A DNA stretch of 64,000 bases from Tulasnella sp. 424 (Eukaryota; Basidiomycota; Agaricomycetes; Cantharellales; Tulasnellaceae): assembly GCA_019633425.1 (NCBI GenBank), contig WSUB01000026.1, positions 124,001-188,000 of the forward strand. The letters are read 5' to 3'. Positions 1 through 64,000 of this stretch are shown in pieces (the first letter of the stretch is position 1; every line of letters starts with the position of its first letter). The position numbers and the translations under genes were made by a program. The notes beneath the pieces are model-generated. The model had not been told where the DNA came from. It did not search any database and worked only from the letters and a program-made list of their open reading frames with translations.

Positions 1-1868
1 GGTCAAGATGGCATCACAGTCAGCAAACTCCCTACTCTCTGGCCCAACCAAGACTTCAAAAGCTTTTTTCAAGGTCCGAAGTGTGTTATCCACATCACTA
101 TTGTAAGGGCAGTTTACGGTCAGCCTAATTGACAAAGTCCTCCATCGCTTAACTTACGAACCCTCTGTAAGCATCTCGCAGGGACCCAATTGAAGAGCTG
201 GCAATGTATCGGATGATGCGAAGGTTGGAAACAATACACGAGATAATGCAAAACAGCCTCCAATCTCCACGTTCAAGGGTATTCGAGTACAAGGCGAGAT
301 ATCCGCAGAACTCCTTGATCGTGTGGTCCGCCGGATAATAGGTATAAAATTGCAAAATGGTGAAGACCAGCGTACTTCGAAGGAGTACGGTTGGAGAATC
401 CGAAAGTTCCTCGTACGGAATCAAAACTGTCGTTTCCTGGATCGCGTATACAGGCCGAACGAGGTCGTAAAACTCCCACCAATCGACATCTCGAACGAGC
501 AGACTGTGGGCAGGCAGCGGCGCAGTACAGCCGCCTTGCAGAAGACGCGACATCGACTTGATCGCGACCTCGGATTTGCAACATCCGGGTGTAGGAATCC
601 CGGAATTGGTCGAAGAAACGTTCTTGGAAGATGGGGTCCCTCCATAGCTGCTCCATTTGAGCTACGTTGCCAATGCCAAGGATGTTTCCAATGGCATATA
701 GGAGAGTCGCCGGGTCGTCGGACGTACAGATGGCTCGCTGAATAGCGATCACTTGGAGCGACTCCAGGGTTTCCTCCTCTCGACATCTGGCCAAGAATCG
801 AAGGCAGCGTCTAATGGAGGCAATATCCGCGAAGATCCTCCGTCTTGGCATCTCCTCTGTGTGGTAATTGGTCCAGGACGAATCGGTTTCGCCACTCATT
901 GAGGACGATCTCCGAATCGTTTGCACCTGCTGCGTGACGAATTGCAAGACATATTTGTGTAGGGACCCGAAACTGGATTTAGTGAACCCAAGCACGATTC
1001 TCAACGCTGAAGGTGCCTTCTTGACACTCCAGTGGAGGAGATGTGAGAGTGGACTCTGGAAAGGGCAGAACGTGTCCCATAGGGTGCAGAGTGCACTTCC
1101 GATGAAAATTGCAAACCCCAAGTAGACTGGAATTCCGATGAGCACGGATATTTGAGGATTGAGATGGCGGAGGTAAAAGATGAACGCTATGCAGAAGATG
1201 ATGAGACCGGCTTGCAGAAGTGAAGGAAGGATGTCGTCCAGAATGAGTCCCAGGCGCCATCGCTGAGCGCCAAGGAACCGTTTAAGTTGTTCCCATCGTT
1301 GTCGATCCGGCCCACCTCCGCTGCGCCTGCGGTAGTAGACCAGCCATTGCCGACCTAAGACCGCGAGGAAGGAGGAAATGATTGCGAATGCTAGGCTTAG
1401 TGAAAAGAGGGTGTTGATTGCGAAGATATCCCCCGAAGGGGAGAACTTTGCTGAGGGGAGCGTGAAATTGAAGGCAACAGTATCGTTTGCCCTCATTGCC
1501 AATTGCATTAGAATGGCATTGTTCTGAGCGAGCAAGGCGTTAGTGTCCCCAGAGGGGTCAGGCGACAAGAGAGGGAGAGTAAGGGCGAGGAACGCGGAAT
1601 TGACGCCGGCGAAAAGACCCGCCTGATGTGCAAATGGACATGCCAGTGAGTACAGCAAGGGACGCATGGTAACGTAATAATTACGACTTACGAAGATGAG
1701 CATTCCATCTAATTGCTCCTTCAGACTCTTTGCCATGTCCTCATCGATCTCGTCTGCAAGAGCATCGTAGGCGCGATAGAATTTGCCGCCGTCGTGGCCA
1801 AACTCTTCGGGAGGATCGGGAATTTTGAATGGGGGTGCACTGAGCGCATTGGGGATGGCCGGATTCAT
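1..1868 (-). CDS. DUF6535-domain membrane protein, C-terminus cut by window edge
   Basis: The reading frame from the ATG at 1866-1868 begins MNPAIPNALSAPPFKIPDPP and continues with the typical DUF6535 features of Agaricomycetes: the FYRAYDALADEIDEDMAKSL region, the DGMLIFVSRNYYVTM segment and several hydrophobic membrane segments (INTLFSLSLAFAIISSFLAV, LIIFCIAFIFYL, VYLGFAIFIGSALCTLW). Between them lies the WLVYYRRRSG loop. The function of the family is unknown; it is predicted to be an integral membrane protein. The frame changes near 550-580, explained either by a short intron or by an indel, and coding continues in a second frame (LLVRDVDWWEFYDLVRPVY) to about 155. A small intron (about 151-115) then leads to coding that runs off the left edge. 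An in-frame codon further upstream (to 2033) could extend the N-terminus, but the extension looks like leader sequence. Confidence 0.75.
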
Positions 1869-3330
1869 GCAACTATTTGGCTGTGCCGAGGACGAGTGGT
1901 AAAGTCCCTGTCGTTTGAGGGGCTGGTCGATGGCAGAGGAGCGAGTGGGGCTTGGCAACGGTTTTCCTATAAGCTGTGGACAAAGCTGGCAGCGGCGACC
2001 CACGCAACACCCTAGGGATAGTTTATTCACCACCGATAAGTGCTTCCAGGAGTCATTCTATTCGGATACCACCCTTGAAGAACCATCCCCAGAGAGAGAA
2101 CGTCCCATCAGAGCGTGCGCTCACCTAATAATAGCCATTTGCGTAATCTAAGACAAAATTCCATTTCTTGGCGGTCAAAGTCTAATTGTCGTTGTTCGGG
2201 TGTGTCCATGCGGAGTCAGATGCGACCCTTTGCTTAAGCGCTGGGTATAGACCCTACGAGCAAGGGCAGCACGATTATATGCTCCCCTCTTGTTACAACA
2301 CACAAAGCAATAACAAATTTTGACCCCTTGTCATCACTCCACACAGATATGATTGACCTTTCAGCCCTAGCGAAGCCATTCGTCCATCCGACAGACTAAT
2401 AGGAGCGGCAACTCAAAGAGGTACTGAATCGGAAACCCTCTGCACAAGGCTTCCCTGGGGCAGGGAGGATGATAAATTGGGACAATGCGGTGCTCGATAC
2501 TACGCCACTATCAGCATTGCCAAGCCCATCTCGGAATGCTCCGCTTTCCTTATCTTCAACGTTGCAACGCGGACAGCCTATAAGAACTCATGTGCCATTG
2601 CAAATTACGAGATAGAGCACGAGCTTCTCTCGCTTTCCAGGCGCATGTCTGATCCTAGACCTTTGGTCTTCTGACTTCTGACGAGTCACGATCAGTTGCC
2701 CCAAGATTGAACACAGGGGCGCTGGTGGGTTGGTGGAGAGTGAGAGGTGAAGTCGACTACGGGGGTAAATCAAACATTCGACGTCGGATCGAGCCCTGCA
2801 ATCCTGAGAAAGTGTCATTGCCTCTTCTATTACGAAGTTTTCACTATTGATGCGCGTGTGCTGAATCTGAGAGATGGAGATATGTACAGGGGGGTCATGA
2901 GGCAACCGATGAGCCGGATCGAGCCGCGCGGGCTTTAATTGAAAGAACAACCCCAACTTCCGGCTTAGATCAGCACACAAGTTTAGCAGAGACACCAAAC
3001 CGTTAAAAAAGGGGGGGAGTTCTATTTATCAAAATACATCTATGTATACGTGTGTATAACAAACAGTCTAGTAACAAGGTATAGTGTAACAACATGCGTC
3101 CAAGAGAAAAAAAAAAACGTCGCGACCGGAACCATCATGAGAGTAATCGTTCAATCATTTGGAAAGCAAGGTCAATCAATAACCCCCTCCATTCCAATTG
3201 CATGTAGTCAAGATCAAAAATTTCGAAGCAAGAAGGAAAAAAAATGTCAGAGATTTTCCAAGGCAGAAGAAAAAAGAGGCTCGAAAGCAGCCCGAAGGAA
3301 TTTTTGTGTCACCAAAAAAGGAAACGCTTT
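1869..3330. other. Intergenic stretch, no gene recognised
   Basis: The open frames here are short and show no family signature, splice logic or codon bias that I can support. The sequence separates two minus-strand genes and would hold the promoter of the DUF6535 gene and the 3' region of the following membrane protein. A short poly-A run lies near 3105-3117. Confidence 0.5.
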
Positions 3331-5191
3331 TCAGGAAGCTGGGCGTAACCGATCATCATCGTCTCCCGCAACCAACGAGGTCCTCAAAGGGGACGGAGGC
3401 AACGCCGAGAACCTCCCGCTCCCCCTCGACGTCCTCCGATTCCAGTAGTCTCCAGCCGCAGCAATCGAAGGGAACGTCATTCTCGCCGTCGACGGCACCG
3501 CATCACTCGAAGTGTACACCGCCCTCTCCGACGCCCTCCTCTCCCGATCACGGGTCTCAGATCCAGTAGGCGAAGAAGGCGGGAGACTGGCGCCACTCCC
3601 ACTAGCCCAACTGAACCCTCCCTTCTCCTCATTCGCCGGCGTAGTCGCCATCCGCTGGTCCGAGTGCTCCCAATCCGCCTCGGGGATCGAATCCATCCTA
3701 CTCCTCCTCCCTCCGTGCCTACCAACACTCCCACTCCCCCACGACGACCTCCCATTCGAACCCACAGAACCCCTCTTCCCAGATTGAGAAGAAGCCTGCT
3801 GTTGAACGCGCGCTTCGAGCCTCTCGGCGGCTGGACTCCACGAGAGGTGTTCCGTCGGATAGCGCGCTCTTCCCTGGGAGACTATCCCGGATCGAGGTCC
3901 TGCCATGACGTTCGCCATGGTGGCTGCTTGCTGTTGCCGTCTTTTCCGCTGCTGGCTCCGCCGTCGCAACACGAGGCACGCAACCAACGCCAAGAGGAAG
4001 AATAAGACGATGCCGATGATGACCCCGCACGTTGCGGCCGTGCTTAGGTGCAGGGATGCGAGTTGTGGAAGAGGAGCGTCTGCGTTTTCAGCGGTGATTG
4101 AAGGCGTTGGGACTGCCGTTGAGGACGTGGGTTCGTCTTCGTCGTCGCCGCCGTCGTCATCGGTAGGACCTGTATTCATGGGGCAGTGATGGTCAGGCTA
4201 AGCTAGAGAGTTCACTCCAAAAAGGACGGAAGAGAGACGTACTCGCATCGACGGAACTACTTTGATTCGGGACTGTATACCTGTTCAAAATGGGGAGCGA
4301 AAAACGCAAAGTAAGTCCGAGGAGTTCCAAGAAACATGAACATCCTGTCGCTCCCCACCTAATCGAGCGCAACTCGGCAATGACGTTTCCAGACGGGTTC
4401 TCCGCCAAAGTCGGCCCGACCAACATAAGGCTCAGTGTATGTTCGAGGGTCGGGTCCAATCCGTCTTTGGCAAGCCACGGAAAGTGACAAATGCGACCGG
4501 ATCCTCCGGTAGGGATGCCAGTAACGTCGCAATTGCAGCGATTGATGGTCGTGTTATATACACCGTCGACGCTGATGTTGAGAAGACCTTGCCATCCACA
4601 AGCTACTGTGCCGTATACGTAAACCGCTGCGCCTGTGTGGTTATTTTGGGGAAAAAGTGGAGGTGAATGGGAACGTTTGTGAGTGTGGGGGTGTGCAATG
4701 CCGCCGCCGCGGGTTCGTTCCGGAGATAAAACGCCTCTTTTAGCCGCCCGAGCCTCACCTTGGAATGAGTAAGCGAGCCCGTCGCCGATGGTTGAAGCGA
4801 CGAAGGCTGGGCCACAGTCATCAGAGGTCGTTGTCCAGTTCTAATGGGGTGGTGAAATGCGAGAGTGGGAGAGTGTAAGCGCCGAACGGCCAAAATCGAC
4901 TCGGGTCGGTGCCGGGACTCACCCTGCAAGGGTTGAAAGCGGATAGACAGCAACGACGATCAGAGTCTGCATCATCCGCTTCTAGGTATTCATCAGAAAG
5001 TCTTACCCATAGAACCTAGTTGACAGTAACGGCGACGGGGGGTACGTTGGATGTTCAGTCCAAATTGCAATGCACGACCGGCAGACTCACGAAATCTCAT
5101 CATCACCACTCCCCGGATAAACGTCGACGTTGTGGAAGTTGGCTGCCACAGCGCTTGCCCATCCAAAGACGGCGAGGACGAGCGCTCTCAT
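3331..5191 (-). CDS. Secreted-ectodomain single-pass membrane protein
   Basis: I assemble this from several exons. The first (about 5191-5091) starts MRALVLAVFGWASAVAANF, a clear signal peptide, and ends at a GTGAGT donor. Following exons give NWTTTSDDCGPAFVAS (about 4840-4760) and VYVYGTVACGWQGLLNISVD (from about 4630), resembling the beta-sandwich ectodomain common in Agaricomycete orphan membrane proteins. The long last exon (to 3331) has a Ser/Thr-rich stalk and one transmembrane helix (CGVIIGIVLFFLLALVACLV). An RRRSQQRKRRQQQ stop-transfer cluster and a low-complexity cytoplasmic tail rich in Ser, Arg and Gly follow. A surface sensor or wall-linked role is possible, but there is no direct evidence. 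A miniature exon near 5004-4996 makes the second junction uncertain. Confidence 0.65.
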
Positions 5192-5324
5192 AGCTGGAGG
5201 GGGAAATTGAGGCGTTGAGTCGTGGTTGGCAAGAGGCGAGCGGGAGAGATATCGCAATGCCAAGCCATGATGCGATTCATAGACACAGGGTCTCCATGAG
5301 AGAAGCGCCCGGCCCGGCAAAAGT

Positions 5325-5538
5325 TTTACCGCACTACCGCAAATGGCATCAACTTCCGAATAAGATCGTCGGCACTGTTGTCGCGTTTTTCATTCATGGA
5401 GGAGGATCATATGTGACGTCATACGTGCTGCGTCAGAGACATCCCGAAAAGGGTTCAGTCGGCACGTGGCCGCACTTGGCAATGCAAACTACGGAGAAGG
5501 TGTCTATATATATATCCACCAACAGATATTACAAAGAT
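5325..5538 (-). repeat. Egt1 3'-flank repeat, copy A, with CRE-type palindrome
   Basis: The sequence downstream of Egt1 copy A is also found downstream of copy D (47966-48190) and, without an adjoining Egt1 gene, at 14996-15203. Shared landmarks are an AATGGCAT..CATCCGAAT block, a TGACGTCA palindrome (5414-5421 here) and ACAGATATTACAAAGATTCAAC at the end next to the gene. It marks the duplicated segment. The left boundary, near 5325, is where similarity to the other copies stops. Confidence 0.7.
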
Positions 5539-8500
5539 TCAACTTTCAAGTTTCGAGATATCGTAGACCACTCGTCCACCAACGAACGCATAAGGATAAT
5601 TGTGCTGGAACCAATTCCTCACCGTCCTCCTCTGAGCAAGTCGAGGAACCAATGCATACGATCCGCCAAGCTAAGTCGGTGAAACGTTCATTGTCAGTAT
5701 CGAGAATCCCCCACTTTTTTTCAACAAAGCACATATGACGCACGGCAACATGATGCTTCCCATCGAAGAAGTCGCTAGAGAACCTAAAACATGCGGCAAA
5801 GTTCGGTGTCAGGTTCATGGGGCCCGTCCAGCGGCACTCGGAGGCCGATCATCAGTAAGTACGTCTTCAAAAAAAAGAAAAACTCACCCCGGATACAACG
5901 CAGACTTCTCGAATCCCGGGTATTCGTCGAAAAGGGTTTCGGCCCATTCCCAAACGCCGCCGTTGTGTCCTCGGACCCCGTTCTCGACGTCGGGAACTTG
6001 CGGTCTGGAGATTAAATGTTCGGGACAATCAGCTTCTCCCGCAGCGTAGACGAAACGGCAACAAAGGGACTCACGGTACAGGATGCCAATTCTTGAACCC
6101 GATATTACTCTCTTCCGAGCCTTCATACCGATCCATGTACGTCCTCAATTCCACTTCCGTCGGCAGCCTTCCACCTTTCCACTTGGCAAACGCTGCCAAA
6201 TCGTCGTACGCTCCAATAAACGGCCAATTCCCGGCCACCGACATGGAAACGGGACCGTACAACGTTCGGACCTGTAACACCGGGAGCTTGTCAGCGAAAT
6301 TTCTCAATCACGAAAAGAAATCCCACCTTGACATCCCCCTCCAAATCAACCACCCAAAGCCCCGGCAAGTCATGCCCTCCTGCTTTCCTCTCCTTGATCC
6401 AAAACTCGTAAAACTCTTCATTCAAAACCGGCCTGGTCTCGACTCGAACCGCCTTCTCTCTAAGCTTAACGGATCGCTTAGGGTGCTCAGTGTCCCACCC
6501 GAATTCATGCGTTGGCGAATTGAGTTGGTCAAACGGATCCTCGGCTTCAACGTCGTCGTGGCCGAGCGAGATCTCGGTTCCGGCTTCCATCGTCACGGTC
6601 GAGGCGGGTAAAGGTTGAGACAATTCCGGGAGCTTTTGGAGCGTCCCCCATTGCGGTTTAGCGAAACCTGGTGGCGGGATTGTTCCATCGACGTCACCCG
6701 CTTTTTGAATGAGCATGTACAAAAGAGTCTAGTCAGGCCTCGTTCGGGGATAAGAGAGAGTCTAATGGATTTACTTACCTCTGCATGGAACGCTTCGTGT
6801 TCCCAAGTCATCCAAAGGACCCTGGCCATCGCTCTCGAGAAATCTCGAACGGTCGACTCTCCTTCCCTCTCCACTCCGTATTCTTCGTACACTCGAATCA
6901 ACCTCGCGCGAACCCGATCTCGGAAGGCAAGGACTTCGCCAAGTGCTGGCCAGTCTTCATCTTTGTCTGGGACTTCCGAATGAGGCTATACGTCATGAGA
7001 AGGGGGGGGGGGGAAAGGTCGTTCAGTACCATTGCGTACAGGCAAGGCGGAAATAGAAAGCGCCCACATGAATCACACTCGGATCGTCAACATCAGGATC
7101 AATCCCCCTCTCGAAAATATCCTTAAAGTACTCCGGTTCCGTATGCCCTTCCTCCTTCTTACCCATCCTCCTTAAGACCCTCGTCAAATGGATATCACAA
7201 AAGGTGGGGATGTGGCCCAAGTAGAACAAGCACTTGTGTCGGAGGTCGATCGGCTTGACGTGAAGCATGGAAGGAGGAATCATCTTGAGCGTGATCAAGT
7301 TCCATACTGACCAGAGCGCGGACCATTCGGCGAGGGTCGATACAGGGAGAAGGACGTGAGGTGGGTTAGGGGTTGGGAATGGGCGACTGTCGTGGCGGTC
7401 GATGATGGAGAGCGGATCCGAGGGAAGGTGAATGGTGGACGTGCAAGGAGCCACACCGTGTACATCCCTTTATTGTCTTTCCATCGATTGATGACTCGAA
7501 GATTTGCAGCCGAGAATAGTGCTAACGCCTCCGCGTCCGAATACTACCCCAAAGAATGTCAAGATCCGAAACGGCTTCTCGAGGCCTCATGTTTCAGGCA
7601 TTTGCTCTTTCTCTTACCTTGCACGCATATTCAATCCTCACAAGCTCCCCTTCTTCAAACTGTACAGCGGTTTCCGGATCTTGACGAGGACGATCGATAT
7701 CAGGAGGAACGATCACGACTTGCTTTCGAGTCGAGCGGAAGTAGGTTTCATGTCAACCTGTGGGTAGATGTATCAGATGACGAGTGTGACGTTGGTGGGA
7801 GGCGGAGATGCGAAAGGGGGTGACGTCAACACGTGTGATGGGCGCAAAGGATAAAGTTGGCATTGAGAAAGCCGTCAGCAACACTCAACCCGAAAACAGC
7901 GGAGCAACGTCCAAAATACCGCACCTTCAACTTCGTTCCATTTTTCTTCAAGCACCCATCCATCCTTCATGAGGATCTCTCCGTAGTCCCGGTCAACCTC
8001 GTCTCCGCGCCCTTGCAAGACGCGCTCAGCCACACGAAGCCCGTTATATTCGAACTTGCGTATCCATCCAGCAGGATCGTCGTACGCGGTTTCGATGGTC
8101 GAGCCGTCGTTGCGGTGGTCAAGACCTACATGCCAATGTCGAAACAACGAAGAGTACGGTTGTCAGTTATATTTAGCTCAGGGACTCGCCGGAGTTTTTT
8201 CTTACCTAAAAGCAAGGTATCTCCACTTCCAGGACGCAGTGGAAGCGAGTTGAGGAAATCCACTGCATCTGGTCGGGAGAAGTTTCCGATAGACGAGCCG
8301 AGAAAGAGGATGTGCAGCGGGGCGTGTTCGGGGCGAGGAGTAGGAGTTTGGCTGGGTGTGGTAGTGAAGATGGGGAGAAGGTCCTTCATGTTCGCGTCTC
8401 CACAGCGTTGAGTGATGCGATCCTCGCCGTCCTCTGGAGCGGTGGTACCTTTTGCCAATCCTTCAGTGCGGATAAACGCCAAACCTCCGTCGTACGTGCC

Positions 8501-9078
8501 CCACATACCCTTGGTCGCGACGCGACCGGCTAGAGTGGACCCAATAGTGCTCGACACCACGCCGAGGGTACGTAGAAGTTCTTTGCGCTCGAGATCGAGC
8601 GCGTAGTAGGTGATCGGAGCTTCGGCAGCCGAGGTTGGTTCGGCAACGGTGTTGGCCAACGCCAGGAGGATGTGCGAGGTCTTCTTTAGGGACCTATGAT
8701 GCAATAATATGAGCACGTCAGTCGAGCCCTCAACCAGTCCCATAAGAAACCTTCTCGTACCCGGCACCCAACTCAACGACGACCGATTTTTCGTCGCCTT
8801 GAACGCCCATGAACTCGACAATTTCCTTGGCATGGTCGGTCAATATCTGCTGTTCAGCAGCGAACAAGTAGTATTCTGGCGCATGAGTGGTGAAGTCATC
8901 GTACAACCTGAGCCCGCGTTCGTCGTAAAGCAAAAGCGTGGGGAGAGTTCGTTGATGGTTTGAAGAGACCGGCAAGGATTTGCGGCCTTAACGCCGTTAT
9001 GGCCGTCGAGCTGGCCTCTGAGGCCTGCTGTTCGCGGGCGTCGACGATGGCGGGATCGGCAATGAGAGATTGCGCCAT
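5539..9078 (-). pseudogene. egt1: Egt1-type ergothioneine synthase, copy A (frameshifted)
   Basis: Fungal Egt1 fuses an EgtD-like histidine N-trimethyltransferase to an EgtB-like sulfoxide synthase (DinB plus FGE-sulfatase domains). Here the N-terminus (MAQSLIADPAIVDAREQQ), SAM-binding region (VVVELGAG, then SLKKTSHILLALA after an intron at about 8750-8696), YYALDLERKELLRTLG, and HILFLGSSIGNF are all present. The iron-binding DinB motif (WEHEAFHAE), RLPTEVELR, GHNGGVWEWAETLFDE, FFDGKHHVA and the terminal NWFQHNYPYAFVGGRVVYDI follow in order. Compared with copies B and D, five C residues are missing near 8956, shifting the frame about 40 codons after the start and leading to a stop at about 8896. 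No in-frame ATG replaces the start. It also lacks a linker of about 65 residues found in the methyltransferase part of B and D. The remaining exons look undamaged, so the lesion is recent or a sequencing error. Confidence 0.8.
7821..7836. promoter_or_regulatory. CRE plus E-box pair inside Egt1 intron, copy A
   Basis: TGACGTCA (bZIP/CREB-type site) is followed one base later by CACGTG (bHLH-type site) in the intron that separates the last methyltransferase exons. The same pair is at the same place in copies B and D. The copies are recent duplicates, so conservation alone is weak support for function. Confidence 0.35.
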
Positions 9079-9480
9079 GGTTGCGAGGAATGCGATGGTG
9101 TGCGCTTGCGCTAATACGGTGTTACAGAGGGGTTTAAGTAGGAACCGGGGGAGTACGTGTCTGTGGCGTTTTTCGATCTAGCTCGTCGTTCACGGATCCC
9201 CTCAAACGTGTAATGCTATACGACATACCGAATAAATGAGAAGAAGATAAAAATAGTCATTGGAATAGGAAGTTTCGCGCCCGTTGAGGGCTACGAAGAA
9301 TCTCCCGTCTCCGGTGAAAGCCTCGCAGTGGCTGGCGCATGTGCTGGAACCGAGACGCCGCGTCTCGCAAGGTCAGCCCAATAACGCTCTCCAGATCTGT
9401 TGCCCGACGCACGCGCTGCTGACAAGCCTCAATTGTCGTCCACTCAGTCTTCCGGGGACCCGGATCTAGTAGGGAAGGTT
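9079..9480 (-). repeat. Egt1 upstream region, copy A
   Basis: The presumed promoter of copy A is shared with copies C (43029-43436) and D (51958-52345) and with an orphan segment at 43840-44020. Landmarks are GGAACCGGGGG, TGTGGCGTTTTTCGA, ATAGTCATTGGA, CGTTGAGGG and GGGGACCCGGAT. In this copy the TACGTCATA element seen in C, D and the orphan reads TACGACATA. Confidence 0.65.
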
Positions 9481-9510
9481 CTGTTAGGAGCTGGACGGCC
9501 ATTTCACTGT

Positions 9511-10141
9511 TAGTGTTGCCGCCGGTTCGGCAAAAACTGGTTTAGAACCGGTTTCACTCGGTTTGGTTCTGGTTCGGTTCGGTTCAAAACCAGAACCGCA
9601 AACCGACTTTGCTCGGAAGTCGAACTGGTTCAAGAACCGAACCGAACTCGTTTCAAACCAGTTCCTCTGGTGCCTGGACTACAAAGCCTTATATGGTAAG
9701 ATATCATACTCTTCTTCGTTCCCGTGGCAATTTTAGGGTTTTATTCGATCACATCTCTACATACTGGATGAGTCGTACGAATAGCGCCCCGTAAATGATG
9801 ACCCAGTGCCGGTTTAGAAGTTGAGCCAAGCAATGACATCATTGCAGCCAAATACCGCCCTCCCTTACATTCTCCAGATTGACACATATCTAAATGTAGA
9901 ATGTATTCAGATAAATTCTACTATCTCCTCTTACACGCCTAGCGGACATTCTGCACGATTTCTCAACTTATTGTCAGGACGTTTATGTTAAGTCCGGTAA
10001 GACCGTTGAACCAGTTCCTAAACCGGTTTAAGGTGGTTCGGTTCTGGTTTGGTTTGGGACCGGAACCGCAAACCGACTTTCCCGGAAAGTAAAACCAGTT
10101 CCGGAACCGAACCGAACCGAACCGAACCGGCGGCAACACTA
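9511..10141. mobile_element. hAT-like non-autonomous element (MITE), 631 bp
   Basis: The ends are inverted repeats beginning TAGTGTTGCCGCCGGTTCGG at 9511 and its reverse complement ending at 10141, extended by imperfect GGTTCGGTTCGG-type iterations on both sides. TCACTGT flanks it directly on both sides (9504-9510 and 10142-10148), consistent with the roughly 8-bp target duplication of hAT elements; TAG at the terminus also fits. There is no transposase frame inside, so it would depend on an element elsewhere. It inserted just upstream of the Egt1 copy A promoter segment. Confidence 0.7.
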
Positions 10142-10490
10142 TCACTGTACGCATTCCCACCCCGTGGCTGGCTCAATACGATGTTCTGGTTGGTTGAAGT
10201 GGTATCTCATTTGAACACATGATTCCCAGAACCCGTCATGGGCCTTACCAGGAGGAATAAAAGTGTCGCTAAGCGCCCATCGGTGTTTCTCGGCTTAGGT
10301 CCGCTTCCGCCACCGGGGTGTCGCCAGCCAGTACATTCGCTTTTGATCAAAGGTCGCGGTTGCAGCTGACGGGAAAACGCGTTTCAACAGATAAACATCT
10401 CCGTGTGTTGGTGGAATCGTCACGGTTGGTAAGCGGCACTCGACCAACGGCACTGTAACGCCGTCCTTTACTTACACCCCCATCGTCTTT
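10142..10490. other. Intergenic, nothing recognised
   Basis: No coding frame, RNA gene or repeat that I can support. Confidence 0.4.
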
Positions 10491-10904
10491 TTAGGCGATG
10501 ACTTTGGCGATAACCTCTCTATCATCGGTGACTAATTCATGAAGAGTTCGTATTCTGTATTCGATTACAGTACCAAGTCGGTTGGCTTTGTCAAGGCCAT
10601 TTGAATCTGAAAAAAGGTCGGCTTCCGATCCAAATAACCGTGATGTTGTTGTTGATAGTCCTTCATGAATGAAATGCACTCTTTCCCAATGTTCTAATAG
10701 ATCCAGGTCCTTTTCGTGCGACAGAAACTGGATCAAGATGGGGTCATTGGTCGGGGGAAGGACTGAGGCCGATGCGCATAGGCCGTGTGGCCAGTGCGTA
10801 CGATACGAAAGTGTACGCTGAATCCCAGGTGAGAGGGTGTCGAACCCATCCCAAGGGTCTGTGAGATTGGGCCCTGTTTGGGGGGTCAAATTGAAAGAGT
10901 CCAT
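10491..10904 (-). CDS. Hypothetical 137-residue protein
   Basis: A single uninterrupted frame starts at an ATG at 10902-10904 (MDSFNLTPQTGPNLTDPWDG) and ends at 10491. It has no signal peptide, membrane segment or motif I recognise; the second half is charged and probably helical (HEKDLDLLEHWERVHFIHEG). It could be a small orphan gene, an exon of a larger gene or a chance frame. Confidence 0.35.
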   Translation of the reverse strand: MDSFNLTPQTGPNLTDPWDGFDTLSPGIQRTLSYRTHWPHGLCASASVLPPTNDPILIQFLSHEKDLDLLEHWERVHFIHEGLSTTTSRLFGSEADLFSDSNGLDKANRLGTVIEYRIRTLHELVTDDREVIAKVIA

Positions 10905-11472
10905 TTGAGCGAAAGGGGGCGGAGACGGAGACTACGTCTGTTAGCTCCAAATCGGCGCCGGCGATCCGTCAGGGCGGGCTTTGGCATGCCCTACACATAA
11001 CCTTGATTTAATACCCATGTCATGCTCACGGTATTCCATGCTTGTCCCTTCGACTCTGGTGACGGCTTGAGATGCGTTTGTTCATCTCGGGTGTTCCTGG
11101 CGCAGGGCATCATTCAACAATGGCAGTCTTGCCCGACACGCCGCACGAAACGCCGTTGTAACCCGAAGGTGTGACCAGCTTCATTCTCAACGTGTCAAGA
11201 CTTTATTCCTTGTATTTTCGTCTACTGTATTGCTTTCGCCTTTAGTTGTGCCCCGATGATCAGGGGCAATTCGCCGCAGGACCGAAGAAGTCCTTGCAAT
11301 GCCCGATAAAACACCTCGCCATCACTCATCCGTACGCCCAAAGCTTGTATTAATATTAATCCATCGAAAGAAGACTAAAAGAATCAAGTAAGATACCAAA
11401 GACGGCAATTAAAAGTAACAGAACGGCAACTTTATCTTGACGTTCCTCAAAATTAGCCTCGGAAAAGCGATG
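10905..11472. other. Intergenic, nothing recognised
   Basis: AT-richer near 11340-11450 (AATATTAAT stretches). No coding frame or repeat supported. Confidence 0.4.
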
Positions 11473-12010
11473 TCACTGCTGCCGCCTGTATATAGGCATA
11501 GCATAAAATGTACCCGGGATGTCTGAAGGAATAGGAGCGAGGACCATCCGCTTCCAGAGGCTCGGGATTACATATGCATTGGCCCATTGCCACAGGTCCA
11601 ATCCCACGTAAAAGGTTTCGTTTTCGTAGTTGCCACTCGCGGGCAGGTGGAACGCAACGAAAACGCCGTAAAAGCCATCGGGAGAGGTCATAGCCATTGC
11701 TTGATACGAGACTGAAGGCCATCCTCGGAGCTTTTCTTCATCTGTGGCTGATTGATCGGGACATTCTGTGTAGATGATGCGACGGCGCGCATCAACTCGA
11801 TTGGACCAACCGTCATCGTTCAAAGGCCCGGACATCCTCCAAGCTGCAACAGGCAAGCTGTGTAGCCATCGGAAGAGCCTGGGCGTCATTCTGTTGTAGC
11901 CTGGAGAATCGGGTTGAACAGGAGCCTGCTTTGCGTACTGAAACGGGAACAGTCAATTAGCAGAAACTCTTAGAGCCAGAAAAGACCTGTCTACTCACTC
12001 GGGAAGACAT
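11473..12010 (-). CDS. Hypothetical two-exon small protein
   Basis: A four-codon first exon (MSSR, ATG at 12008-12010) ends at a GTGAGT donor. The intron closes at a TTTCAG acceptor near 11943, and the second exon reads YAKQAPVQPDSPGYNRMTPR and continues to the stop at 11473. The protein has about 155 residues and is rich in Trp and Tyr (WLHSLPVAAWRMSGPLNDDG, FYVGLDLWQWANAYVIPSLW), suggesting a compact globular fold. There is no signal peptide or transmembrane helix, and I do not recognise the family. The clean splice sites and lack of lesions argue that it is real. Confidence 0.55.
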
Positions 12011-14569
12011 GGTAATCTGGGATAGGCGATTAGGTAGTGGGATTGGGGACAGAGAGGGCTGATTCAGATACTGGTTGAAGCAAAGGAGTTCAGCAGTGGT
12101 TGAAGAGAGATGTCGCGGCAGGAAATTGAGGTGAGAAGGTAAGTGAAGAGATTGGCTCTGGATGGGTATCCGATTGGAGAAGCACCTATATATACCCCAC
12201 CGGTGGCATCGCGTCGACGACTTCGACTCGCGATCGAGCAGCGTAAGTCGCTCGTCACGGTCGGACCAACCTGCATGTCTGCATGTCTCCTGTTCTCCTT
12301 TGTTTCCGCGCATAGCCATAGTACCAGAGAAAATTAATCCTAAGAGCTGTCATCGCAAAGCAGAGGAGCGATATTCATCTAGAGGAGCGGGGGGACCGAG
12401 CTACGAGAAAGCGCAAACATCTTCGAAGCTGCATAGCTACTCCATTGAAATTCGAGTAAAATGGGTAAGAACCGAAACATATAGTGAATCAAGAATTTAC
12501 CCCTCGATTCCATTTCTATGAGGGCCACCATAAATGCGATACTTTGGCAGCCTAGCCCGTCATTTCGAAGGAGCCGAGGGATATTGCGACTTCGGAAGAG
12601 CAGCATCTAGACGCCGCGAAGCCGAGGGGATTCGGACAATAGGTGAATTGTCGTCAGACAAAGGATCAAGTTTTGGCCTGTGCTCATCTCCAGGGGGTAG
12701 AGTGTACGCGCACATACCAATGTGTGCGATGAGAGTCGAGGAAACTCGCGCAAAAGAGGAAGCCGAAGCTAAGCCGCGGCATCTAAATCTATGGCAGCCT
12801 CCATGTCTCGAGCGATTTATTACACAAACCATGCAGTTCAACGAAATGAGGTTTTAGTATCTCTGTGTCGTTATCATCGCAATTGGCCGTAATTTTCTCA
12901 GTAGCTTGGTCACCATGTAGAAAAATCAACGTGGGTGGACCTGAATACATAGATAATGCTGACTGAGCGAATTTTTTTAACTTATTGTACATGAAATGCG
13001 ATGCAAACGTGACAAAAACGGCGAGATAGCGACGGGCCCCCATTTTGTGACGTGATGTTGCATGTTTATAGCAACGAAAGCCGCCCGCGTGACGTGACCC
13101 GTTGCTACGATTTGGGCCGGAGTAGTCCCTTAGCTGCAGTTTCTGCCATTGCTCAGAAAATTAACACCCACGAAGCTGCAATAACCGTCGAAGGCGCGTT
13201 GCCGTCGACATCCGTGGATAGAAGGCCGGAAGATCAAGGCAAGCGGGCCTGAATGCGATGTAGCCCAATGATTGCGTTTGCCATGGCCGATCACTCCAAT
13301 ATCGCAAAAGACTATCGAACTGAAGAATTTCCCTCGCATTTCCTGATAATCTTACTATTGCCTCAGCCTGCATTTCAAGAGCTCTTGAGGGAGCGAGATA
13401 GGGTTGGAGGGCCTCAGGGAGTGCGCGTGACTAATGTTTACGCGACTTGCGAGCAGATCACCTCGAGGCGCGCGTTCTCAAGTTCAAACAGGGACACAGT
13501 AAGGGTGACGGCAGGTAGGGCTGAGAGTTTGCTAGGTATCGTACAGCAATGCAAGGGTGGATCTGACTGCAGGTCAGCGGTCCAATCTTCATGACCCCAA
13601 GTCATCCGAAGACAGCCTACAGGCATTGTCTTGGGGGTTGTGTTGCAACAGTGGGCAGGCCGATCCACAGAATACCATAACTTAGCTAACCTCAAGAGAA
13701 TCCTCGTGCATGCAAACTACATGCACCGCACACTTGGAGAGCCAGGCATCCTATATGATTTTTTTTTGAAGCCGGTAAGGGTTGGGTGGAGGTAGGGGCG
13801 CATGACAACTGAGCTGTTGAATGTAAGGTCCGGATAAGTGAAGCCAAGTTCATTGACTGTCATCCACTTCATAGCACGCGAGTGGGAAATTGGACAACGA
13901 GATCGGCAGGGTGAGGAGGCTGTTTGGATGAGGTCAGCGAAGATTTCAACAAGGTGGTCGGTGATCAGGACATTCTTGATGAAATGACGTAATCTGCAAT
14001 GACGGTCTCCAGGGGATCGTTTTGGGCCTCGTCTGGAATTGGATCGGGAGACAAGACCGGGGGGTCGTGAATTTTGGTATGTTGTGGAACAGGAGCGGAT
14101 GGATCTTATTTCTTTCTTTTTTGAGATCAAAGTTTATTGTGCGCGTGCCAGTCAACCTAGACTTATGACGCACATGAAACCAGAAAGATAATCCACAAAC
14201 AGGGATGACAGTAGTACCAGGGCTGTATCAACAGACCCTTCACACACGCATCAGATGACAGAAAACTTCGCTGCGCGCATACAAAGGGATTGCGGGTCCA
14301 GAGAAGAGGATTGGGTGTTCAAGGAGCGGATGGACTGGGAGGTGGAGCGTCCGCATAACCCTCCTGGCTGAGGTACAGGACCTTCACCACAACATAGTAG
14401 ATGCGCCTTGACATAAAGCTCAGGCTGAGCTACGGGTGAAATGACAGTAAGCATTGGGTTCTGGGAATCCCGCGCTGAATGCGTGGACGTACCCATATTT
14501 ACCTCGGCTCCCGAATAGGATAGGTACCATCGACTTCTCATCCTGTGGCTCACTTATATATTATATAAT
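12011..14569. other. Gene-poor stretch
   Basis: Several frames of 60-140 codons exist but none has a supported start, splice pattern or family motif. A frame at about 13717-14130 (minus) has weak resemblance to a decayed leucine-rich fragment (RHFIKNVLITDHLVEIFADL), too little to call. Confidence 0.4.
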
Positions 14570-14574
14570 TCCCT

Positions 14575-14990
14575 GTAGCTAGACTGCTCTCGCTGGATGC
14601 CCCAGCCAATGCTGTCCATGGGCCTAGGTCACCCATAATACTTGGCCAGCGCTTGGTTATACGATGCCTCTGCTTCGACATTCTTGGACCACGCTCAGTC
14701 ATTCTCTGCCAGCTGAACCAATATGTTTCCAACAGCCCTTTGATCACCAGCTAGTCGAGCAATGCTCAACCTCTGATTGAACGCGTCTGAAGCCTCTTCG
14801 TGCCTGTTCTGCAAACGATGCATTTTCCCGACTTGTAGTAAGCGGGCCGCGGACCGAATCTTGGATTCCTCCCTGCTTTGTACCGTTGGAATGACCCTGG
14901 GCAGTTTCAAACGAACCTCGTCATCAGAGTATCGCTTGAGTGTTATCCCCACTTACCATGAATCCAAGGGATTGTCTCCATTTTGTTACG
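14575..14990 (-). pseudogene. Truncated kinase-TPR gene fragment (first TPR part)
   Basis: The minus strand matches the kinase-TPR gene at 44589-47023 from the end of its kinase domain into its first TPR units: EESKIRSAARLLQVGKMHRL and NRHEEASDAFNQRLSIARLA. It keeps the genomic intron (GTAAGTGGGGATAACACTCA), so it arose by DNA duplication, not from mRNA. An in-frame TGA follows LVQLAEND where the intact gene has a sense codon, and a second stop follows QALAKYYG. The left break joins it to the Egt1 3'-flank repeat at 14996, with the same junction as the fragment at 47700-47965. Confidence 0.75.
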
Positions 14991-14995
14991 GATAC

Positions 14996-15203
14996 CGCAC
15001 TGCTGCGAATGGCATGAACATCCGAATTGTGGCGGATTTCTAAACAATGATCGTTCGAATTTTACTCTTGTTGCGTTGTAGGGATCGTACGTGACGGCAT
15101 TCAGTCTGCATGTGGCAATCGCTTGGCATATAAATCCACGCAGACTTGGGGGGTGGAGGGGTGGGTCTATATATTCAAAGAACAGATATTACAAACATTG
15201 AAC
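14996..15203 (-). repeat. Egt1 3'-flank repeat split from copy B by the transposon
   Basis: The sequence matches the 3' flank of Egt1 copy D (47966-48190): CATCCGAATTGTGGCGGATT, AAACAATGATCGT, GGCAATCGCTTGGCATAT and ACAGATATTACAAA. It stops abruptly at 15203, where the transposon end begins, and the missing continuation is found at 36989 next to copy B. Confidence 0.75.
15193..15203. repeat. Target site duplication, left
   Basis: AAACATTGAAC abuts the left transposon end; AAACATTCAAC abuts the right end at 36989-36999. Copies A and D have AAAGATTCAAC and AAAGATCCAAC at the equivalent unoccupied position. The true duplication may be 8 bp within these 11. Confidence 0.65.
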
Positions 15204-15313
15204 CCTACTAAACCCCCCCCAGTAAAAGTGACCGGATAATCGGTCAGCATACGGGACAGAATGACCATGGCTTTCCCGGCCATTGCCCGTGAAAGCAAGC
15301 CGGTCAGACCTTT
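15204..15313 (+). repeat. Terminal inverted repeat, left
   Basis: Positions 15230-15312 match the reverse complement of 36876-36958 at 76 of 83 bases; six of the seven differences are transitions. The outermost 25 or so bases are less alike (CCTACTAAACCCC against CAGTAGAACGAACCCCC). It contains TTTCCCGG, the core of the subterminal motif. Confidence 0.75.
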
Positions 15314-15800
15314 GCAGGGCAAGTCAAGCGTGATTTTACCGGGAAGGCGTACAAGTTCTTGGACGGGAGAAACCGACCGCTAAACCCAGTAGAAGCCTGA
15401 TGTGAGGTTCATCAAGTGACATCTGTCCGGTTAGTGATAAAGGCAGGGCCGTGGTATTAGGCACACGGCAGATCTTTTTCATGGCATTAGTATGTGTAGG
15501 CGAGCTGTATCTCCTGGCGCATTATGTCGGTGAGAGAGGACGGTCAATCGACCGGGATGATATATTGATGCGAGCAACCACTACCTTTGGGATATTGCTA
15601 GCCTGTAATGTCATTCAGTTTACTCGTACTGGTACTCGCTAATGTGTGTGGCTCTAGCTCGATTCAACCCTTGTGTAGAGAATCGTCCAGGCCGTGCTCC
15701 TCCGCCGGCTGCCCACGATAAGCAGATGCCTTCATCTTTGAACAGAGACTACTCACGTATGGAGCCTGCTTGCCTGTGGCCTGCACGGCTGTTGAAGTTT

Positions 15801-17050
15801 CCCGGGGGAATTGACCGCATACAGCGAATCCGAAGGAGAGAAATCGGCGATCTGCTTCGGGCGGTAGACTAAATAGCAGCCAGAGTGGGAAGCCTTCACT
15901 CCTCATAGGTACTGCCGGTATATTGCACGTCCGTTCTGTCCGTTGCCCCCCACACAGTATATATCCCTGGTTATGTGTTCCCCGGGATAGTCGACCACAT
16001 ATTGAAATACAGGTCATGCTTTTGCCCGGGACCGTCGACCGCACATTGGACCGTCGACACCTCGACCTATTGATTCAGGGCATCGCATCATACCAAAAAT
16101 GCTTATTCAAGTTGGCAGCTATTTCCAGGTTACTCGCGGCAAACGACACGTAACTATGCAGAGGGACAGCTCAACACAAAACCTTTCAAATCTAGTTACC
16201 AAACCCTTGTTTAACAAGACACAAAAGATAACACCGTCGGGGCAAAATGAATAGATAACCCATGGTTTCTTCATCATCTCCCTCCATAGAATCGCTGTTA
16301 ACCAGTCCCCCGGGAAAATTTGCCGCTCTCGGGTCACCAAGATTTAAGGTGAGACAAATATTCTCAAGGGGCAGATTCAACGCAAAGGTTAGGAAGCCTT
16401 TGTTGTGCAACGCACGCCTGTTTTAACTGAAGCTCGCCTGAGCCGCACCGGCACCGGGAGAATAGACCGCCGCCGAAATCTCAAGGACTAGCGGTAGGTT
16501 GTTCAGGAGGTGCACGGAATAGGAAGATTGAAGGCCATTGTTATTTTTTTCAGAGAACTTATTTACATATGGCTGGCCAGCTCTCTTCATAGGCTCCATG
16601 AGCTTCCTGTATCCTCGATTAGATGTCGCCCGGGAAAGTCGACCGTCTAAAACACAACTTTTGTATCATCCGGGATAATTGACCGCCGATCGAAAGACAG
16701 CTTTTGTGCGCCCCGGGAAAGTCGACGGTCTTTTGAAACCCAGCTTTTGCAGGGTCACCCGGGAGGGTTGACCTTCTACCAAACACAGCTCTTCCGTGTT
16801 GTCCGGGAAAGTTGACCGCCGGTCGAAACACAGCTTTGCGCTGCACGAGAAAGCCAAATGCCTATTGAAACAGGTTATTTGCATCTGGCCGGCCTGCCCT
16901 CTCCATGGGCTCCTTGGGCCTTCAGTATCCTCAATTCGATATCATCCCCCGGGAAAGTCGACCGTATATTAAACCGCACCTGAGGTGTCGCCCGGGAAAG
17001 CTGACCGTCTTTTGAAACATAGCGTCTGTGGTTCCCGGGAAAGCTCACCG
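15801..17050 (+). repeat. Subterminal array of 13 degenerate 17-bp motifs
   Basis: The consensus is CCCGGGAAAGTCGACCG. Copies start at 15801, 15981, 16025, 16309, 16453, 16629, 16669, 16712, 16758, 16802, 16948, 16991 and 17034. The cluster 16629-16818 is spaced every 40-46 bp and its units continue with TTTTGAAACACAGCTTTTGT-like sequence. The copies lie between the transposon end and the transposase stop codon, with no genes in this 1.9-kb stretch. Transposases of other superfamilies bind repeated subterminal sites, so this is a candidate binding array. Confidence 0.7.
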
Positions 17051-17173
17051 CATATCGAAATCCAAAAGATAGATGGAGGGAGTTTATCTTGGCTGACATC
17101 TTGAAGGGGGGAGTGGCGGAGGTCAGAGAACTTTGGTGTGGATGCATTATTTAGTGAGATAACATCCCACAGT

Positions 17174-20100
17174 CTAGCTAAAAATCTCGTCGCCAACGTC
17201 AACTTCCTCTTCGCATTCTCCCATGTCACTGCTTTCCTCCACCTGTCCGACCTCCATTAAAGCATCCCAATTCTCTGGGCCACCAACCACCTGCGTGAAC
17301 GTTTGTCTTGCGTATTCAGCGAGGTGCACGTATAGCGAGAACTGTTTGGAAGCGTAGGCTTTGTAACCTGGGCTGTCTTCCCCATCACTCTCAACTCGCT
17401 GACTCCATGTCAGGGCTCGGTTCTCGAACCAGCGAACGGTGGCTGGCATTTCGACCCGAAGCAATCCGACCTCTTCACCCCAACGATCAAAGGCAGCGTG
17501 GGCGTGAACGTACTCGAGCCTTACAACTAAATAGAGAACGGTCAGTACGTTCTCTCAGATAGAAAGGAAAGCAAATCAACAGACAAACATACATTCATTC
17601 TTCCAGCTATCAATGACTTCCTCTAGTCCGGAAGGATTTTGAGGCTCTGCCTCTTGCTCTACATCCATCGCATCGGGGTTAGGCTGCACATTCCAGATCC
17701 ACGGCAGTTGACTTCCATGTTGCCTGTAGTGCTGCTCCTCTAAATATTCACTTAGTAGCATAAGATCCTCACGCCCTAATGGGCGTAGGCCAAACTGGCT
17801 TGCAACGTCAGGTGCACATTTTACCAGCCAGTTGTAGCATGCAGAATACGCCCGTGACGCCTCTTTGACCCGTGCCCGGCTAGCCTGAAGACTTGCTTGG
17901 CCCTTCGTCTTTTTATTTTGACTGGATTGCTGAGCTTTTGTGTGTCGTGTCCAGAAAGACCGCAAAGCGAGAGCCCTCTTGAGAGCCCGGAGGCAGTCGT
18001 ACGCGTGCCCCACACGGAGCTGGACCTCAACTTGAAGCAAGTCCTCGAGACCAAGAGCCTCTACTTGCTCTTTTGACAAACGTGATGGGAGCAGGATCTC
18101 GTCGTTATGAGGGGCGTCAAGGTCCGGAGAAAGATGCCGGCCACTTTCCCGGAACTGGGGCGCAACGTCAAGGAGAAGTGAATAGTGACGAGTCAGCCCT
18201 TCCTCGAGTTTTTTTCGAATATCCGCAATTTGCGCCCTGAGCTGAGAACTGGAAGAGAGCATTCGAGATGCGTCATGTGCGCGTTGACGGAGTTTTGCTC
18301 TAGGTGACCACAGGGCATGGTTAGCACTGACAAGCGCCACCTGTAAGGGATAAAACTGACTGCATTTCTTCGAGTTTTAACGCTTTGCAGACAAGGTCAA
18401 CATATGAAACGTTTTTGCTTTTGACTCTTCTCCCTGTAGCTGGGGCACTGAGGTCCTCCATTTGTTTCACCAGCTCTTTTCGCGAAGGCCCTGGGGGAAT
18501 GAAGTCATCAATTATTTGTTGATATTAGCAGGGCTGCAAGATTATAAGCTCAATAAGAACCGAACCGCACATTTAAGCTCGTCCCTATTTTCCAAAAATT
18601 GCTCGCCACCCGTCTCTTGGTATTCGATTTCTAAAGCTGAGACTGCCTCTTCACCAAGACTAAACTTGATATTGTTAAATCGGGTCTTGACCGATGTGAG
18701 GTATTGGATAGCGTTTAGATATGACCTTCTGAGAAAGTCGACTGAATAACCATCCTACGCGTCAGCGGGCGTTCCACCCTACGTGCCCAACAAATGCGCA
18801 CCAATTCCCATTAGCTTCTGCCAGTTCCAGTCGTTAAAGTGCTCTGAGAGAGTCTCTTCACGGCTTCCTGTGGTCATTTCCCGAGTGCTATAACGGAGCC
18901 AGTTCATGGATGCCCAAATCGTTTCAACGCCTTCACCACAAGTGCGCCCAACAAACTTGGTATAGTTGAGAGCATTCTTGGCACTACAGTCTTCTTCGTG
19001 GGACTCTTGATGAAATTTGTTGACACAGAACATGATGTGCATTTGTCCGTCAGGTGTGGGGACCAGTGCGACCGACGGGTTGTCGTTGAAGCAGCGCTTG
19101 GAGAAGTTTATGCCGTATTTGCAAGCTATATCGTATGTGATCACGAAGTAACGAATCCCACTTGCGTAAGATTCATTCAGCGGTCCTGAGAAGCTCACGT
19201 CCACCAGACGAAACCTATACAGACAACGAGATGAGAAGTCCAGCGAAGCCCAACGCCCAGTGAGACAGGAATTAATTACCTCTCTCCGTGATGAAAGTCA
19301 ACAACACCGTTCTTGCAAAGAAAGATGTGTCGGCATGAGACCGCAAAGATCCCGGTAATCTCAACCGCGTTCGCTCCTTCCGGGGTCAGGCCAGGGTCAC
19401 CGGCCATGGTGTTGCACGCACTCCTCTAGAAATTGGAGCAGTCAGTTACAAGGCCGAGCCGAGGAGAAAAATGAAGGATGAAAACAAACAGTGCCCGCTG
19501 GCTCATCAATAGCAGGAGAGGTGTTCTTGATGTAGTTGTAAAACGTCGTGTTCTTTGCCCAAAATGCGCCATCCCCTAGCATCGAGTCATACACCCTTGG
19601 ATCGTACTTTATGGACTTTCGCTTGGCTACTTTTTGAAGCTTAAAATTTCCATCACCCGATAGAAATCGGGAGTATCGGAGTTGACTGGGGCCCGCCCGG
19701 TAAAATAAACCAGCAATAATGCCGCCCAGGGGAACCAACCGAAATTCGTACGGAGGCCGTCCGGGAAATTCAACCGGAATTTGTATGGAAGGGACAAAGA
19801 TAGCAAAGCGTCACTATGCTGGCTGGAATCGCAACAAGATGGAAGGAGCCACAAGGTCTACACATACCGGAGCGGGTCGCTGTTCCAATTTTCTGGGAGG
19901 TTGATGCCAGGTTGAGGGCACGCCGGACAGCCCACGCAGAGCTCGCCCGGCTCAACTGGCGCCTCGGCGTCAAAACGCCCGGCCCTCATGTACATTATAA
20001 GCACTCTGTACTGACGAACAGCAATGCGCAGCTGATCGTAAATGTTCTATTGTAGTAATAGTTATTCCGAGTCAGCCACTGTTTCCTGAACGCAATTTTG

Positions 20101-21232
20101 GGAGCTTACCGAAACCCTCCGGTCACCCTTGGGATCAGCCCCATTCATTAAATCTACAGTAGCCCGGTAGTACTCCCTCAAGGTAGATTTTGCCCGGAGG
20201 TCAAATGTTTGATGGTGGTCTAGAAGTTCAAAGGTGAAGCCTGTCTGGGGCGCAAACTCCGTCGCTGGAAAGATCCGATGCTCAAGCAGTAACTTCCACC
20301 TGTCCTTCCCGTTGCAAGCACATGGACGAAATGTGGTCGAGTGCTGACCCGTTACATGAAGAATGTTCATGTCAAAATTGTCGCGAATCGAGGTTCGTGG
20401 GCAAAGGTCGCCACCGTGGCCCAACCCAACTTGCAGCCCAGCATCCTTCAAGCTTCGCCTCTCAAAGAACCCAAATCCTTTTGGGAACAAGCCTGACCAA
20501 TGTTCCGCCGCCTTCTCCACTGCCCGTGCTTTTGTGACCCATGCTTCAACTACGTGAAAAGGCATTTCACGGTGAGAGTTCCGAAGGCAACCCGTACAGA
20601 TAACCTTTCCACCAAAACAGGTAGCACACCGCCACATCTGAAGGCCTGTTGAATTAGGGTCGTATGTTGTCGTACATTCGCCGTTACTGCAGCACGAGAT
20701 TTCCGTCGGCGGGGCTTTCGCTGCCAGGAGAAAGGGGAGGTAGTGGGCACGTAGAAAGGACTTCTGCTGTTCCTGCTGCTGAGTCGCGTCATCTTCATCT
20801 TCTGGTTCTGAATCTAGGCTTGAAGAAGCCTGTCGAATGTTGTCCAAGTGGGTGAGGCCGCCAACTGCGGTAAACCTGCTCAGCTGCGCTTACCAATTGT
20901 GCCGTAATTGCAGCCTCGTCGAGTGCTCCGCCAACATCTTCCGTAAAACTTTCTCCTCCTATTGCCGTGATGAAAGAGTCCTCTGGCTGATTGTCTTCTC
21001 TCTGCTCGCTATGCTCCAGGTCCATGCCAAAGTCGAATTCGCCCAAGAAAACGTCTTGCGGTTGCCACCATCTCTTTCCCTTGGTTGAAGGTGAAACCAA
21101 GGGGGAGCTGCTGGAGCTACCCCCGACCGGGTCTTCTTCCTGACCTGTTGTTTGTCCTGGAATGTATGCAGTGAGAGGCAGTCGCTTTCCACGACGAGAT
21201 TTTTTTATTGGCGAAGGCAGTTTTGGCATAGC
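17174..21232 (-). CDS. KDZ transposase with CxC2-like zinc cluster
   Basis: This would be the transposase moving the element, acting on DNA in the nucleus. From the ATG at 21232 (MPKLPSPIKKSRRGKRLPLT, a nuclear-type basic start) there is an acidic region, then a cysteine cluster (ISCCSNGEC..., WRCATCFGGKVICTGCLRNS) typical of CxC2 partners of KDZ. Next come LQVGLGHGGDLCP and CPACPQPGINLPENW, followed by the catalytic core: GDGNFKL (first Asp), VITYDIACKY (second Asp), GEGVETIWASMNWL (Glu) and STREMTTGSREETLSEHFND. A helical C-terminal region (from about 18340) ends at 17174. There are many short introns; two junctions (near 20890 and 18780) need unusually short introns or small indels, so intactness is not certain. 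The long intron at about 19875-19690 holds another CCGGGAAATTCAACCG motif. Confidence 0.82.
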
Positions 21233-21332
21233 GTTCAGCACACAGAGAGGGGAGAGTGAGGAAAATAGATGCTTGCTAAGAACGCGTGGTAAATACAGGA
21301 AGAAGAAAATTGATTGCAAAGGCGTGCTGAAG

Positions 21333-22429
21333 TCACGTGCCCATCTTCAAGTCGCTGGGCGTGCGGCCGGAGTGAAACAACAGCGACGCTTTGCGAATCA
21401 CCGCCACTGACTCCGCCAGCTCTCTGAGTGTTTCTCTGGCCGTTGGGATCAGTGACGCTTTCCAAATCTCTCCTACGAGGCCGGCGATTTTCTTCTCTCC
21501 CTAATAGATAGCAGAGCCGCCGTCAGACCTTTGTCCGTTCTGTAGATACAATAAGACTTACAGTGCAATGGTCAGCGAAGCGTGAAGGATCTGTCAGAAA
21601 GACAGACAGAAAATGTCCCGGATAAAGGCCACAGTCGACGTCGTTCGGCTGCTGAGGAACCTGTAAAGAGTTTGTATTACCTCCAAGTTCAGCGACCAAG
21701 GAGACTCACCAGCGGATAGAAGAACTTGAGCGTTTTGATGCCGTCTTGTCGAAGAGCCTTTCCAATGGCTAGAACCTTGATCATCTGGCGCACGCGCTGT
21801 TCAAGGTTCGAGGGGTTGTGGCTCGATATGGAGTTGAGAACAACCACCGACGTGCGGATGGGGCCGGCCGAGTTGTGCTCTTGCAGCAGGTCAGAGGCAT
21901 ACGTTAGAATGCCAAGGAGCCAATGATTTCGATGGGCGTTGAGTGGAAATGCAACAAAAGTGTGGTCGAGGGCGCTATCCCATTTGTCCAGTTGGGTATG
22001 AGGCAACCAGCGGCCCTTGGTTTCTTGAATGGTGTAGAAAGCGCTTGTTGGCAGCAGACAGAGCTCTTTCAAGCGCCCAACATCTCCTGCTTCAAAGTAT
22101 GTATTAGTGACCTCGCTAAGGTAAAGGTCGACGAGGTGGTTCGTCAGCCATCCACGCGGCTGTAGCCTTTCGAAATAGGCTTGGTCGACGGGCGTATTCA
22201 CGGCTGAGCCGTATGTTTCAAACCGAATGAGAGGCTTTCCACCGTGGATTTCTTGGCCGACAAGTGGTGTTTCAGAGCGGTTGGGGATGCGGTATGTCCA
22301 TTGAGGTGGTAGAGGTTGGCGAGGCCCGACTGGCTGAACGTGGGGGGCTGGAGATCGTTCAGGGAGCATTATGACTCCGTCACCAACGTCGACTCCATCG
22401 GTTTCTTCAAAAGTAGGCATTGAGGTCAT
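21333..22429 (-). CDS. Ulp1/C48-type cysteine protease of the transposon
   Basis: Ulp1 proteases mature SUMO or remove it from target proteins. The first exon (MTSMPTFEETDGVDVGDG) has a Pro-rich N-terminus, then RGWLTNHLVDLYLSEV and FYTIQETKGRWLPHTQLDKW. The catalytic His is in NAHRNHWLLGIL and the oxyanion Gln and catalytic Cys are in VPQQPNDVDCGLYPGHF after an intron at about 21710-21663. A further intron precedes the last exon (GEKKIAGLVGEIWKASLIPT), which ends at 21333. The acidic residue of the triad is normally Asp in a DS-like motif; here the equivalent reads VVVLNSISS, with Asn. It sits 100 bp upstream of the transposase start on the same strand, so the two may be co-expressed. Confidence 0.82.
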
Positions 22430-23263
22430 GGGCTTGCGGTTTTAGAGAGAGAAAGTAGCGATGGTCAGAGGCCCGTGGTGGTCCAGAGCGTAACAAGGCA
22501 AAGAGAACCGCGGGAGCCTCGACAGTAACGTGACCAGAACGCGACTTTTGTTTTGGTTGCTGAGGCTCCGCCCCATCCAGCTCTCCGCAACAGAGCAACT
22601 CCAAAGCTAGGCAAGCTGTCGGAGCGTGGCTCTGTTATGGAAGGAGAAAGAGAAGGCTCTTGATGCCTAGTATCCTTACCGCGACGCGTCGTTCCTATTT
22701 GCTACCAGCCCAAATGCTTTTCCGACCTCAACGACAAGCATCCCCAAAGCTAGGCAAGCTGTCGGGGCGTGCCTCTGTTGGGAAAGGAAGGCAAGGGCCG
22801 GCGCTGATTACTTCGGTGCCTCCTGCCCGGGCCTCCAAACTCTGCACGAGAATCGGTGGGCCCCAAAGTACGTACCTTTCCTCGCACCTTGGTCGAACCA
22901 ACCTAACGGTTCGATTCTAATATAGGTTGTGTGGTCAGTAGCTTCCTGCTACTGCCTCGAGGCAAGGGCGTTGGCTCTCTTCGTCCAACCTTCTCTTCGC
23001 TCTTCTCGGCCCACAAGCCCGCCCCTACATCCGTACGTCCTTGAGAACTTCCTGCCCAAGACCTCCAGCTCTCGGCTGATAAATCTCTCCTGTTCCTTGC
23101 TGCAGTTGCTCCGGCCTTGCTTGAAATTCTCTCCTCAGGCTGGGATCGCAGCTACCAGTTTAAATTAGACCGGCGGTTCGCATTTCAGCACGGACTGGAG
23201 CTGCCTTTCACATTGCCCTTTGCCTCCACCTCTCACCTCTCCTCAAAGCATTCAACCCGTGAC
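22430..23263. promoter_or_regulatory. Divergent intergenic region with duplicated 36-bp element
   Basis: This 830-bp space separates the divergent protease and TET/JBP starts. CCAAAGCTAGGCAAGCTGTC plus the following GGAGCGTGGCTCTGTT occurs at about 22601-22636 and again, slightly changed, at about 22744-22779. The first copy is enclosed by an inverted AACAGAGC/GCTCTGTT pair. It is a candidate bidirectional control region; no core promoter is obvious. Confidence 0.45.
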
Positions 23264-25069
23264 ATGGAACCACGGAAGGTGTGTGAGAGTAGAGCGCTGG
23301 ACTGCCAACCTTTTTTGACCTGCATTGACAGCTGAGGTCGGGCAAAACGTACAGCTTATGGGCACTCGGCCACCCCACACTGGATCTAAACCTCGGGAAG
23401 CTAAACATAAAGGACGAGCCTAGCGACGACGACACTGACGACCTTGACAAGCCTTTCGTGCTCCCTGAGAACTATGTTGCCTCTTCTCTCCCCGACCTCG
23501 ACACGGCACAAGGCCTGGCCGCTCTTCAGGCACGGCTTCCAGCCCAACTACTCCCAAGCCCCCCAACCCCGACACCCAACTTATCGCCGACTGAGGAAGA
23601 CTGCGAAGACGTCCCGCCGGTTGACGGAAATAGGAACATCGGTATGTTGTTCACGTCGTTTGTCAGGGCAATAGACTGACCTCTACTCCCAACTCCGTCG
23701 TCAGGTACCATAAGCTCCACTCCTTTGGGCCTGCAGGCAAAACGCGCTCGTGAACGACAGAGGAAGAAAGAAAAGCTGGACGGCGCAGCTGGTCACGAAG
23801 CCCTTAGAAGGACCAAGTTCATCCAACGCTCTCTCTGCGTCGCGCACTCAGACTTCCTGGTCTTGGGGGCGCTTCATTCCAGAGAGGGATACCTTGGCGT
23901 TCCTGATCGAGGTGGTGAGTGGGCTGGAGAAGGTTCGACAAGTCAACGCTATGCCTTTCTCCGTGAAGTTGGAGGCTATCTTGACATTGACACGACGCTA
24001 GAGGCAAGGTGAGCCTAATCAACTCAGCTTTTGTTGTACTTGCTTATGGGCGCATTATATAGCGTCGACTACCCGTTTGTGGATCAGGAGGGAAAGGTGT
24101 GGGCTGTGGCCTTAGCCGAGCCCCTCAACTGGGAAAAGCGCCGAGCTGGCATTCGACAGGCAAAGGAGCGACTGGCGTGTAGAGTCGCAGAGCTAAAACC
24201 TCCAGAGAATCGCCGAGGAGATTTTCGTTCGTACCAGCACGGGTTCTCTTTTGGAAACGGACGGACAGTAAGTATGCGAGCTCAACAAGACGGCTCACTT
24301 TCATTCCTTACCTCCGAATTTCAGGAGCCCATGAACTTCGTCAATCGTCCGACTGTGCAGGCCGCGTTGGAAGAATTTTATCAAGACCCTGACGTCGTTG
24401 GATTGTTCCATTACGTTGAAGGTACGACCGGCCGTTACTAGGGAAAATAGACAGCTCACTTGTCCCTGGTCAGGTGGGCTCCGGACCTGGTTTCCAGACC
24501 ACCATGTCGACTATCGCGAGGCAATTAGCGCCGTTCAAGCAATCCATCCCAACATCCGGACTCCGATTAGCAACGGCAGTTTTCCGGCTTCAACAATCAA
24601 CACAGGAGAGTCCGTCGTTTGTAAACCTCATCGAGATGCCAGCAACGACGCGGCTGGTATCTGTCTGGATTATGTGGACGGCGACTACGACGTGCACCAA
24701 GGCGGGCATCTCATCCTCCACGAAGCTCGTCGGATTGTTAAGCTTCGCCTCGGCGGGATCATTCTCTTTCCATCTGCTATAATCACTCACGAAAACCTCC
24801 CTATCTGTCCCGATGAGACACGCTTCTCAATTACAGGTTACATCGCCGGCGGACTGCGCCGCTATCTCGCCGCTGGAGGCAAAACCCTTACCGAGTGGAG
24901 GCGAGCTGATCCCTTGGCTGCGGCCACTCATGACCAACAGGGGCAGGGGCGTTGGATTTCCGGGTGTGCTGGTTTCAAGACACCGACCGAGCTGGTTGAA
25001 TACTGGAAGAGCAGGTCTGCCGGCACGCCGGCAGAACCTTCCGCCGAGACTCCTGTCCCGGAAACTTAA
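23264..25069 (+). CDS. TET/JBP-family 2-oxoglutarate/Fe(II) dioxygenase
   Basis: TET/JBP enzymes oxidise the methyl group of 5-methylcytosine (TET) or thymine (JBP) using Fe(II) and 2-oxoglutarate. Five exons can be joined cleanly from MEPRK (ATG 23264-23266): an acidic N-terminus (KDEPSDDDTDDLDKPF), a basic nuclear-localisation-like stretch (QAKRARERQRKKEK) and the leading part of the dioxygenase (DFRSYQHGFSFGNGRT, EEFYQDPDVVGLFHYVEG). The double-stranded beta-helix follows with the HxD iron ligands (CKPHRDASNDAAGICL), HQGGHLILHE, the distal His (AIITHENLPI) and the 2-oxoglutarate Arg (DETRFSITGYIAGGLRRY). All predicted metal and co-substrate residues are present and no stop interrupts the model. 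Association of such genes with KDZ transposases is known in Coprinopsis and relatives. Substrate is inferred from the family. Confidence 0.8.
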
Positions 25070-25689
25070 ACACTCTGAACCTCTGGTCCTCTCACAGACC
25101 CTCATAGCCTTTCACAGCCTCCGTTCCTGCATGTACCTCTCACAGACCCTCACAGCTTCCGTTCCTGCCCGTTCCTCATGCTATTTTGACTGTACGAATT
25201 TACACCAAGCTTAACCGCTTTGTTGAAATACACTTTTTGATGTTGGCTCCAATGATGTACTATAACGAAGCCAGACAGTAACCACCCACTTTAAAGCAAT
25301 TTCTGTTTGCCTTTGCCTGGATCAGCTTGAGGGTCGATTAACGTCGGGCTGCAATCCCGGCAGGGTCCCAGCATTAGAGTGGCAGGGTCCACGGTCAGAA
25401 TGCCGACTCCGGTTGACTTGGAAAATCCGGCCGTAAGGCCTTTGCCACCTCGTGCCAGTTGAAAGACTACCGGAAGAGGCCGAACACCAGCCGGGAGACT
25501 CCTGGAAGACCTCCTCAACGCACCAAATGCTGAACAAAGGCGTTCTTGTCGTTGTAATGGTGCACATATGCACGAGTGAGAACTGTCCTGCTTCCCTCGG
25601 AGAAGTGGTGTTGATCAAGATAGAGCTGGGCAGCGGCACCAAGGCACCGGTCAACATGTAATTTCTGGCCCGGCTTACTGTTGTAATGG
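25070..25689. other. 3' region of TET/JBP gene, no gene recognised
   Basis: An imperfect direct repeat (CTCTCACAGACCCTCA, CCTCCGTTCCTGC / CTTCCGTTCCTGC) follows the TET/JBP stop at about 25090-25165. The rest is downstream of the decayed SDHA piece and shows no coding I can name. Confidence 0.4.
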
Positions 25690-26705
<1,016 letters not shown>

Positions 26706-27674
26706 CCAGGCAGGGTAATCGAAAGAAACTAACCTTGCCGATGTCGATCTTTTCTTTCTTGAGGAAGTTGAGAACATTTGTGAGGGTTTGAAGAGAGACG
26801 AGTTCGCCTGCGCAAATGGATTGCTGACCCTTCATCGGAAGAGCAGTCAGTTGCGGCAACAACGATAATGCAAAGCCTGGGCGAAATCCTTACCTCCACA
26901 TTAAAAGTTCACAAACCCTAGTAGTGTCTCTGTTCGCCGAGAAATAGTCTCTACAACCTCTCGAAGCGCAGCATCGTTGAAAGGAGAAATGCGACTGGGT
27001 TCACCGCGCACATGTCGTAGTTCAACCGATTTTGAGAATCTATCTTAACAGCTCGTTGCATGGTAATGCCTCGATAGAAACAGCGTTGACGAGTGAAGCG
27101 ATGGGCAATGGTATCGGCGATAGAAGCGAGGGCAGACCCGTAATATACCTTGTTTCAAATACTGTCCTTCGTCTTCCATTAGTGACAACCCAGCAGACGT
27201 ATGGAGACGGCGATGTCATGCTTGGTCAAACCGATTGGGCCGCCCAAGGAAGGGATAGCACTGGCGCTACTCTAACACCTGTGCCCGAAATATATATGAT
27301 TTTCACTAGAGTATGTAGAGTATCTCATCACTCTTGCGGTATTCTATCGCCTTCAAAGCGTGTTATCAATGACCGGACGCCCTTAGCTGCTTTGAGGCAT
27401 GAAAATTACGTCCCCCTCGTTTTTCTTCCTATCAGATTAACGACGCTATCGTACCTCGGACTTTCTCTATCTATTCTACTATTTTGGGGTACTCCCATCT
27501 GGGAATGTCGTCCAAACCATCTTGCCATAGCCGCGAAAAACGCTTTTCTCGGGAACGCATCGTTTATTTGTTCCATAAGCTGCCACTCGACCGAACACCA
27601 TTTCAAACTCAACTCTCCGTCCCGTTTTCAACACCTCACAGCGCCTTTTCATCGTGCCCATCCTCTCCATACAT
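26706..27674. other. Unassigned transposon interior
   Basis: A minus-strand frame at 26750-26862 (SICAGELVSLQTLTNVLNFL, KKEKIDIGK) has a protein-like character but does not belong to SDHA; it may be another captured exon. Otherwise nothing recognised up to the start of the next gene. Confidence 0.35.
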
Positions 27675-30600
27675 ATGGCTGAAAGTCCTCCATCCGACGA
27701 AGTTGTCCGTGAAGGTGCGTAATACCGTTGTCTTGGGCGTTCATTTCGTGGACTTCTGTTCATTTGGACTTGGCCGTCCCTGCGGAAAACTCACACCTTA
27801 CTGGTTTTCAGCACTCCAGATGTTTGAGGGCCTCGATGCAGCTCTAGCCGCTGCTATGCTAGACTCTGGTGCCTACAGCGGGCAGCTGGTAGGCCTGCTC
27901 TGGCAGTCGTGGTCGCAAGAATTTCGTACCACGGTCCTTAGGGAGGTTCAACCTGACACCCGGGAAGCTCTTGTGTGCGAGATTGACGACGTCCCGAGGC
28001 TAACAGAGGCCCTGCTTGACTCTCTCGGGGTTGACGAGGCAAAGGCTTTAATGAACGTCCTGATGCGAAAGGCGAAAGCTGATGGTGCTGTCTCACTCAA
28101 AACGCGCGTAGTTGCGCTCACCAGGTCCTTGATCAAGCCGCACGCTGTTGAAAATCGCGACCACATATCAACAGTGCCCAGTCCGCCTCTCCCCCTCTCA
28201 GCAAAGCCTTCTCCCCCACCGCCAGCCATCAATTTTCCCTCCCCTTTACAGCCCTCCTCGGTTTCGGGTCATGCCAACCAGAAACCTGCTTTGCCGTCCA
28301 AAGTCGTAGCGGCTGCAAATTCTCTCGTCCGTCCTATTTTGGCAGCTCAGGCCCCACAACCAGCGCTAAGGCCTCCAAATGGCAACGACCACAGCCACAG
28401 CCACGACCCTCCATCTGCCGCTTCTCCGACACACCCTCGTCCACCGCAATCTAATCTCCCTATCAACTGTTCAACTGAGTCCTTTAATTCACCTCTCCCT
28501 GACCGTGGTTCTGCAACCCGTGAGTCCCCCATACCTTCACCTTCTGCCGAAAAAGACGTCCTGATGCCAGTGCTAGCTACGGAACGTTCCTCACCTCAGC
28601 CGGAACAGGTTGCTGCTCGACGGATCGATCCCGGTTTGGCCCGGACCGCAAGGACTTCACCTCCACGGTCCGAGACGCCGCTGGATAGAGGAGGTCCTCC
28701 AACAAGTCCTCCTAGCCCTCCATCCCCCACAGTACCCCCTGTAGATGAGCTCTTTCAGGCCGAAGAAGATCGTGAGGAGGAAGTGGTGGAGTCGTCCGAG
28801 CATGCGTCCGAGTTGGAGAACGACGCCAGTGCTGAAGCTGCCAGCGCCCCAGCAACGCTTGAACAGGGGGATGAAGATGCCAGGTTTCACCCAAAGGGTT
28901 GGACGGCTGAGTTGAACGCCAAGAAAGTGGCTGAATGGGATTTGGAGCACGCTATCGACCACAATAGACGACACACGGCATCCGCACGGACAGAATGGAT
29001 GTATCAAAGTCGATTGAAAGGTATCGCATGTATCCTACCTAATACCCTTCTCTGTCAACCACTAACTGGCGGGTCATCTACAGATCGTACCGACGAGGAA
29101 TACGAAGAGCTCACAGCGTCTGAGTTTCAGAAGTTCGCCTCAATCCCTCCAGTCATTCGCAAAGAAGCCGGAATGGTCTTTAATAAGACCAGTAAGTTTG
29201 ATTTCGAAGCACGAGTGTTGCTGGGCCTCGTCGCTTTCAAATACTGCAAGATGGAGCCAGAAGAGGGGAGGAGGTATATGGTCAAGTCATTGACAAGGCT
29301 CGAGAACCGGTTACCAGACATTAGTCCGTCGCACCCAAAGCGCAGAATCGACAACGACGGTCCGGAGGCTGTGAGACGTTGGTGGAATGTACGCACAAGT
29401 GGTCTGTTATCCATATGTTGTCCTAACATCGTACCTCACATTCTAGGACATCAAGACCTGGATTACCACCGTTGCAGGCAAGATGCGAAAACTATTCGAC
29501 GAGAAAGGCAACAGTGTGGAGCTCCTCATGGTCTCCAAGAAGGCTACAAAATACGACCCTGCCGAGCTTTTGGGTCGGAAACGTGCGGGTGTGGCTTACA
29601 ATATCTGGGGTGCCACCGACCAGGGCACCACTATCTGCAATCCACTCATCAAAAAGGCTCTCGATCAATGGGTGAAAGAGAATCCAAAAGCCGCAGAAGA
29701 CGGCAGGAAGATAGGGCAGAAGGCCCTTTGGTTTAGTCAGAAGATTCGGCGAGCCCAATTTTTAAAGCAATCGGACGAAGTCCAGAAGCAATTCCATAAA
29801 GAGGCCAAGACCCCAGATGTCCCTCAGACAGATGAACAAAGGTTCGTATGTTCTCTCACCTCTGTTGCGACACTAACTCTTTTTCTAGGCAAGCCGGCAC
29901 AGAGGCCTGCCTGCCGTACCTCGTTCACATCTTGGATCAGGCAGCGGTGCTTCTTGGCATGCACATAGTTGTGTTCATGTCCGGGAAAACGTTAGGCGCA
30001 GGCGTTCCGATTATTGTGTGAGCTGACATCTCCGTCGCATGCGATACTCCCTAATCTTTGTTATCTTTACTAGCAAGGAGTTCACAAATAGCGAAGTCGA
30101 TTCGACCCCATTTCTTGAGGAGGGTTCGGTCGGGGACCGTGCCAAGGCGGAGTACGTCTCCTTTGCGGCCAAATACCACCAAGGTAACAGTTTTCGTTGC
30201 TCCCGCCTTTGCTTTGCTGACCTCCGGGCCTTGCAGCTGACCCAGCTCAGATACGAGTCTATGACCGAAGTGCAGCTGACACCATAGAAAAAGGGGGGCC
30301 GGAAGAAACTATTGCTGCGACGAACAAGTCGTCATCGCCTGTTAAGTCAACTCAAACGGCTAAGTCAATGCATCGCCTGTTCGACCCATCGCCTACTCTG
30401 AAGAAACGAGGCCCAAGAGGTGATTTCATGTCCAAATTCCTTTCCAAATGGTTTAGTGAGTTGCACCCGCTCCCGTTCTTGATTTCTCTGGCCAGCGTTT
30501 AACGTCCGAACTATTTCTAGCTCGGGTATTTGGGGGCAAGATAAATTGGTCCAAGGTGTCTCGCAACAACTCCCAATTCATCGACCTATCGCGCTTACCC

Positions 30601-33600
30601 AAGGACAAGGATGGGCGAACCGTTCCGCTTATGAACCCGACTGCCATGCCTGACGAAGCCTTCGAGTTCTACTGGGACCACCTGCTCCAAAGCACGCGAG
30701 GCCAACTACCCGAAAACGATCGCTTTCTTTGGCACGGAGAGGACCTCCACTTCAACCTTCCGGCTGTGAAGCCTCCGGTCGATTCTTCGGTCCACGTTGC
30801 TGGGGAACAGGCGGCAAAGACTCAACTGGGAAAGCGCAAACGTGGTTCCGAACGTCGTAGTGGCAAGCAAGGTGCTAAAGCTGCAAAACGGTCCGGCAAA
30901 AAGAGACAGTCGACAACCAGGTACTCAGATGACGATGAAGACGGTGAAGACTTCATGGAGCTGATCCAGGAGGTGGAGCTGGGGGAGCTGGGCAAGAAAC
31001 CCAATTCGCAAGCACGGCACCTTCGTCCTTGCAAAAAGTCCCTGAACCAGGCAGTGGTAGCCGAAGATGTTGATCCCGGTCGAGAGTCTAGTCTGTCGGG
31101 GTCTGACGACGATTATGCACCCGAGGAGGAGGAGAAGGTCGATTATAGTCAGGGCAGTATGGAGGCTGAGCACCTACCTGCAGTAGAAGAGGAGGAAGAG
31201 CGTCTGTCGGAAGATGGAGATCATGGGCTGGGAGAGGAAGCGGCTGAGGGAACGGCCAATCTAGAGGTCGGGGACAGCGTTTCAGGAGTCCATGACGTTG
31301 CCAAGGAAGTTACAGAGACTGGAGATCATGGTCTGGGAGAGGAAATGGTCGATCAAGGAGTCGGGGCGGGCGCTGCCAAAGTCGACGACGTTGCCGAGGA
31401 GATTATGTTTGCAGGAGAAGAAGACTCAAGAAGCAGCTCTCTTGAGGCCACCACGCTGCCCCAAGGAGTCCCAGCCGATGAAGCCAGCGACGTTTTACTG
31501 GCGGGTGATGAATCTATGGATTGGGGACCACATTCGTCAGCAGCTGTGGAGGAGGATCGCCCGCTCACAGAAATCCTACTGGACGCACCCACATCGCGCC
31601 CTTCCTCACTCGAAAGTCCGGCCTGGCTTAGAGTACGTGTATGCCTCTCCTTCACTCCTGAAATTCACTGATACATTTTGCCGATTAGTTCATGAAATCT
31701 CTGCACTTGTGGGGCAGGAAACTAGCCGGCCTTAGTCCACAGAGCCAAAAGATCGCTCTCAGCCCAGACAAGGTATCAGGATGCACTGTTCCTATACCCG
31801 CCGCACTCACTAGCGCCGTTGCCATTATGCAAACCTGGGTGTCTTTCCAGCAGCTGGATCCTCGAACGGTGGGTGACATATCTGGTTGACTGCGGATTGA
31901 GCTGATTCATGGCAACTTTCTCGGTTTTCTTAGCCTGAAATCTCCGTTGCAGTCCACCCGCACCTTGGCCTTGAATCGGTCACACCTCGCCACCACATTC
32001 GTCAAGCAGTGGAGGTGATCTTAGACGTTACCAAGCCTCTCCCGACCGCAAAGATCCTAGAGGTCAACCTGCATATCTCCTCTGTTGCCATCGAAGCACT
32101 GTATACGCACTTCGAGCTTGGGCTCGTTCGCTTTCTCCTGGACCTGACTCACACTTCAGACACAGTCCGCTTCAGTGATGTCGAGCTTCTCAGCCCGCTT
32201 CGGCTGGCGTCGTTCGTGCATGCATCTGTGTTTGTTCGGGATCCTAGCAAGGAAGGACTGGTCTCGAGATGAGTCGAGAAGATCCTGGACCGCTTTGTTG
32301 TGATCCTCGCTGGAGTTGCGGTTGTTCGTTACATGGAGGCATTTCTTGGGGGTGCCGTTGAGGAGTGGGTGCGGAAGGCCCGGTTGGAACCTAGCGTTGG
32401 CTCAATGTGGAGGGCTCTCAAATTACTCTGGTCACCTGCGGTGGAATCGCTTTCGCGAGCCATTTCTGTTGGGAGAGAAGATGTACGTGACCTGCCTTAT
32501 CTTTCCGGATTCCTCCATGGCTCATGTGTACATTACTAGCTTTTCGTCGTCAAATGGGCAGAGTCCCATTTACCTTTCCCAACGTACTCCATTCTCCGTC
32601 ATATCCTCGTCAGCCCTGCATGGTGGCAGGCTCCTCAGTCTGGAGTCCCTCAGGCTTTCCGGTTCGGTACCAAGCAGACTCTGTTCTCGCCTTTGCTCGA
32701 AGAAATAATCCTTGCATGCAATTGGTCCCTCCTTACTTTTTTGGACCGGAGCATGGTACTTCTATTGCTCTTTGCTTGCGCGGTGCAGCTATCGGAAGAC
32801 GGCGCGAAGGAGGACATTGTGAGGTTCACGGAGCTTTTGGGATCTCTTTGGTCAGCAGTAAACCGTGAGTTGGAACTCCATGCACTTTCTCTGCAATCGC
32901 TTATTAAAACGATCAAAACTAGGCTCGGGCACAGAGGAAGGGCCTCTTGCTCCCCTGTACTTCCATGATGAGGCAGCAACAGCAGAGGTTGACGACTGGA
33001 TCGCTGTCTGGGCAAGTGAGAAGATAATGGTCGTGCAGACTGAAAACGCACTTGATCTCGACATCCCTCCCGCCACTCCACCCATACCTCCCGAACGCCC
33101 TTCTCAAGGGTTGTCGGAGGTTTCTGCTGGGTCAGCCGGACGACCAGAGACACCTACACCGCCAACGACGAAGTTCTCTCATGAAGTCCCTCAAGCACAG
33201 CCTACAACCACTCCGGTACCCTCTCCAACGGGCTCTCAGGTCGCGTTAAACAAGTCTACAGCCAACCAAGATTCTGGTGGTGAAGCAGTCATCGAGGATA
33301 CTGAGGACGTGCCAAGAGCCAAGGGCAAGCGGAAAGTCCGGGTTGGCCGGCAGCTTATCCCCGATCCTTCAGTGGGGGCCGCAGTCGATCCCAAAAAACG
33401 ACTCCGGCAGGCGGTGAAGAGAGCGGAAGAGAGAGGCACGATGCTACTAGAAGAGCAGCCTCAACGAGCTGCACGTAAGGACAACCCACCTGTCAGGAGC
33501 ACACCTGCGAGAGGAGCGAAGGCGGAGGTCAAGCCGTTGAAGGAGGCTCCCAAGACCAAGGCATCTGGTTTGTCAGTGGGGAGAAAGAAGCCGGTGTCTC

Positions 33601-33812
33601 TGGTGAAGAAAGTGCAAGCAGCCAGTCGAGCTTCAAGTCCGAGAAAGACGCGGGCCTCAGGTTCAAAGGTTAAGGGACCTGAGATCGGAGCCCTCGCTGC
33701 AACCAACCAGCCAACGTCCGCTCTCACTCCAGCGCAAAAGCGAGCCGCTACAATCGCAAGCAAGAAGGCTGCTAAAGCAGCTGCATCGCTCAAGGTGGAC
33801 CAAGTCATGTAG
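27675..33812 (+). CDS. Large unknown multi-exon gene in transposon, one in-frame stop
   Basis: The product is unrecognised. Start MAESPPSDEVVRE (ATG 27675-27677), a clean intron, then ALQMFEGLDAALAAAMLDSG in a long first block with a Pro/Ser-rich low-complexity region (28170-28740) and an acidic region. Conserved-looking globular segments follow: WTAELNAKKVAEWDLEHAID, KAGVAYNIW-like text (KRAGVAYNIWGATDQGTTIC), EACLPYLVHILDQAAVLLGM, and SRNNSQFIDLSRLPKDKDGR. A second acidic stretch (30940-31600) and a Lys/Arg/Ala-rich C-terminus (to 33812) suggest a nuclear or chromatin-associated protein. Similar large orphan proteins occur in Agaricomycetes. An in-frame TGA at 32270-32272 (after DPSKEGLVSR) is followed by coding in the same frame (VEKILDRFVVILAGVAVVRY), so the gene may be broken there or split in two. 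Confidence 0.6.
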
Positions 33813-35021
33813 GTCGGTAATGCCCTTTCTCTCGCTTTGTTGTATAGCCTCTTGTTAGATTTCTATCGCTTTTGTATCTAGTGTTTTGGCTCAGGATTAT
33901 CAGTATTATAGTATTGGATGGAAAGGAGACAAGTGCATGGCGTTTGCTTTTGTCGATGTTAAGTTTCAACTTCAAAGCAAAAACAGCGGGGTGCGGATTC
34001 AACCACAGACATCTACCACAGAGGCTATAGCATTAAATGATTGCGACGAAAGCTATGGGGTCGAAGTTTGGAAAGAACCGGGTGGTACAGGAAAAAGTGA
34101 AAGTCGGCGAAATTGGGCGGGCGGTAGAGCTGACGGCTCATTCTCCCGGCGGCGTCCTCTGCACAGCTGCTGACCCATGTCGCAGGGATCCGTCGATATA
34201 GAGCCATTTGCTTACAGGGCGATGTTAAACGAAGGCGACGAAAAGGAGGCGGCAAGAGATGAGAGGGGGAAAATGCATGGGTTGCAGGGGAGGGGCACAG
34301 CGGGGGAATTGACCGGAGACTCCCCCGGCGGACGCCGCTTCCAACGCAACCGCCGACAACCCAGGTTTGGACATTCTCGTGGCTGAGTCCAGCCCAAAAG
34401 GCTGAAAGATTTGGCAAGGCGTTCACAGGAGAGAGTCAAGGCTGAAAAATGGTTGCCAAGAGGTGGGGTGGCCGGGAGAGTTCATGGTATGCTATCCTGG
34501 CGGGAGGAACTTCAAACACAAGGAACGAATTTTCAGCACACTCAACTTAAGCAACACTGAATCAACTACTAAATCGAGTCCGGAGCAGTCACATAATGTC
34601 CTAAGCAATGCAAACGAGAGACTCAAGGCTGCGGGCTAATGGCAGAAGCGTATGGCAGGTGCCGGGCGGCAAAGCTAACGGCACGGATTCCCGGCCATTT
34701 CGACTGCGGACAGAACGACCTCGAGACCAGCAGCTAACCCGTTGCTTCTTCTAAGAAATGGCCTAATGACAAGCACCAGAGATGGTGTTCAGAAATGCAG
34801 GAGAGAAGCCCCAATGCAGGGGCTGATTGCGCAGCGGGTGTCTGGGCGGGAGGCGCAGCGGTCGGCTTCCTCGGCCGCATTTGTTTCCACACCTTGCACC
34901 ACTGAAGCTATACTACAGGATAAGTATATTGAGGAAGATGAAAAAATTCAAATGAAGATGTGTTTGAGAGATTCATAGCGGAAGGAGCTTTATCATCTAT
35001 GTAATACGACCGCTATCATGT
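33813..35021. other. Transposon interior without genes
   Basis: Downstream of the 6-kb gene. Contains scattered CCGG-rich pieces resembling the subterminal motif (near 34140 and 34300-34330) but no coding region or ordered repeat I can support. Confidence 0.4.
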
Positions 35022-36008
35022 TAGGGTTGCCGAGAGAGCGATCGGTGATCTTTCCTGGTGACCACCCGGGATAGAAATGCTACGTAATTTGCTGGTCTCG
35101 AGATGGATGTAGTGAGATTGGTGAGAGAGCTAACAATCTGAATTGGCGTGTAAATTAGTGAGACATGATGAAGAAATGCAGGACAAAACTGGGGGTGCCG
35201 AGATAGCAGTTGGTGACTTTCCCCGGCTAGCACCCGGGATAGCAAGCACCCTTAATTTGCTGGTTCCGAGGTGATGTAGTGGAGTTAATGAGAGAGCCAA
35301 CAAGCGTGTGAGTAAGTGAAAAATCATGAAGAAATGCAGGACAATGCCGGGGTTGCCGAGATAGCAGTTGGTGACCTTTCCCGGTGAGCTCGATAGCAAG
35401 GTTACTTCATTTGCTGGTCCCGAGAGTGTGATGTACTGGGGTTAGTGAGAGAGCTGGCTGGGCCTGTCAATGGGTGAGAGATGACGAGGAAAATGCAGGC
35501 TGAAGCCGGGGTCGCTGAGGTAGCAATAAGTGAACCCACCTGGTGACCACCCGGCATAGCAAAGCTGCGTGATTTGCTGGTCCCGAGAGGGATGTAGTGG
35601 GATCGGTGAGGGAGCTAACAAGCGGAATGGGCGTGTAAGTAAGTGAGAAATGATGAAGAAATGCAGGACAAAACCGAGGTTGCCGAGATAGCAGTCGGTG
35701 ACCTTTCCCGGCGAGTACCTGGGATAGCAACGCTACGCGTAATTTACTGGTCTCGAGAGTGATGTAGTAGGATTGGTGACGGAGCTAACAAGCTGAATGG
35801 GCGTGTAAGTTAGTGAGAAATGATGAAGAGGTGCGGGACAAAACCAGGGTTGCCGAGTTAGCAATCGGTGACCTTTCCCGGCGAGCACCCGGGATAGCAA
35901 GGTTACTTAATTTGCTGGTCCCGAGAGGGGTGTAGTGGGGTCGGTGAGGGAGCTAACAAGCTGAATGAGGCTAGCGAGCGATGAGAAAGAAAATGCAGGC
36001 TGCGGATG
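35022..36008. repeat. Six-unit tandem satellite, unit about 157-171 bp
   Basis: Units begin near 35022, 35190, 35350, 35508, 35676 and 35847, each with the order GTTGCCGAGATAGCA, TCGGTGACCTTTCCCGG, CACCCGGGATAGCAA, TTGCTGGTCCCGAGAG, GATGTAGTGGG, GAGGGAGCTAACAAGC and GATGAAGAAATGCAGGACA. A seventh, incomplete unit may start at 36009. TCGGTGACCTTTCCCGG is the reverse complement of CCGGGAAAGGTCACCGA, so each unit carries the left subterminal motif in the opposite orientation, as expected for inverted transposon ends. Confidence 0.8.
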
Positions 36009-36874
36009 GTGTCGAGCGGGCTCTCATGGGTGGCGAACGCTCCCCGGGAATCCCTACCGGTAGTCCCTCCCGCGATAAGTGACAAGTAGGATAACAATTA
36101 AGATAAATATGACTCTAATTCTATAATCGAGGAAATATATTCCGTCCATGTGGATGCTAGGCTACAAGGTTATCTGAGTGTCCTGCCGGGAAGTGGTGCC
36201 GGCACCTTTCCGCTCACGCCGGTAAATACCACCGGTGTTATCTGTTGTAATGAGATCTCTTGAATCTTCAGTTTTTCCGCTTGGCTTGCATTGAGTACGG
36301 TCGTTGGCTTCCTCCGAGCATGATCGCTGCTGCCCCGAGCGGCAAATGCGGCGGGAAATTTGCCCATCGGCACACCATCGCCCATTCACCAGTCCTAGAT
36401 AATCAGACAAAGACTTGTTAGATCGATTCCCCTTCAGTTAAGGAAATTTAAACTATGCCCGCTGAGACACGCACTACTGGACGAGTGGCCGGGAGATCCC
36501 TCCGGATCGACTGCCCGGGGCGGGGTGGGCAACTCCTATTTTCAGCTGGTGAGCTCTCCCATTTGTCATTATTAGAGAGTTCTAACTCACATCCGTCAGT
36601 CCATATTTCTGTCAGCCGAGCGCGAAAACCATCCATTACATTTTACCGGCTGACTGAGTTCTGTCCAGCTTCCTGTGGACAGCAGAGGCTTGACTGGGGC
36701 AATGGGTTCAGATATCTTGCTATAGCTGCGGCGCTCCATAAACGGCTGCCTTCTAGGACAACAGGTCCGGTCTTCCTAGCCCTACAAGTCCACTCAGTAT
36801 TGCCAAGGGGTTCATGACCATGCTCGGCTCTTTTTGCCCGCGCCGCCGGCGAAATTGGTGATGACTTGGCATGC
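36009..36874. other. Right subterminal region, no gene
   Basis: Between the satellite and the right inverted repeat. Several CCGG-rich pieces (GAGTGGCCGGGAGATCCCTC near 36485, CCCGGGAATCCC near 36043) are reminiscent of the motif but too divergent to count. No coding region supported. Confidence 0.4.
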
Positions 36875-36988
36875 CAAGGTCCGACTGGCTTGCTTTCGCG
36901 GGCAATGGCCGGGAAAGCTAAGGTCATTTTGTCCCGTATGCTAACCGATTATCCGGTCCCCTTTGCCGGAAGGGGGTTCGTTCTACTG
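36875..36988 (-). repeat. Terminal inverted repeat, right
   Basis: Reverse complement of the left terminal repeat; see the left copy for identity. The outer end lies 35 bp beyond the stop codon of Egt1 copy B. Confidence 0.75.
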
Positions 36989-36999
36989 AAACATTCAAC
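36989..36999. repeat. Target site duplication, right
   Basis: AAACATTCAAC, pairing with AAACATTGAAC at 15193-15203. It is followed at once by the remaining 3' flank of Egt1 copy B. Confidence 0.65.
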
Positions 37000-37022
37000 A
37001 TCGTCTTTTCAAGTTTTGATGT

Positions 37023-40000
37023 TTAAATATCATATACCACTCGTCCACCAATCCACGCATACGGATAATTGTGCTGGTACCAATTCCTCAAGCTTCTCCG
37101 CTGAGCAAGTCGCGGAACTGTGGCATACGAACCGCCAAGCTAGATGAAACGTTCATTGTCAGTATCGACTCCCCCATTTGTCCGACAAGCACATATGACG
37201 CACCACAACTTGATGCTTCCCATCGAAGAAGTCGCTCGAATACCTGAAAACATGCGGCAAAGTTTGGTGTCAGGTCCTGGAGGCCGGTCTCCGGAGGCCG
37301 ATCATCAGTACGTCTTCAAAAACTCACCCCGGATACAATACAGACTTCTCGAATCCTTGACATTCGTCAAATAAGGTTTCGGCCCACTCCCATACGCCGC
37401 CGTTGTGTCCCCGCAGCCCATTCTCAACATCTGGAAGCTGCGGTCTAGGGATCAAAATGTTCGAACAATCAGCTTCGCCCGCCGCCTCGATTAAACGACA
37501 ACGAGTGAAGGGAGAAAGGGAAGGAAAGAGACTCACGGTACAGGATGCCAGTTCTTGAACCCTATGTTGCTCGCTTCCGAGCCTTCATACCGATCCATAT
37601 ACGTTCTCAATTCCACTTCCGTCGGCAATCTTCCACCTTTCCACTTGGCAAAAGCTTTCAAATCGTCGTAAGCTCCGGCAAACGGCCAATTCGCGGCCAC
37701 TGAAAGTGGGACGGGACCGTACAACGTTCGGACCTATTAGACAGGAGGTATCCATCTCGTCAGCGAAAAAAAAAAGAACGATCTCTTTTTCTTTTTCATC
37801 CACGGAAAGATCCCCACCTTGACGTTCCCCTCCGAATCGACCACCCAAAGCCCTGGCAGGTCATGTCCACCCGCTTTCCTCTCCTTGATCCCAAACTCGT
37901 AAAACTCGCCATTCAAAATCGGCCTGGTCTCGACTTTGACCGCCTTCTCTCCAAGCTTAGCGGATCGCTTAGGACTCTCGTTGTCCCACCCGAATTCATA
38001 CGTCGGCGAATTGACTTGGTCAAACGAGTCGTCGGCTTCAATGTCGTCGTGGCCGAGCGAGATTTCGACACTTTCGGCTTCTAGGGTCACGGTCGAGGTG
38101 TGTAAGGGCTGAGACCATCCCGGAAGCTTCTGAAGAGTCTCCCATTGCGGTTTGGCGAAACCTGGTGGCGGGAGGGTTCCGTCGGTGTCACCCGCTTTTT
38201 GAATGAGCATGTATAAAAGAGTCTAGTAACAAGACAAGTCAGGCCACGTTTGATGACAGAGTCAAATTGAATTTACTTACCTCTGCATGGAACGCTTCAT
38301 GCTCCCAAGTCATCCAAAGTACCCTAGCCAACGCCCTCGGGAAATCTCGAACGGTCGACTCTCCTTCCCTCTCCACTCCGTACTCTTCGTACACCCGAAT
38401 CAATCTCGCGCGAACACGATCTCGGAATGCCAGAACTTCGCCAGGCGTCGGCCAATCTTCATCTTTGTCCGGGACTTCAGAATGAGGCTATACACGCCAA
38501 GGGAAGGAGGGAGAAATTGTTCAGTAACCCTTTCACGCACAAAGCATGTCGCAAAATCTAACCCGCTTACATGAATAACACTCGGATCATCAACACTCGG
38601 ATCAATACCCCTCTCGAAAATATCCTTAAAGTACTCCGGTTCCGTATGCCCTTCCTCTTTTTTACCCAACCTCCTTAACACCCTCGTCAAATGGATATCC
38701 AAAAAGGTGGGGACGTGGCCCAAGTAGAACAAGCACTTGTGTCGTAGGTCGATGGGCTTGGTGTGAAGCATGGAAGGAGGAATCATCTTGAGCGTGATCA
38801 AGTCCCATAGTGACCAGAGCGAGGACCATTCGGCGAGGGTGGGGACCGGGGGGAAGGACGTGAGGTCGGCGAGGGGTTGGGATGGGGCGACCGTGGATGC
38901 GGGTGTCGCGGCATTTATGGTGGTGGTCGAGGATGGAGAGCGAACCCGAGGGAATGTGAATGGTGGACGTTCGAGGAGCCACATCGAGTACATCCCTTTA
39001 TTGTCTTTCCATCGATTGATGACGCGAAGATTCGCAGCCGAGAATAGTGCGAACGCTTCCGCGTCCGAATACTACCAACCAAGAATGTTAAAATCCCAAA
39101 ATATAAAAACATCTCTCAAAGCGATGTTCTCTCTGGTTCTTACCTTGCACGAGTACTGAAAACTCACAAGCTCCCCTTCTTCAAACTGCACGTGGGTCTC
39201 CGGATCTTGAGGTCGATCGATATCAGGAGGGACGATCACGACCTGCTTTTGAGTCGAGCGGAAGTAGCTTTCGTAGCGACCTGGGTAGATATATCAGATG
39301 ACGAGTGTGATGTTGGTGGAGGGGCGGCGAGGCGGAGGCGGAGAGGTGAAAGGGGTTGACGTCAACACGTGGCCACCCAAAATAGCGGAGCAACGAAGAG
39401 CGTACCTTCAACTTCGTTCCATTTTCCTTCACACGTCCATCCATCCTTCTTGAGGATCTCTCCATAGTCCCGGTCAACTTCGTCTCCGCGCCCTTGCAAG
39501 ACGCGCTCAGCTACACGAAGCCCGTTCAATTTGAACCTGGCCGAACATCCAGCGGAGTCGTTGTACGCCATTTCGATGGTCTTGGGGTCGTTGCGGTGGT
39601 CGAGACCTATCAATAACAAAATTTACCATCGTCAATTATATTTAGCTCAGGCACGACCGAGTTAGCTGAGGTTTCTTACCTAAAAGCAAGGTATCCCCAC
39701 TCCCAGGGCGAAGTGGAAGCGATTTGAGGAAATTCGCGGCGTCCGGTCGAAGGAAGTTTCCGAGAGACGAGCCGAGGAAGACGATGTGCAGAGGAGTCTG
39801 GTCGCCAGAGGTATCCACAAATTGTGAAGATGGCGAAGCGGGTCGAGAGACAGAGATCCGAATTCCTTCTTCTTCCGCAGGCTGCAAAGTGAGCGGGGTG
39901 TGCGTGGACATGTTGGTCGACGCGTCCTGGTCGTAGGATCCGGAGTGATGATTCGACGCGGAGTGGGTCTCGTCGCCCTCGACAGCGGAAGAACTCGGTC

Positions 40001-40753
40001 GGGGAGCAGGAGTCTGAGTAGATGTGGTGGTGAAGATGGGATGAGGGTCCTTGATATTCGCTTCTCCACAGCGCTGGGTGACGCGGTTGTCGTCGTCCTC
40101 TGGAGCGGTGCCTTTGGCTAATCCTCCGGTGCGGATGAACGCCAGACCACCATCGTAGGTTCCCCACATACCCTTGGTCGCGACGCGGCCGGCTAGGTTG
40201 GAACCAATGGTGCTCGAAACGACACCGAGGGTACGTAGAAGTTCTTTGCGCTCAAGGTCGAGCGCGTAGTAGGTGATCGGAGCTTCGGCACCTGAGTTTG
40301 GTTCGGTAACGGTGTTGGCCAAAGCCAGGAGGATGTGCGAGGTCTTCCTCAGGGACCTATGATGCAATTAAAGGAGTGTCAGTCGAGTATTCGCCTAGTC
40401 CCATTAGAAACCTTCTCGTACCCGGCACCCAGCTCAACAACGACCGTTTTTTCGTCGCCTTGAACGCCCATGAACTCGACAATTTCCTTGGCATGGTCAG
40501 TCAAGATCTGCTCTTCAGCCGCAAACACGTAGTATTCCGACGCATGGGTTGTTATGTCATCGTACAACTTGAGCCCGCGCTCGTCGTAGAGCAAAAGCGT
40601 GGGGAGAGTTCGTTGATGGGGTGGTTTGAGCAGACCGGCAAGGATTTGCGTCCTTAACGTCGCTATGGCCGTCGAGGTGGACTCTGAGGCCTGTTGTTCG
40701 CGGGCGTCGACGATGACGGGATCAGGAGTAATGCGAATGAGAGATTGGGCCAT
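37023..40753 (-). CDS. egt1: Egt1-type ergothioneine synthase, copy B
   Basis: The enzyme is predicted to trimethylate histidine to hercynine with SAM, then join it to cysteine as a sulfoxide with O2 and Fe(II). ATG at 40751-40753 (MAQSLIRITPDPVIVDAREQ). Methyltransferase part: LLLYDERGLKLYDD, VVVELGAG joined to SLRKTSHILLALA, YYALDLERKELLRTLG, FLGSSLGNFLRP, and YESYFRSTQKQVVIVPPDID. Sulfoxide-synthase part: the DinB domain with PTFLDIHLTRVLRRLGKKEE and WEHEAFHAE iron ligands, then an FGE-type domain (GGRLPTEVELRTYMDRYEG, GHNGGVWEWAETLFDE, FFDGKHQVV). It ends NWYQHNYPYAWIGGRVVYDI at 37023. All exons join in frame with GT-AG introns. A Ser/His/Asp-rich linker of about 65 residues interrupts the methyltransferase before the FLGSS motif. 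Its 3' flank is cut by the transposon after 35 bp. Confidence 0.88.
39357..39371. promoter_or_regulatory. CRE plus E-box pair inside Egt1 intron, copy B
   Basis: TGACGTCA followed by CACGTG, at the same intron position as in copies A and D. Confidence 0.35.
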
Positions 40754-41028
40754 AGTTGCGAGGAATGCGATGGTAGGCGATTGCACTGATATGGTGCTAC
40801 AAACATGCACAAGGAGAAAGCAGTCATGACTTTGGCTTAAACACGTTCCTAACATGTCAAGGTCACGGCTCGTGACCGTGACGTGTCACAGTTTCATTCA
40901 CTGCTCATCCTCCTGGTTCAAACACTGGTCGTGCCGATGCCATGTTTTGTCCGTGTCATGGGAATGCCTTGATTTAAAACATAACGAGCACAGATATTAC
41001 GAAGGTTCAACTTTCAAGTTTCGAGGCT
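40754..41028 (-). promoter_or_regulatory. Compact promoter region of Egt1 copy B
   Basis: Only 275 bp separate the copy B start from the copy C stop. About 60 bp next to the ATG resemble the other copies; beyond that the shared upstream block is missing and replaced by sequence with an inverted GTGAC/GTCAC cluster (GTGACCGTGACGTGTCAC near 40873-40890). The far end (about 40991-41028) is the Egt1 3'-flank repeat of copy C. Copy B is therefore likely controlled differently from A, C and D. Confidence 0.5.
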
Positions 41029-43028
41029 TTAGATATCGTAGACCACTCGTCCACCAACGAACGCATAAGGATAGTTGTGCTGGAACCAGTTCCTCACGGT
41101 TCTCCTCTGAGCAAGTCGAGGAACTAACGCATACGAACCGCCAAGCTAAATGAAGCGTTCATTGTCAGTATCGACAGTCCCCTCATTTTTTCAAACAAGC
41201 ACATATGACGCACCACAACATGATGTTTCCCATCGAAGAAGTCGCTGGAGAACCTAAAACGTGCGGCAAAGTTCGGTGTCAGGTCCTGGCGGCCGTCCAG
41301 CGGCATTCGGAGGCCGATCATCAAGTGAAAACTCACCCCGGATACAAGACAGATTTCTCGAATCCTGGATATTCGTCAAACAGGGTTGAGGCCCATTCCC
41401 AAACGCCGCCGTTGTGTCCTCGGACCCCGTTTTCAACGTCTGGAACTTGCGGTCTAGGGATTTAAATGTTCGGACAATCAGCTTCTCCCGGCTGCATGAA
41501 AGGAAAGCAAAGGGACTCACGGTATAGGATGCCAATTCTTGAACCCAATATTACTCTCTTCTGCGCCTTCATACCGATCCAAGTACGTCCTCAACTCCAC
41601 TTCCGTCGGCAACCTTCCACCTTTCCACTTGGCGAAAGCTTCCAAATCGTCATACGCTGAAATAAACGGCCAATTCCCGGCCACCGACATGGAGACGGGA
41701 CCGTACAACGTTCGGACCTGTTGAACCGGGGGCTAGTCAGCGAAAAAAAGGCTCTCTTTTTCAAAACACGAAAAGAATATCCCACCTTGACATCCCCCTC
41801 CGAATCAACCACCCAAAGCCCCGGCAAGTCATGCCCTCCCGCTTTCCTCTCCTTGATCCAGAAATCGTAAAATTCGGCATTCAAAATCGGCCTGGTCTCG
41901 ACTCGAACCGGCTTCTCTCCAAGCTTAACGGATCGCCTAGGGTGCTCGTTGTCCCACCCGAATTCATACGTTGGCGAATTGAGTTGGTCGAACGAATCTT
42001 CGGCTTCAACGTCGTCGTGGCCGAGCGAGATCTCGGTTCCGGCTTCCAAGGTCACGGTCGAGGCGGGTAAGAGCTGAGACCATTCCGGGAGCTTCTGGAG
42101 CGTCTCCCATTGCGGTGTGGCGAAACCCGGTGGCGGGAGTGGTCCATCGACATCTCCCGCTTTTTGAATGAGCATGAACAAAATAGTCTAGTGACAAGAC
42201 AAGTCAGGCACATTCGGCGACAGAGAGACTGTAATTGAATTTCCCCTACCTCTGTGTGGAACCCTTCATGTTCCCAAGTCATCCAAAGCACCCTGGCCAG
42301 CGCTCGCGGGAAGTCTCGAACCGTCGGGTCTCCTTCCCTCGGCACTCCGTATTCTTCGTAAATTCGAACCAACCTCGCGCGGACCCGATCTCGGAAGGCA
42401 AGGACTTCTCCAAGCGTCGGCCAATCTTCTTCTTTGTCTGGAACTTCCGAATGAGGCTATACGCCAAGGGAAGGTGGGGGGCATCGTTTAGTACCTTTTT
42501 CCCGCTCAAAGCATGGCAGAAAATCCAGACACTTACATGAATAGAGCTCGGATCGTCAACGTCAGGATCAATCCCCCGCTCGAAAATATCCTTAAAGTAC
42601 TCCGGTTCCGTATGCCCTTCCTCCTTTTTACCCATCCTCCTTAAAACCCTCGTCAAATGGATATCACAGAAAGTGGGGATGTGGCCCAGGTAGAACAAGC
42701 ACTTGTGTCGGAGGTCGATCGGCTTGACGTGAAGCATGGAGGGAGGAATCATCTTGAGCGTGATCAAGTCCCATACTGACCAGAGCGCGGACCATTCGGC
42801 GAGGGTCGGGACTGGGGAGAAGGACGTGAGGTGGGTGAGAGGTTGGGATGGGGCGACCGTCGAGGATTGAGAGCTGATCCGAGGGAAGGTGAATGGTGGG
42901 GTGAAGAGACCGGCAAGGATTTGGGTCCTTAACGCCGCTATGGCCGTCGAGATGGATTCTGACGCCTGCTGTTCGCGGGCGTCGAGGATGGCAGGATCGG
43001 GAGTAATATGAGTGAGCGATTGCGCCAT
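41029..43028 (-). CDS. EgtB-like sulfoxide synthase derived from Egt1 by loss of methyltransferase (copy C)
   Basis: The N-terminal 40 or so residues match the other copies (ATG at 43026-43028, MAQSLTHITPDPAILDAREQ to TQILAGLF) but then jump directly to TPPFTFPRISSQSS, which in the other copies lies after the whole methyltransferase domain. The rest is complete and in frame: PTLAEWSALWSVWDLITLKM, PTFCDIHLTRVLRRMGKKEE, WEHEGFHTE (HxxxH ligands kept), the FGE-type domain with GGRLPTEVELRTYLDRYEGA, GHNGGVWEW, FFDGKHHVV and NWFQHNYPYAFVGGRVVYDI. The product, about 530 residues, resembles bacterial EgtB in architecture and could only perform sulfoxide synthesis from hercynine supplied by another copy. 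Introns have normal GT-AG ends. It retains the shared upstream region, including TACGTCATA. Confidence 0.85.
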
Positions 43029-43436
43029 AGTTGCGAGGAATGCGATGGTGTGCGATTGCGCTGATATGACGCTACAGAGGGGTATAAGTAAATGGGGGAA
43101 GGAACCGGGGGGGTACGCGTTTGTGGCGTTTTTCGACCTAGCCCGTCGTTCACGAAACGTGTCACGTTATACGTCATACCAATTAAATGATCAGAAGACT
43201 AATGAAATAGTCATTGGACTCGGAGGATCCGCGCACGTTGATGGCTACAAAGAAGCCCCCGTTTCCGGTGAAAGCCTCGCAGTGGCTGGCACATGTGCCA
43301 GAACCGTGACGCCGCGTCTCGCAAGGTCCGCCCAATCACGCTCTCCACATCTGCTGACCGACGCACGCGTTGCTGACAAGCCCCTACTCCGTCTTTCGGG
43401 GACCCGGATCCCCGACTCCACTACGTAGTAGTAGGG
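43029..43436 (-). repeat. Egt1 upstream region, copy C
   Basis: Shares the upstream block of copies A and D (GGAACCGGGGGGGTACGCGT, TGTGGCGTTTTTCGACCTAG, TACGTCATACCAAT, ATAGTCATTGGACTCGGAGG, GCAGTGGCTGGCACATGTGC, GGGGACCCGGAT). TACGTCA is a possible bZIP site. Confidence 0.65.
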
Positions 43437-43839
43437 AAGAGTTTTATCGGGGCTTGATGAAATTCCCCGCAGTCACGGGGTCGGAACATGAAAGCGGGGA
43501 CCTTTGACCGAAATCTTGAAGCATCAGGATTTACGTCCAACAGTCACGCCAAGTCAATTCATCGCTCATTATGTGGTACACAGCATGATGTAAAGCCTAG
43601 ATAAGGAAGGCTATTCCATTAGGGCACGAGGGAAGCGGATCCTGAGATAAGCCAGCCACGGGGTGGTGGGCTGAGTCGCATCTAACACATTGCCAATAGG
43701 CATTTATTAAACGAAACGTGCAATAGCAAAATGTAACTCGCTTGGGATTGTGTTTAGAAACATTCTGGGGGCTCCCTCATTTTCCCTGGCCGAGTTCCTC
43801 CTGCAAAGAGGAGCCCGGCCCATAGTATGAATGGCGGCG
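43437..43839. other. Intergenic, nothing recognised
   Basis: Separates the copy C upstream block from the orphan upstream block. No coding or repeat supported. Confidence 0.4.
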
Positions 43840-44020
43840 CGTCTGTGGCTTTTTTATATCTAGCCTGTCGTTCACGAGTCCCCCTCAATCGTGTAGCGCT
43901 ACGTCATACCAATGATAAATTAATGAAATAGTCATTGGACTCGGAGGATTCACGCACGTTGAGGGTTACCAACGCAAAGAACCCCCGTCTCCGATGAAAA
44001 TCTCGCGGTGGGATCGCCTT
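43840..44020 (-). repeat. Orphan Egt1 upstream segment
   Basis: Matches the promoter blocks of copies A, C and D (GTCTGTGGC, TAGCCTGTCGTTCACGAGTC, CTACGTCATACCAATGATAA, ATAGTCATTGGACTCGGAGG, CGTTGAGGGTTACC, CCGTCTCCGATGAAAATCTC) but no Egt1 start or coding lies next to it. It is a relic of a lost or rearranged copy. Confidence 0.65.
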
Positions 44021-44588
44021 TCTCTTAAGTTCTAGCTTTATATGGGTTCATTCCTATGGTCGTCTCCCCCCTATTTCGCATTTCCCTTCTCTACTTTCGG
44101 GAACTCCGCTTTCGAACCTATCTTCAAGTTAAAATGTACCTGGGGCCCCGCTTGCTTCCGCTCTCGCTTTGACCTTAAGCGCGCTGACGTTCGTGTGGTG
44201 GCTTTTTGGAATGGAAAGATTTGGTAGGAAATACAAAATTGGGTTGGCGACGTGGTCAGCTTGCGGGTCTACGGCATGATATTGTTGGAGTGTTTGGTGG
44301 AATTGGGTCGGACTGCTCGAGTTTGGATGTCGCGACGGCGTAGAAACAGAAGCAGGTTTTCGTTCGACCCATGCAGTGGAGATAGGCTTCCCTATCCATC
44401 GCCGGTATGGTAGAAGTTGGAGAAAGGCGAAACGTCGATGCGGAGTGTCAATATCTCTCTTGCAGTGAGTGGCAAAGTTGAAAGTGAATGGAGGTTAGGG
44501 CGGTCAGGAACGAAATGAGATTGGACGCCGTAAATACCGACAAGCAAGCGCCCCTCCTCCAACCCTTCTAACTTACCAGCGTGTCAAC

Positions 44589-47023
44589 ATGTCGAATCCT
44601 CCTTTGGCGACACTCGAATCGGAACTCGATAACGTGACCGAAGGCATCGATGCTTTACAAGTCGGAGCTATAGGCGAAACCTCATCCTGCACCAAGAGCA
44701 CCAAACTGTCTGCCGTAAGTACGATTAACGCATCGACGTCTTGTGAACGTTTTCCTCACTGCCCCGTCAATGCAGCGAGACTTCCTGGAGACTCTGTCAG
44801 GAAAGCGGATATCCATTAGCGAAATAAGTTTTATCGGAGGGAGTTCCGGGGACGGTGGTGCATATGGCGATGTCGTGGTGGCCACATTCGTCAAGACCGG
44901 CAGTAGTGGAGAAAGAGGAAAGAGAGTGGCCGTGAAGAAGCTGCGACTCGTTATAAATGGGGATATGACCGAGGAAAAGTTCCTTCGCGTACGTACTCCC
45001 ACCCCCCACTGCCTCCCTATCTGACTCACTCCCCTCCAGCTATTCGTCAACGAGCTGCGTGTCCTGGACAAGCTATCTCACCCCAATATCGTGGAGATCA
45101 TCGGTTTTGTGGAGGACGTCAACAATCGAATTGCATGGCTAGTTTTCCCTTGGGAGGACAACGGCAACCTCCGGGAGTTCCTTCGTTCCGGCGAGTGGGA
45201 GATCCCCGAACGCGTGTCGCTGGTACGTCTTGAAGACCCAGGGACTCGACCAGGAACTAACTTTCAATGCGCACTAGATTTTGGATGTTGCAATTGGACT
45301 AGAATACCTTCACACAAACCAACCTCCTATCTGCCACGGCGACCTCAAATCGGTCAGTCTCGTGACCCGGGGCCATTCCTCGAATATATCCTTATATCAA
45401 TTACTACTCAGTTAAATATCCTCGTCAATTCGTCAAATCGCGCTGTGATCACCGACTTCGGCTCGGCTCGCGTTATTCGACGGACAGAAGAAGCCAGCGC
45501 CACTCCAGCAACTCTACCAGCGGCTTCAACGAGCGACAAGCGTCCAGAAAGCAAGGACCTTCCTCAATTAACGATTACCACGTCCGATACCACACTTACA
45601 TTGACAGGTCCGGCCTGCTCGCTTCGTTGGTCACCGCCCGAGGTTTTGAAGGGAGAATCGCTTGACCTGGCGACGGACATATGGGCGCTGGGGTGGATTG
45701 CTTGGGAGGTCAGCCTGCAAGCCCAATTCAAAGTGGTGATCTTTTGGCCCTCACCCACATGAATTGTTTCAGGCTACCACCGATCGTCACCCTTTCGAGG
45801 AGCTCAAGGGAGAGTGGGATATCACGATGAAAATAGTCGAAGGCCAACTGCCATTAATCCGTGAACATACTCAACTTTCGCAAATCTATCCTCTCTGCAA
45901 TATGATGCAGAAATGTTGGAGGGTTGAACCGAAGGAACGACCATCCGCAACAGAATGCAGGCAATCCCTTAAGTTCATGGTAAGTGGGATAACACTCAAG
46001 TGAGAGTCTGATGACGAGGTTCTTTTGAAATAGCCATGTGCCATTCCAGCAGTGAAAAGCGGCGAGGAATCCAAGATTCGGTCCGCGGCCCTCTTACTAC
46101 AAGTCGGGACAATGCATCGTTTGCAGAACAGGCATGAAGAAGCTTCAGGGGCGTTCAATGAGGGGTTGACGGTTGCTCGGTTAGCTGGCGATCAAACAAC
46201 TGAAGGAAACATATTGTTCGGGCTTGCAGAGAATGACCGCGAGCAGTCCAAAGACGTTGAAGCAGAGGCGTTGTACACCCAAGCGCTGGCCATCTACGAG
46301 AGCATCGGGAGTGACTGGGGCCGAGCGAACGCATTGCGTGGGCTTGGGGACGTCCAGCGAGGGTGGTCCAAGTACTCCGAAGCCGTGGCGTCGTACACCC
46401 AAGCGCTGGCCATCAGCGAGAGCATCGGGAATAACTGGGGCCGAGCGAACGTATTGCATGGGCTTGGGCACGTCCAGCGAGCATGGTCCAATTACGCCGA
46501 AGCAGAGGCGTTCTATACCCAAGCGCTGGCTATCCACGAGAGCATCGGGAGTGACTGGGGCCGAGCGAACGCATTGCTTGGGCTTGGGGACTCCCAGCAA
46601 GGGCGATCCAAATACGTCGAAGCAGAGGCGTCGTACACCCAAGCGCTGGCCATCAGCGAGAGCATCGGGAGTGACTGGGCCCGAGCGAACGCATTACATG
46701 GGCTTGGGCACGTCCAGCGAGCATGGTCCAATTACGACGAAGCAGAGGCGCTCTATACCCAAGAGCTGGCCATCTACGAGAGCATCGGGAGTGACTGGGG
46801 CCGAGCGAACGCATTGCTTGGGCTTATGCACTCCCAGCGAGCGCGGTCCAAGTACGTCGAAGCAGAGGCGTTGTACACCCAAGCGCTTGCCATCTACAAG
46901 AGCATCGAGGGTGACCGTGGCCGGGCGAACCGCTCCTTGCGGCTCGGTCAAATCCGGCTCAGCCAAGCTCGGTATGCGGAAGCACGGACCTTAATTAACG
47001 ATGCTTCAATGATCTCCGAATAA
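44589..47023 (+). CDS. TKL-like protein kinase fused to TPR array
   Basis: Seven exons join cleanly from MSNPPLATLESELDNVTEGI. The kinase domain has the ATP-binding Lys (RVAVKKLRLVI), ELRVLDKLSHPNIVEIIGFV (alphaC-beta4), the catalytic loop HGDLKSLNILVN, ITDFGSARVI (DFG), SLRWSPPEVL (APE-like), DIWALGWIAWEATTDRHPFE and MMQKCWRVEPKERPSA. Gly replaces the Arg of HRD, as in many tyrosine-kinase-like fungal enzymes. After a last intron come tetratricopeptide repeats: six 40-residue units of the QALAIYESIGSDWGRANALR type plus divergent units at both ends, stop at 47023. The repeats should bind partner proteins; kinase-TPR fusions are expanded in some Agaricomycetes. It lies between Egt1 copies C and D on the opposite strand. 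No lesion seen. Confidence 0.88.
46254..46973 (+). repeat. Six in-frame 120-bp TPR repeats
   Basis: Each unit begins near GTCGAAGCAGAGGCGTTGTA and contains ACCCAAGCGCTGGCCATC, GAGAGCATCGGGAGTGACTG and CGAGCGAACGCATTG. Most differences are single bases, indicating recent expansion or homogenisation. The period is a multiple of three, so long frames also appear in other phases and on the minus strand; those are artefacts. Confidence 0.85.
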
Positions 47024-47699
47024 ATTGGTTACGGATGGGGCAAAAGACATTCGAAACAGCCTCTGGAGGAAGTCGTTGAAGCGGAGAAATTGTCAACCGG
47101 GCAACCATTTATGCCCTCGGGCCCGCCAAATACGACGCACTCCGAGGACATCCCCGCGGGACTGCTGTCCTCTTAGACCACCGATCCATTTATTTGTGGC
47201 GCCCTGCCCGACCCTTTCGCATCTCTCTTCCTCACGACTCCTTCAGCCTATTTTGCAGCTCTCGTCCCTATGTTTTGGCAGTGATTACAGTGATTTGGCT
47301 CCGATTGACTCTATGTTGTTTACAAACATGAATAAAGATCTCCTCGCCATGCGCAAGCTATCCAGTAAGCACGCGGCCTCCTTCTTTCACCTTGCACGCT
47401 GGCGTCGTTTAGTGGTGCAACGAGCCAACCAACCTAAAGAATAACCCCAAATTCAAATCCCTCGTTCCGATGGTCTGAATAAATAACCTACGACTCAAAG
47501 GGGTAGGGACCATCACTATATTGTAGGCGTAGGGCTGGTGAAAGTATAATGCAAGAATGCCGCAAACAGGACGGTACAGTGAGAATCGATAGAAACAGTA
47601 AGACGATTTCGCATTTTTTCGCACTACCAACGTTGTGATAAATCCCATGGTTAACTCCAGCACCAAGGCGCTGCCAGACTAGGACTAGAACGAAGTAGA
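47024..47699. other. Intergenic downstream of kinase-TPR gene
   Basis: 3' region of the kinase-TPR gene. No further gene recognised. Confidence 0.4.
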
Positions 47700-47965
47700 C
47701 GTAAGTTGCATGGGACGGTATGTTTCCTACAGCCGTTTGATCGCCAAACAACCGAGTAATGGTCAACCCCTGATTGAACGCCTCTGAAGCACTTCCAGTA
47801 AGAGGGCCACGGACCGAATCTTGGGTTACTCCCCGCTTTTCACCGCTGGAATCACCCTTGGCTGTTTCAAACGAACCTCCTCTTTGGAGTCTCACGTGAG
47901 TGTAATCCCACTTACCATGAGCCTAAGGGATTGTCTGCAGTCTGTTGCGGATACCGCACTGCTGC
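47700..47965 (-). pseudogene. Second truncated kinase-TPR fragment
   Basis: Minus strand matches the intact gene from the last kinase exon end through the retained intron (GTAAGTGGGATTACACTC) into the first TPR unit (SEAFNQGLTITRLFGDQTAV). An internal deletion joins the LLLQ region directly to the later SEAFNQG part. The left boundary with the Egt1 3'-flank repeat is the same as in the fragment at 14575-14990, so both derive from one ancestral junction. Confidence 0.7.
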
Positions 47966-48190
47966 AATGGCATGCCCATCCGAATTGTGGCGGATTTCCA
48001 AACAATGATCGTCCGCGTTTAACTTGTCGCGTTGTAGGGGACATATTCATGTGACGTCATACGTGCTTCGAGAGCCCGAATCCGCACGTGGCAACCGCTT
48101 GGCATATTAATCTACGCAAACTCGGGGATAGGCGAGTCTATACATTTCGACCAACAGATATTACAAAGATCCAACTTTCAAGCTTGAGGT
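47966..48190 (-). repeat. Egt1 3'-flank repeat, copy D (empty transposon site)
   Basis: Continuous sequence from the kinase-TPR fragment to the copy D stop, including TGACGTCA at 48052-48059 and ACAGATATTACAAAGATCCA near the gene. It is the unoccupied equivalent of the site split by the transposon between 15203 and 36989. Confidence 0.7.
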
Positions 48191-51100
48191 TTAGACGTCG
48201 TAGACCACTCGTCCACCAATCCACGCATACGGATAATTGTGCTGGTACCAGTTCCTCAAGCTTCTCCGCTGCGCAAGTCGAGGAACTGTGGCATACGAAC
48301 CGCCGAGCTATATGAAACGTTCGTCAATATTGGGTCCCCCGTTTCTTTTGACAAGCACATTTGACGCACCACGACCTGATGCTTCCCGTCGAAGAAGTCG
48401 CTGGAATACCTAAAACATGCGGCAAAGCTCGGTGTCAGGTCCTGGAGGCCGGTATCCGAAGGCCGATCACGTATTCCAGACTCACCCCGGATACAAGACA
48501 GACTTCTCGAATCCTTGATATTCGTCAAATAAGGTTTCGGCCCACTCCCAAACGCCGCCATTGTGTCCTCGGAGCCCGTTCTCAACGTTTGGAAGTTGCG
48601 GCCTAGGGATTAATGTCCGGACAATCAGTATCTCCCGCCGCCTAGATCATAAGACAACAAAGTGAAGGGAGAAAGGGAAGGAAAGAGACTCACGGTACAG
48701 GATGCCAGTTCTTGAACCCTATATTGCTCTCTTCCGAGCCTTCATACCGATCCATATACGTTCTCAATTCTACTTCCGTCGGCAATCTTCCACCCTTCCA
48801 CTTGGCGAACGCTACCAAATCGTCGTAGGCTCCAGCAAATGGCCAATTTGCGGCCACTGAAAGTGGGACGGGACCGTACAACGTTCGGACCTGTTACACA
48901 GGACACATATCCGTCTCGTCAGCGAAAAAAAAGATCTCTTTTCCTTTTTCATCCGCGAAAAAGATCCCACCTTGACGTTCTCCTCCGAATCAACCACCCA
49001 AAGCCCCGGCAGGTCATGCCCACCCGCTTTCCTCTCCTTGATCCAAAAGTCATAAAACTCTCCATTCAAGATCGGCCTGGTCTCGACTCGAACAGCCTTC
49101 TCTCCAAGCTTAGCGGATCGCTTAGGACTCTCGTTGTCCCACCCGAATTCATGCGTCGGCGAATTGACTTGGTCAAACGAATCGTCGGCTTCAATGTCAT
49201 CGTGACCGAGCGAGATCTCGACACTTCCGGCTTCTAGCGTCACGGTCAAGGCGGGTAAAGGCTGAGACCATCCCGGAAGATTCTTGAGCGTCTCCCATTG
49301 TGGTTTGGCGAAACCTGGTGGTGGGAGCGTTCCATCGGCATCTCCCGCCTTTTGAATGAGCATGTACAAAAGAGTCTAGTCACAAGACAAGTCAGGCCAC
49401 GTTTGGTGACAGAGTCAAATTGGATTTACTTACCTCTGCATGGAACGCTTCATGCTCCCAAGTCATCCAAAGTACCCTAGCCAACGCTCTCGGGAAATCT
49501 CGAACGGTCGACTCTCCTTCCCTCTCAACTCCGTATTCTTCGTACACCCGAATCAACCTCGCGCGGACCCGATCCCGGAAGGCCAGGACTTCGCCAAGTG
49601 CCGGCCAGTCTTCATCTTTGTCCGGGACTTCCGAATGAGGCTATACGCCAAGGGAGGTGAATCGATCAGTACCCTTTGATGTGCTCAAAGCGTGTCGGGG
49701 AGTCCAACCCGCTTACATGAATAACGCTCGGATCGTCAACATGAGGATCAATCCCCCTCTCGAAAATATCCTTAAAGTACTCCGGTTCCGTATGCCCTTC
49801 CTCCTTCTTACCCATCCTCCTTAAAACCCTCGTCAGATGAATATCCAAGAAAGTGGGTATGTGGCCCAAGTAGAACAAGCACTTGTGTCGTAGGTCGATG
49901 GGCTTGGTGTGAAGCATGGAGGGAGGAATCATCCCGAGTGTGATAAGGTCCCATAGTGACCAGAGCGCGGACCATTCGCCGAGAGTGGGGACTGGGGGGA
50001 AGGACGTGAGGTGGGTGAGAGGTTGGGATGGGGAGACCGTGGTCGCGGGTGTCGCGGCAGTCGTAGTAGTCGAAGATGGAGAGCGGACCCGAGGGAAAGT
50101 GAATGGTGGACGTTCGAGGAGCCACATCGAGTACATCCCTTTTTTATCTGTCCAGCGATTGACGACTCGAAGATTTGCAGCAGAGAATAACGCTAATGCT
50201 TCAGGATCCGAATACTACCAGGCAAGGCAAGATCCGGACGTTAAAAGTCACCTCTCAAAACCGGGGGGTTTTTTTTCTCTATGTATCTCTTACCTTATTA
50301 CAATATTCAATCCTCACAAGCTCTCCTTCTTCAAACTGCACAGGGGTCTCCGGATCTTGAGGGCGATCGATATCAGGAGGGACGATCACCACCTGCTTTT
50401 TAGTCGAGCGGAAGTAGCTTTCATGTCGACCTGAGGTGTGTTGGGTAGATATATCAGATGACGAGTGTGACGTTATTGGCAGGGGCGGCGAGGCAGAGGC
50501 GGAAGCGGAGATCCGAAAGGGGTGACGTCGACACGTGTGATTGGCGCAAAGATAAAGTTAACATTGAAAACGCCGTCAGCACACCCAACCCAAAACAGCG
50601 GAGCAACGAAGAACGCACCTTCAACTTCGTTCCATTTTCCTTCATACGTCCACCCATCCTTCTTGAAGATCTCTCCGTAGTCCCGGTCGACCTCGTCCCC
50701 ACGCCCTTGCAAGACGCGCTCAGCCACACGAAGCCCGTTCAATTCAAACTTGGTCGTCCAGCCAGCGGGATCGTTGTACGCGAGTTCGATGGTCTTGCCG
50801 TCGTTGCGGTGGTCGAGACCTATCAATGATACAAAACCACCATCATCAGCTCAGGCACGGCCGGTTTAGCTAGGGTTTTTTACCTAAAAGCAAGGTATCT
50901 CCACTTCCAGGGCGCAGTGGAAGCGATTTGAGGAAATCCACGGCATCTGGACGAGGGAAGTTTCCGAGGGACGAGCCGAGGAAGAGGATGTGTAGAGGAG
51001 TGTGGTCGCCAGAGGTATCCCCAAATTGTGAAGATGGCGATGCGGGTCGAGAAACGGTGATCCGAATTCCTTCTTCTTCCGCAGGCTGAGACGTTAGCGG

Positions 51101-51957
51101 AGTGTGCGTGGACATGTTGGTTGAAGCATCGTGGTCGTAAGACCCGGAGTGATGGTCCGACGCGGAGTGGGTCTCGTCGTCCTCGACCGCGGGGGAGCTT
51201 GGTCGGGGAGTGGGAGTCTGGCTGGACGTGGTGGTGAAGATGGGATGAGGGTCCTTGATGTTCGCTTCTCCACAGCGCTGGGTGATGCGATCGACGTCGT
51301 CCTCTAGAGCGGTGTCTTTGGCTAATCCTCCGGTGCGGATGAACGCCAGACCACCGTCGTACGTGCCCCACATGCCCTTGGTCGCGACGCGACCGGCTAG
51401 GTTGGACCCAATGGTGCTCGACACGACGCCGAGGGTACGTAGCAGTTCTTTGCGCTCAAGGTCGAGGGCGTAATAAGTGATGGGAGCTTCGGCAGCCGAA
51501 GTTGGTTCGGCAACACTGTTGGCCAACGCCAGGAGGATGTGCGAGGTCTTCCTTAGCGACCTGTGATACGAGAAAATGAGCGTCAGTCGAGCCTTCAATC
51601 AGTCCCGTAAGAAACCTTCTCGTACCCGGCACCAAGCTCAACAACGACCGATTTTTCGTCGCCTTGAACGCCCATGAACTCGACGATTTCCTTGGCATGG
51701 TCGGTCAAGATCTGCTCTTCAGCAGCAAACAAGTAGTATTCCAACGCATGAGTGGTCAAGTCATCGTACAACCTGAGTCCGCGCTCGTCGTAGAGCAAAA
51801 GCGTGGGGAGATTTCGTTGATGGGGGGGTTTGAAAAGACCGGCGAGGATTTGCGTCCTTAACGCCGCTATGGCCGTCGAGATGGACTCGGAGGCCTGCTG
51901 TTCGCGGACATCGACGATGGCGGGCTCGGGAGTAATGGGAATGAGAGATTGCGCCAT
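48191..51957 (-). CDS. egt1: Egt1-type ergothioneine synthase, copy D
   Basis: This is the most complete copy. ATG at 51955-51957 (MAQSLIPITPEPAIVDVREQ), then LLLYDERGLRLYDDLTTHAL, VVVELGAG spliced to SLRKTSHILLALA, YYALDLERKELLRTLG, WGTYDGGLAFIRTGGLAKDT, the Ser/His/Asp-rich linker also seen in copy B, and HILFLGSSLGNFPRPDAVDF. The DinB domain has PTFLDIHLTRVLRRMGKKEE and WEHEAFHAE; the FGE-type domain has GGRLPTEVELRTYMDRYEGS, GHNGGVWEW-type text, FFDGKHQVV and ends NWYQHNYPYAWIGGRVVYDV at 48191. No lesion is visible, and the full shared upstream block is present, so it is a good candidate for the principal functional gene. Closest relative in the window is copy B. Confidence 0.88.
50523..50538. 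promoter_or_regulatory. CRE-like plus E-box pair inside Egt1 intron, copy D
   Basis: TGACGTCG (one change from CRE) followed by ACACGTGT at the intron position seen in copies A and B. Confidence 0.3.
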
Positions 51958-52345
51958 GGTTGCGATGGTGTGCGATTGCGCTGATATGATGCGACAGGGG
52001 GCCTTTATATGTGTGTAGATTTCGGAAGGAACGGGGAGGTCGATGGCGTTTCTCGATCTAGCCCGTCGCTCACGGGTCCCGTCAATCGTGTAATGCTACG
52101 TCATAGCAATGATGAATTAACGAAATAGTCATTGGACTCGGAGCATTCGCGCACGTTGAGGGTTACAGTACTAGCACAAAGAACCTCCCTCGAAGTGAGC
52201 GCACATGTGCCGGAACCGTGACGCCGCATCTCGCCAGGTCCGCCCACACACACCCTCCACATCTGCTGACCGACGAACGCGTTGCTGACAAACCCCAATG
52301 CCGCGTCTTTTGTCGTCTACGTCGTCTTTCGGGGACCCGGATAGA
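51958..52345 (-). repeat. Egt1 upstream region, copy D
   Basis: Upstream block shared with A and C (GGAACGGGGAGG, GGCGTTTCTCGATCTAGCCC, TACGTCATAGCAATGATGAA, ATAGTCATTGGACTCGGAGC, CACATGTGCCGGAACCGTGA, GGGGACCCGGAT). Likely promoter of copy D. Confidence 0.65.
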
Positions 52346-52807
52346 TTAGGACAAGGTCCTGGAGAAGCGGGACGTTATCTTATCGAGGGGTGGGGCAGGT
52401 AAAGTTGCGAACATTCGAAGCCCCATGGCGCAATTTGCAAGAAGCCTTCTTGAGAATCAGGGACCACCTAGTGGCGCGAAACGTTGATCTAGATGATAGA
52501 AGGGTGCGCAGCCCATTCGGCCGCAACGACAAACCAATGACAGGCGGTGACGTCGGGGTGATCCAGATCCAGAACGACTCAGAGGTCCACTCCTACGTAA
52601 ATCGAAGCAAGCCCGTGATATTCCAGAAGAAACACGGTGACAGGTTGGGTGGGACCGGTTATAATAATAGTATCGATGAAATAACCCGCAAACGGCAAAT
52701 CTAGATAGGGTTTGCCCGTCAATCCTCGGCATTCGGCCTCCCGCACTCAGCAAAGACTCACACCGAACAAAGATCTCCGAAGAGCCAATCTGCCCCCAAA
52801 GCGTTTT
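52346..52807. other. Intergenic, nothing recognised
   Basis: Right edge of the duplicated Egt1 region; unique sequence from here on. Confidence 0.4.
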
Positions 52808-53317
52808 TTACTTCTTTCCCTTCTTCCTTTTGCCGTCTTCGGTAAAGTTGCTCGCTTGGTATTTCCCACCAACGTTGGCCTTGGCCGCTTTTTCGATCGC
52901 TTTGCTGACCACGTTCTCGCCCGCGCCCGCATTCCTAGCCAACTCCTCGAATCCACCCATCCCTCCTTCAGCTTCTTCACCACCACCAAACCTCTTCTTG
53001 AACCTCCCCATTCGTCCAGCCTCGTCGTCTCCTGCTGCGATTCCATCGCTTCCGGGCGCCCAGAACGGGTTGTTCGTCACATCCCTCGTCAATCGGATCG
53101 TCGTCCGCGGAGAAGTCGTGAAATGCGTAAACGTTGATCCATCTGATAGGATGACGAGTTGTTTGAATTGTGGGATCATGGGTGGAGGTAGAGTTGGTGC
53201 TTTGCGCAGGTGAGAGCGGCCGTATGGCGAGGAAGATTTTGAGCGCGTTTGTTGGCCGAGGAGCTGGCAGACCGTCGACCGCTGAGCCGTTTGGTTTTGT
53301 ATCCTGAGCATCGACAT
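52808..53317 (-). CDS. Mitochondrial ribosomal protein bL31m
   Basis: The core PQFKQLVILSDGSTFTHFTT followed by TIRLTRDVTNNPFWAPGSDG matches the bL31 family (mitochondrial large subunit, MRPL36 in yeast). It lies behind an N-terminal extension rich in Arg, Gln and Ser (MLRIQNQTAQRSTVCQLLGQ) suited to mitochondrial import. The C-terminus is an extended Gly/Lys-rich tail (DGKRKKGKK) ending at 52808. Start is taken at the ATG ending 53317; the next Met, two codons later, is equally possible. No intron is needed. It would act in mitochondrial translation. Confidence 0.72.
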   Translation of the reverse strand: MSMLRIQNQTAQRSTVCQLLGQQTRSKSSSPYGRSHLRKAPTLPPPMIPQFKQLVILSDGSTFTHFTTSPRTTIRLTRDVTNNPFWAPGSDGIAAGDDEAGRMGRFKKRFGGGEEAEGGMGGFEELARNAGAGENVVSKAIEKAAKANVGGKYQASNFTEDGKRKKGKK

Positions 53318-53899
53318 TTGCTTTTGAAAGACCAAGACAGGGCGGTGAATGCAGTATTTCGAAGGAGAGTTAGACTGTAGGATCGAGAACCGAAATTTCC
53401 TCCACTGGGGTCGAAAGTGCTTACATCATCGACATGACATTCCCACGGCCACATACTTCCGCCCATGCGCAGAGGGCCAATATTCTTGAACGATGCCACG
53501 AATGCACACCATCTGTATATTGGCTCGGCTAAGGGAGTCGATTTCTATTGTGCCAGGGAGAAACCTGGAACACGACTCGGAACATAATGCAGGTATTTGA
53601 TTCACCACCCACGCGCGCGCCCCTGTCATGGCGCCGCGGCTGAAGTGCGAATTACGATAGCTATAGCGAAGAGGCTTCCTGCATGCTGCATGCCTTTATG
53701 AGGTTTACATTGCAGTTCTGACAGCCTTTGCCACGCCAGTCTTCCGCGAATCTGCCGCCAGTTGAGTTTGTTTCTGAAAGGCACTGCCTCGTGGCGGTCT
53801 GCCGGCAATGATAAGGTGTGCACCACTTGTCCCCAACCAGCTCACGTCAACATCGTCTGAAAACCACCTCAGTCACTCTGAACTTCGCCACCACAATGA
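53318..53899. other. Intergenic, nothing recognised
   Basis: Between bL31m (minus) and the next plus-strand gene; a probable divergent promoter region. Confidence 0.35.
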
Positions 53900-55769
53900 T
53901 TGACGACTGTATCCTCGATCTTCTTCTTGGCTGTCGTTCTCCGGGCTCAAGTCAGTTCAGCCGCGCCAGCATTCCGTACGTCGTGGAAGGCGGTGTCCGA
54001 GTTTCTCTACTATCGGATTTCAGTTTGGTTGGCTACCCGGAAAGCTACCCCGGAACTGATCCTGGAGCTCAAAAGAAGGAGAATTCTCCCCTCCAAGCTC
54101 AAGCCACCTCTCTATCTCTCAGGACATTAGGCCGGAGTCTATCCGAGCGCCTACGGTCAGTCGTGGTGTTATCACTAGACCTTTTCCCGTGTTTCTCATG
54201 CCGGGGTTGCAGATGGTCATGGAATCGCACCGATAGTTTGTCAATTGGTGGGTACCCGACTTTCGAGAGGGCAAATGTGCAATGTCTTCCAGAACGCCCA
54301 GATATCATCATCATTGTAAGTAGCCTAGAAAATTCAGCCATACAGCTGACCATAAGTTCTTTATTGTTAGATTTGCCTCTCCTACCCTGGAAAGACCTGG
54401 TATGATGGCACATCTATGGAACTTCAAGGTCCCAAATCTGACTTGCAATTGTTACTGTATCATTTGGACTGTGAGTAAATCTCACCGACCAAAACTTCCT
54501 TATCTGATTTCTTTTTTCGAGCAAGATCGACATAGCACTGATTATTCAAGATTCATAATTATTACTGATTTTGATTGCGAGTTCCGCGATTCGGGCGGAC
54601 TTCGTGCGTTTGTTCCGAGAATACCAGCAACACGCCAAAGCATCGTAGGTCGGAAGTCGGTGTCGACTGTTTCAATCTAAGAGAATTCTCTCTGCAGAAA
54701 TCTGTGATTAAAAGGACCATGATATATCTAGAAAAGGATCAAAGATGCCTAATCTACTGTAAGCCCATAGCCAAGTCGGACAAGACAGGGGGATTTACAA
54801 TTTCTTGGAGACTCTGGTCGTATTACCCATGCCATCGACTACCCCCAAGGATCGGTTGTTGAAGACTCACAGCTCGGCTGCGCTTGTGAGAAACGGACAA
54901 TCCGACGGCCAAGCCTTCGCATATTGATTTCTCTCGATTCAGGTTTGGCAATTGACGGGTCTGAACGTATTGAGAACTGGGTAAGCCCACTCGTTTTAGT
55001 CATTAAGCTTTGGCTTACTTTTTATCGGACGTATATTAGGAATTCCGTGAATGGTTGAGCCGATCAAGATTTCCGAGTACTTCGATCATTGTAGGTCCAA
55101 TCTTTGACCAGCGGTGTTCGATTGAAGCTAACACCATATCACCTGCGTTCAAGGTGGTACTTGACGTGAGTATATCTAAGCTCTTTCCGGACCAAATTTG
55201 ACGGCTTTTGGTTTATTATTCACCCATAGGCCTCGGGGAGCGGACCGTTCCTCGGTATTCGTTCCTCCCCGTTGAACCCGACAAGATGCTAACGACATTG
55301 ATTCACACCAGACCTCCAATATTCGTATGAACTGCCGAATGGCGACTTGGAGGCAGTCAAAAGGTCGGTAGGAGGCGATCATCTAGAGAGTCTGGTGGTA
55401 CGTGTCAGTCCGCGGGTCAATCAACATCGGATGACTTGAGGCCCATATTCAAAGGTCGAGATATCGGCAGCAAGATATGGTCAAGATGCGTGGAGTCAAT
55501 TGATTAAATGTGGTAATGGTGTTGAAATATTGTGCGGCGTTCTGACTCTGTACCTCATTCGGTACTTGCGGGGTCAGTGACCGTGATGTCCCCACTCCTC
55601 TTAGGCATGAGTTAACACAACTGATGTTTCAGGCAACGAACTTCCCAGCATTAAGGACCTAGCCTCCTATCTTTACACTGAATGCAACTCATGGGAGGCG
55701 TGCGGCGAGGAACAAACCCCTTTGATAAGCAGCTCTAAAAAGCTCGAAGGCCAGGTCGCATTATTCTAA
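53900..55769 (+). CDS. Hypothetical multi-exon protein with possible signal peptide
   Basis: The first frame begins MTTVSSIFFLAVVLRAQVSS, compatible with a signal peptide, and continues EFLYYRISVWLATRKATPEL. Many short exons follow, recognisable as islands between GT-AG pairs: VQCLPERPDIIIIV, PGKTWYDGTSMELQGPKSDL, FREWLSRSRFPSTSIIVGPI, DLQYSYELPNGDLEAVKRSV, GNELPSIKDLASYLYTECNS, ending at 55769 (KKLEGQVALF). I do not recognise the family. The exon islands share one direction and sensible frames, so a gene is likely, but its exact splicing and even the first exon are uncertain. Confidence 0.5.
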
Positions 55770-57814
55770 TCTGTTTATATGATGGCTCTCTCGAGTAGCA
55801 AATTCAGAAGCGTCGCACCTCTTCAAATCGGGCCTCCTGTGACGCGAATTATCGTAGCTACGTAGGCATTCGGCTAATGCTATGTGGCTCTTCTTGTTAG
55901 AATACCCTTTAAGATCAGAAAGGACGTTGATTAGCCTGCGCTTGAGTGAAACACGCTGAAAGAGGACGCCTTTCTTGGGAGGGGGGGGGGGGGCTTCCCC
56001 CCTTCGCACGGGGCAAACCAGACCCCACAAATCAACAAGCCCCGTTGCGAGGGTTTTTAGGAGACCTCCAATGCCTCTATTCGACGGTGTCAGCGGGGTT
56101 CTACTCTGACCGACACATCGTGGTGGTTGTGAGTAGCGGCGATGCGGACATCACGTAGCAGTTCTACGTCGGGATCAGACTTTTTCCCTATCTTCCTGAA
56201 ACCTTCGACCATCGCTTCGACCTGTTCACGCCTGGAGTGTCTCGTGCCCGTCTTTCCGCTTACTCACCGATGATTTGCCTTTAACTCCGTTTATCTATTA
56301 ATGGTGTGGTTTCTATCTATCGCGCCCACACTGTACTTTCACATCTTTCCACCTCCCGAGAGAACACGCTCAAGAATTCGATGTGCGTTGAAATCACAAT
56401 CAGGGCGTTACTCTTACCAAGATCTAACCCCTCTAATCCCGCCAAGCTTAAGACCGAAGGAAACCGAACATCCGGCCTTATGGGAAGGGTTTAACTCTCC
56501 TATCACAAGCGTCGGCCTAGTCCTAGTTCACCATTTGAAGCCGAATCTAACAAAAGAAACGAAATGACAGATAAACATAAAGGGAACAAGACATAGAGAG
56601 GCAAGAAACAACATGATCGAGGAAATAGAAATAAAGCAACAAACATTCTGTCCCGGTGAGAGTTAATCTGAGGCCCGGTCAAAGGAGGGGTATAGGAATC
56701 CGAGATTAGACCAAAAAAGAACTAGGAACGAGGAGGGGTAAGAATAGGAGAGGGTTCGAACGTGATACAGTCAAATTGGAGTGTAGAATGGAGAGGGAAT
56801 CCAGTGGAGCTACGGGGAACAATGAAATGCCGGTGACAAAGGGGGTTCGAGAGTAAATGGGAATGCTGTTCAATGGAATCGTGGGAGAAGAGATTTATTG
56901 AAAAGAAACAATGTTGACGTTGAAAGAGGATCTGGGGGAAGATGGAACGGGAGAGAAATAAAAACGTGTGTGTGGGGAGCCGAGCGGTCGCGAACAAACT
57001 AAATCGGGAAGAACAAAGCCAGATCATGTCACCAATCCGTTTGACCCTAAATAACAAGGGAATTACGCACCAAAACAACATGCTCGCGATATTCCCCCGG
57101 ACTGCACGCTTTGCTGATGCAGAGCCGAGGGGAAGCTCGATGGAAGGGGAAAGGGGATGCCAAGCGACAGGGTTGTGTCCCGCCGCAAGTACCTTGCGAT
57201 GCGGATTCAAAGGAAGATGTTGAAAGGAAGATGGAATAAAGGGGAAAAAATTCAACAACGTAGGAAAAGCCACCTGGAAGTCAGGGAGCGAAGAAGAACA
57301 AGGACATCAGACAAGCGTCCCAAGGCGGAAAGCGAAAAGATCCGACTTTACCTTCCACAGGCAGCATCAATACTGCCCCCATCGCCACAGAGAGCAGCGT
57401 GACCGCAATGGATCACAAAAAAGGGGGGTCCGTTGTTGTCAAAGGGAAGTGGGGTTGAAAACAAAGAACATGAGAATGCCGAGCACATTCTGCCACCTCC
57501 AGCTCTTCAAATACTCTCCTCGAAACTCCTTCTCCAACCATTTCACACTGAACCTCACCGGCACCCCAGTTAGTCCTCGACGGCGATCAGACGCCCTGCC
57601 AAGACCGAAGTCGTCGTCGAAGACGTTGTGGAGGGATGTCGGTGAGGTTAATACTTTGAAGAAGCGCTCTCTCCAAGACCAGGACGATTAATCACACCCC
57701 CTTCATGATTCTGCTCGCCTTATCCACCTCCCAACCCCGCCAAAAGCTGTACATCGTCTCACTTCGTCCTCCCATCTGACTCATAACCGGAAACCTTCCT
57801 TACCCGACAATACC
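55770..57814. other. Intergenic, nothing recognised
   Basis: Contains a 12-G run near 55981-55992 and several purine-rich stretches (56570-57330). The frames present look non-coding. Confidence 0.4.
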
Positions 57815-58484
57815 ATGCCTGCTTCAAAGCGCAACACCAAGTCCGAGGACAAAGCTCCCCGTCGCTCCTCTCGCCCGCGTCAGGAGCCAAACCGGTTCTT
57901 CATCCCACTCGACCCTCCCAAGCCGAGACTTGATTGTCTCAGAAACGTGGTCCCAAGGAAGTTGCTGGCAAGTTTGCTCGTGCAACCCAAAGTCGAAAGC
58001 CGAAACCGTCGCCGTCACCGTCAGCATCTCCTTCGCCTGAGCCTGTTATCAAGCCCGAGCCGGAAGAAGAGAGGATGAGTGAAGCTTCGCTGGCACCGGG
58101 ACCCTCCCGGACTTGAACGCAATTGTTGGCCACCTTTTCAATCATGGCCTCCTCCCTCCCGCGCATCAGCAGATGCACCAAGTCCCGGCGGCTCATGCGC
58201 CTGCCCCAGCGCCGCCCGCAATCCTGGCTGCCAGCCCGGTGCAACCCCACGCGCCCGCCCCAATTCCCAACCCGATCTTTGCTCCGGTCGCAGGTCCAGT
58301 CGCCCAGCCTCAGGCACCTCTCGCCCCTGTGGATCACGCAGAGCCGACCGCCACCCCGTCAGGCCCGTCTTCGGCCCACGTGTTCGTTGGGGGAACGTAC
58401 ACGCGTTTCTCAAACACCATATTTCGTTTACGAACCCCGTTCTGGAATGCAGGGGTTGACGGTCCCGTAGTAACAGTCGAGTGA
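57815..58484 (+). CDS. Possible low-complexity hypothetical protein
   Basis: Starts MPASKRNTKSEDKAPRRSSR (basic), then a second frame gives SQKRGPKEVAGKFARATQSR with a Pro/Ser repeat tract, and a third gives a Pro/Ala-rich tail ending GVDGPVVTVE at 58484. Joining these needs two frame changes for which I found no convincing introns, so it is either a gene with splicing I could not resolve or a decayed one. No function suggested. Confidence 0.33.
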
Positions 58485-58974
58485 GAGGTTCCAGTCGTGA
58501 CTGGAGATAGAGCTGGGATGCTTGTTGGTGTTCCAAAGGTTCTTCAACCGGCGGTGGTGGAGGTACATCGAGTCCTGCGTGCCGAACTTGGGATGGGTGG
58601 AGAAGGGACCGGAGGAGAGGAATCGGAGTTTTTTTCTTTACGACTCGCTCCTTGTGAGGCGGCCATTGAGAGGACTCCCCATCTGACGATGAAGAATCGG
58701 TGGCGACCGCGGTTGACGTTCCTGACCGGGACGTTGAACGAATGGGAGAGGGAGGAGGCGGAGGGGTAGAGGACGGAGGCGCAGAGGGATTGGTACGCGA
58801 AGCAAGGAAGGAATGAGAGTGCGGTAAAGCTTGGGACTGTGGTGCCGAGGAGCTTCCTCGTGGTCCGTGACTTCTTTGTCGGAGGGCCGTCCAGGACCTT
58901 TATGGAAGAGTCGATAGTAGCTTCCAGGTACCGACGTTTCTATAGAAGGAAAGAAGCAAATAAAGTATGAGTAT

Positions 58975-60033
58975 CTAGGCCCATCCTGAGCGTAAGAGAG
59001 GCAGCACTACCTTGCTTCCGCTTCGTATTAGGAGCTCAACCACAGCAGCCTCATCTTCAAGGTCTTCTAGCATCGACGACGCCAAGCCGCTGGCAGATGA
59101 TGGCACCGTATCAACGGTGATTTTACTGCGAGAGTTATGAACGTCGCGCAAAGCTTCGGATGGCGGGCCAGCATACTGAGGCTCCCACTTGAAAGGCTCT
59201 TCGTCGGGGATGTGGATGGCGGAAATCTCGTTCGGGATGGCGATGGCGATTGGACCTTCGTAGCTGAGCTGGATACGGTTGGCGAGAGCTTCGTCCTGAG
59301 AAGCTTTTATGTCTTCAGTCGACCTTCGGATTAGAGGTTTTCGCTTAGATGGATTTGGATATGGAGAGAAACGGGCAGCCTGATTCGACAAAGAAGAGTG
59401 AGGTTAGCGACGTCCTTTCTGGCGACTACTCCTGGTAGCACTCACTTCGCGCTTACAGAAACAAGATTTCCTGGGGCGAGCCTTGACTGAAGCCCATGCC
59501 GGCGGCTTAATGTCACCTGACAGCCCACACTCTACGTCGTCAACATCTCTTTCACCGAGTTCCCGGTCCTTGGGCCGGTCCGCGACGCCCGTGGCAATCT
59601 CTCGCTTCTTGATCTCTTCAGACGAATCGAACCTGTGCAGCATCGCATGTCGAATGATCGTCGAAACGATGAAGTTGGGGATAGGATTCTGGTGACCGAT
59701 GGGAGGACGGTCCTTGGCGTACCACTCGCACAGTCTGGGCCCACAAGCGATGCTGCATGCGTAGAGCATGGGCAGAGAGAACGAGAGCTCGGCGGGAGGT
59801 GGGGGTGAAGCGACTTTCTTTGCAGGCTTCGACTGCTTACGCTGCTTCTTTCGGGTCGATGAAGAGGCACCGGGGGCGGAAGGGGCGGGTGCTGGGAGGA
59901 TGGGAGGGATGATGGGTGCAGTCGATGATGCGGCTTGGGTTGGAGATGGAGGGAGGTCGACGTTAGCAGAGACGGATTCGGGAGTTGGGAGAGATATGAG
60001 GGTGGCGTGACATCTGCGTAAAGGTATGGCCAT
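58975..60033 (-). CDS. Hypothetical two-exon protein
   Basis: From MAIPLRRCHATLISLPTPES (ATG ending 60033) a Pro/Ser/Ala-rich stretch and a basic patch (STRKKQRKQSKPAKK) precede a hydrophobic, probably helical segment (LPMLYACSIACGPRLCEWYA, NFIVSTIIRHAMLHRFDS). An intron at about 59457-59388 with GTGAGT donor joins FCKRE to AARFSPYPNPSKRKPL, and coding ends at 58975. The arrangement of the helical segment is loosely reminiscent of cyclin-type folds, but I cannot support that assignment. Introns and frames are clean. Confidence 0.55.
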
Positions 60034-61492
60034 ATTGGGGGATCCGTCAAACGATTGATGGCGAGCAAACTCTGGTGACAGAGAAAGTTCGAGAACAAAC
60101 AACTACCGATAGGGAGATATGATGAGTTAGAAGAATGGTTCGATGGTAGTAGATGTGGTTCCAGTTACTCACCTGCCGCGAACATGCAGTAAAACGAAGG
60201 TCTTTTGCGCCGGGTCAAAGTTCAGTGCGGAAAGATGGTGAAGGGGTGGTGTGGGGATACGATGGCGGTAAAGAGCTAAGACAGACTGGCGAGTTTTGGT
60301 GCGCCAATATATACACTGGAGGCCGGACAAGGTGTTGATGGCTGAGGGGCGTACGGGCCAAGCCCCTCTTTGTTTCGGGTTGTCACCGTGACACCCACAA
60401 CAAAGTCGATCATCCTCTTAGAACGTACAAGCAACGGTTTCTATAGATGTCCGACGGTCCTAAAAGGACCTCTAAATCACGTGGGGCTTCCCAAACCACC
60501 CAGCCTTAAGTACCTTTGTTCCAGAGACAGCCGAGGAGTCGGCAGACGGCTGATCACGAATGCTAGGGCGGTTTACTTTTTATTCTGAGAAAATCTTTTC
60601 TCCGGGTACCAGAGGAAGATCTAGAGTTAGATGACGGGGTTCACGAGCGAAATTTCTCAACCGAGGTCGAACGTACTTTACGCTAGCAAAGAACATTCGC
60701 ACGAGTCAATCTGTCCCGGGCACGGGACTGCCGGCCATTCCATCTGCTGATACCCTGTCGTATGCACCTTCCTCCACATCATCAGAAGTCAAGGATAAAG
60801 GTTCTAGCATGCCGAGCTCCTCCCTACTAGAAAAAGACTACCTAGATTGCCCGCTAGGGGCTGTCCAGTAGAGCAACAAACGCCACCCAACTCGGGGATT
60901 GCGAGGATGATCAAGTTCGCTGCTTGGAGCACGAATCGCGTGAATACTTTCGTGAATGCTGGATAAATCGACGTTTAATTTAATCCTCTCTTTTTTTGCG
61001 CTGGGTTACTCATGCGGGAGGCAGCTCTTGTGAATTCGTCCTCGGTGACAAATTTTAGGTATGGGGAGATTCTAAAGAGATTCGAGGTATCATTTCCCAT
61101 TAACTTGAAGAGACGCAGTAAGGCATTGAACAAACATATAAATGAACGAGCAAAGGGAGCGAATAGGGGGGGGTGGGGGTAACTATGATGACAACCGTCC
61201 AACGGGCAGCTTTCGTTCGCCTTCGGTGGTGGCGGAGATTTGGGGGCAAGGTTTTGTCGGATGCCAGGCGCTATGCTTTCGGAGATGTAGGAGAAGTTTC
61301 GTGAGGTCAACTTCTAGCGGCTCATCTAGTCAAGGGAAGAACGGGGCTTTCAATAAAACATCGGGTTTGCCTCGATGTCACGTTGCTTACTTCGGACGAA
61401 GTTGAACAATGCCCAAGTGAAGAGGCCATGCCATCCCAGGTATGGCTCCTTGTCCTGAATAATAGTTCCTGCTCCTTGGTTGTAATTTGTCG
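60034..61492. other. Intergenic, nothing recognised
   Basis: No gene, RNA or ordered repeat supported. Confidence 0.4.
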
Positions 61493-62876
61493 CTAAGAGC
61501 GCAACCTGATAGTAATCGTCAGAACATGGTTATCATTCAAGGCTGCCAGTGCCATTCGTACCACTTGTGCAGTTTTTCCCCGCCCTTCTTTCTCACTGCT
61601 CTTGCTCTTACTCCAAGATAATTGCCCATCATTGACGTCACAGACAAACTGCAGTTCTATAAAGTGAAATAAGTCATACTTTCTAATGCTACCTCTAGTC
61701 AAAGATCTACACTCACGGATGAGACTTGCGGCAAAGCCAACCTGAGTGGAACGGGCAAAGTTCAGTCAGTAAAGTTATGGCCAGGATGTCGCAAAGACTC
61801 TTCCATACATCGGCTATTACCTGGAGGGAGCTATTAGTAGAAATCTACAGCAACCGGGGGGGGGGATCTAACGTACCATAAAAGTACCTCCATTACTACC
61901 AGCAGCTTCCAACCAAGCCGTCAGATCCTGGAAGACCAAGAATCCATCAGTTCCATATTTGACAACGCGGTGGGAAAGGTTGAATTTGGCGAGCGACTGA
62001 CCTTGCCATCTAAGCGTTCGCCTGAAGCAAGAGGCATGTCTTCATCGAATATTGTCAGCGATTAAGATAGAACGACCACCAGGTAACATTTCAACCGACG
62101 CATCCATCAAGACTTACATGCAGATTCGGGTGAATCCTGGTCAGTATCACCGGCGACTGAAATGAGGAATGAGTTTGAGTGCTCCGAATAACCACCGGCT
62201 CCACTTACGAAACACATAGCAGAGACCACCATCTTTCATGGCTTGTCCGACTTTCTGGATTGAATCCTCCTGCGGTGAAAGGTCCTATCAGTGCAAGCTA
62301 TTCCCCAAGTGAAGCAGGCAACGTACCACATTTCGAACGGTCGGAAGTAGCCCTTGAGCCTTCGGGTTAGATTCCGGAAGCTGGAGGTCTGTAATGACTT
62401 GAATAGTGCTATTGGTGCGCGCTGAGAGTCATCTTTAGCAATGCATCTTGTATCTTGCTTGGCATATTCTCACCGGTCAACTCGTCGAGAATCAATGGAA
62501 GATCTCCCTCGACTCCCTTGAGTGCAGGTTCCTTTGGATCAGGCTTTGCAATAGCGATCTGAAAAATAAGACAAGTAAGCGCCTTTCAATAAGTCTTCAT
62601 GTTTATTGGGACACTCTTACAACGATAGCGTGGGTCTTGACGTCGGTAGCAGAAGGAAGGTCAGCGACGGCGGGGGGAACGATTGGGCTGTCATGCCAGC
62701 GGGCAAAAACCACATGAAGCAGAAATGCATAAAATTGTCATACTCCAGTCAACTTTGTTGACGAGCTTGACTTTTTATGCGAATCCCAGCGAACCATGTT
62801 TAACTTTTGGACCCGACGACATAGGCTCGTAAGAAAGGGGAGTCGAGCTTACCGGCTGTTGGACTTGAGAGGACAT
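61493..62876 (-). CDS. Hypothetical protein spread over about ten tiny exons
   Basis: Assembled from the ATG at 62874-62876 (MSSQVQQP): PIVPPAVADLPSATDVKTHA, IAIAKPDPKEPALKGVEGDL, TIQVITDLQLPESNPKAQGL, DSIQKVGQAMKDGGLCYVF, VAGDTDQDSPE, DMPLASGERLDGK, FNLSHRVVKYGTDGFLVFQD, LTAWLEAAGSNGGTFM, VGFAASLIR, and ELQFVCDVNDGQLSWSKSKS, ending at 61493. Each piece is bounded by GT-AG sites and all frames agree. The product is about 230 residues, soluble, without signal peptide. I do not recognise the family. Confidence 0.6.
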
Positions 62877-64000
62877 GGTGACTTTTGCTAAGGGGATGTG
62901 GATGATGAATCCTGTAGGACCACTTTACACCTATATAGGTAAGAAACGGCGCCTCAGAGTAAATTGCTCCGTCTACAATCCGCTCTGGATCTATCCGGTC
63001 AGGGCCGGTGGTCGGCGTTTGACAAAATGAATGCGTGCTAACTCTGTAGAAGCAGCAAGGCTTGAGTCTTGGGTTAGGGCGGTTCAATATGAGACAAATG
63101 ATGCAAAAACGAGGCAAAAATGATCGCAGGAACCTCCCTTTTCGCGGCATTTTCGCTTCGGCTTTGAGCTCCGAGTCACACGTGAAACCCGCTCTCGCTC
63201 CTTTCCGGAAATGCCTCCCCAAACTAAGCCGTCCATTCTTATGTAATGTTCTGGAACCCTTTTCGCTCTCTGCAGAAAGGATCAAAATATCTATCTATAT
63301 CCTTCTTCAACCTTTTTTGCTGTTGACTGTAGCATGGCAATGGGGAGAAGCGTATTTAGTCATAATAATATGAAGAAAAACGACAGTAGAAATAATCAAA
63401 ACGCAGGCAAGAAGGGGAGGGGACTCTACGCGAGTTGAAGAAAATGTGGGGGTGGTTGTCATCCGCGCGTTAAGTGTGAGTTCCGTCTTGTTTCTGCGGC
63501 GTTAAAAAAAACGCGCTTGGCGCTTGGAGCGCTTGTCTCCCGAAACGTGTTTCGCAATCGTCTTCCTCGCGTTTTCCCGTCCGTTTTCTCATCTTGAACC
63601 GCCCTAATGGCGGAAGGAGGGCTTATTGCGACCACAAAGACAGATAGGTCTTCCACAACAACCATGCCTGGACGGGGTCGGTCCCTGGGACTTCGAGAAC
63701 TTATCCAGGTCGAGTCAGTTTAAGGCGTAGCTCGAGATTTTCGGATTCCAAGTTTGGAATGCTCAGCACGAGCAGTCCATCATCGGATGTGGATATTTCG
63801 GCTATATATACGTCCGGGGGCTAGATTTTTGGTATTCGCAATAACAATAGTTCTTAATTGGAAACGAATGTGCAAAGGAGAAGGCACCCTGATTCACCGT
63901 GGCATACCTGTTCAGCGTTAGCTCGTGTGGGATGATTCGAGACTCGAGAGGGCCTGTTCTTGGTTTTGTGCTTCGTTCCGGAACGGAATGCGGGGTTTCT
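62877..64000. other. Window edge, no gene recognised
   Basis: Promoter of the preceding minus-strand gene and further sequence without supported coding. Confidence 0.4.

What the first reader, a model, noticed from the sequence alone, without database searches (positions are those of the whole stretch)
15204..36988. A 21.8-kb KDZ transposon with both ends, a target duplication and an internal empty-site control
Inverted ends (15230-15312 against 36876-36958, 76 of 83 identical) are flanked by AAACATTGAAC and AAACATTCAAC. The sequence left of the element (14996-15203) and right of it (36989-37022) together rebuild the 3' flank of Egt1 copy B. That flank exists uninterrupted beside copy D (47966-48190). 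This fixes the boundaries without outside data. Complete ends of large KDZ elements are seldom defined.
Basis: partly seen in the sequence, partly recalled or inferred. Interest (0 to 1): 0.9.

Follow-up and report, generated by a model that had tools for sequence, protein, structure and literature searches.

The report
Complete jumping gene with DNA-demethylase-like gene
A fungal chromosome carries a complete 21.8-kb mobile element that holds its own cutting enzyme and a gene resembling a DNA-demethylating enzyme, has picked up pieces of two ordinary host genes, and landed beside one of several repeated genes, so its exact borders can be read.

Summary
The finding is real, and the borders can be set to the base. 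The element is 15200-36988 (21,789 bp), flanked by a perfect 7-bp target duplication, AAACATT, not an imperfect 11-bp one. Three end copies elsewhere in the genome begin at these borders. The three uninterrupted paralogous flanks (Egt1 copies A, C, D) show the unduplicated site. The inverted ends (76/83) sit inside long ends rich in CCGGGAAAG repeats. Inside are a CxC2+KDZ transposase (open through the KDZ domain), a Ulp1-like protease, a TET/JBP-like dioxygenase, and two adjacent intron-containing pieces of unlinked host genes: succinate dehydrogenase (Sdh1) and fatty-acid synthase beta. The element is CpG-depleted compared with its flanks, as if methylated. Nearest protein relatives are in Tulasnella (Cantharellales); one Tulasnella species seems to carry transposase and dioxygenase together. 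Complete TET-bearing KDZ elements were published in December 2025 (PMC12730594), including 7-bp duplications in Kyakuja, so the kind is known. New, as far as I could see, are the fungal order, long inverted repeats with a 7-bp duplication, the subterminal arrays and the host-gene capture. It belongs to KDZ; filing it as Kyakuja fails on inverted repeats and left terminus.

The parts
15200..36988 (.). whole element, 21,789 bp
   Evidence: end copies on three other contigs begin at these borders (C202 one base earlier); empty-site paralogs
15193..15199 (+). left target-site duplication AAACATT
36989..36995 (+). right target-site duplication AAACATT
15211..15326 (+). left inverted-repeat arm (tip GAACCCTACTA from 15200 is outside the repeat)
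   Evidence: 86% over 117 aligned columns with the right arm; 76/83 core
36862..36978 (-). right inverted-repeat arm (outer tip, read inward from 36988: CAGTAGAACG)
15797..17067 (+). left subterminal array of CCGGGAAAG-type repeats, presumed transposase sites
   Evidence: 12 sites with at most 1 mismatch in 15200-17200, 10 of them forward, against a Markov-chain mean of 0.7
35024..36068 (-). right subterminal array, about 168-bp repeats holding the same motif
   Evidence: 11 sites in 35000-36988, 7 of them reverse, against a mean of 0.5
17174..21229 (-). CxC2+KDZ transposase, about 10 exons; 5' 720 aa modelled
   Evidence: PF18758 1-217 E 1.4e-45, PF18803 E 3e-21; P0006 (1119 aa) matches 21229-17198 in pieces
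21500..22420 (-). Ulp1-like (C48) protease gene, at least two exons; HRNHW and QQPNDVDCGLY motifs; 3' end approximate
   Evidence: PF02902 E 0.025, below cut-off; same gene beside KDZ on C206; motifs placed
23264..25069 (+). TET/JBP-like Fe(II)/2OG dioxygenase, 6 exons, 508 aa, open (exon 1 read by eye)
   Evidence: homologs P0001-P0004; Pfam 2OG-FeII_Oxy_3 below cut-off
25662..26719 (-). captured fragment of host Sdh1 (SDH flavoprotein), introns kept, lacking 16, 8, 29 and 10 bp
   Evidence: 87% to C13:424075-425193; TIGR01816
26722..27136 (-). captured fragment of a host fatty-acid synthase beta gene
   Evidence: 87-91% to C225, C231, C224, C320; host gene identified by PF00698 and PF22235
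27820..31671 (+). unknown element gene, several exons (coordinates approximate)
   Evidence: ORFs; one homolog, 53% over 48%
31934..33812 (+). unknown element ORFs
   Evidence: no Pfam match for 32862-33812

Best explanation
A complete, low-copy class II DNA transposon of the KDZ superfamily. Shown: both termini, the 7-bp target duplication, the empty site in three paralogs, an open transposase core, an open TET/JBP-like gene. Inferred: the transposase binds the CCGGGAAAG-type repeats arrayed in both ends and in the inverted-repeat arms, cuts at GAACCC.../...CTACTG, and inserts into a 7-bp staggered target. The TET/JBP-like enzyme is thought to oxidise methylated bases and so counter host silencing, and the Ulp1-like protease may strip SUMO or act on element or host proteins. 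During gap repair the element picked up DNA pieces, introns included, of two unlinked host genes, Sdh1 and FAS beta, joined within 2 bp of each other.
For: Ends fixed by three other genomic copies and three empty paralogs. KDZ and CxC2 domains. Subterminal motif 12 and 11 sites per 2-kb end against 8 in the 17.8-kb middle and 9 in 42.2 kb outside. The transposase and dioxygenase homologs of Tulasnella sp. 427 bear locus numbers 5207 and 5209 on contigs of the same length, 21,517. KDZ and TET-like matches share a contig in 6 of the 9 contigs with a TET-like match. Median CpG observed/expected 0.86 inside against 1.06 outside, 43 and 84 windows, p 6.5e-9. Captured pieces: host CpG turned to TpG/CpA 24 times against 7 in reverse, the same changes outside CpG 20 against 21, Fisher p 0.016.
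Against: No second full copy was found by DNA, so mobility itself is not shown. Two transposase splice donors read GTGCG where relative C206 reads GTGAGT, so the gene may be decaying. The window dioxygenase does not hit Pfam Tet_JBP, nor credibly any solved structure; the predicted structure was unusable (pLDDT 39.5). No methylation data. A lone right-end relic (C268) lacks a partner within the 34 kb read. Of the five other contigs with both genes only C307 and C234 have them divergent as here; C418, C147 and C151 have them convergent. The CpG bias is carried mainly by the Sdh1 piece; the FAS piece gives only 3 against 0, and the FAS piece (1.16) and the dioxygenase gene (0.96) are not strongly CpG-poor.
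Confidence: 0.92

Rival explanations
1. A nest: the ends belong to one element and the dioxygenase, captured pieces or right-hand genes came in later as separate insertions.
For: Captured pieces abut each other within 2 bp; the region 25070-25661 has no other copy found in the genome; the right-hand gene searched has one known homolog; gene order differs on three of the five other contigs with both genes.
Against: No long inverted or direct repeat marks the borders of the captured block. Transposase and Ulp1-like gene are together on C206, transposase and dioxygenase are divergent about 4.7 kb apart on C307 and C234 and are probably together in Tulasnella sp. 427.
Confidence: 0.12
2. It is a Zisupton- or Dileera-type KDZ element with an 8-bp duplication in which one base has mutated.
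For: Long inverted repeats, as in Cryptococcus KDZ1-3 (139-241 bp, 8-bp or 4-8-bp TSD; PMC12810828); Kojima reports no TIRs for the first Kyakuja families.
Against: An eighth base would be G against C, and the end copies and copy D explain that base as element on one side and host on the other.
Confidence: 0.2
3. The inverted ends and duplication are a chance or assembly artefact in a tandem-duplicated locus.
For: The locus is a tandem array of Egt1 copies, a place where assemblies can go wrong.
Against: End copies on three other contigs begin at the same borders with unrelated flanks; a random 7-base match at preset ends has a chance of about 1 in 16,000 (calculated).
Confidence: 0.02

Closest known systems
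TET-bearing Kyakuja families (Kojima 2025, PMC12730594)
   Same: KDZ transposase with a TET/JBP-type gene, 7-bp TSD, right terminus ..TG-3'.
   Different: Those first described have no TIRs and start 5'-CA; here an inverted-repeat arm of about 117 bp and a left tip GA[A/G]CC. The paper's text lists five agaricomycete orders (Agaricales, Boletales, Polyporales, Russulales, Auriculariales) and its main text does not mention Cantharellales or Tulasnella; its supplementary tables were not seen.
KDZ1, KDZ2, KDZ3 of Cryptococcus neoformans (PMC12810828)
   Same: KDZ transposase with a CxC cluster, long TIRs, complete ends and TSDs.
   Different: 9-11 kb, CxC1 rather than CxC2, 8-bp (4-8) TSDs; the passages seen mention no TET gene.
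CxC2-KDZ elements of Pleurotus ostreatus (PMC7641404)
   Same: CxC2 precedes KDZ in every intact element, as here.
   Different: No ends or duplications in the passages seen.
Gene-fragment-capturing DNA transposons (Pack-MULEs; fungal Helitrons such as those of Pleurotus, PMC4289320, listing and abstract start only)
   Same: Pieces of host genes inside a DNA element; introns kept and pieces side by side as in Pack-MULEs (recalled).
   Different: Different transposase family; here the pieces sit in an apparently autonomous element.

Membership tests
KDZ superfamily | KDZ transposase domain over its length | tested here: met
   PF18758 positions 1-217, 156.1 bits against a cut-off of 26.6
KDZ superfamily | CxC cysteine cluster N-terminal to KDZ | tested here: met
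   PF18803 CxC2, 76.1 bits against 27
KDZ superfamily | 7- or 8-bp target duplication at defined termini | tested here: met
   AAACATT on both sides
Kyakuja | 7-bp TSD | tested here: met
   as above; definition from PMC12730594
Kyakuja | 5'-CA..TG-3' termini | tested here: not met
   right end TG in the window and C268, left end GA in the window, C202 and C349
Kyakuja | no TIRs (as stated for Kyakuja-1_LB and -2_LB) | tested here: not met
   76/83 inverted arms
Kyakuja | transposase falls in the Kyakuja branch | not tested
   no labelled reference sequences at hand
TET/JBP dioxygenase | HxD ... H metal site | tested here: met
   HRD and a downstream His (ITHENLP) read, kept in P0001 and P0002 (P0003 and P0004 lack this part); assignment as the metal site is by motif
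TET/JBP dioxygenase | profile match to Pfam Tet_JBP | tested here: inconclusive
   no match for the window protein; paralog on C418 matches at E 2.5e-4, below the curated cut-off
AG-type TET (Kojima 2025) | Gly/Ser at H+5 and Asp at H+11 (Gly331, Asp337 of CcTET) | tested here: inconclusive
   ungapped reading gives Asn and Cys; no alignment with CcTET could be made
PE-type TET (Kojima 2025) | HxE instead of HxD | tested here: not met
   HRD (definition)
Ulp1/C48 protease | catalytic His-Trp and Gln...Cys motifs, profile match | tested here: inconclusive
   HRNHW and QQPNDVDCG present; PF02902 E 0.025, below cut-off, on the first exon only

The most novel reading that the evidence does not exclude
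KDZ transposons act as exon shufflers: this apparently autonomous, demethylase-armed element captured DNA pieces of two unlinked housekeeping genes, and those pieces now serve as a recorder, showing by their CpG decay that the host methylates the element that its dioxygenase is meant to protect. The dioxygenase would be a fourth, cantharellalean type beside PU, AG and PE.
Probability: 0.3. Interest if true: 0.7.

Novelty: new variant of a known kind. Interest (0 to 1): 0.5.

Why it matters
It gives base-exact ends, a duplication and natural empty-site controls for a large TET-bearing KDZ element in what appears to be an orchid-mycorrhizal lineage (Tulasnella; the ecology is recalled), and ties three things in one piece of DNA: an element, an enzyme thought to undo DNA methylation, and captured host sequences whose host originals are known. 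That makes it testable whether transposon-borne TET enzymes protect their carriers, because CpG decay can be counted inside the element against host genes.

Tried and rejected
End-like motifs CACCC[A/G]TACTAAACCCCG on C98 and C166: rejected as ends, because their flanks match each other as well. C379 motif: a lone one-mismatch match. At 2 mismatches the end patterns are at noise level: 11 matches against 39 for the reversed control, and 10 against 11.

No partner end was found for C268 within 66001-100000 (a Ty3/gypsy element lies beside it). C202 runs off its contig 690 bp inside the element and C349 reaches its contig's start and holds gypsy ORFs, so their own TSDs could not be read.

Ends of the C206 relative: not found by similarity to ours in the 14.9 kb read.

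Structure of the dioxygenase homolog P0001: pLDDT 39.5, pTM 0.26, not used. Solved-structure searches by sequence (no match) and profile (two matches, E 0.2 and 1.7, to a ribosomal protein and a tetraspanin): not credible.

Nested-element reading of the captured block: the repeat finder lists only short or imperfect pairs (longest inverted pair 23 nt at 78%), none at both borders of the block. I first read the C225 second match as a terminal inverted repeat; the flanks shared by the copies and the gene content showed these are gene copies (FAS beta), so it was dropped.

In one search the BLAST queries themselves began at the proposed borders, so that call could not show where similarity ends, with 100 bp of flank, does.

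Literature: searches. None of the listed titles or abstract starts reports KDZ elements carrying host gene fragments or TET-KDZ elements in Tulasnella; only listed rows were seen. The founding KDZ paper (Iyer et al. 2014) is recalled and cited by others; I did not read it.
Full report
Borders. To fix the tips I searched the window's own genome (46.8 Mb, 448 contigs). Besides the two own ends, the left-end query found C268, C202 and C349 and the right-end query found C268. Aligned with their flanks, C202 and C349 share GAGCCGTACTAAACCCCC where the window has GAACCCTACTAAACCCCC, and diverge before it. C268 shares CAGTAGAACGAACCCCC with the window's right end, read inward, and diverges before it. 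BLAST with 100 bp of flank in the query begins at window base 15200 for C349, 15199 for C202 (one further shared base) and 36988 for C268. Between these borders lie 21,789 bp, flanked on both sides by AAACATT.

Empty site. The flank recurs uninterrupted beside three other Egt1 copies. Joining the two host flanks around one AAACATT gives a sequence that aligns through the junction with all three, each with the target present once: AAAGATT|CAAC (A), GAAGGTT|CAAC (C), AAAGATC|CAAC (D). A 7-base stretch a few bases further right is present only in the B flank. These are paralogs, not alleles; no strain without the element was available.

End anatomy. CCGGGAAAG with at most one mismatch occurs 12 times in the left 2 kb and 11 times in the right 2 kb, against 8 in the 17.8-kb middle, 5 in the 15.2 kb to the left and 4 in the 27 kb to the right; Markov-chain resamples of the ends average 0.7 and 0.5, maximum 3. 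On the left 10 of 12 read forward, on the right 7 of 11 read reverse, a partial mirror symmetry. Pairs 16-17 bp apart in opposite orientation recur, also within the inverted-repeat arms. Such arrays usually bind transposase (established for other superfamilies, recalled); that is inference here. The one relic right end (C268) and the left ends of C202 and C349 show one exact core site each in the stretches scanned, so the array is not shown to be shared by the relatives.

Genes. On the minus strand lies a CxC2+KDZ transposase. A model with six introns reads 720 aa open, matching PF18758 over 1-217 (E 1.4e-45) and CxC2 (E 3e-21). The 3' exons are open, but their splicing was left unresolved (55 open combinations), and two donors read GTGCG where C206 has GTGAGT. 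The protein search returned 13 homologs, 12 from Tulasnella (45-60%) and one from Antrodiella citrinella (29%), with only the 7,996 best candidates scored. Upstream is a Ulp1-like gene, kept beside the transposase on C206 (Pfam C48 below cut-off). On the plus strand is a six-exon, 508-aa dioxygenase gene; exon 1 was read by eye, the rest. Its four homologs are all from Tulasnella (46-61%; 7,995 candidates scored). It keeps HRD and a downstream His. Pfam gives a sub-cut-off 2OG-FeII match, and Tet_JBP only for the C418 paralog, also below cut-off. I call it TET/JBP-like. That they share a contig is an inference, as is the placing of the window's fungus near Tulasnella (order Cantharellales).

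Family in this genome. KDZ matches lie on 10 contigs (12 matches) and TET-like matches on 9; both occur on 6: C179, C307, C234, C151, C418, C147. On C307 and C234 the two genes are divergent as here; on C418, C147 and C151 they are convergent. No other DNA-level copy of the interior was found with the pieces 15204-17200, 21400-25661, 25300-26700 and 26720-36800, except end fragments and donor genes; 17201-21399 was not searched as DNA in the genome. The tool scores only best candidates.

Captured host DNA. Bases 25662-26719 match the host Sdh1 gene on C13: 979 of 1,121 columns, or 979 of 1,056 aligned bases. Introns are kept, and 16, 8, 29 and 10 bases are missing in the captured piece. Two bases further on, 26722-27136 matches four FAS beta gene copies at 87-91%, identified by the acyl-transferase and FAS1 insertion domains in the host gene on C231; C225 holds a further short match. 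Both pieces lie in the same orientation. No convincing repeat marks the block's borders. Capture at the DNA level during repair, inside the element, is the simplest reading; whether the element has moved since is unknown.

CpG decay. CpG observed/expected has a median of 0.86 in 43 windows of the element and 1.06 in 84 flanking windows (p 6.5e-9). By part it ranges from 0.66 (25070-25661) to 0.96 (dioxygenase gene) and 1.16 (FAS piece; two host copies 1.29 and 1.37). One gypsy region of the same genome shows 1.02, so this is not a feature of every mobile element. In the captured pieces, host CpG became TpG/CpA 24 times and the reverse happened 7 times; outside CpG the same changes number 20 and 21 (Fisher p 0.016; Sdh1 alone 21 against 7 and 16 against 17, p 0.04). 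This fits deamination of methylated CpG. It assumes that today's host genes stand for the source.

Comparison. PMC12730594 (abstract, passages, sections 18, 23, 25 and 34 read) describes complete TET-bearing KDZ elements: Kyakuja with 7-bp TSDs, CA..TG termini and no TIRs; Zisupton and Dileera with 8 bp. Its text names five agaricomycete orders and not Cantharellales. PMC12810828 (12 of 30 passages) gives active Cryptococcus KDZ elements with long TIRs and 8-bp or 4-8-bp TSDs. PMC7641404 and PMC8290104 (three passages each) report CxC2-KDZ in Pleurotus and TIR motifs in Marasmius. The present element mixes a Kyakuja-length duplication with long inverted repeats. It is KDZ; I do not file it as Kyakuja.

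Noticed in passing
window 6291-8839, 37737-40885, 41591-43166, 48812-52095 (minus strand): Four tandem Egt1-like copies; histidine-specific methyltransferase domain (PF10017) found in ORFs of copies A, B and D, none in the two ORFs scanned of copy C, whose ORF 42279-43166 joins the start directly to a later part, as if the middle were deleted.
   Followed up: partly
window 45025-47023: Protein kinase fragment followed by a TPR array with a 120-bp tandem period; its reverse strand resembles the flank left of the element (14643-14993).
   Followed up: no
L024 2126-7487 (C268) and C349 3-3102: Ty3/gypsy-like ORFs (named by eye) lie beside or inside relic ends of this KDZ family.
   Followed up: no
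window 19867-19686: Transposase intron 3 is 182 bp, while relative C206 has about 47 bp between the same exons.
   Followed up: no
window 25070-25661: 592 bp beside the captured block with the lowest CpG observed/expected of the parts measured (0.66) and no other genomic copy found; origin unknown, perhaps a third, decayed capture.
   Followed up: partly
window 27403-33812: Right-hand genes of the element: no Pfam family over its cut-off in the four ORFs scanned and a single database homolog, of unnamed origin, for the one exon searched.
   Followed up: partly
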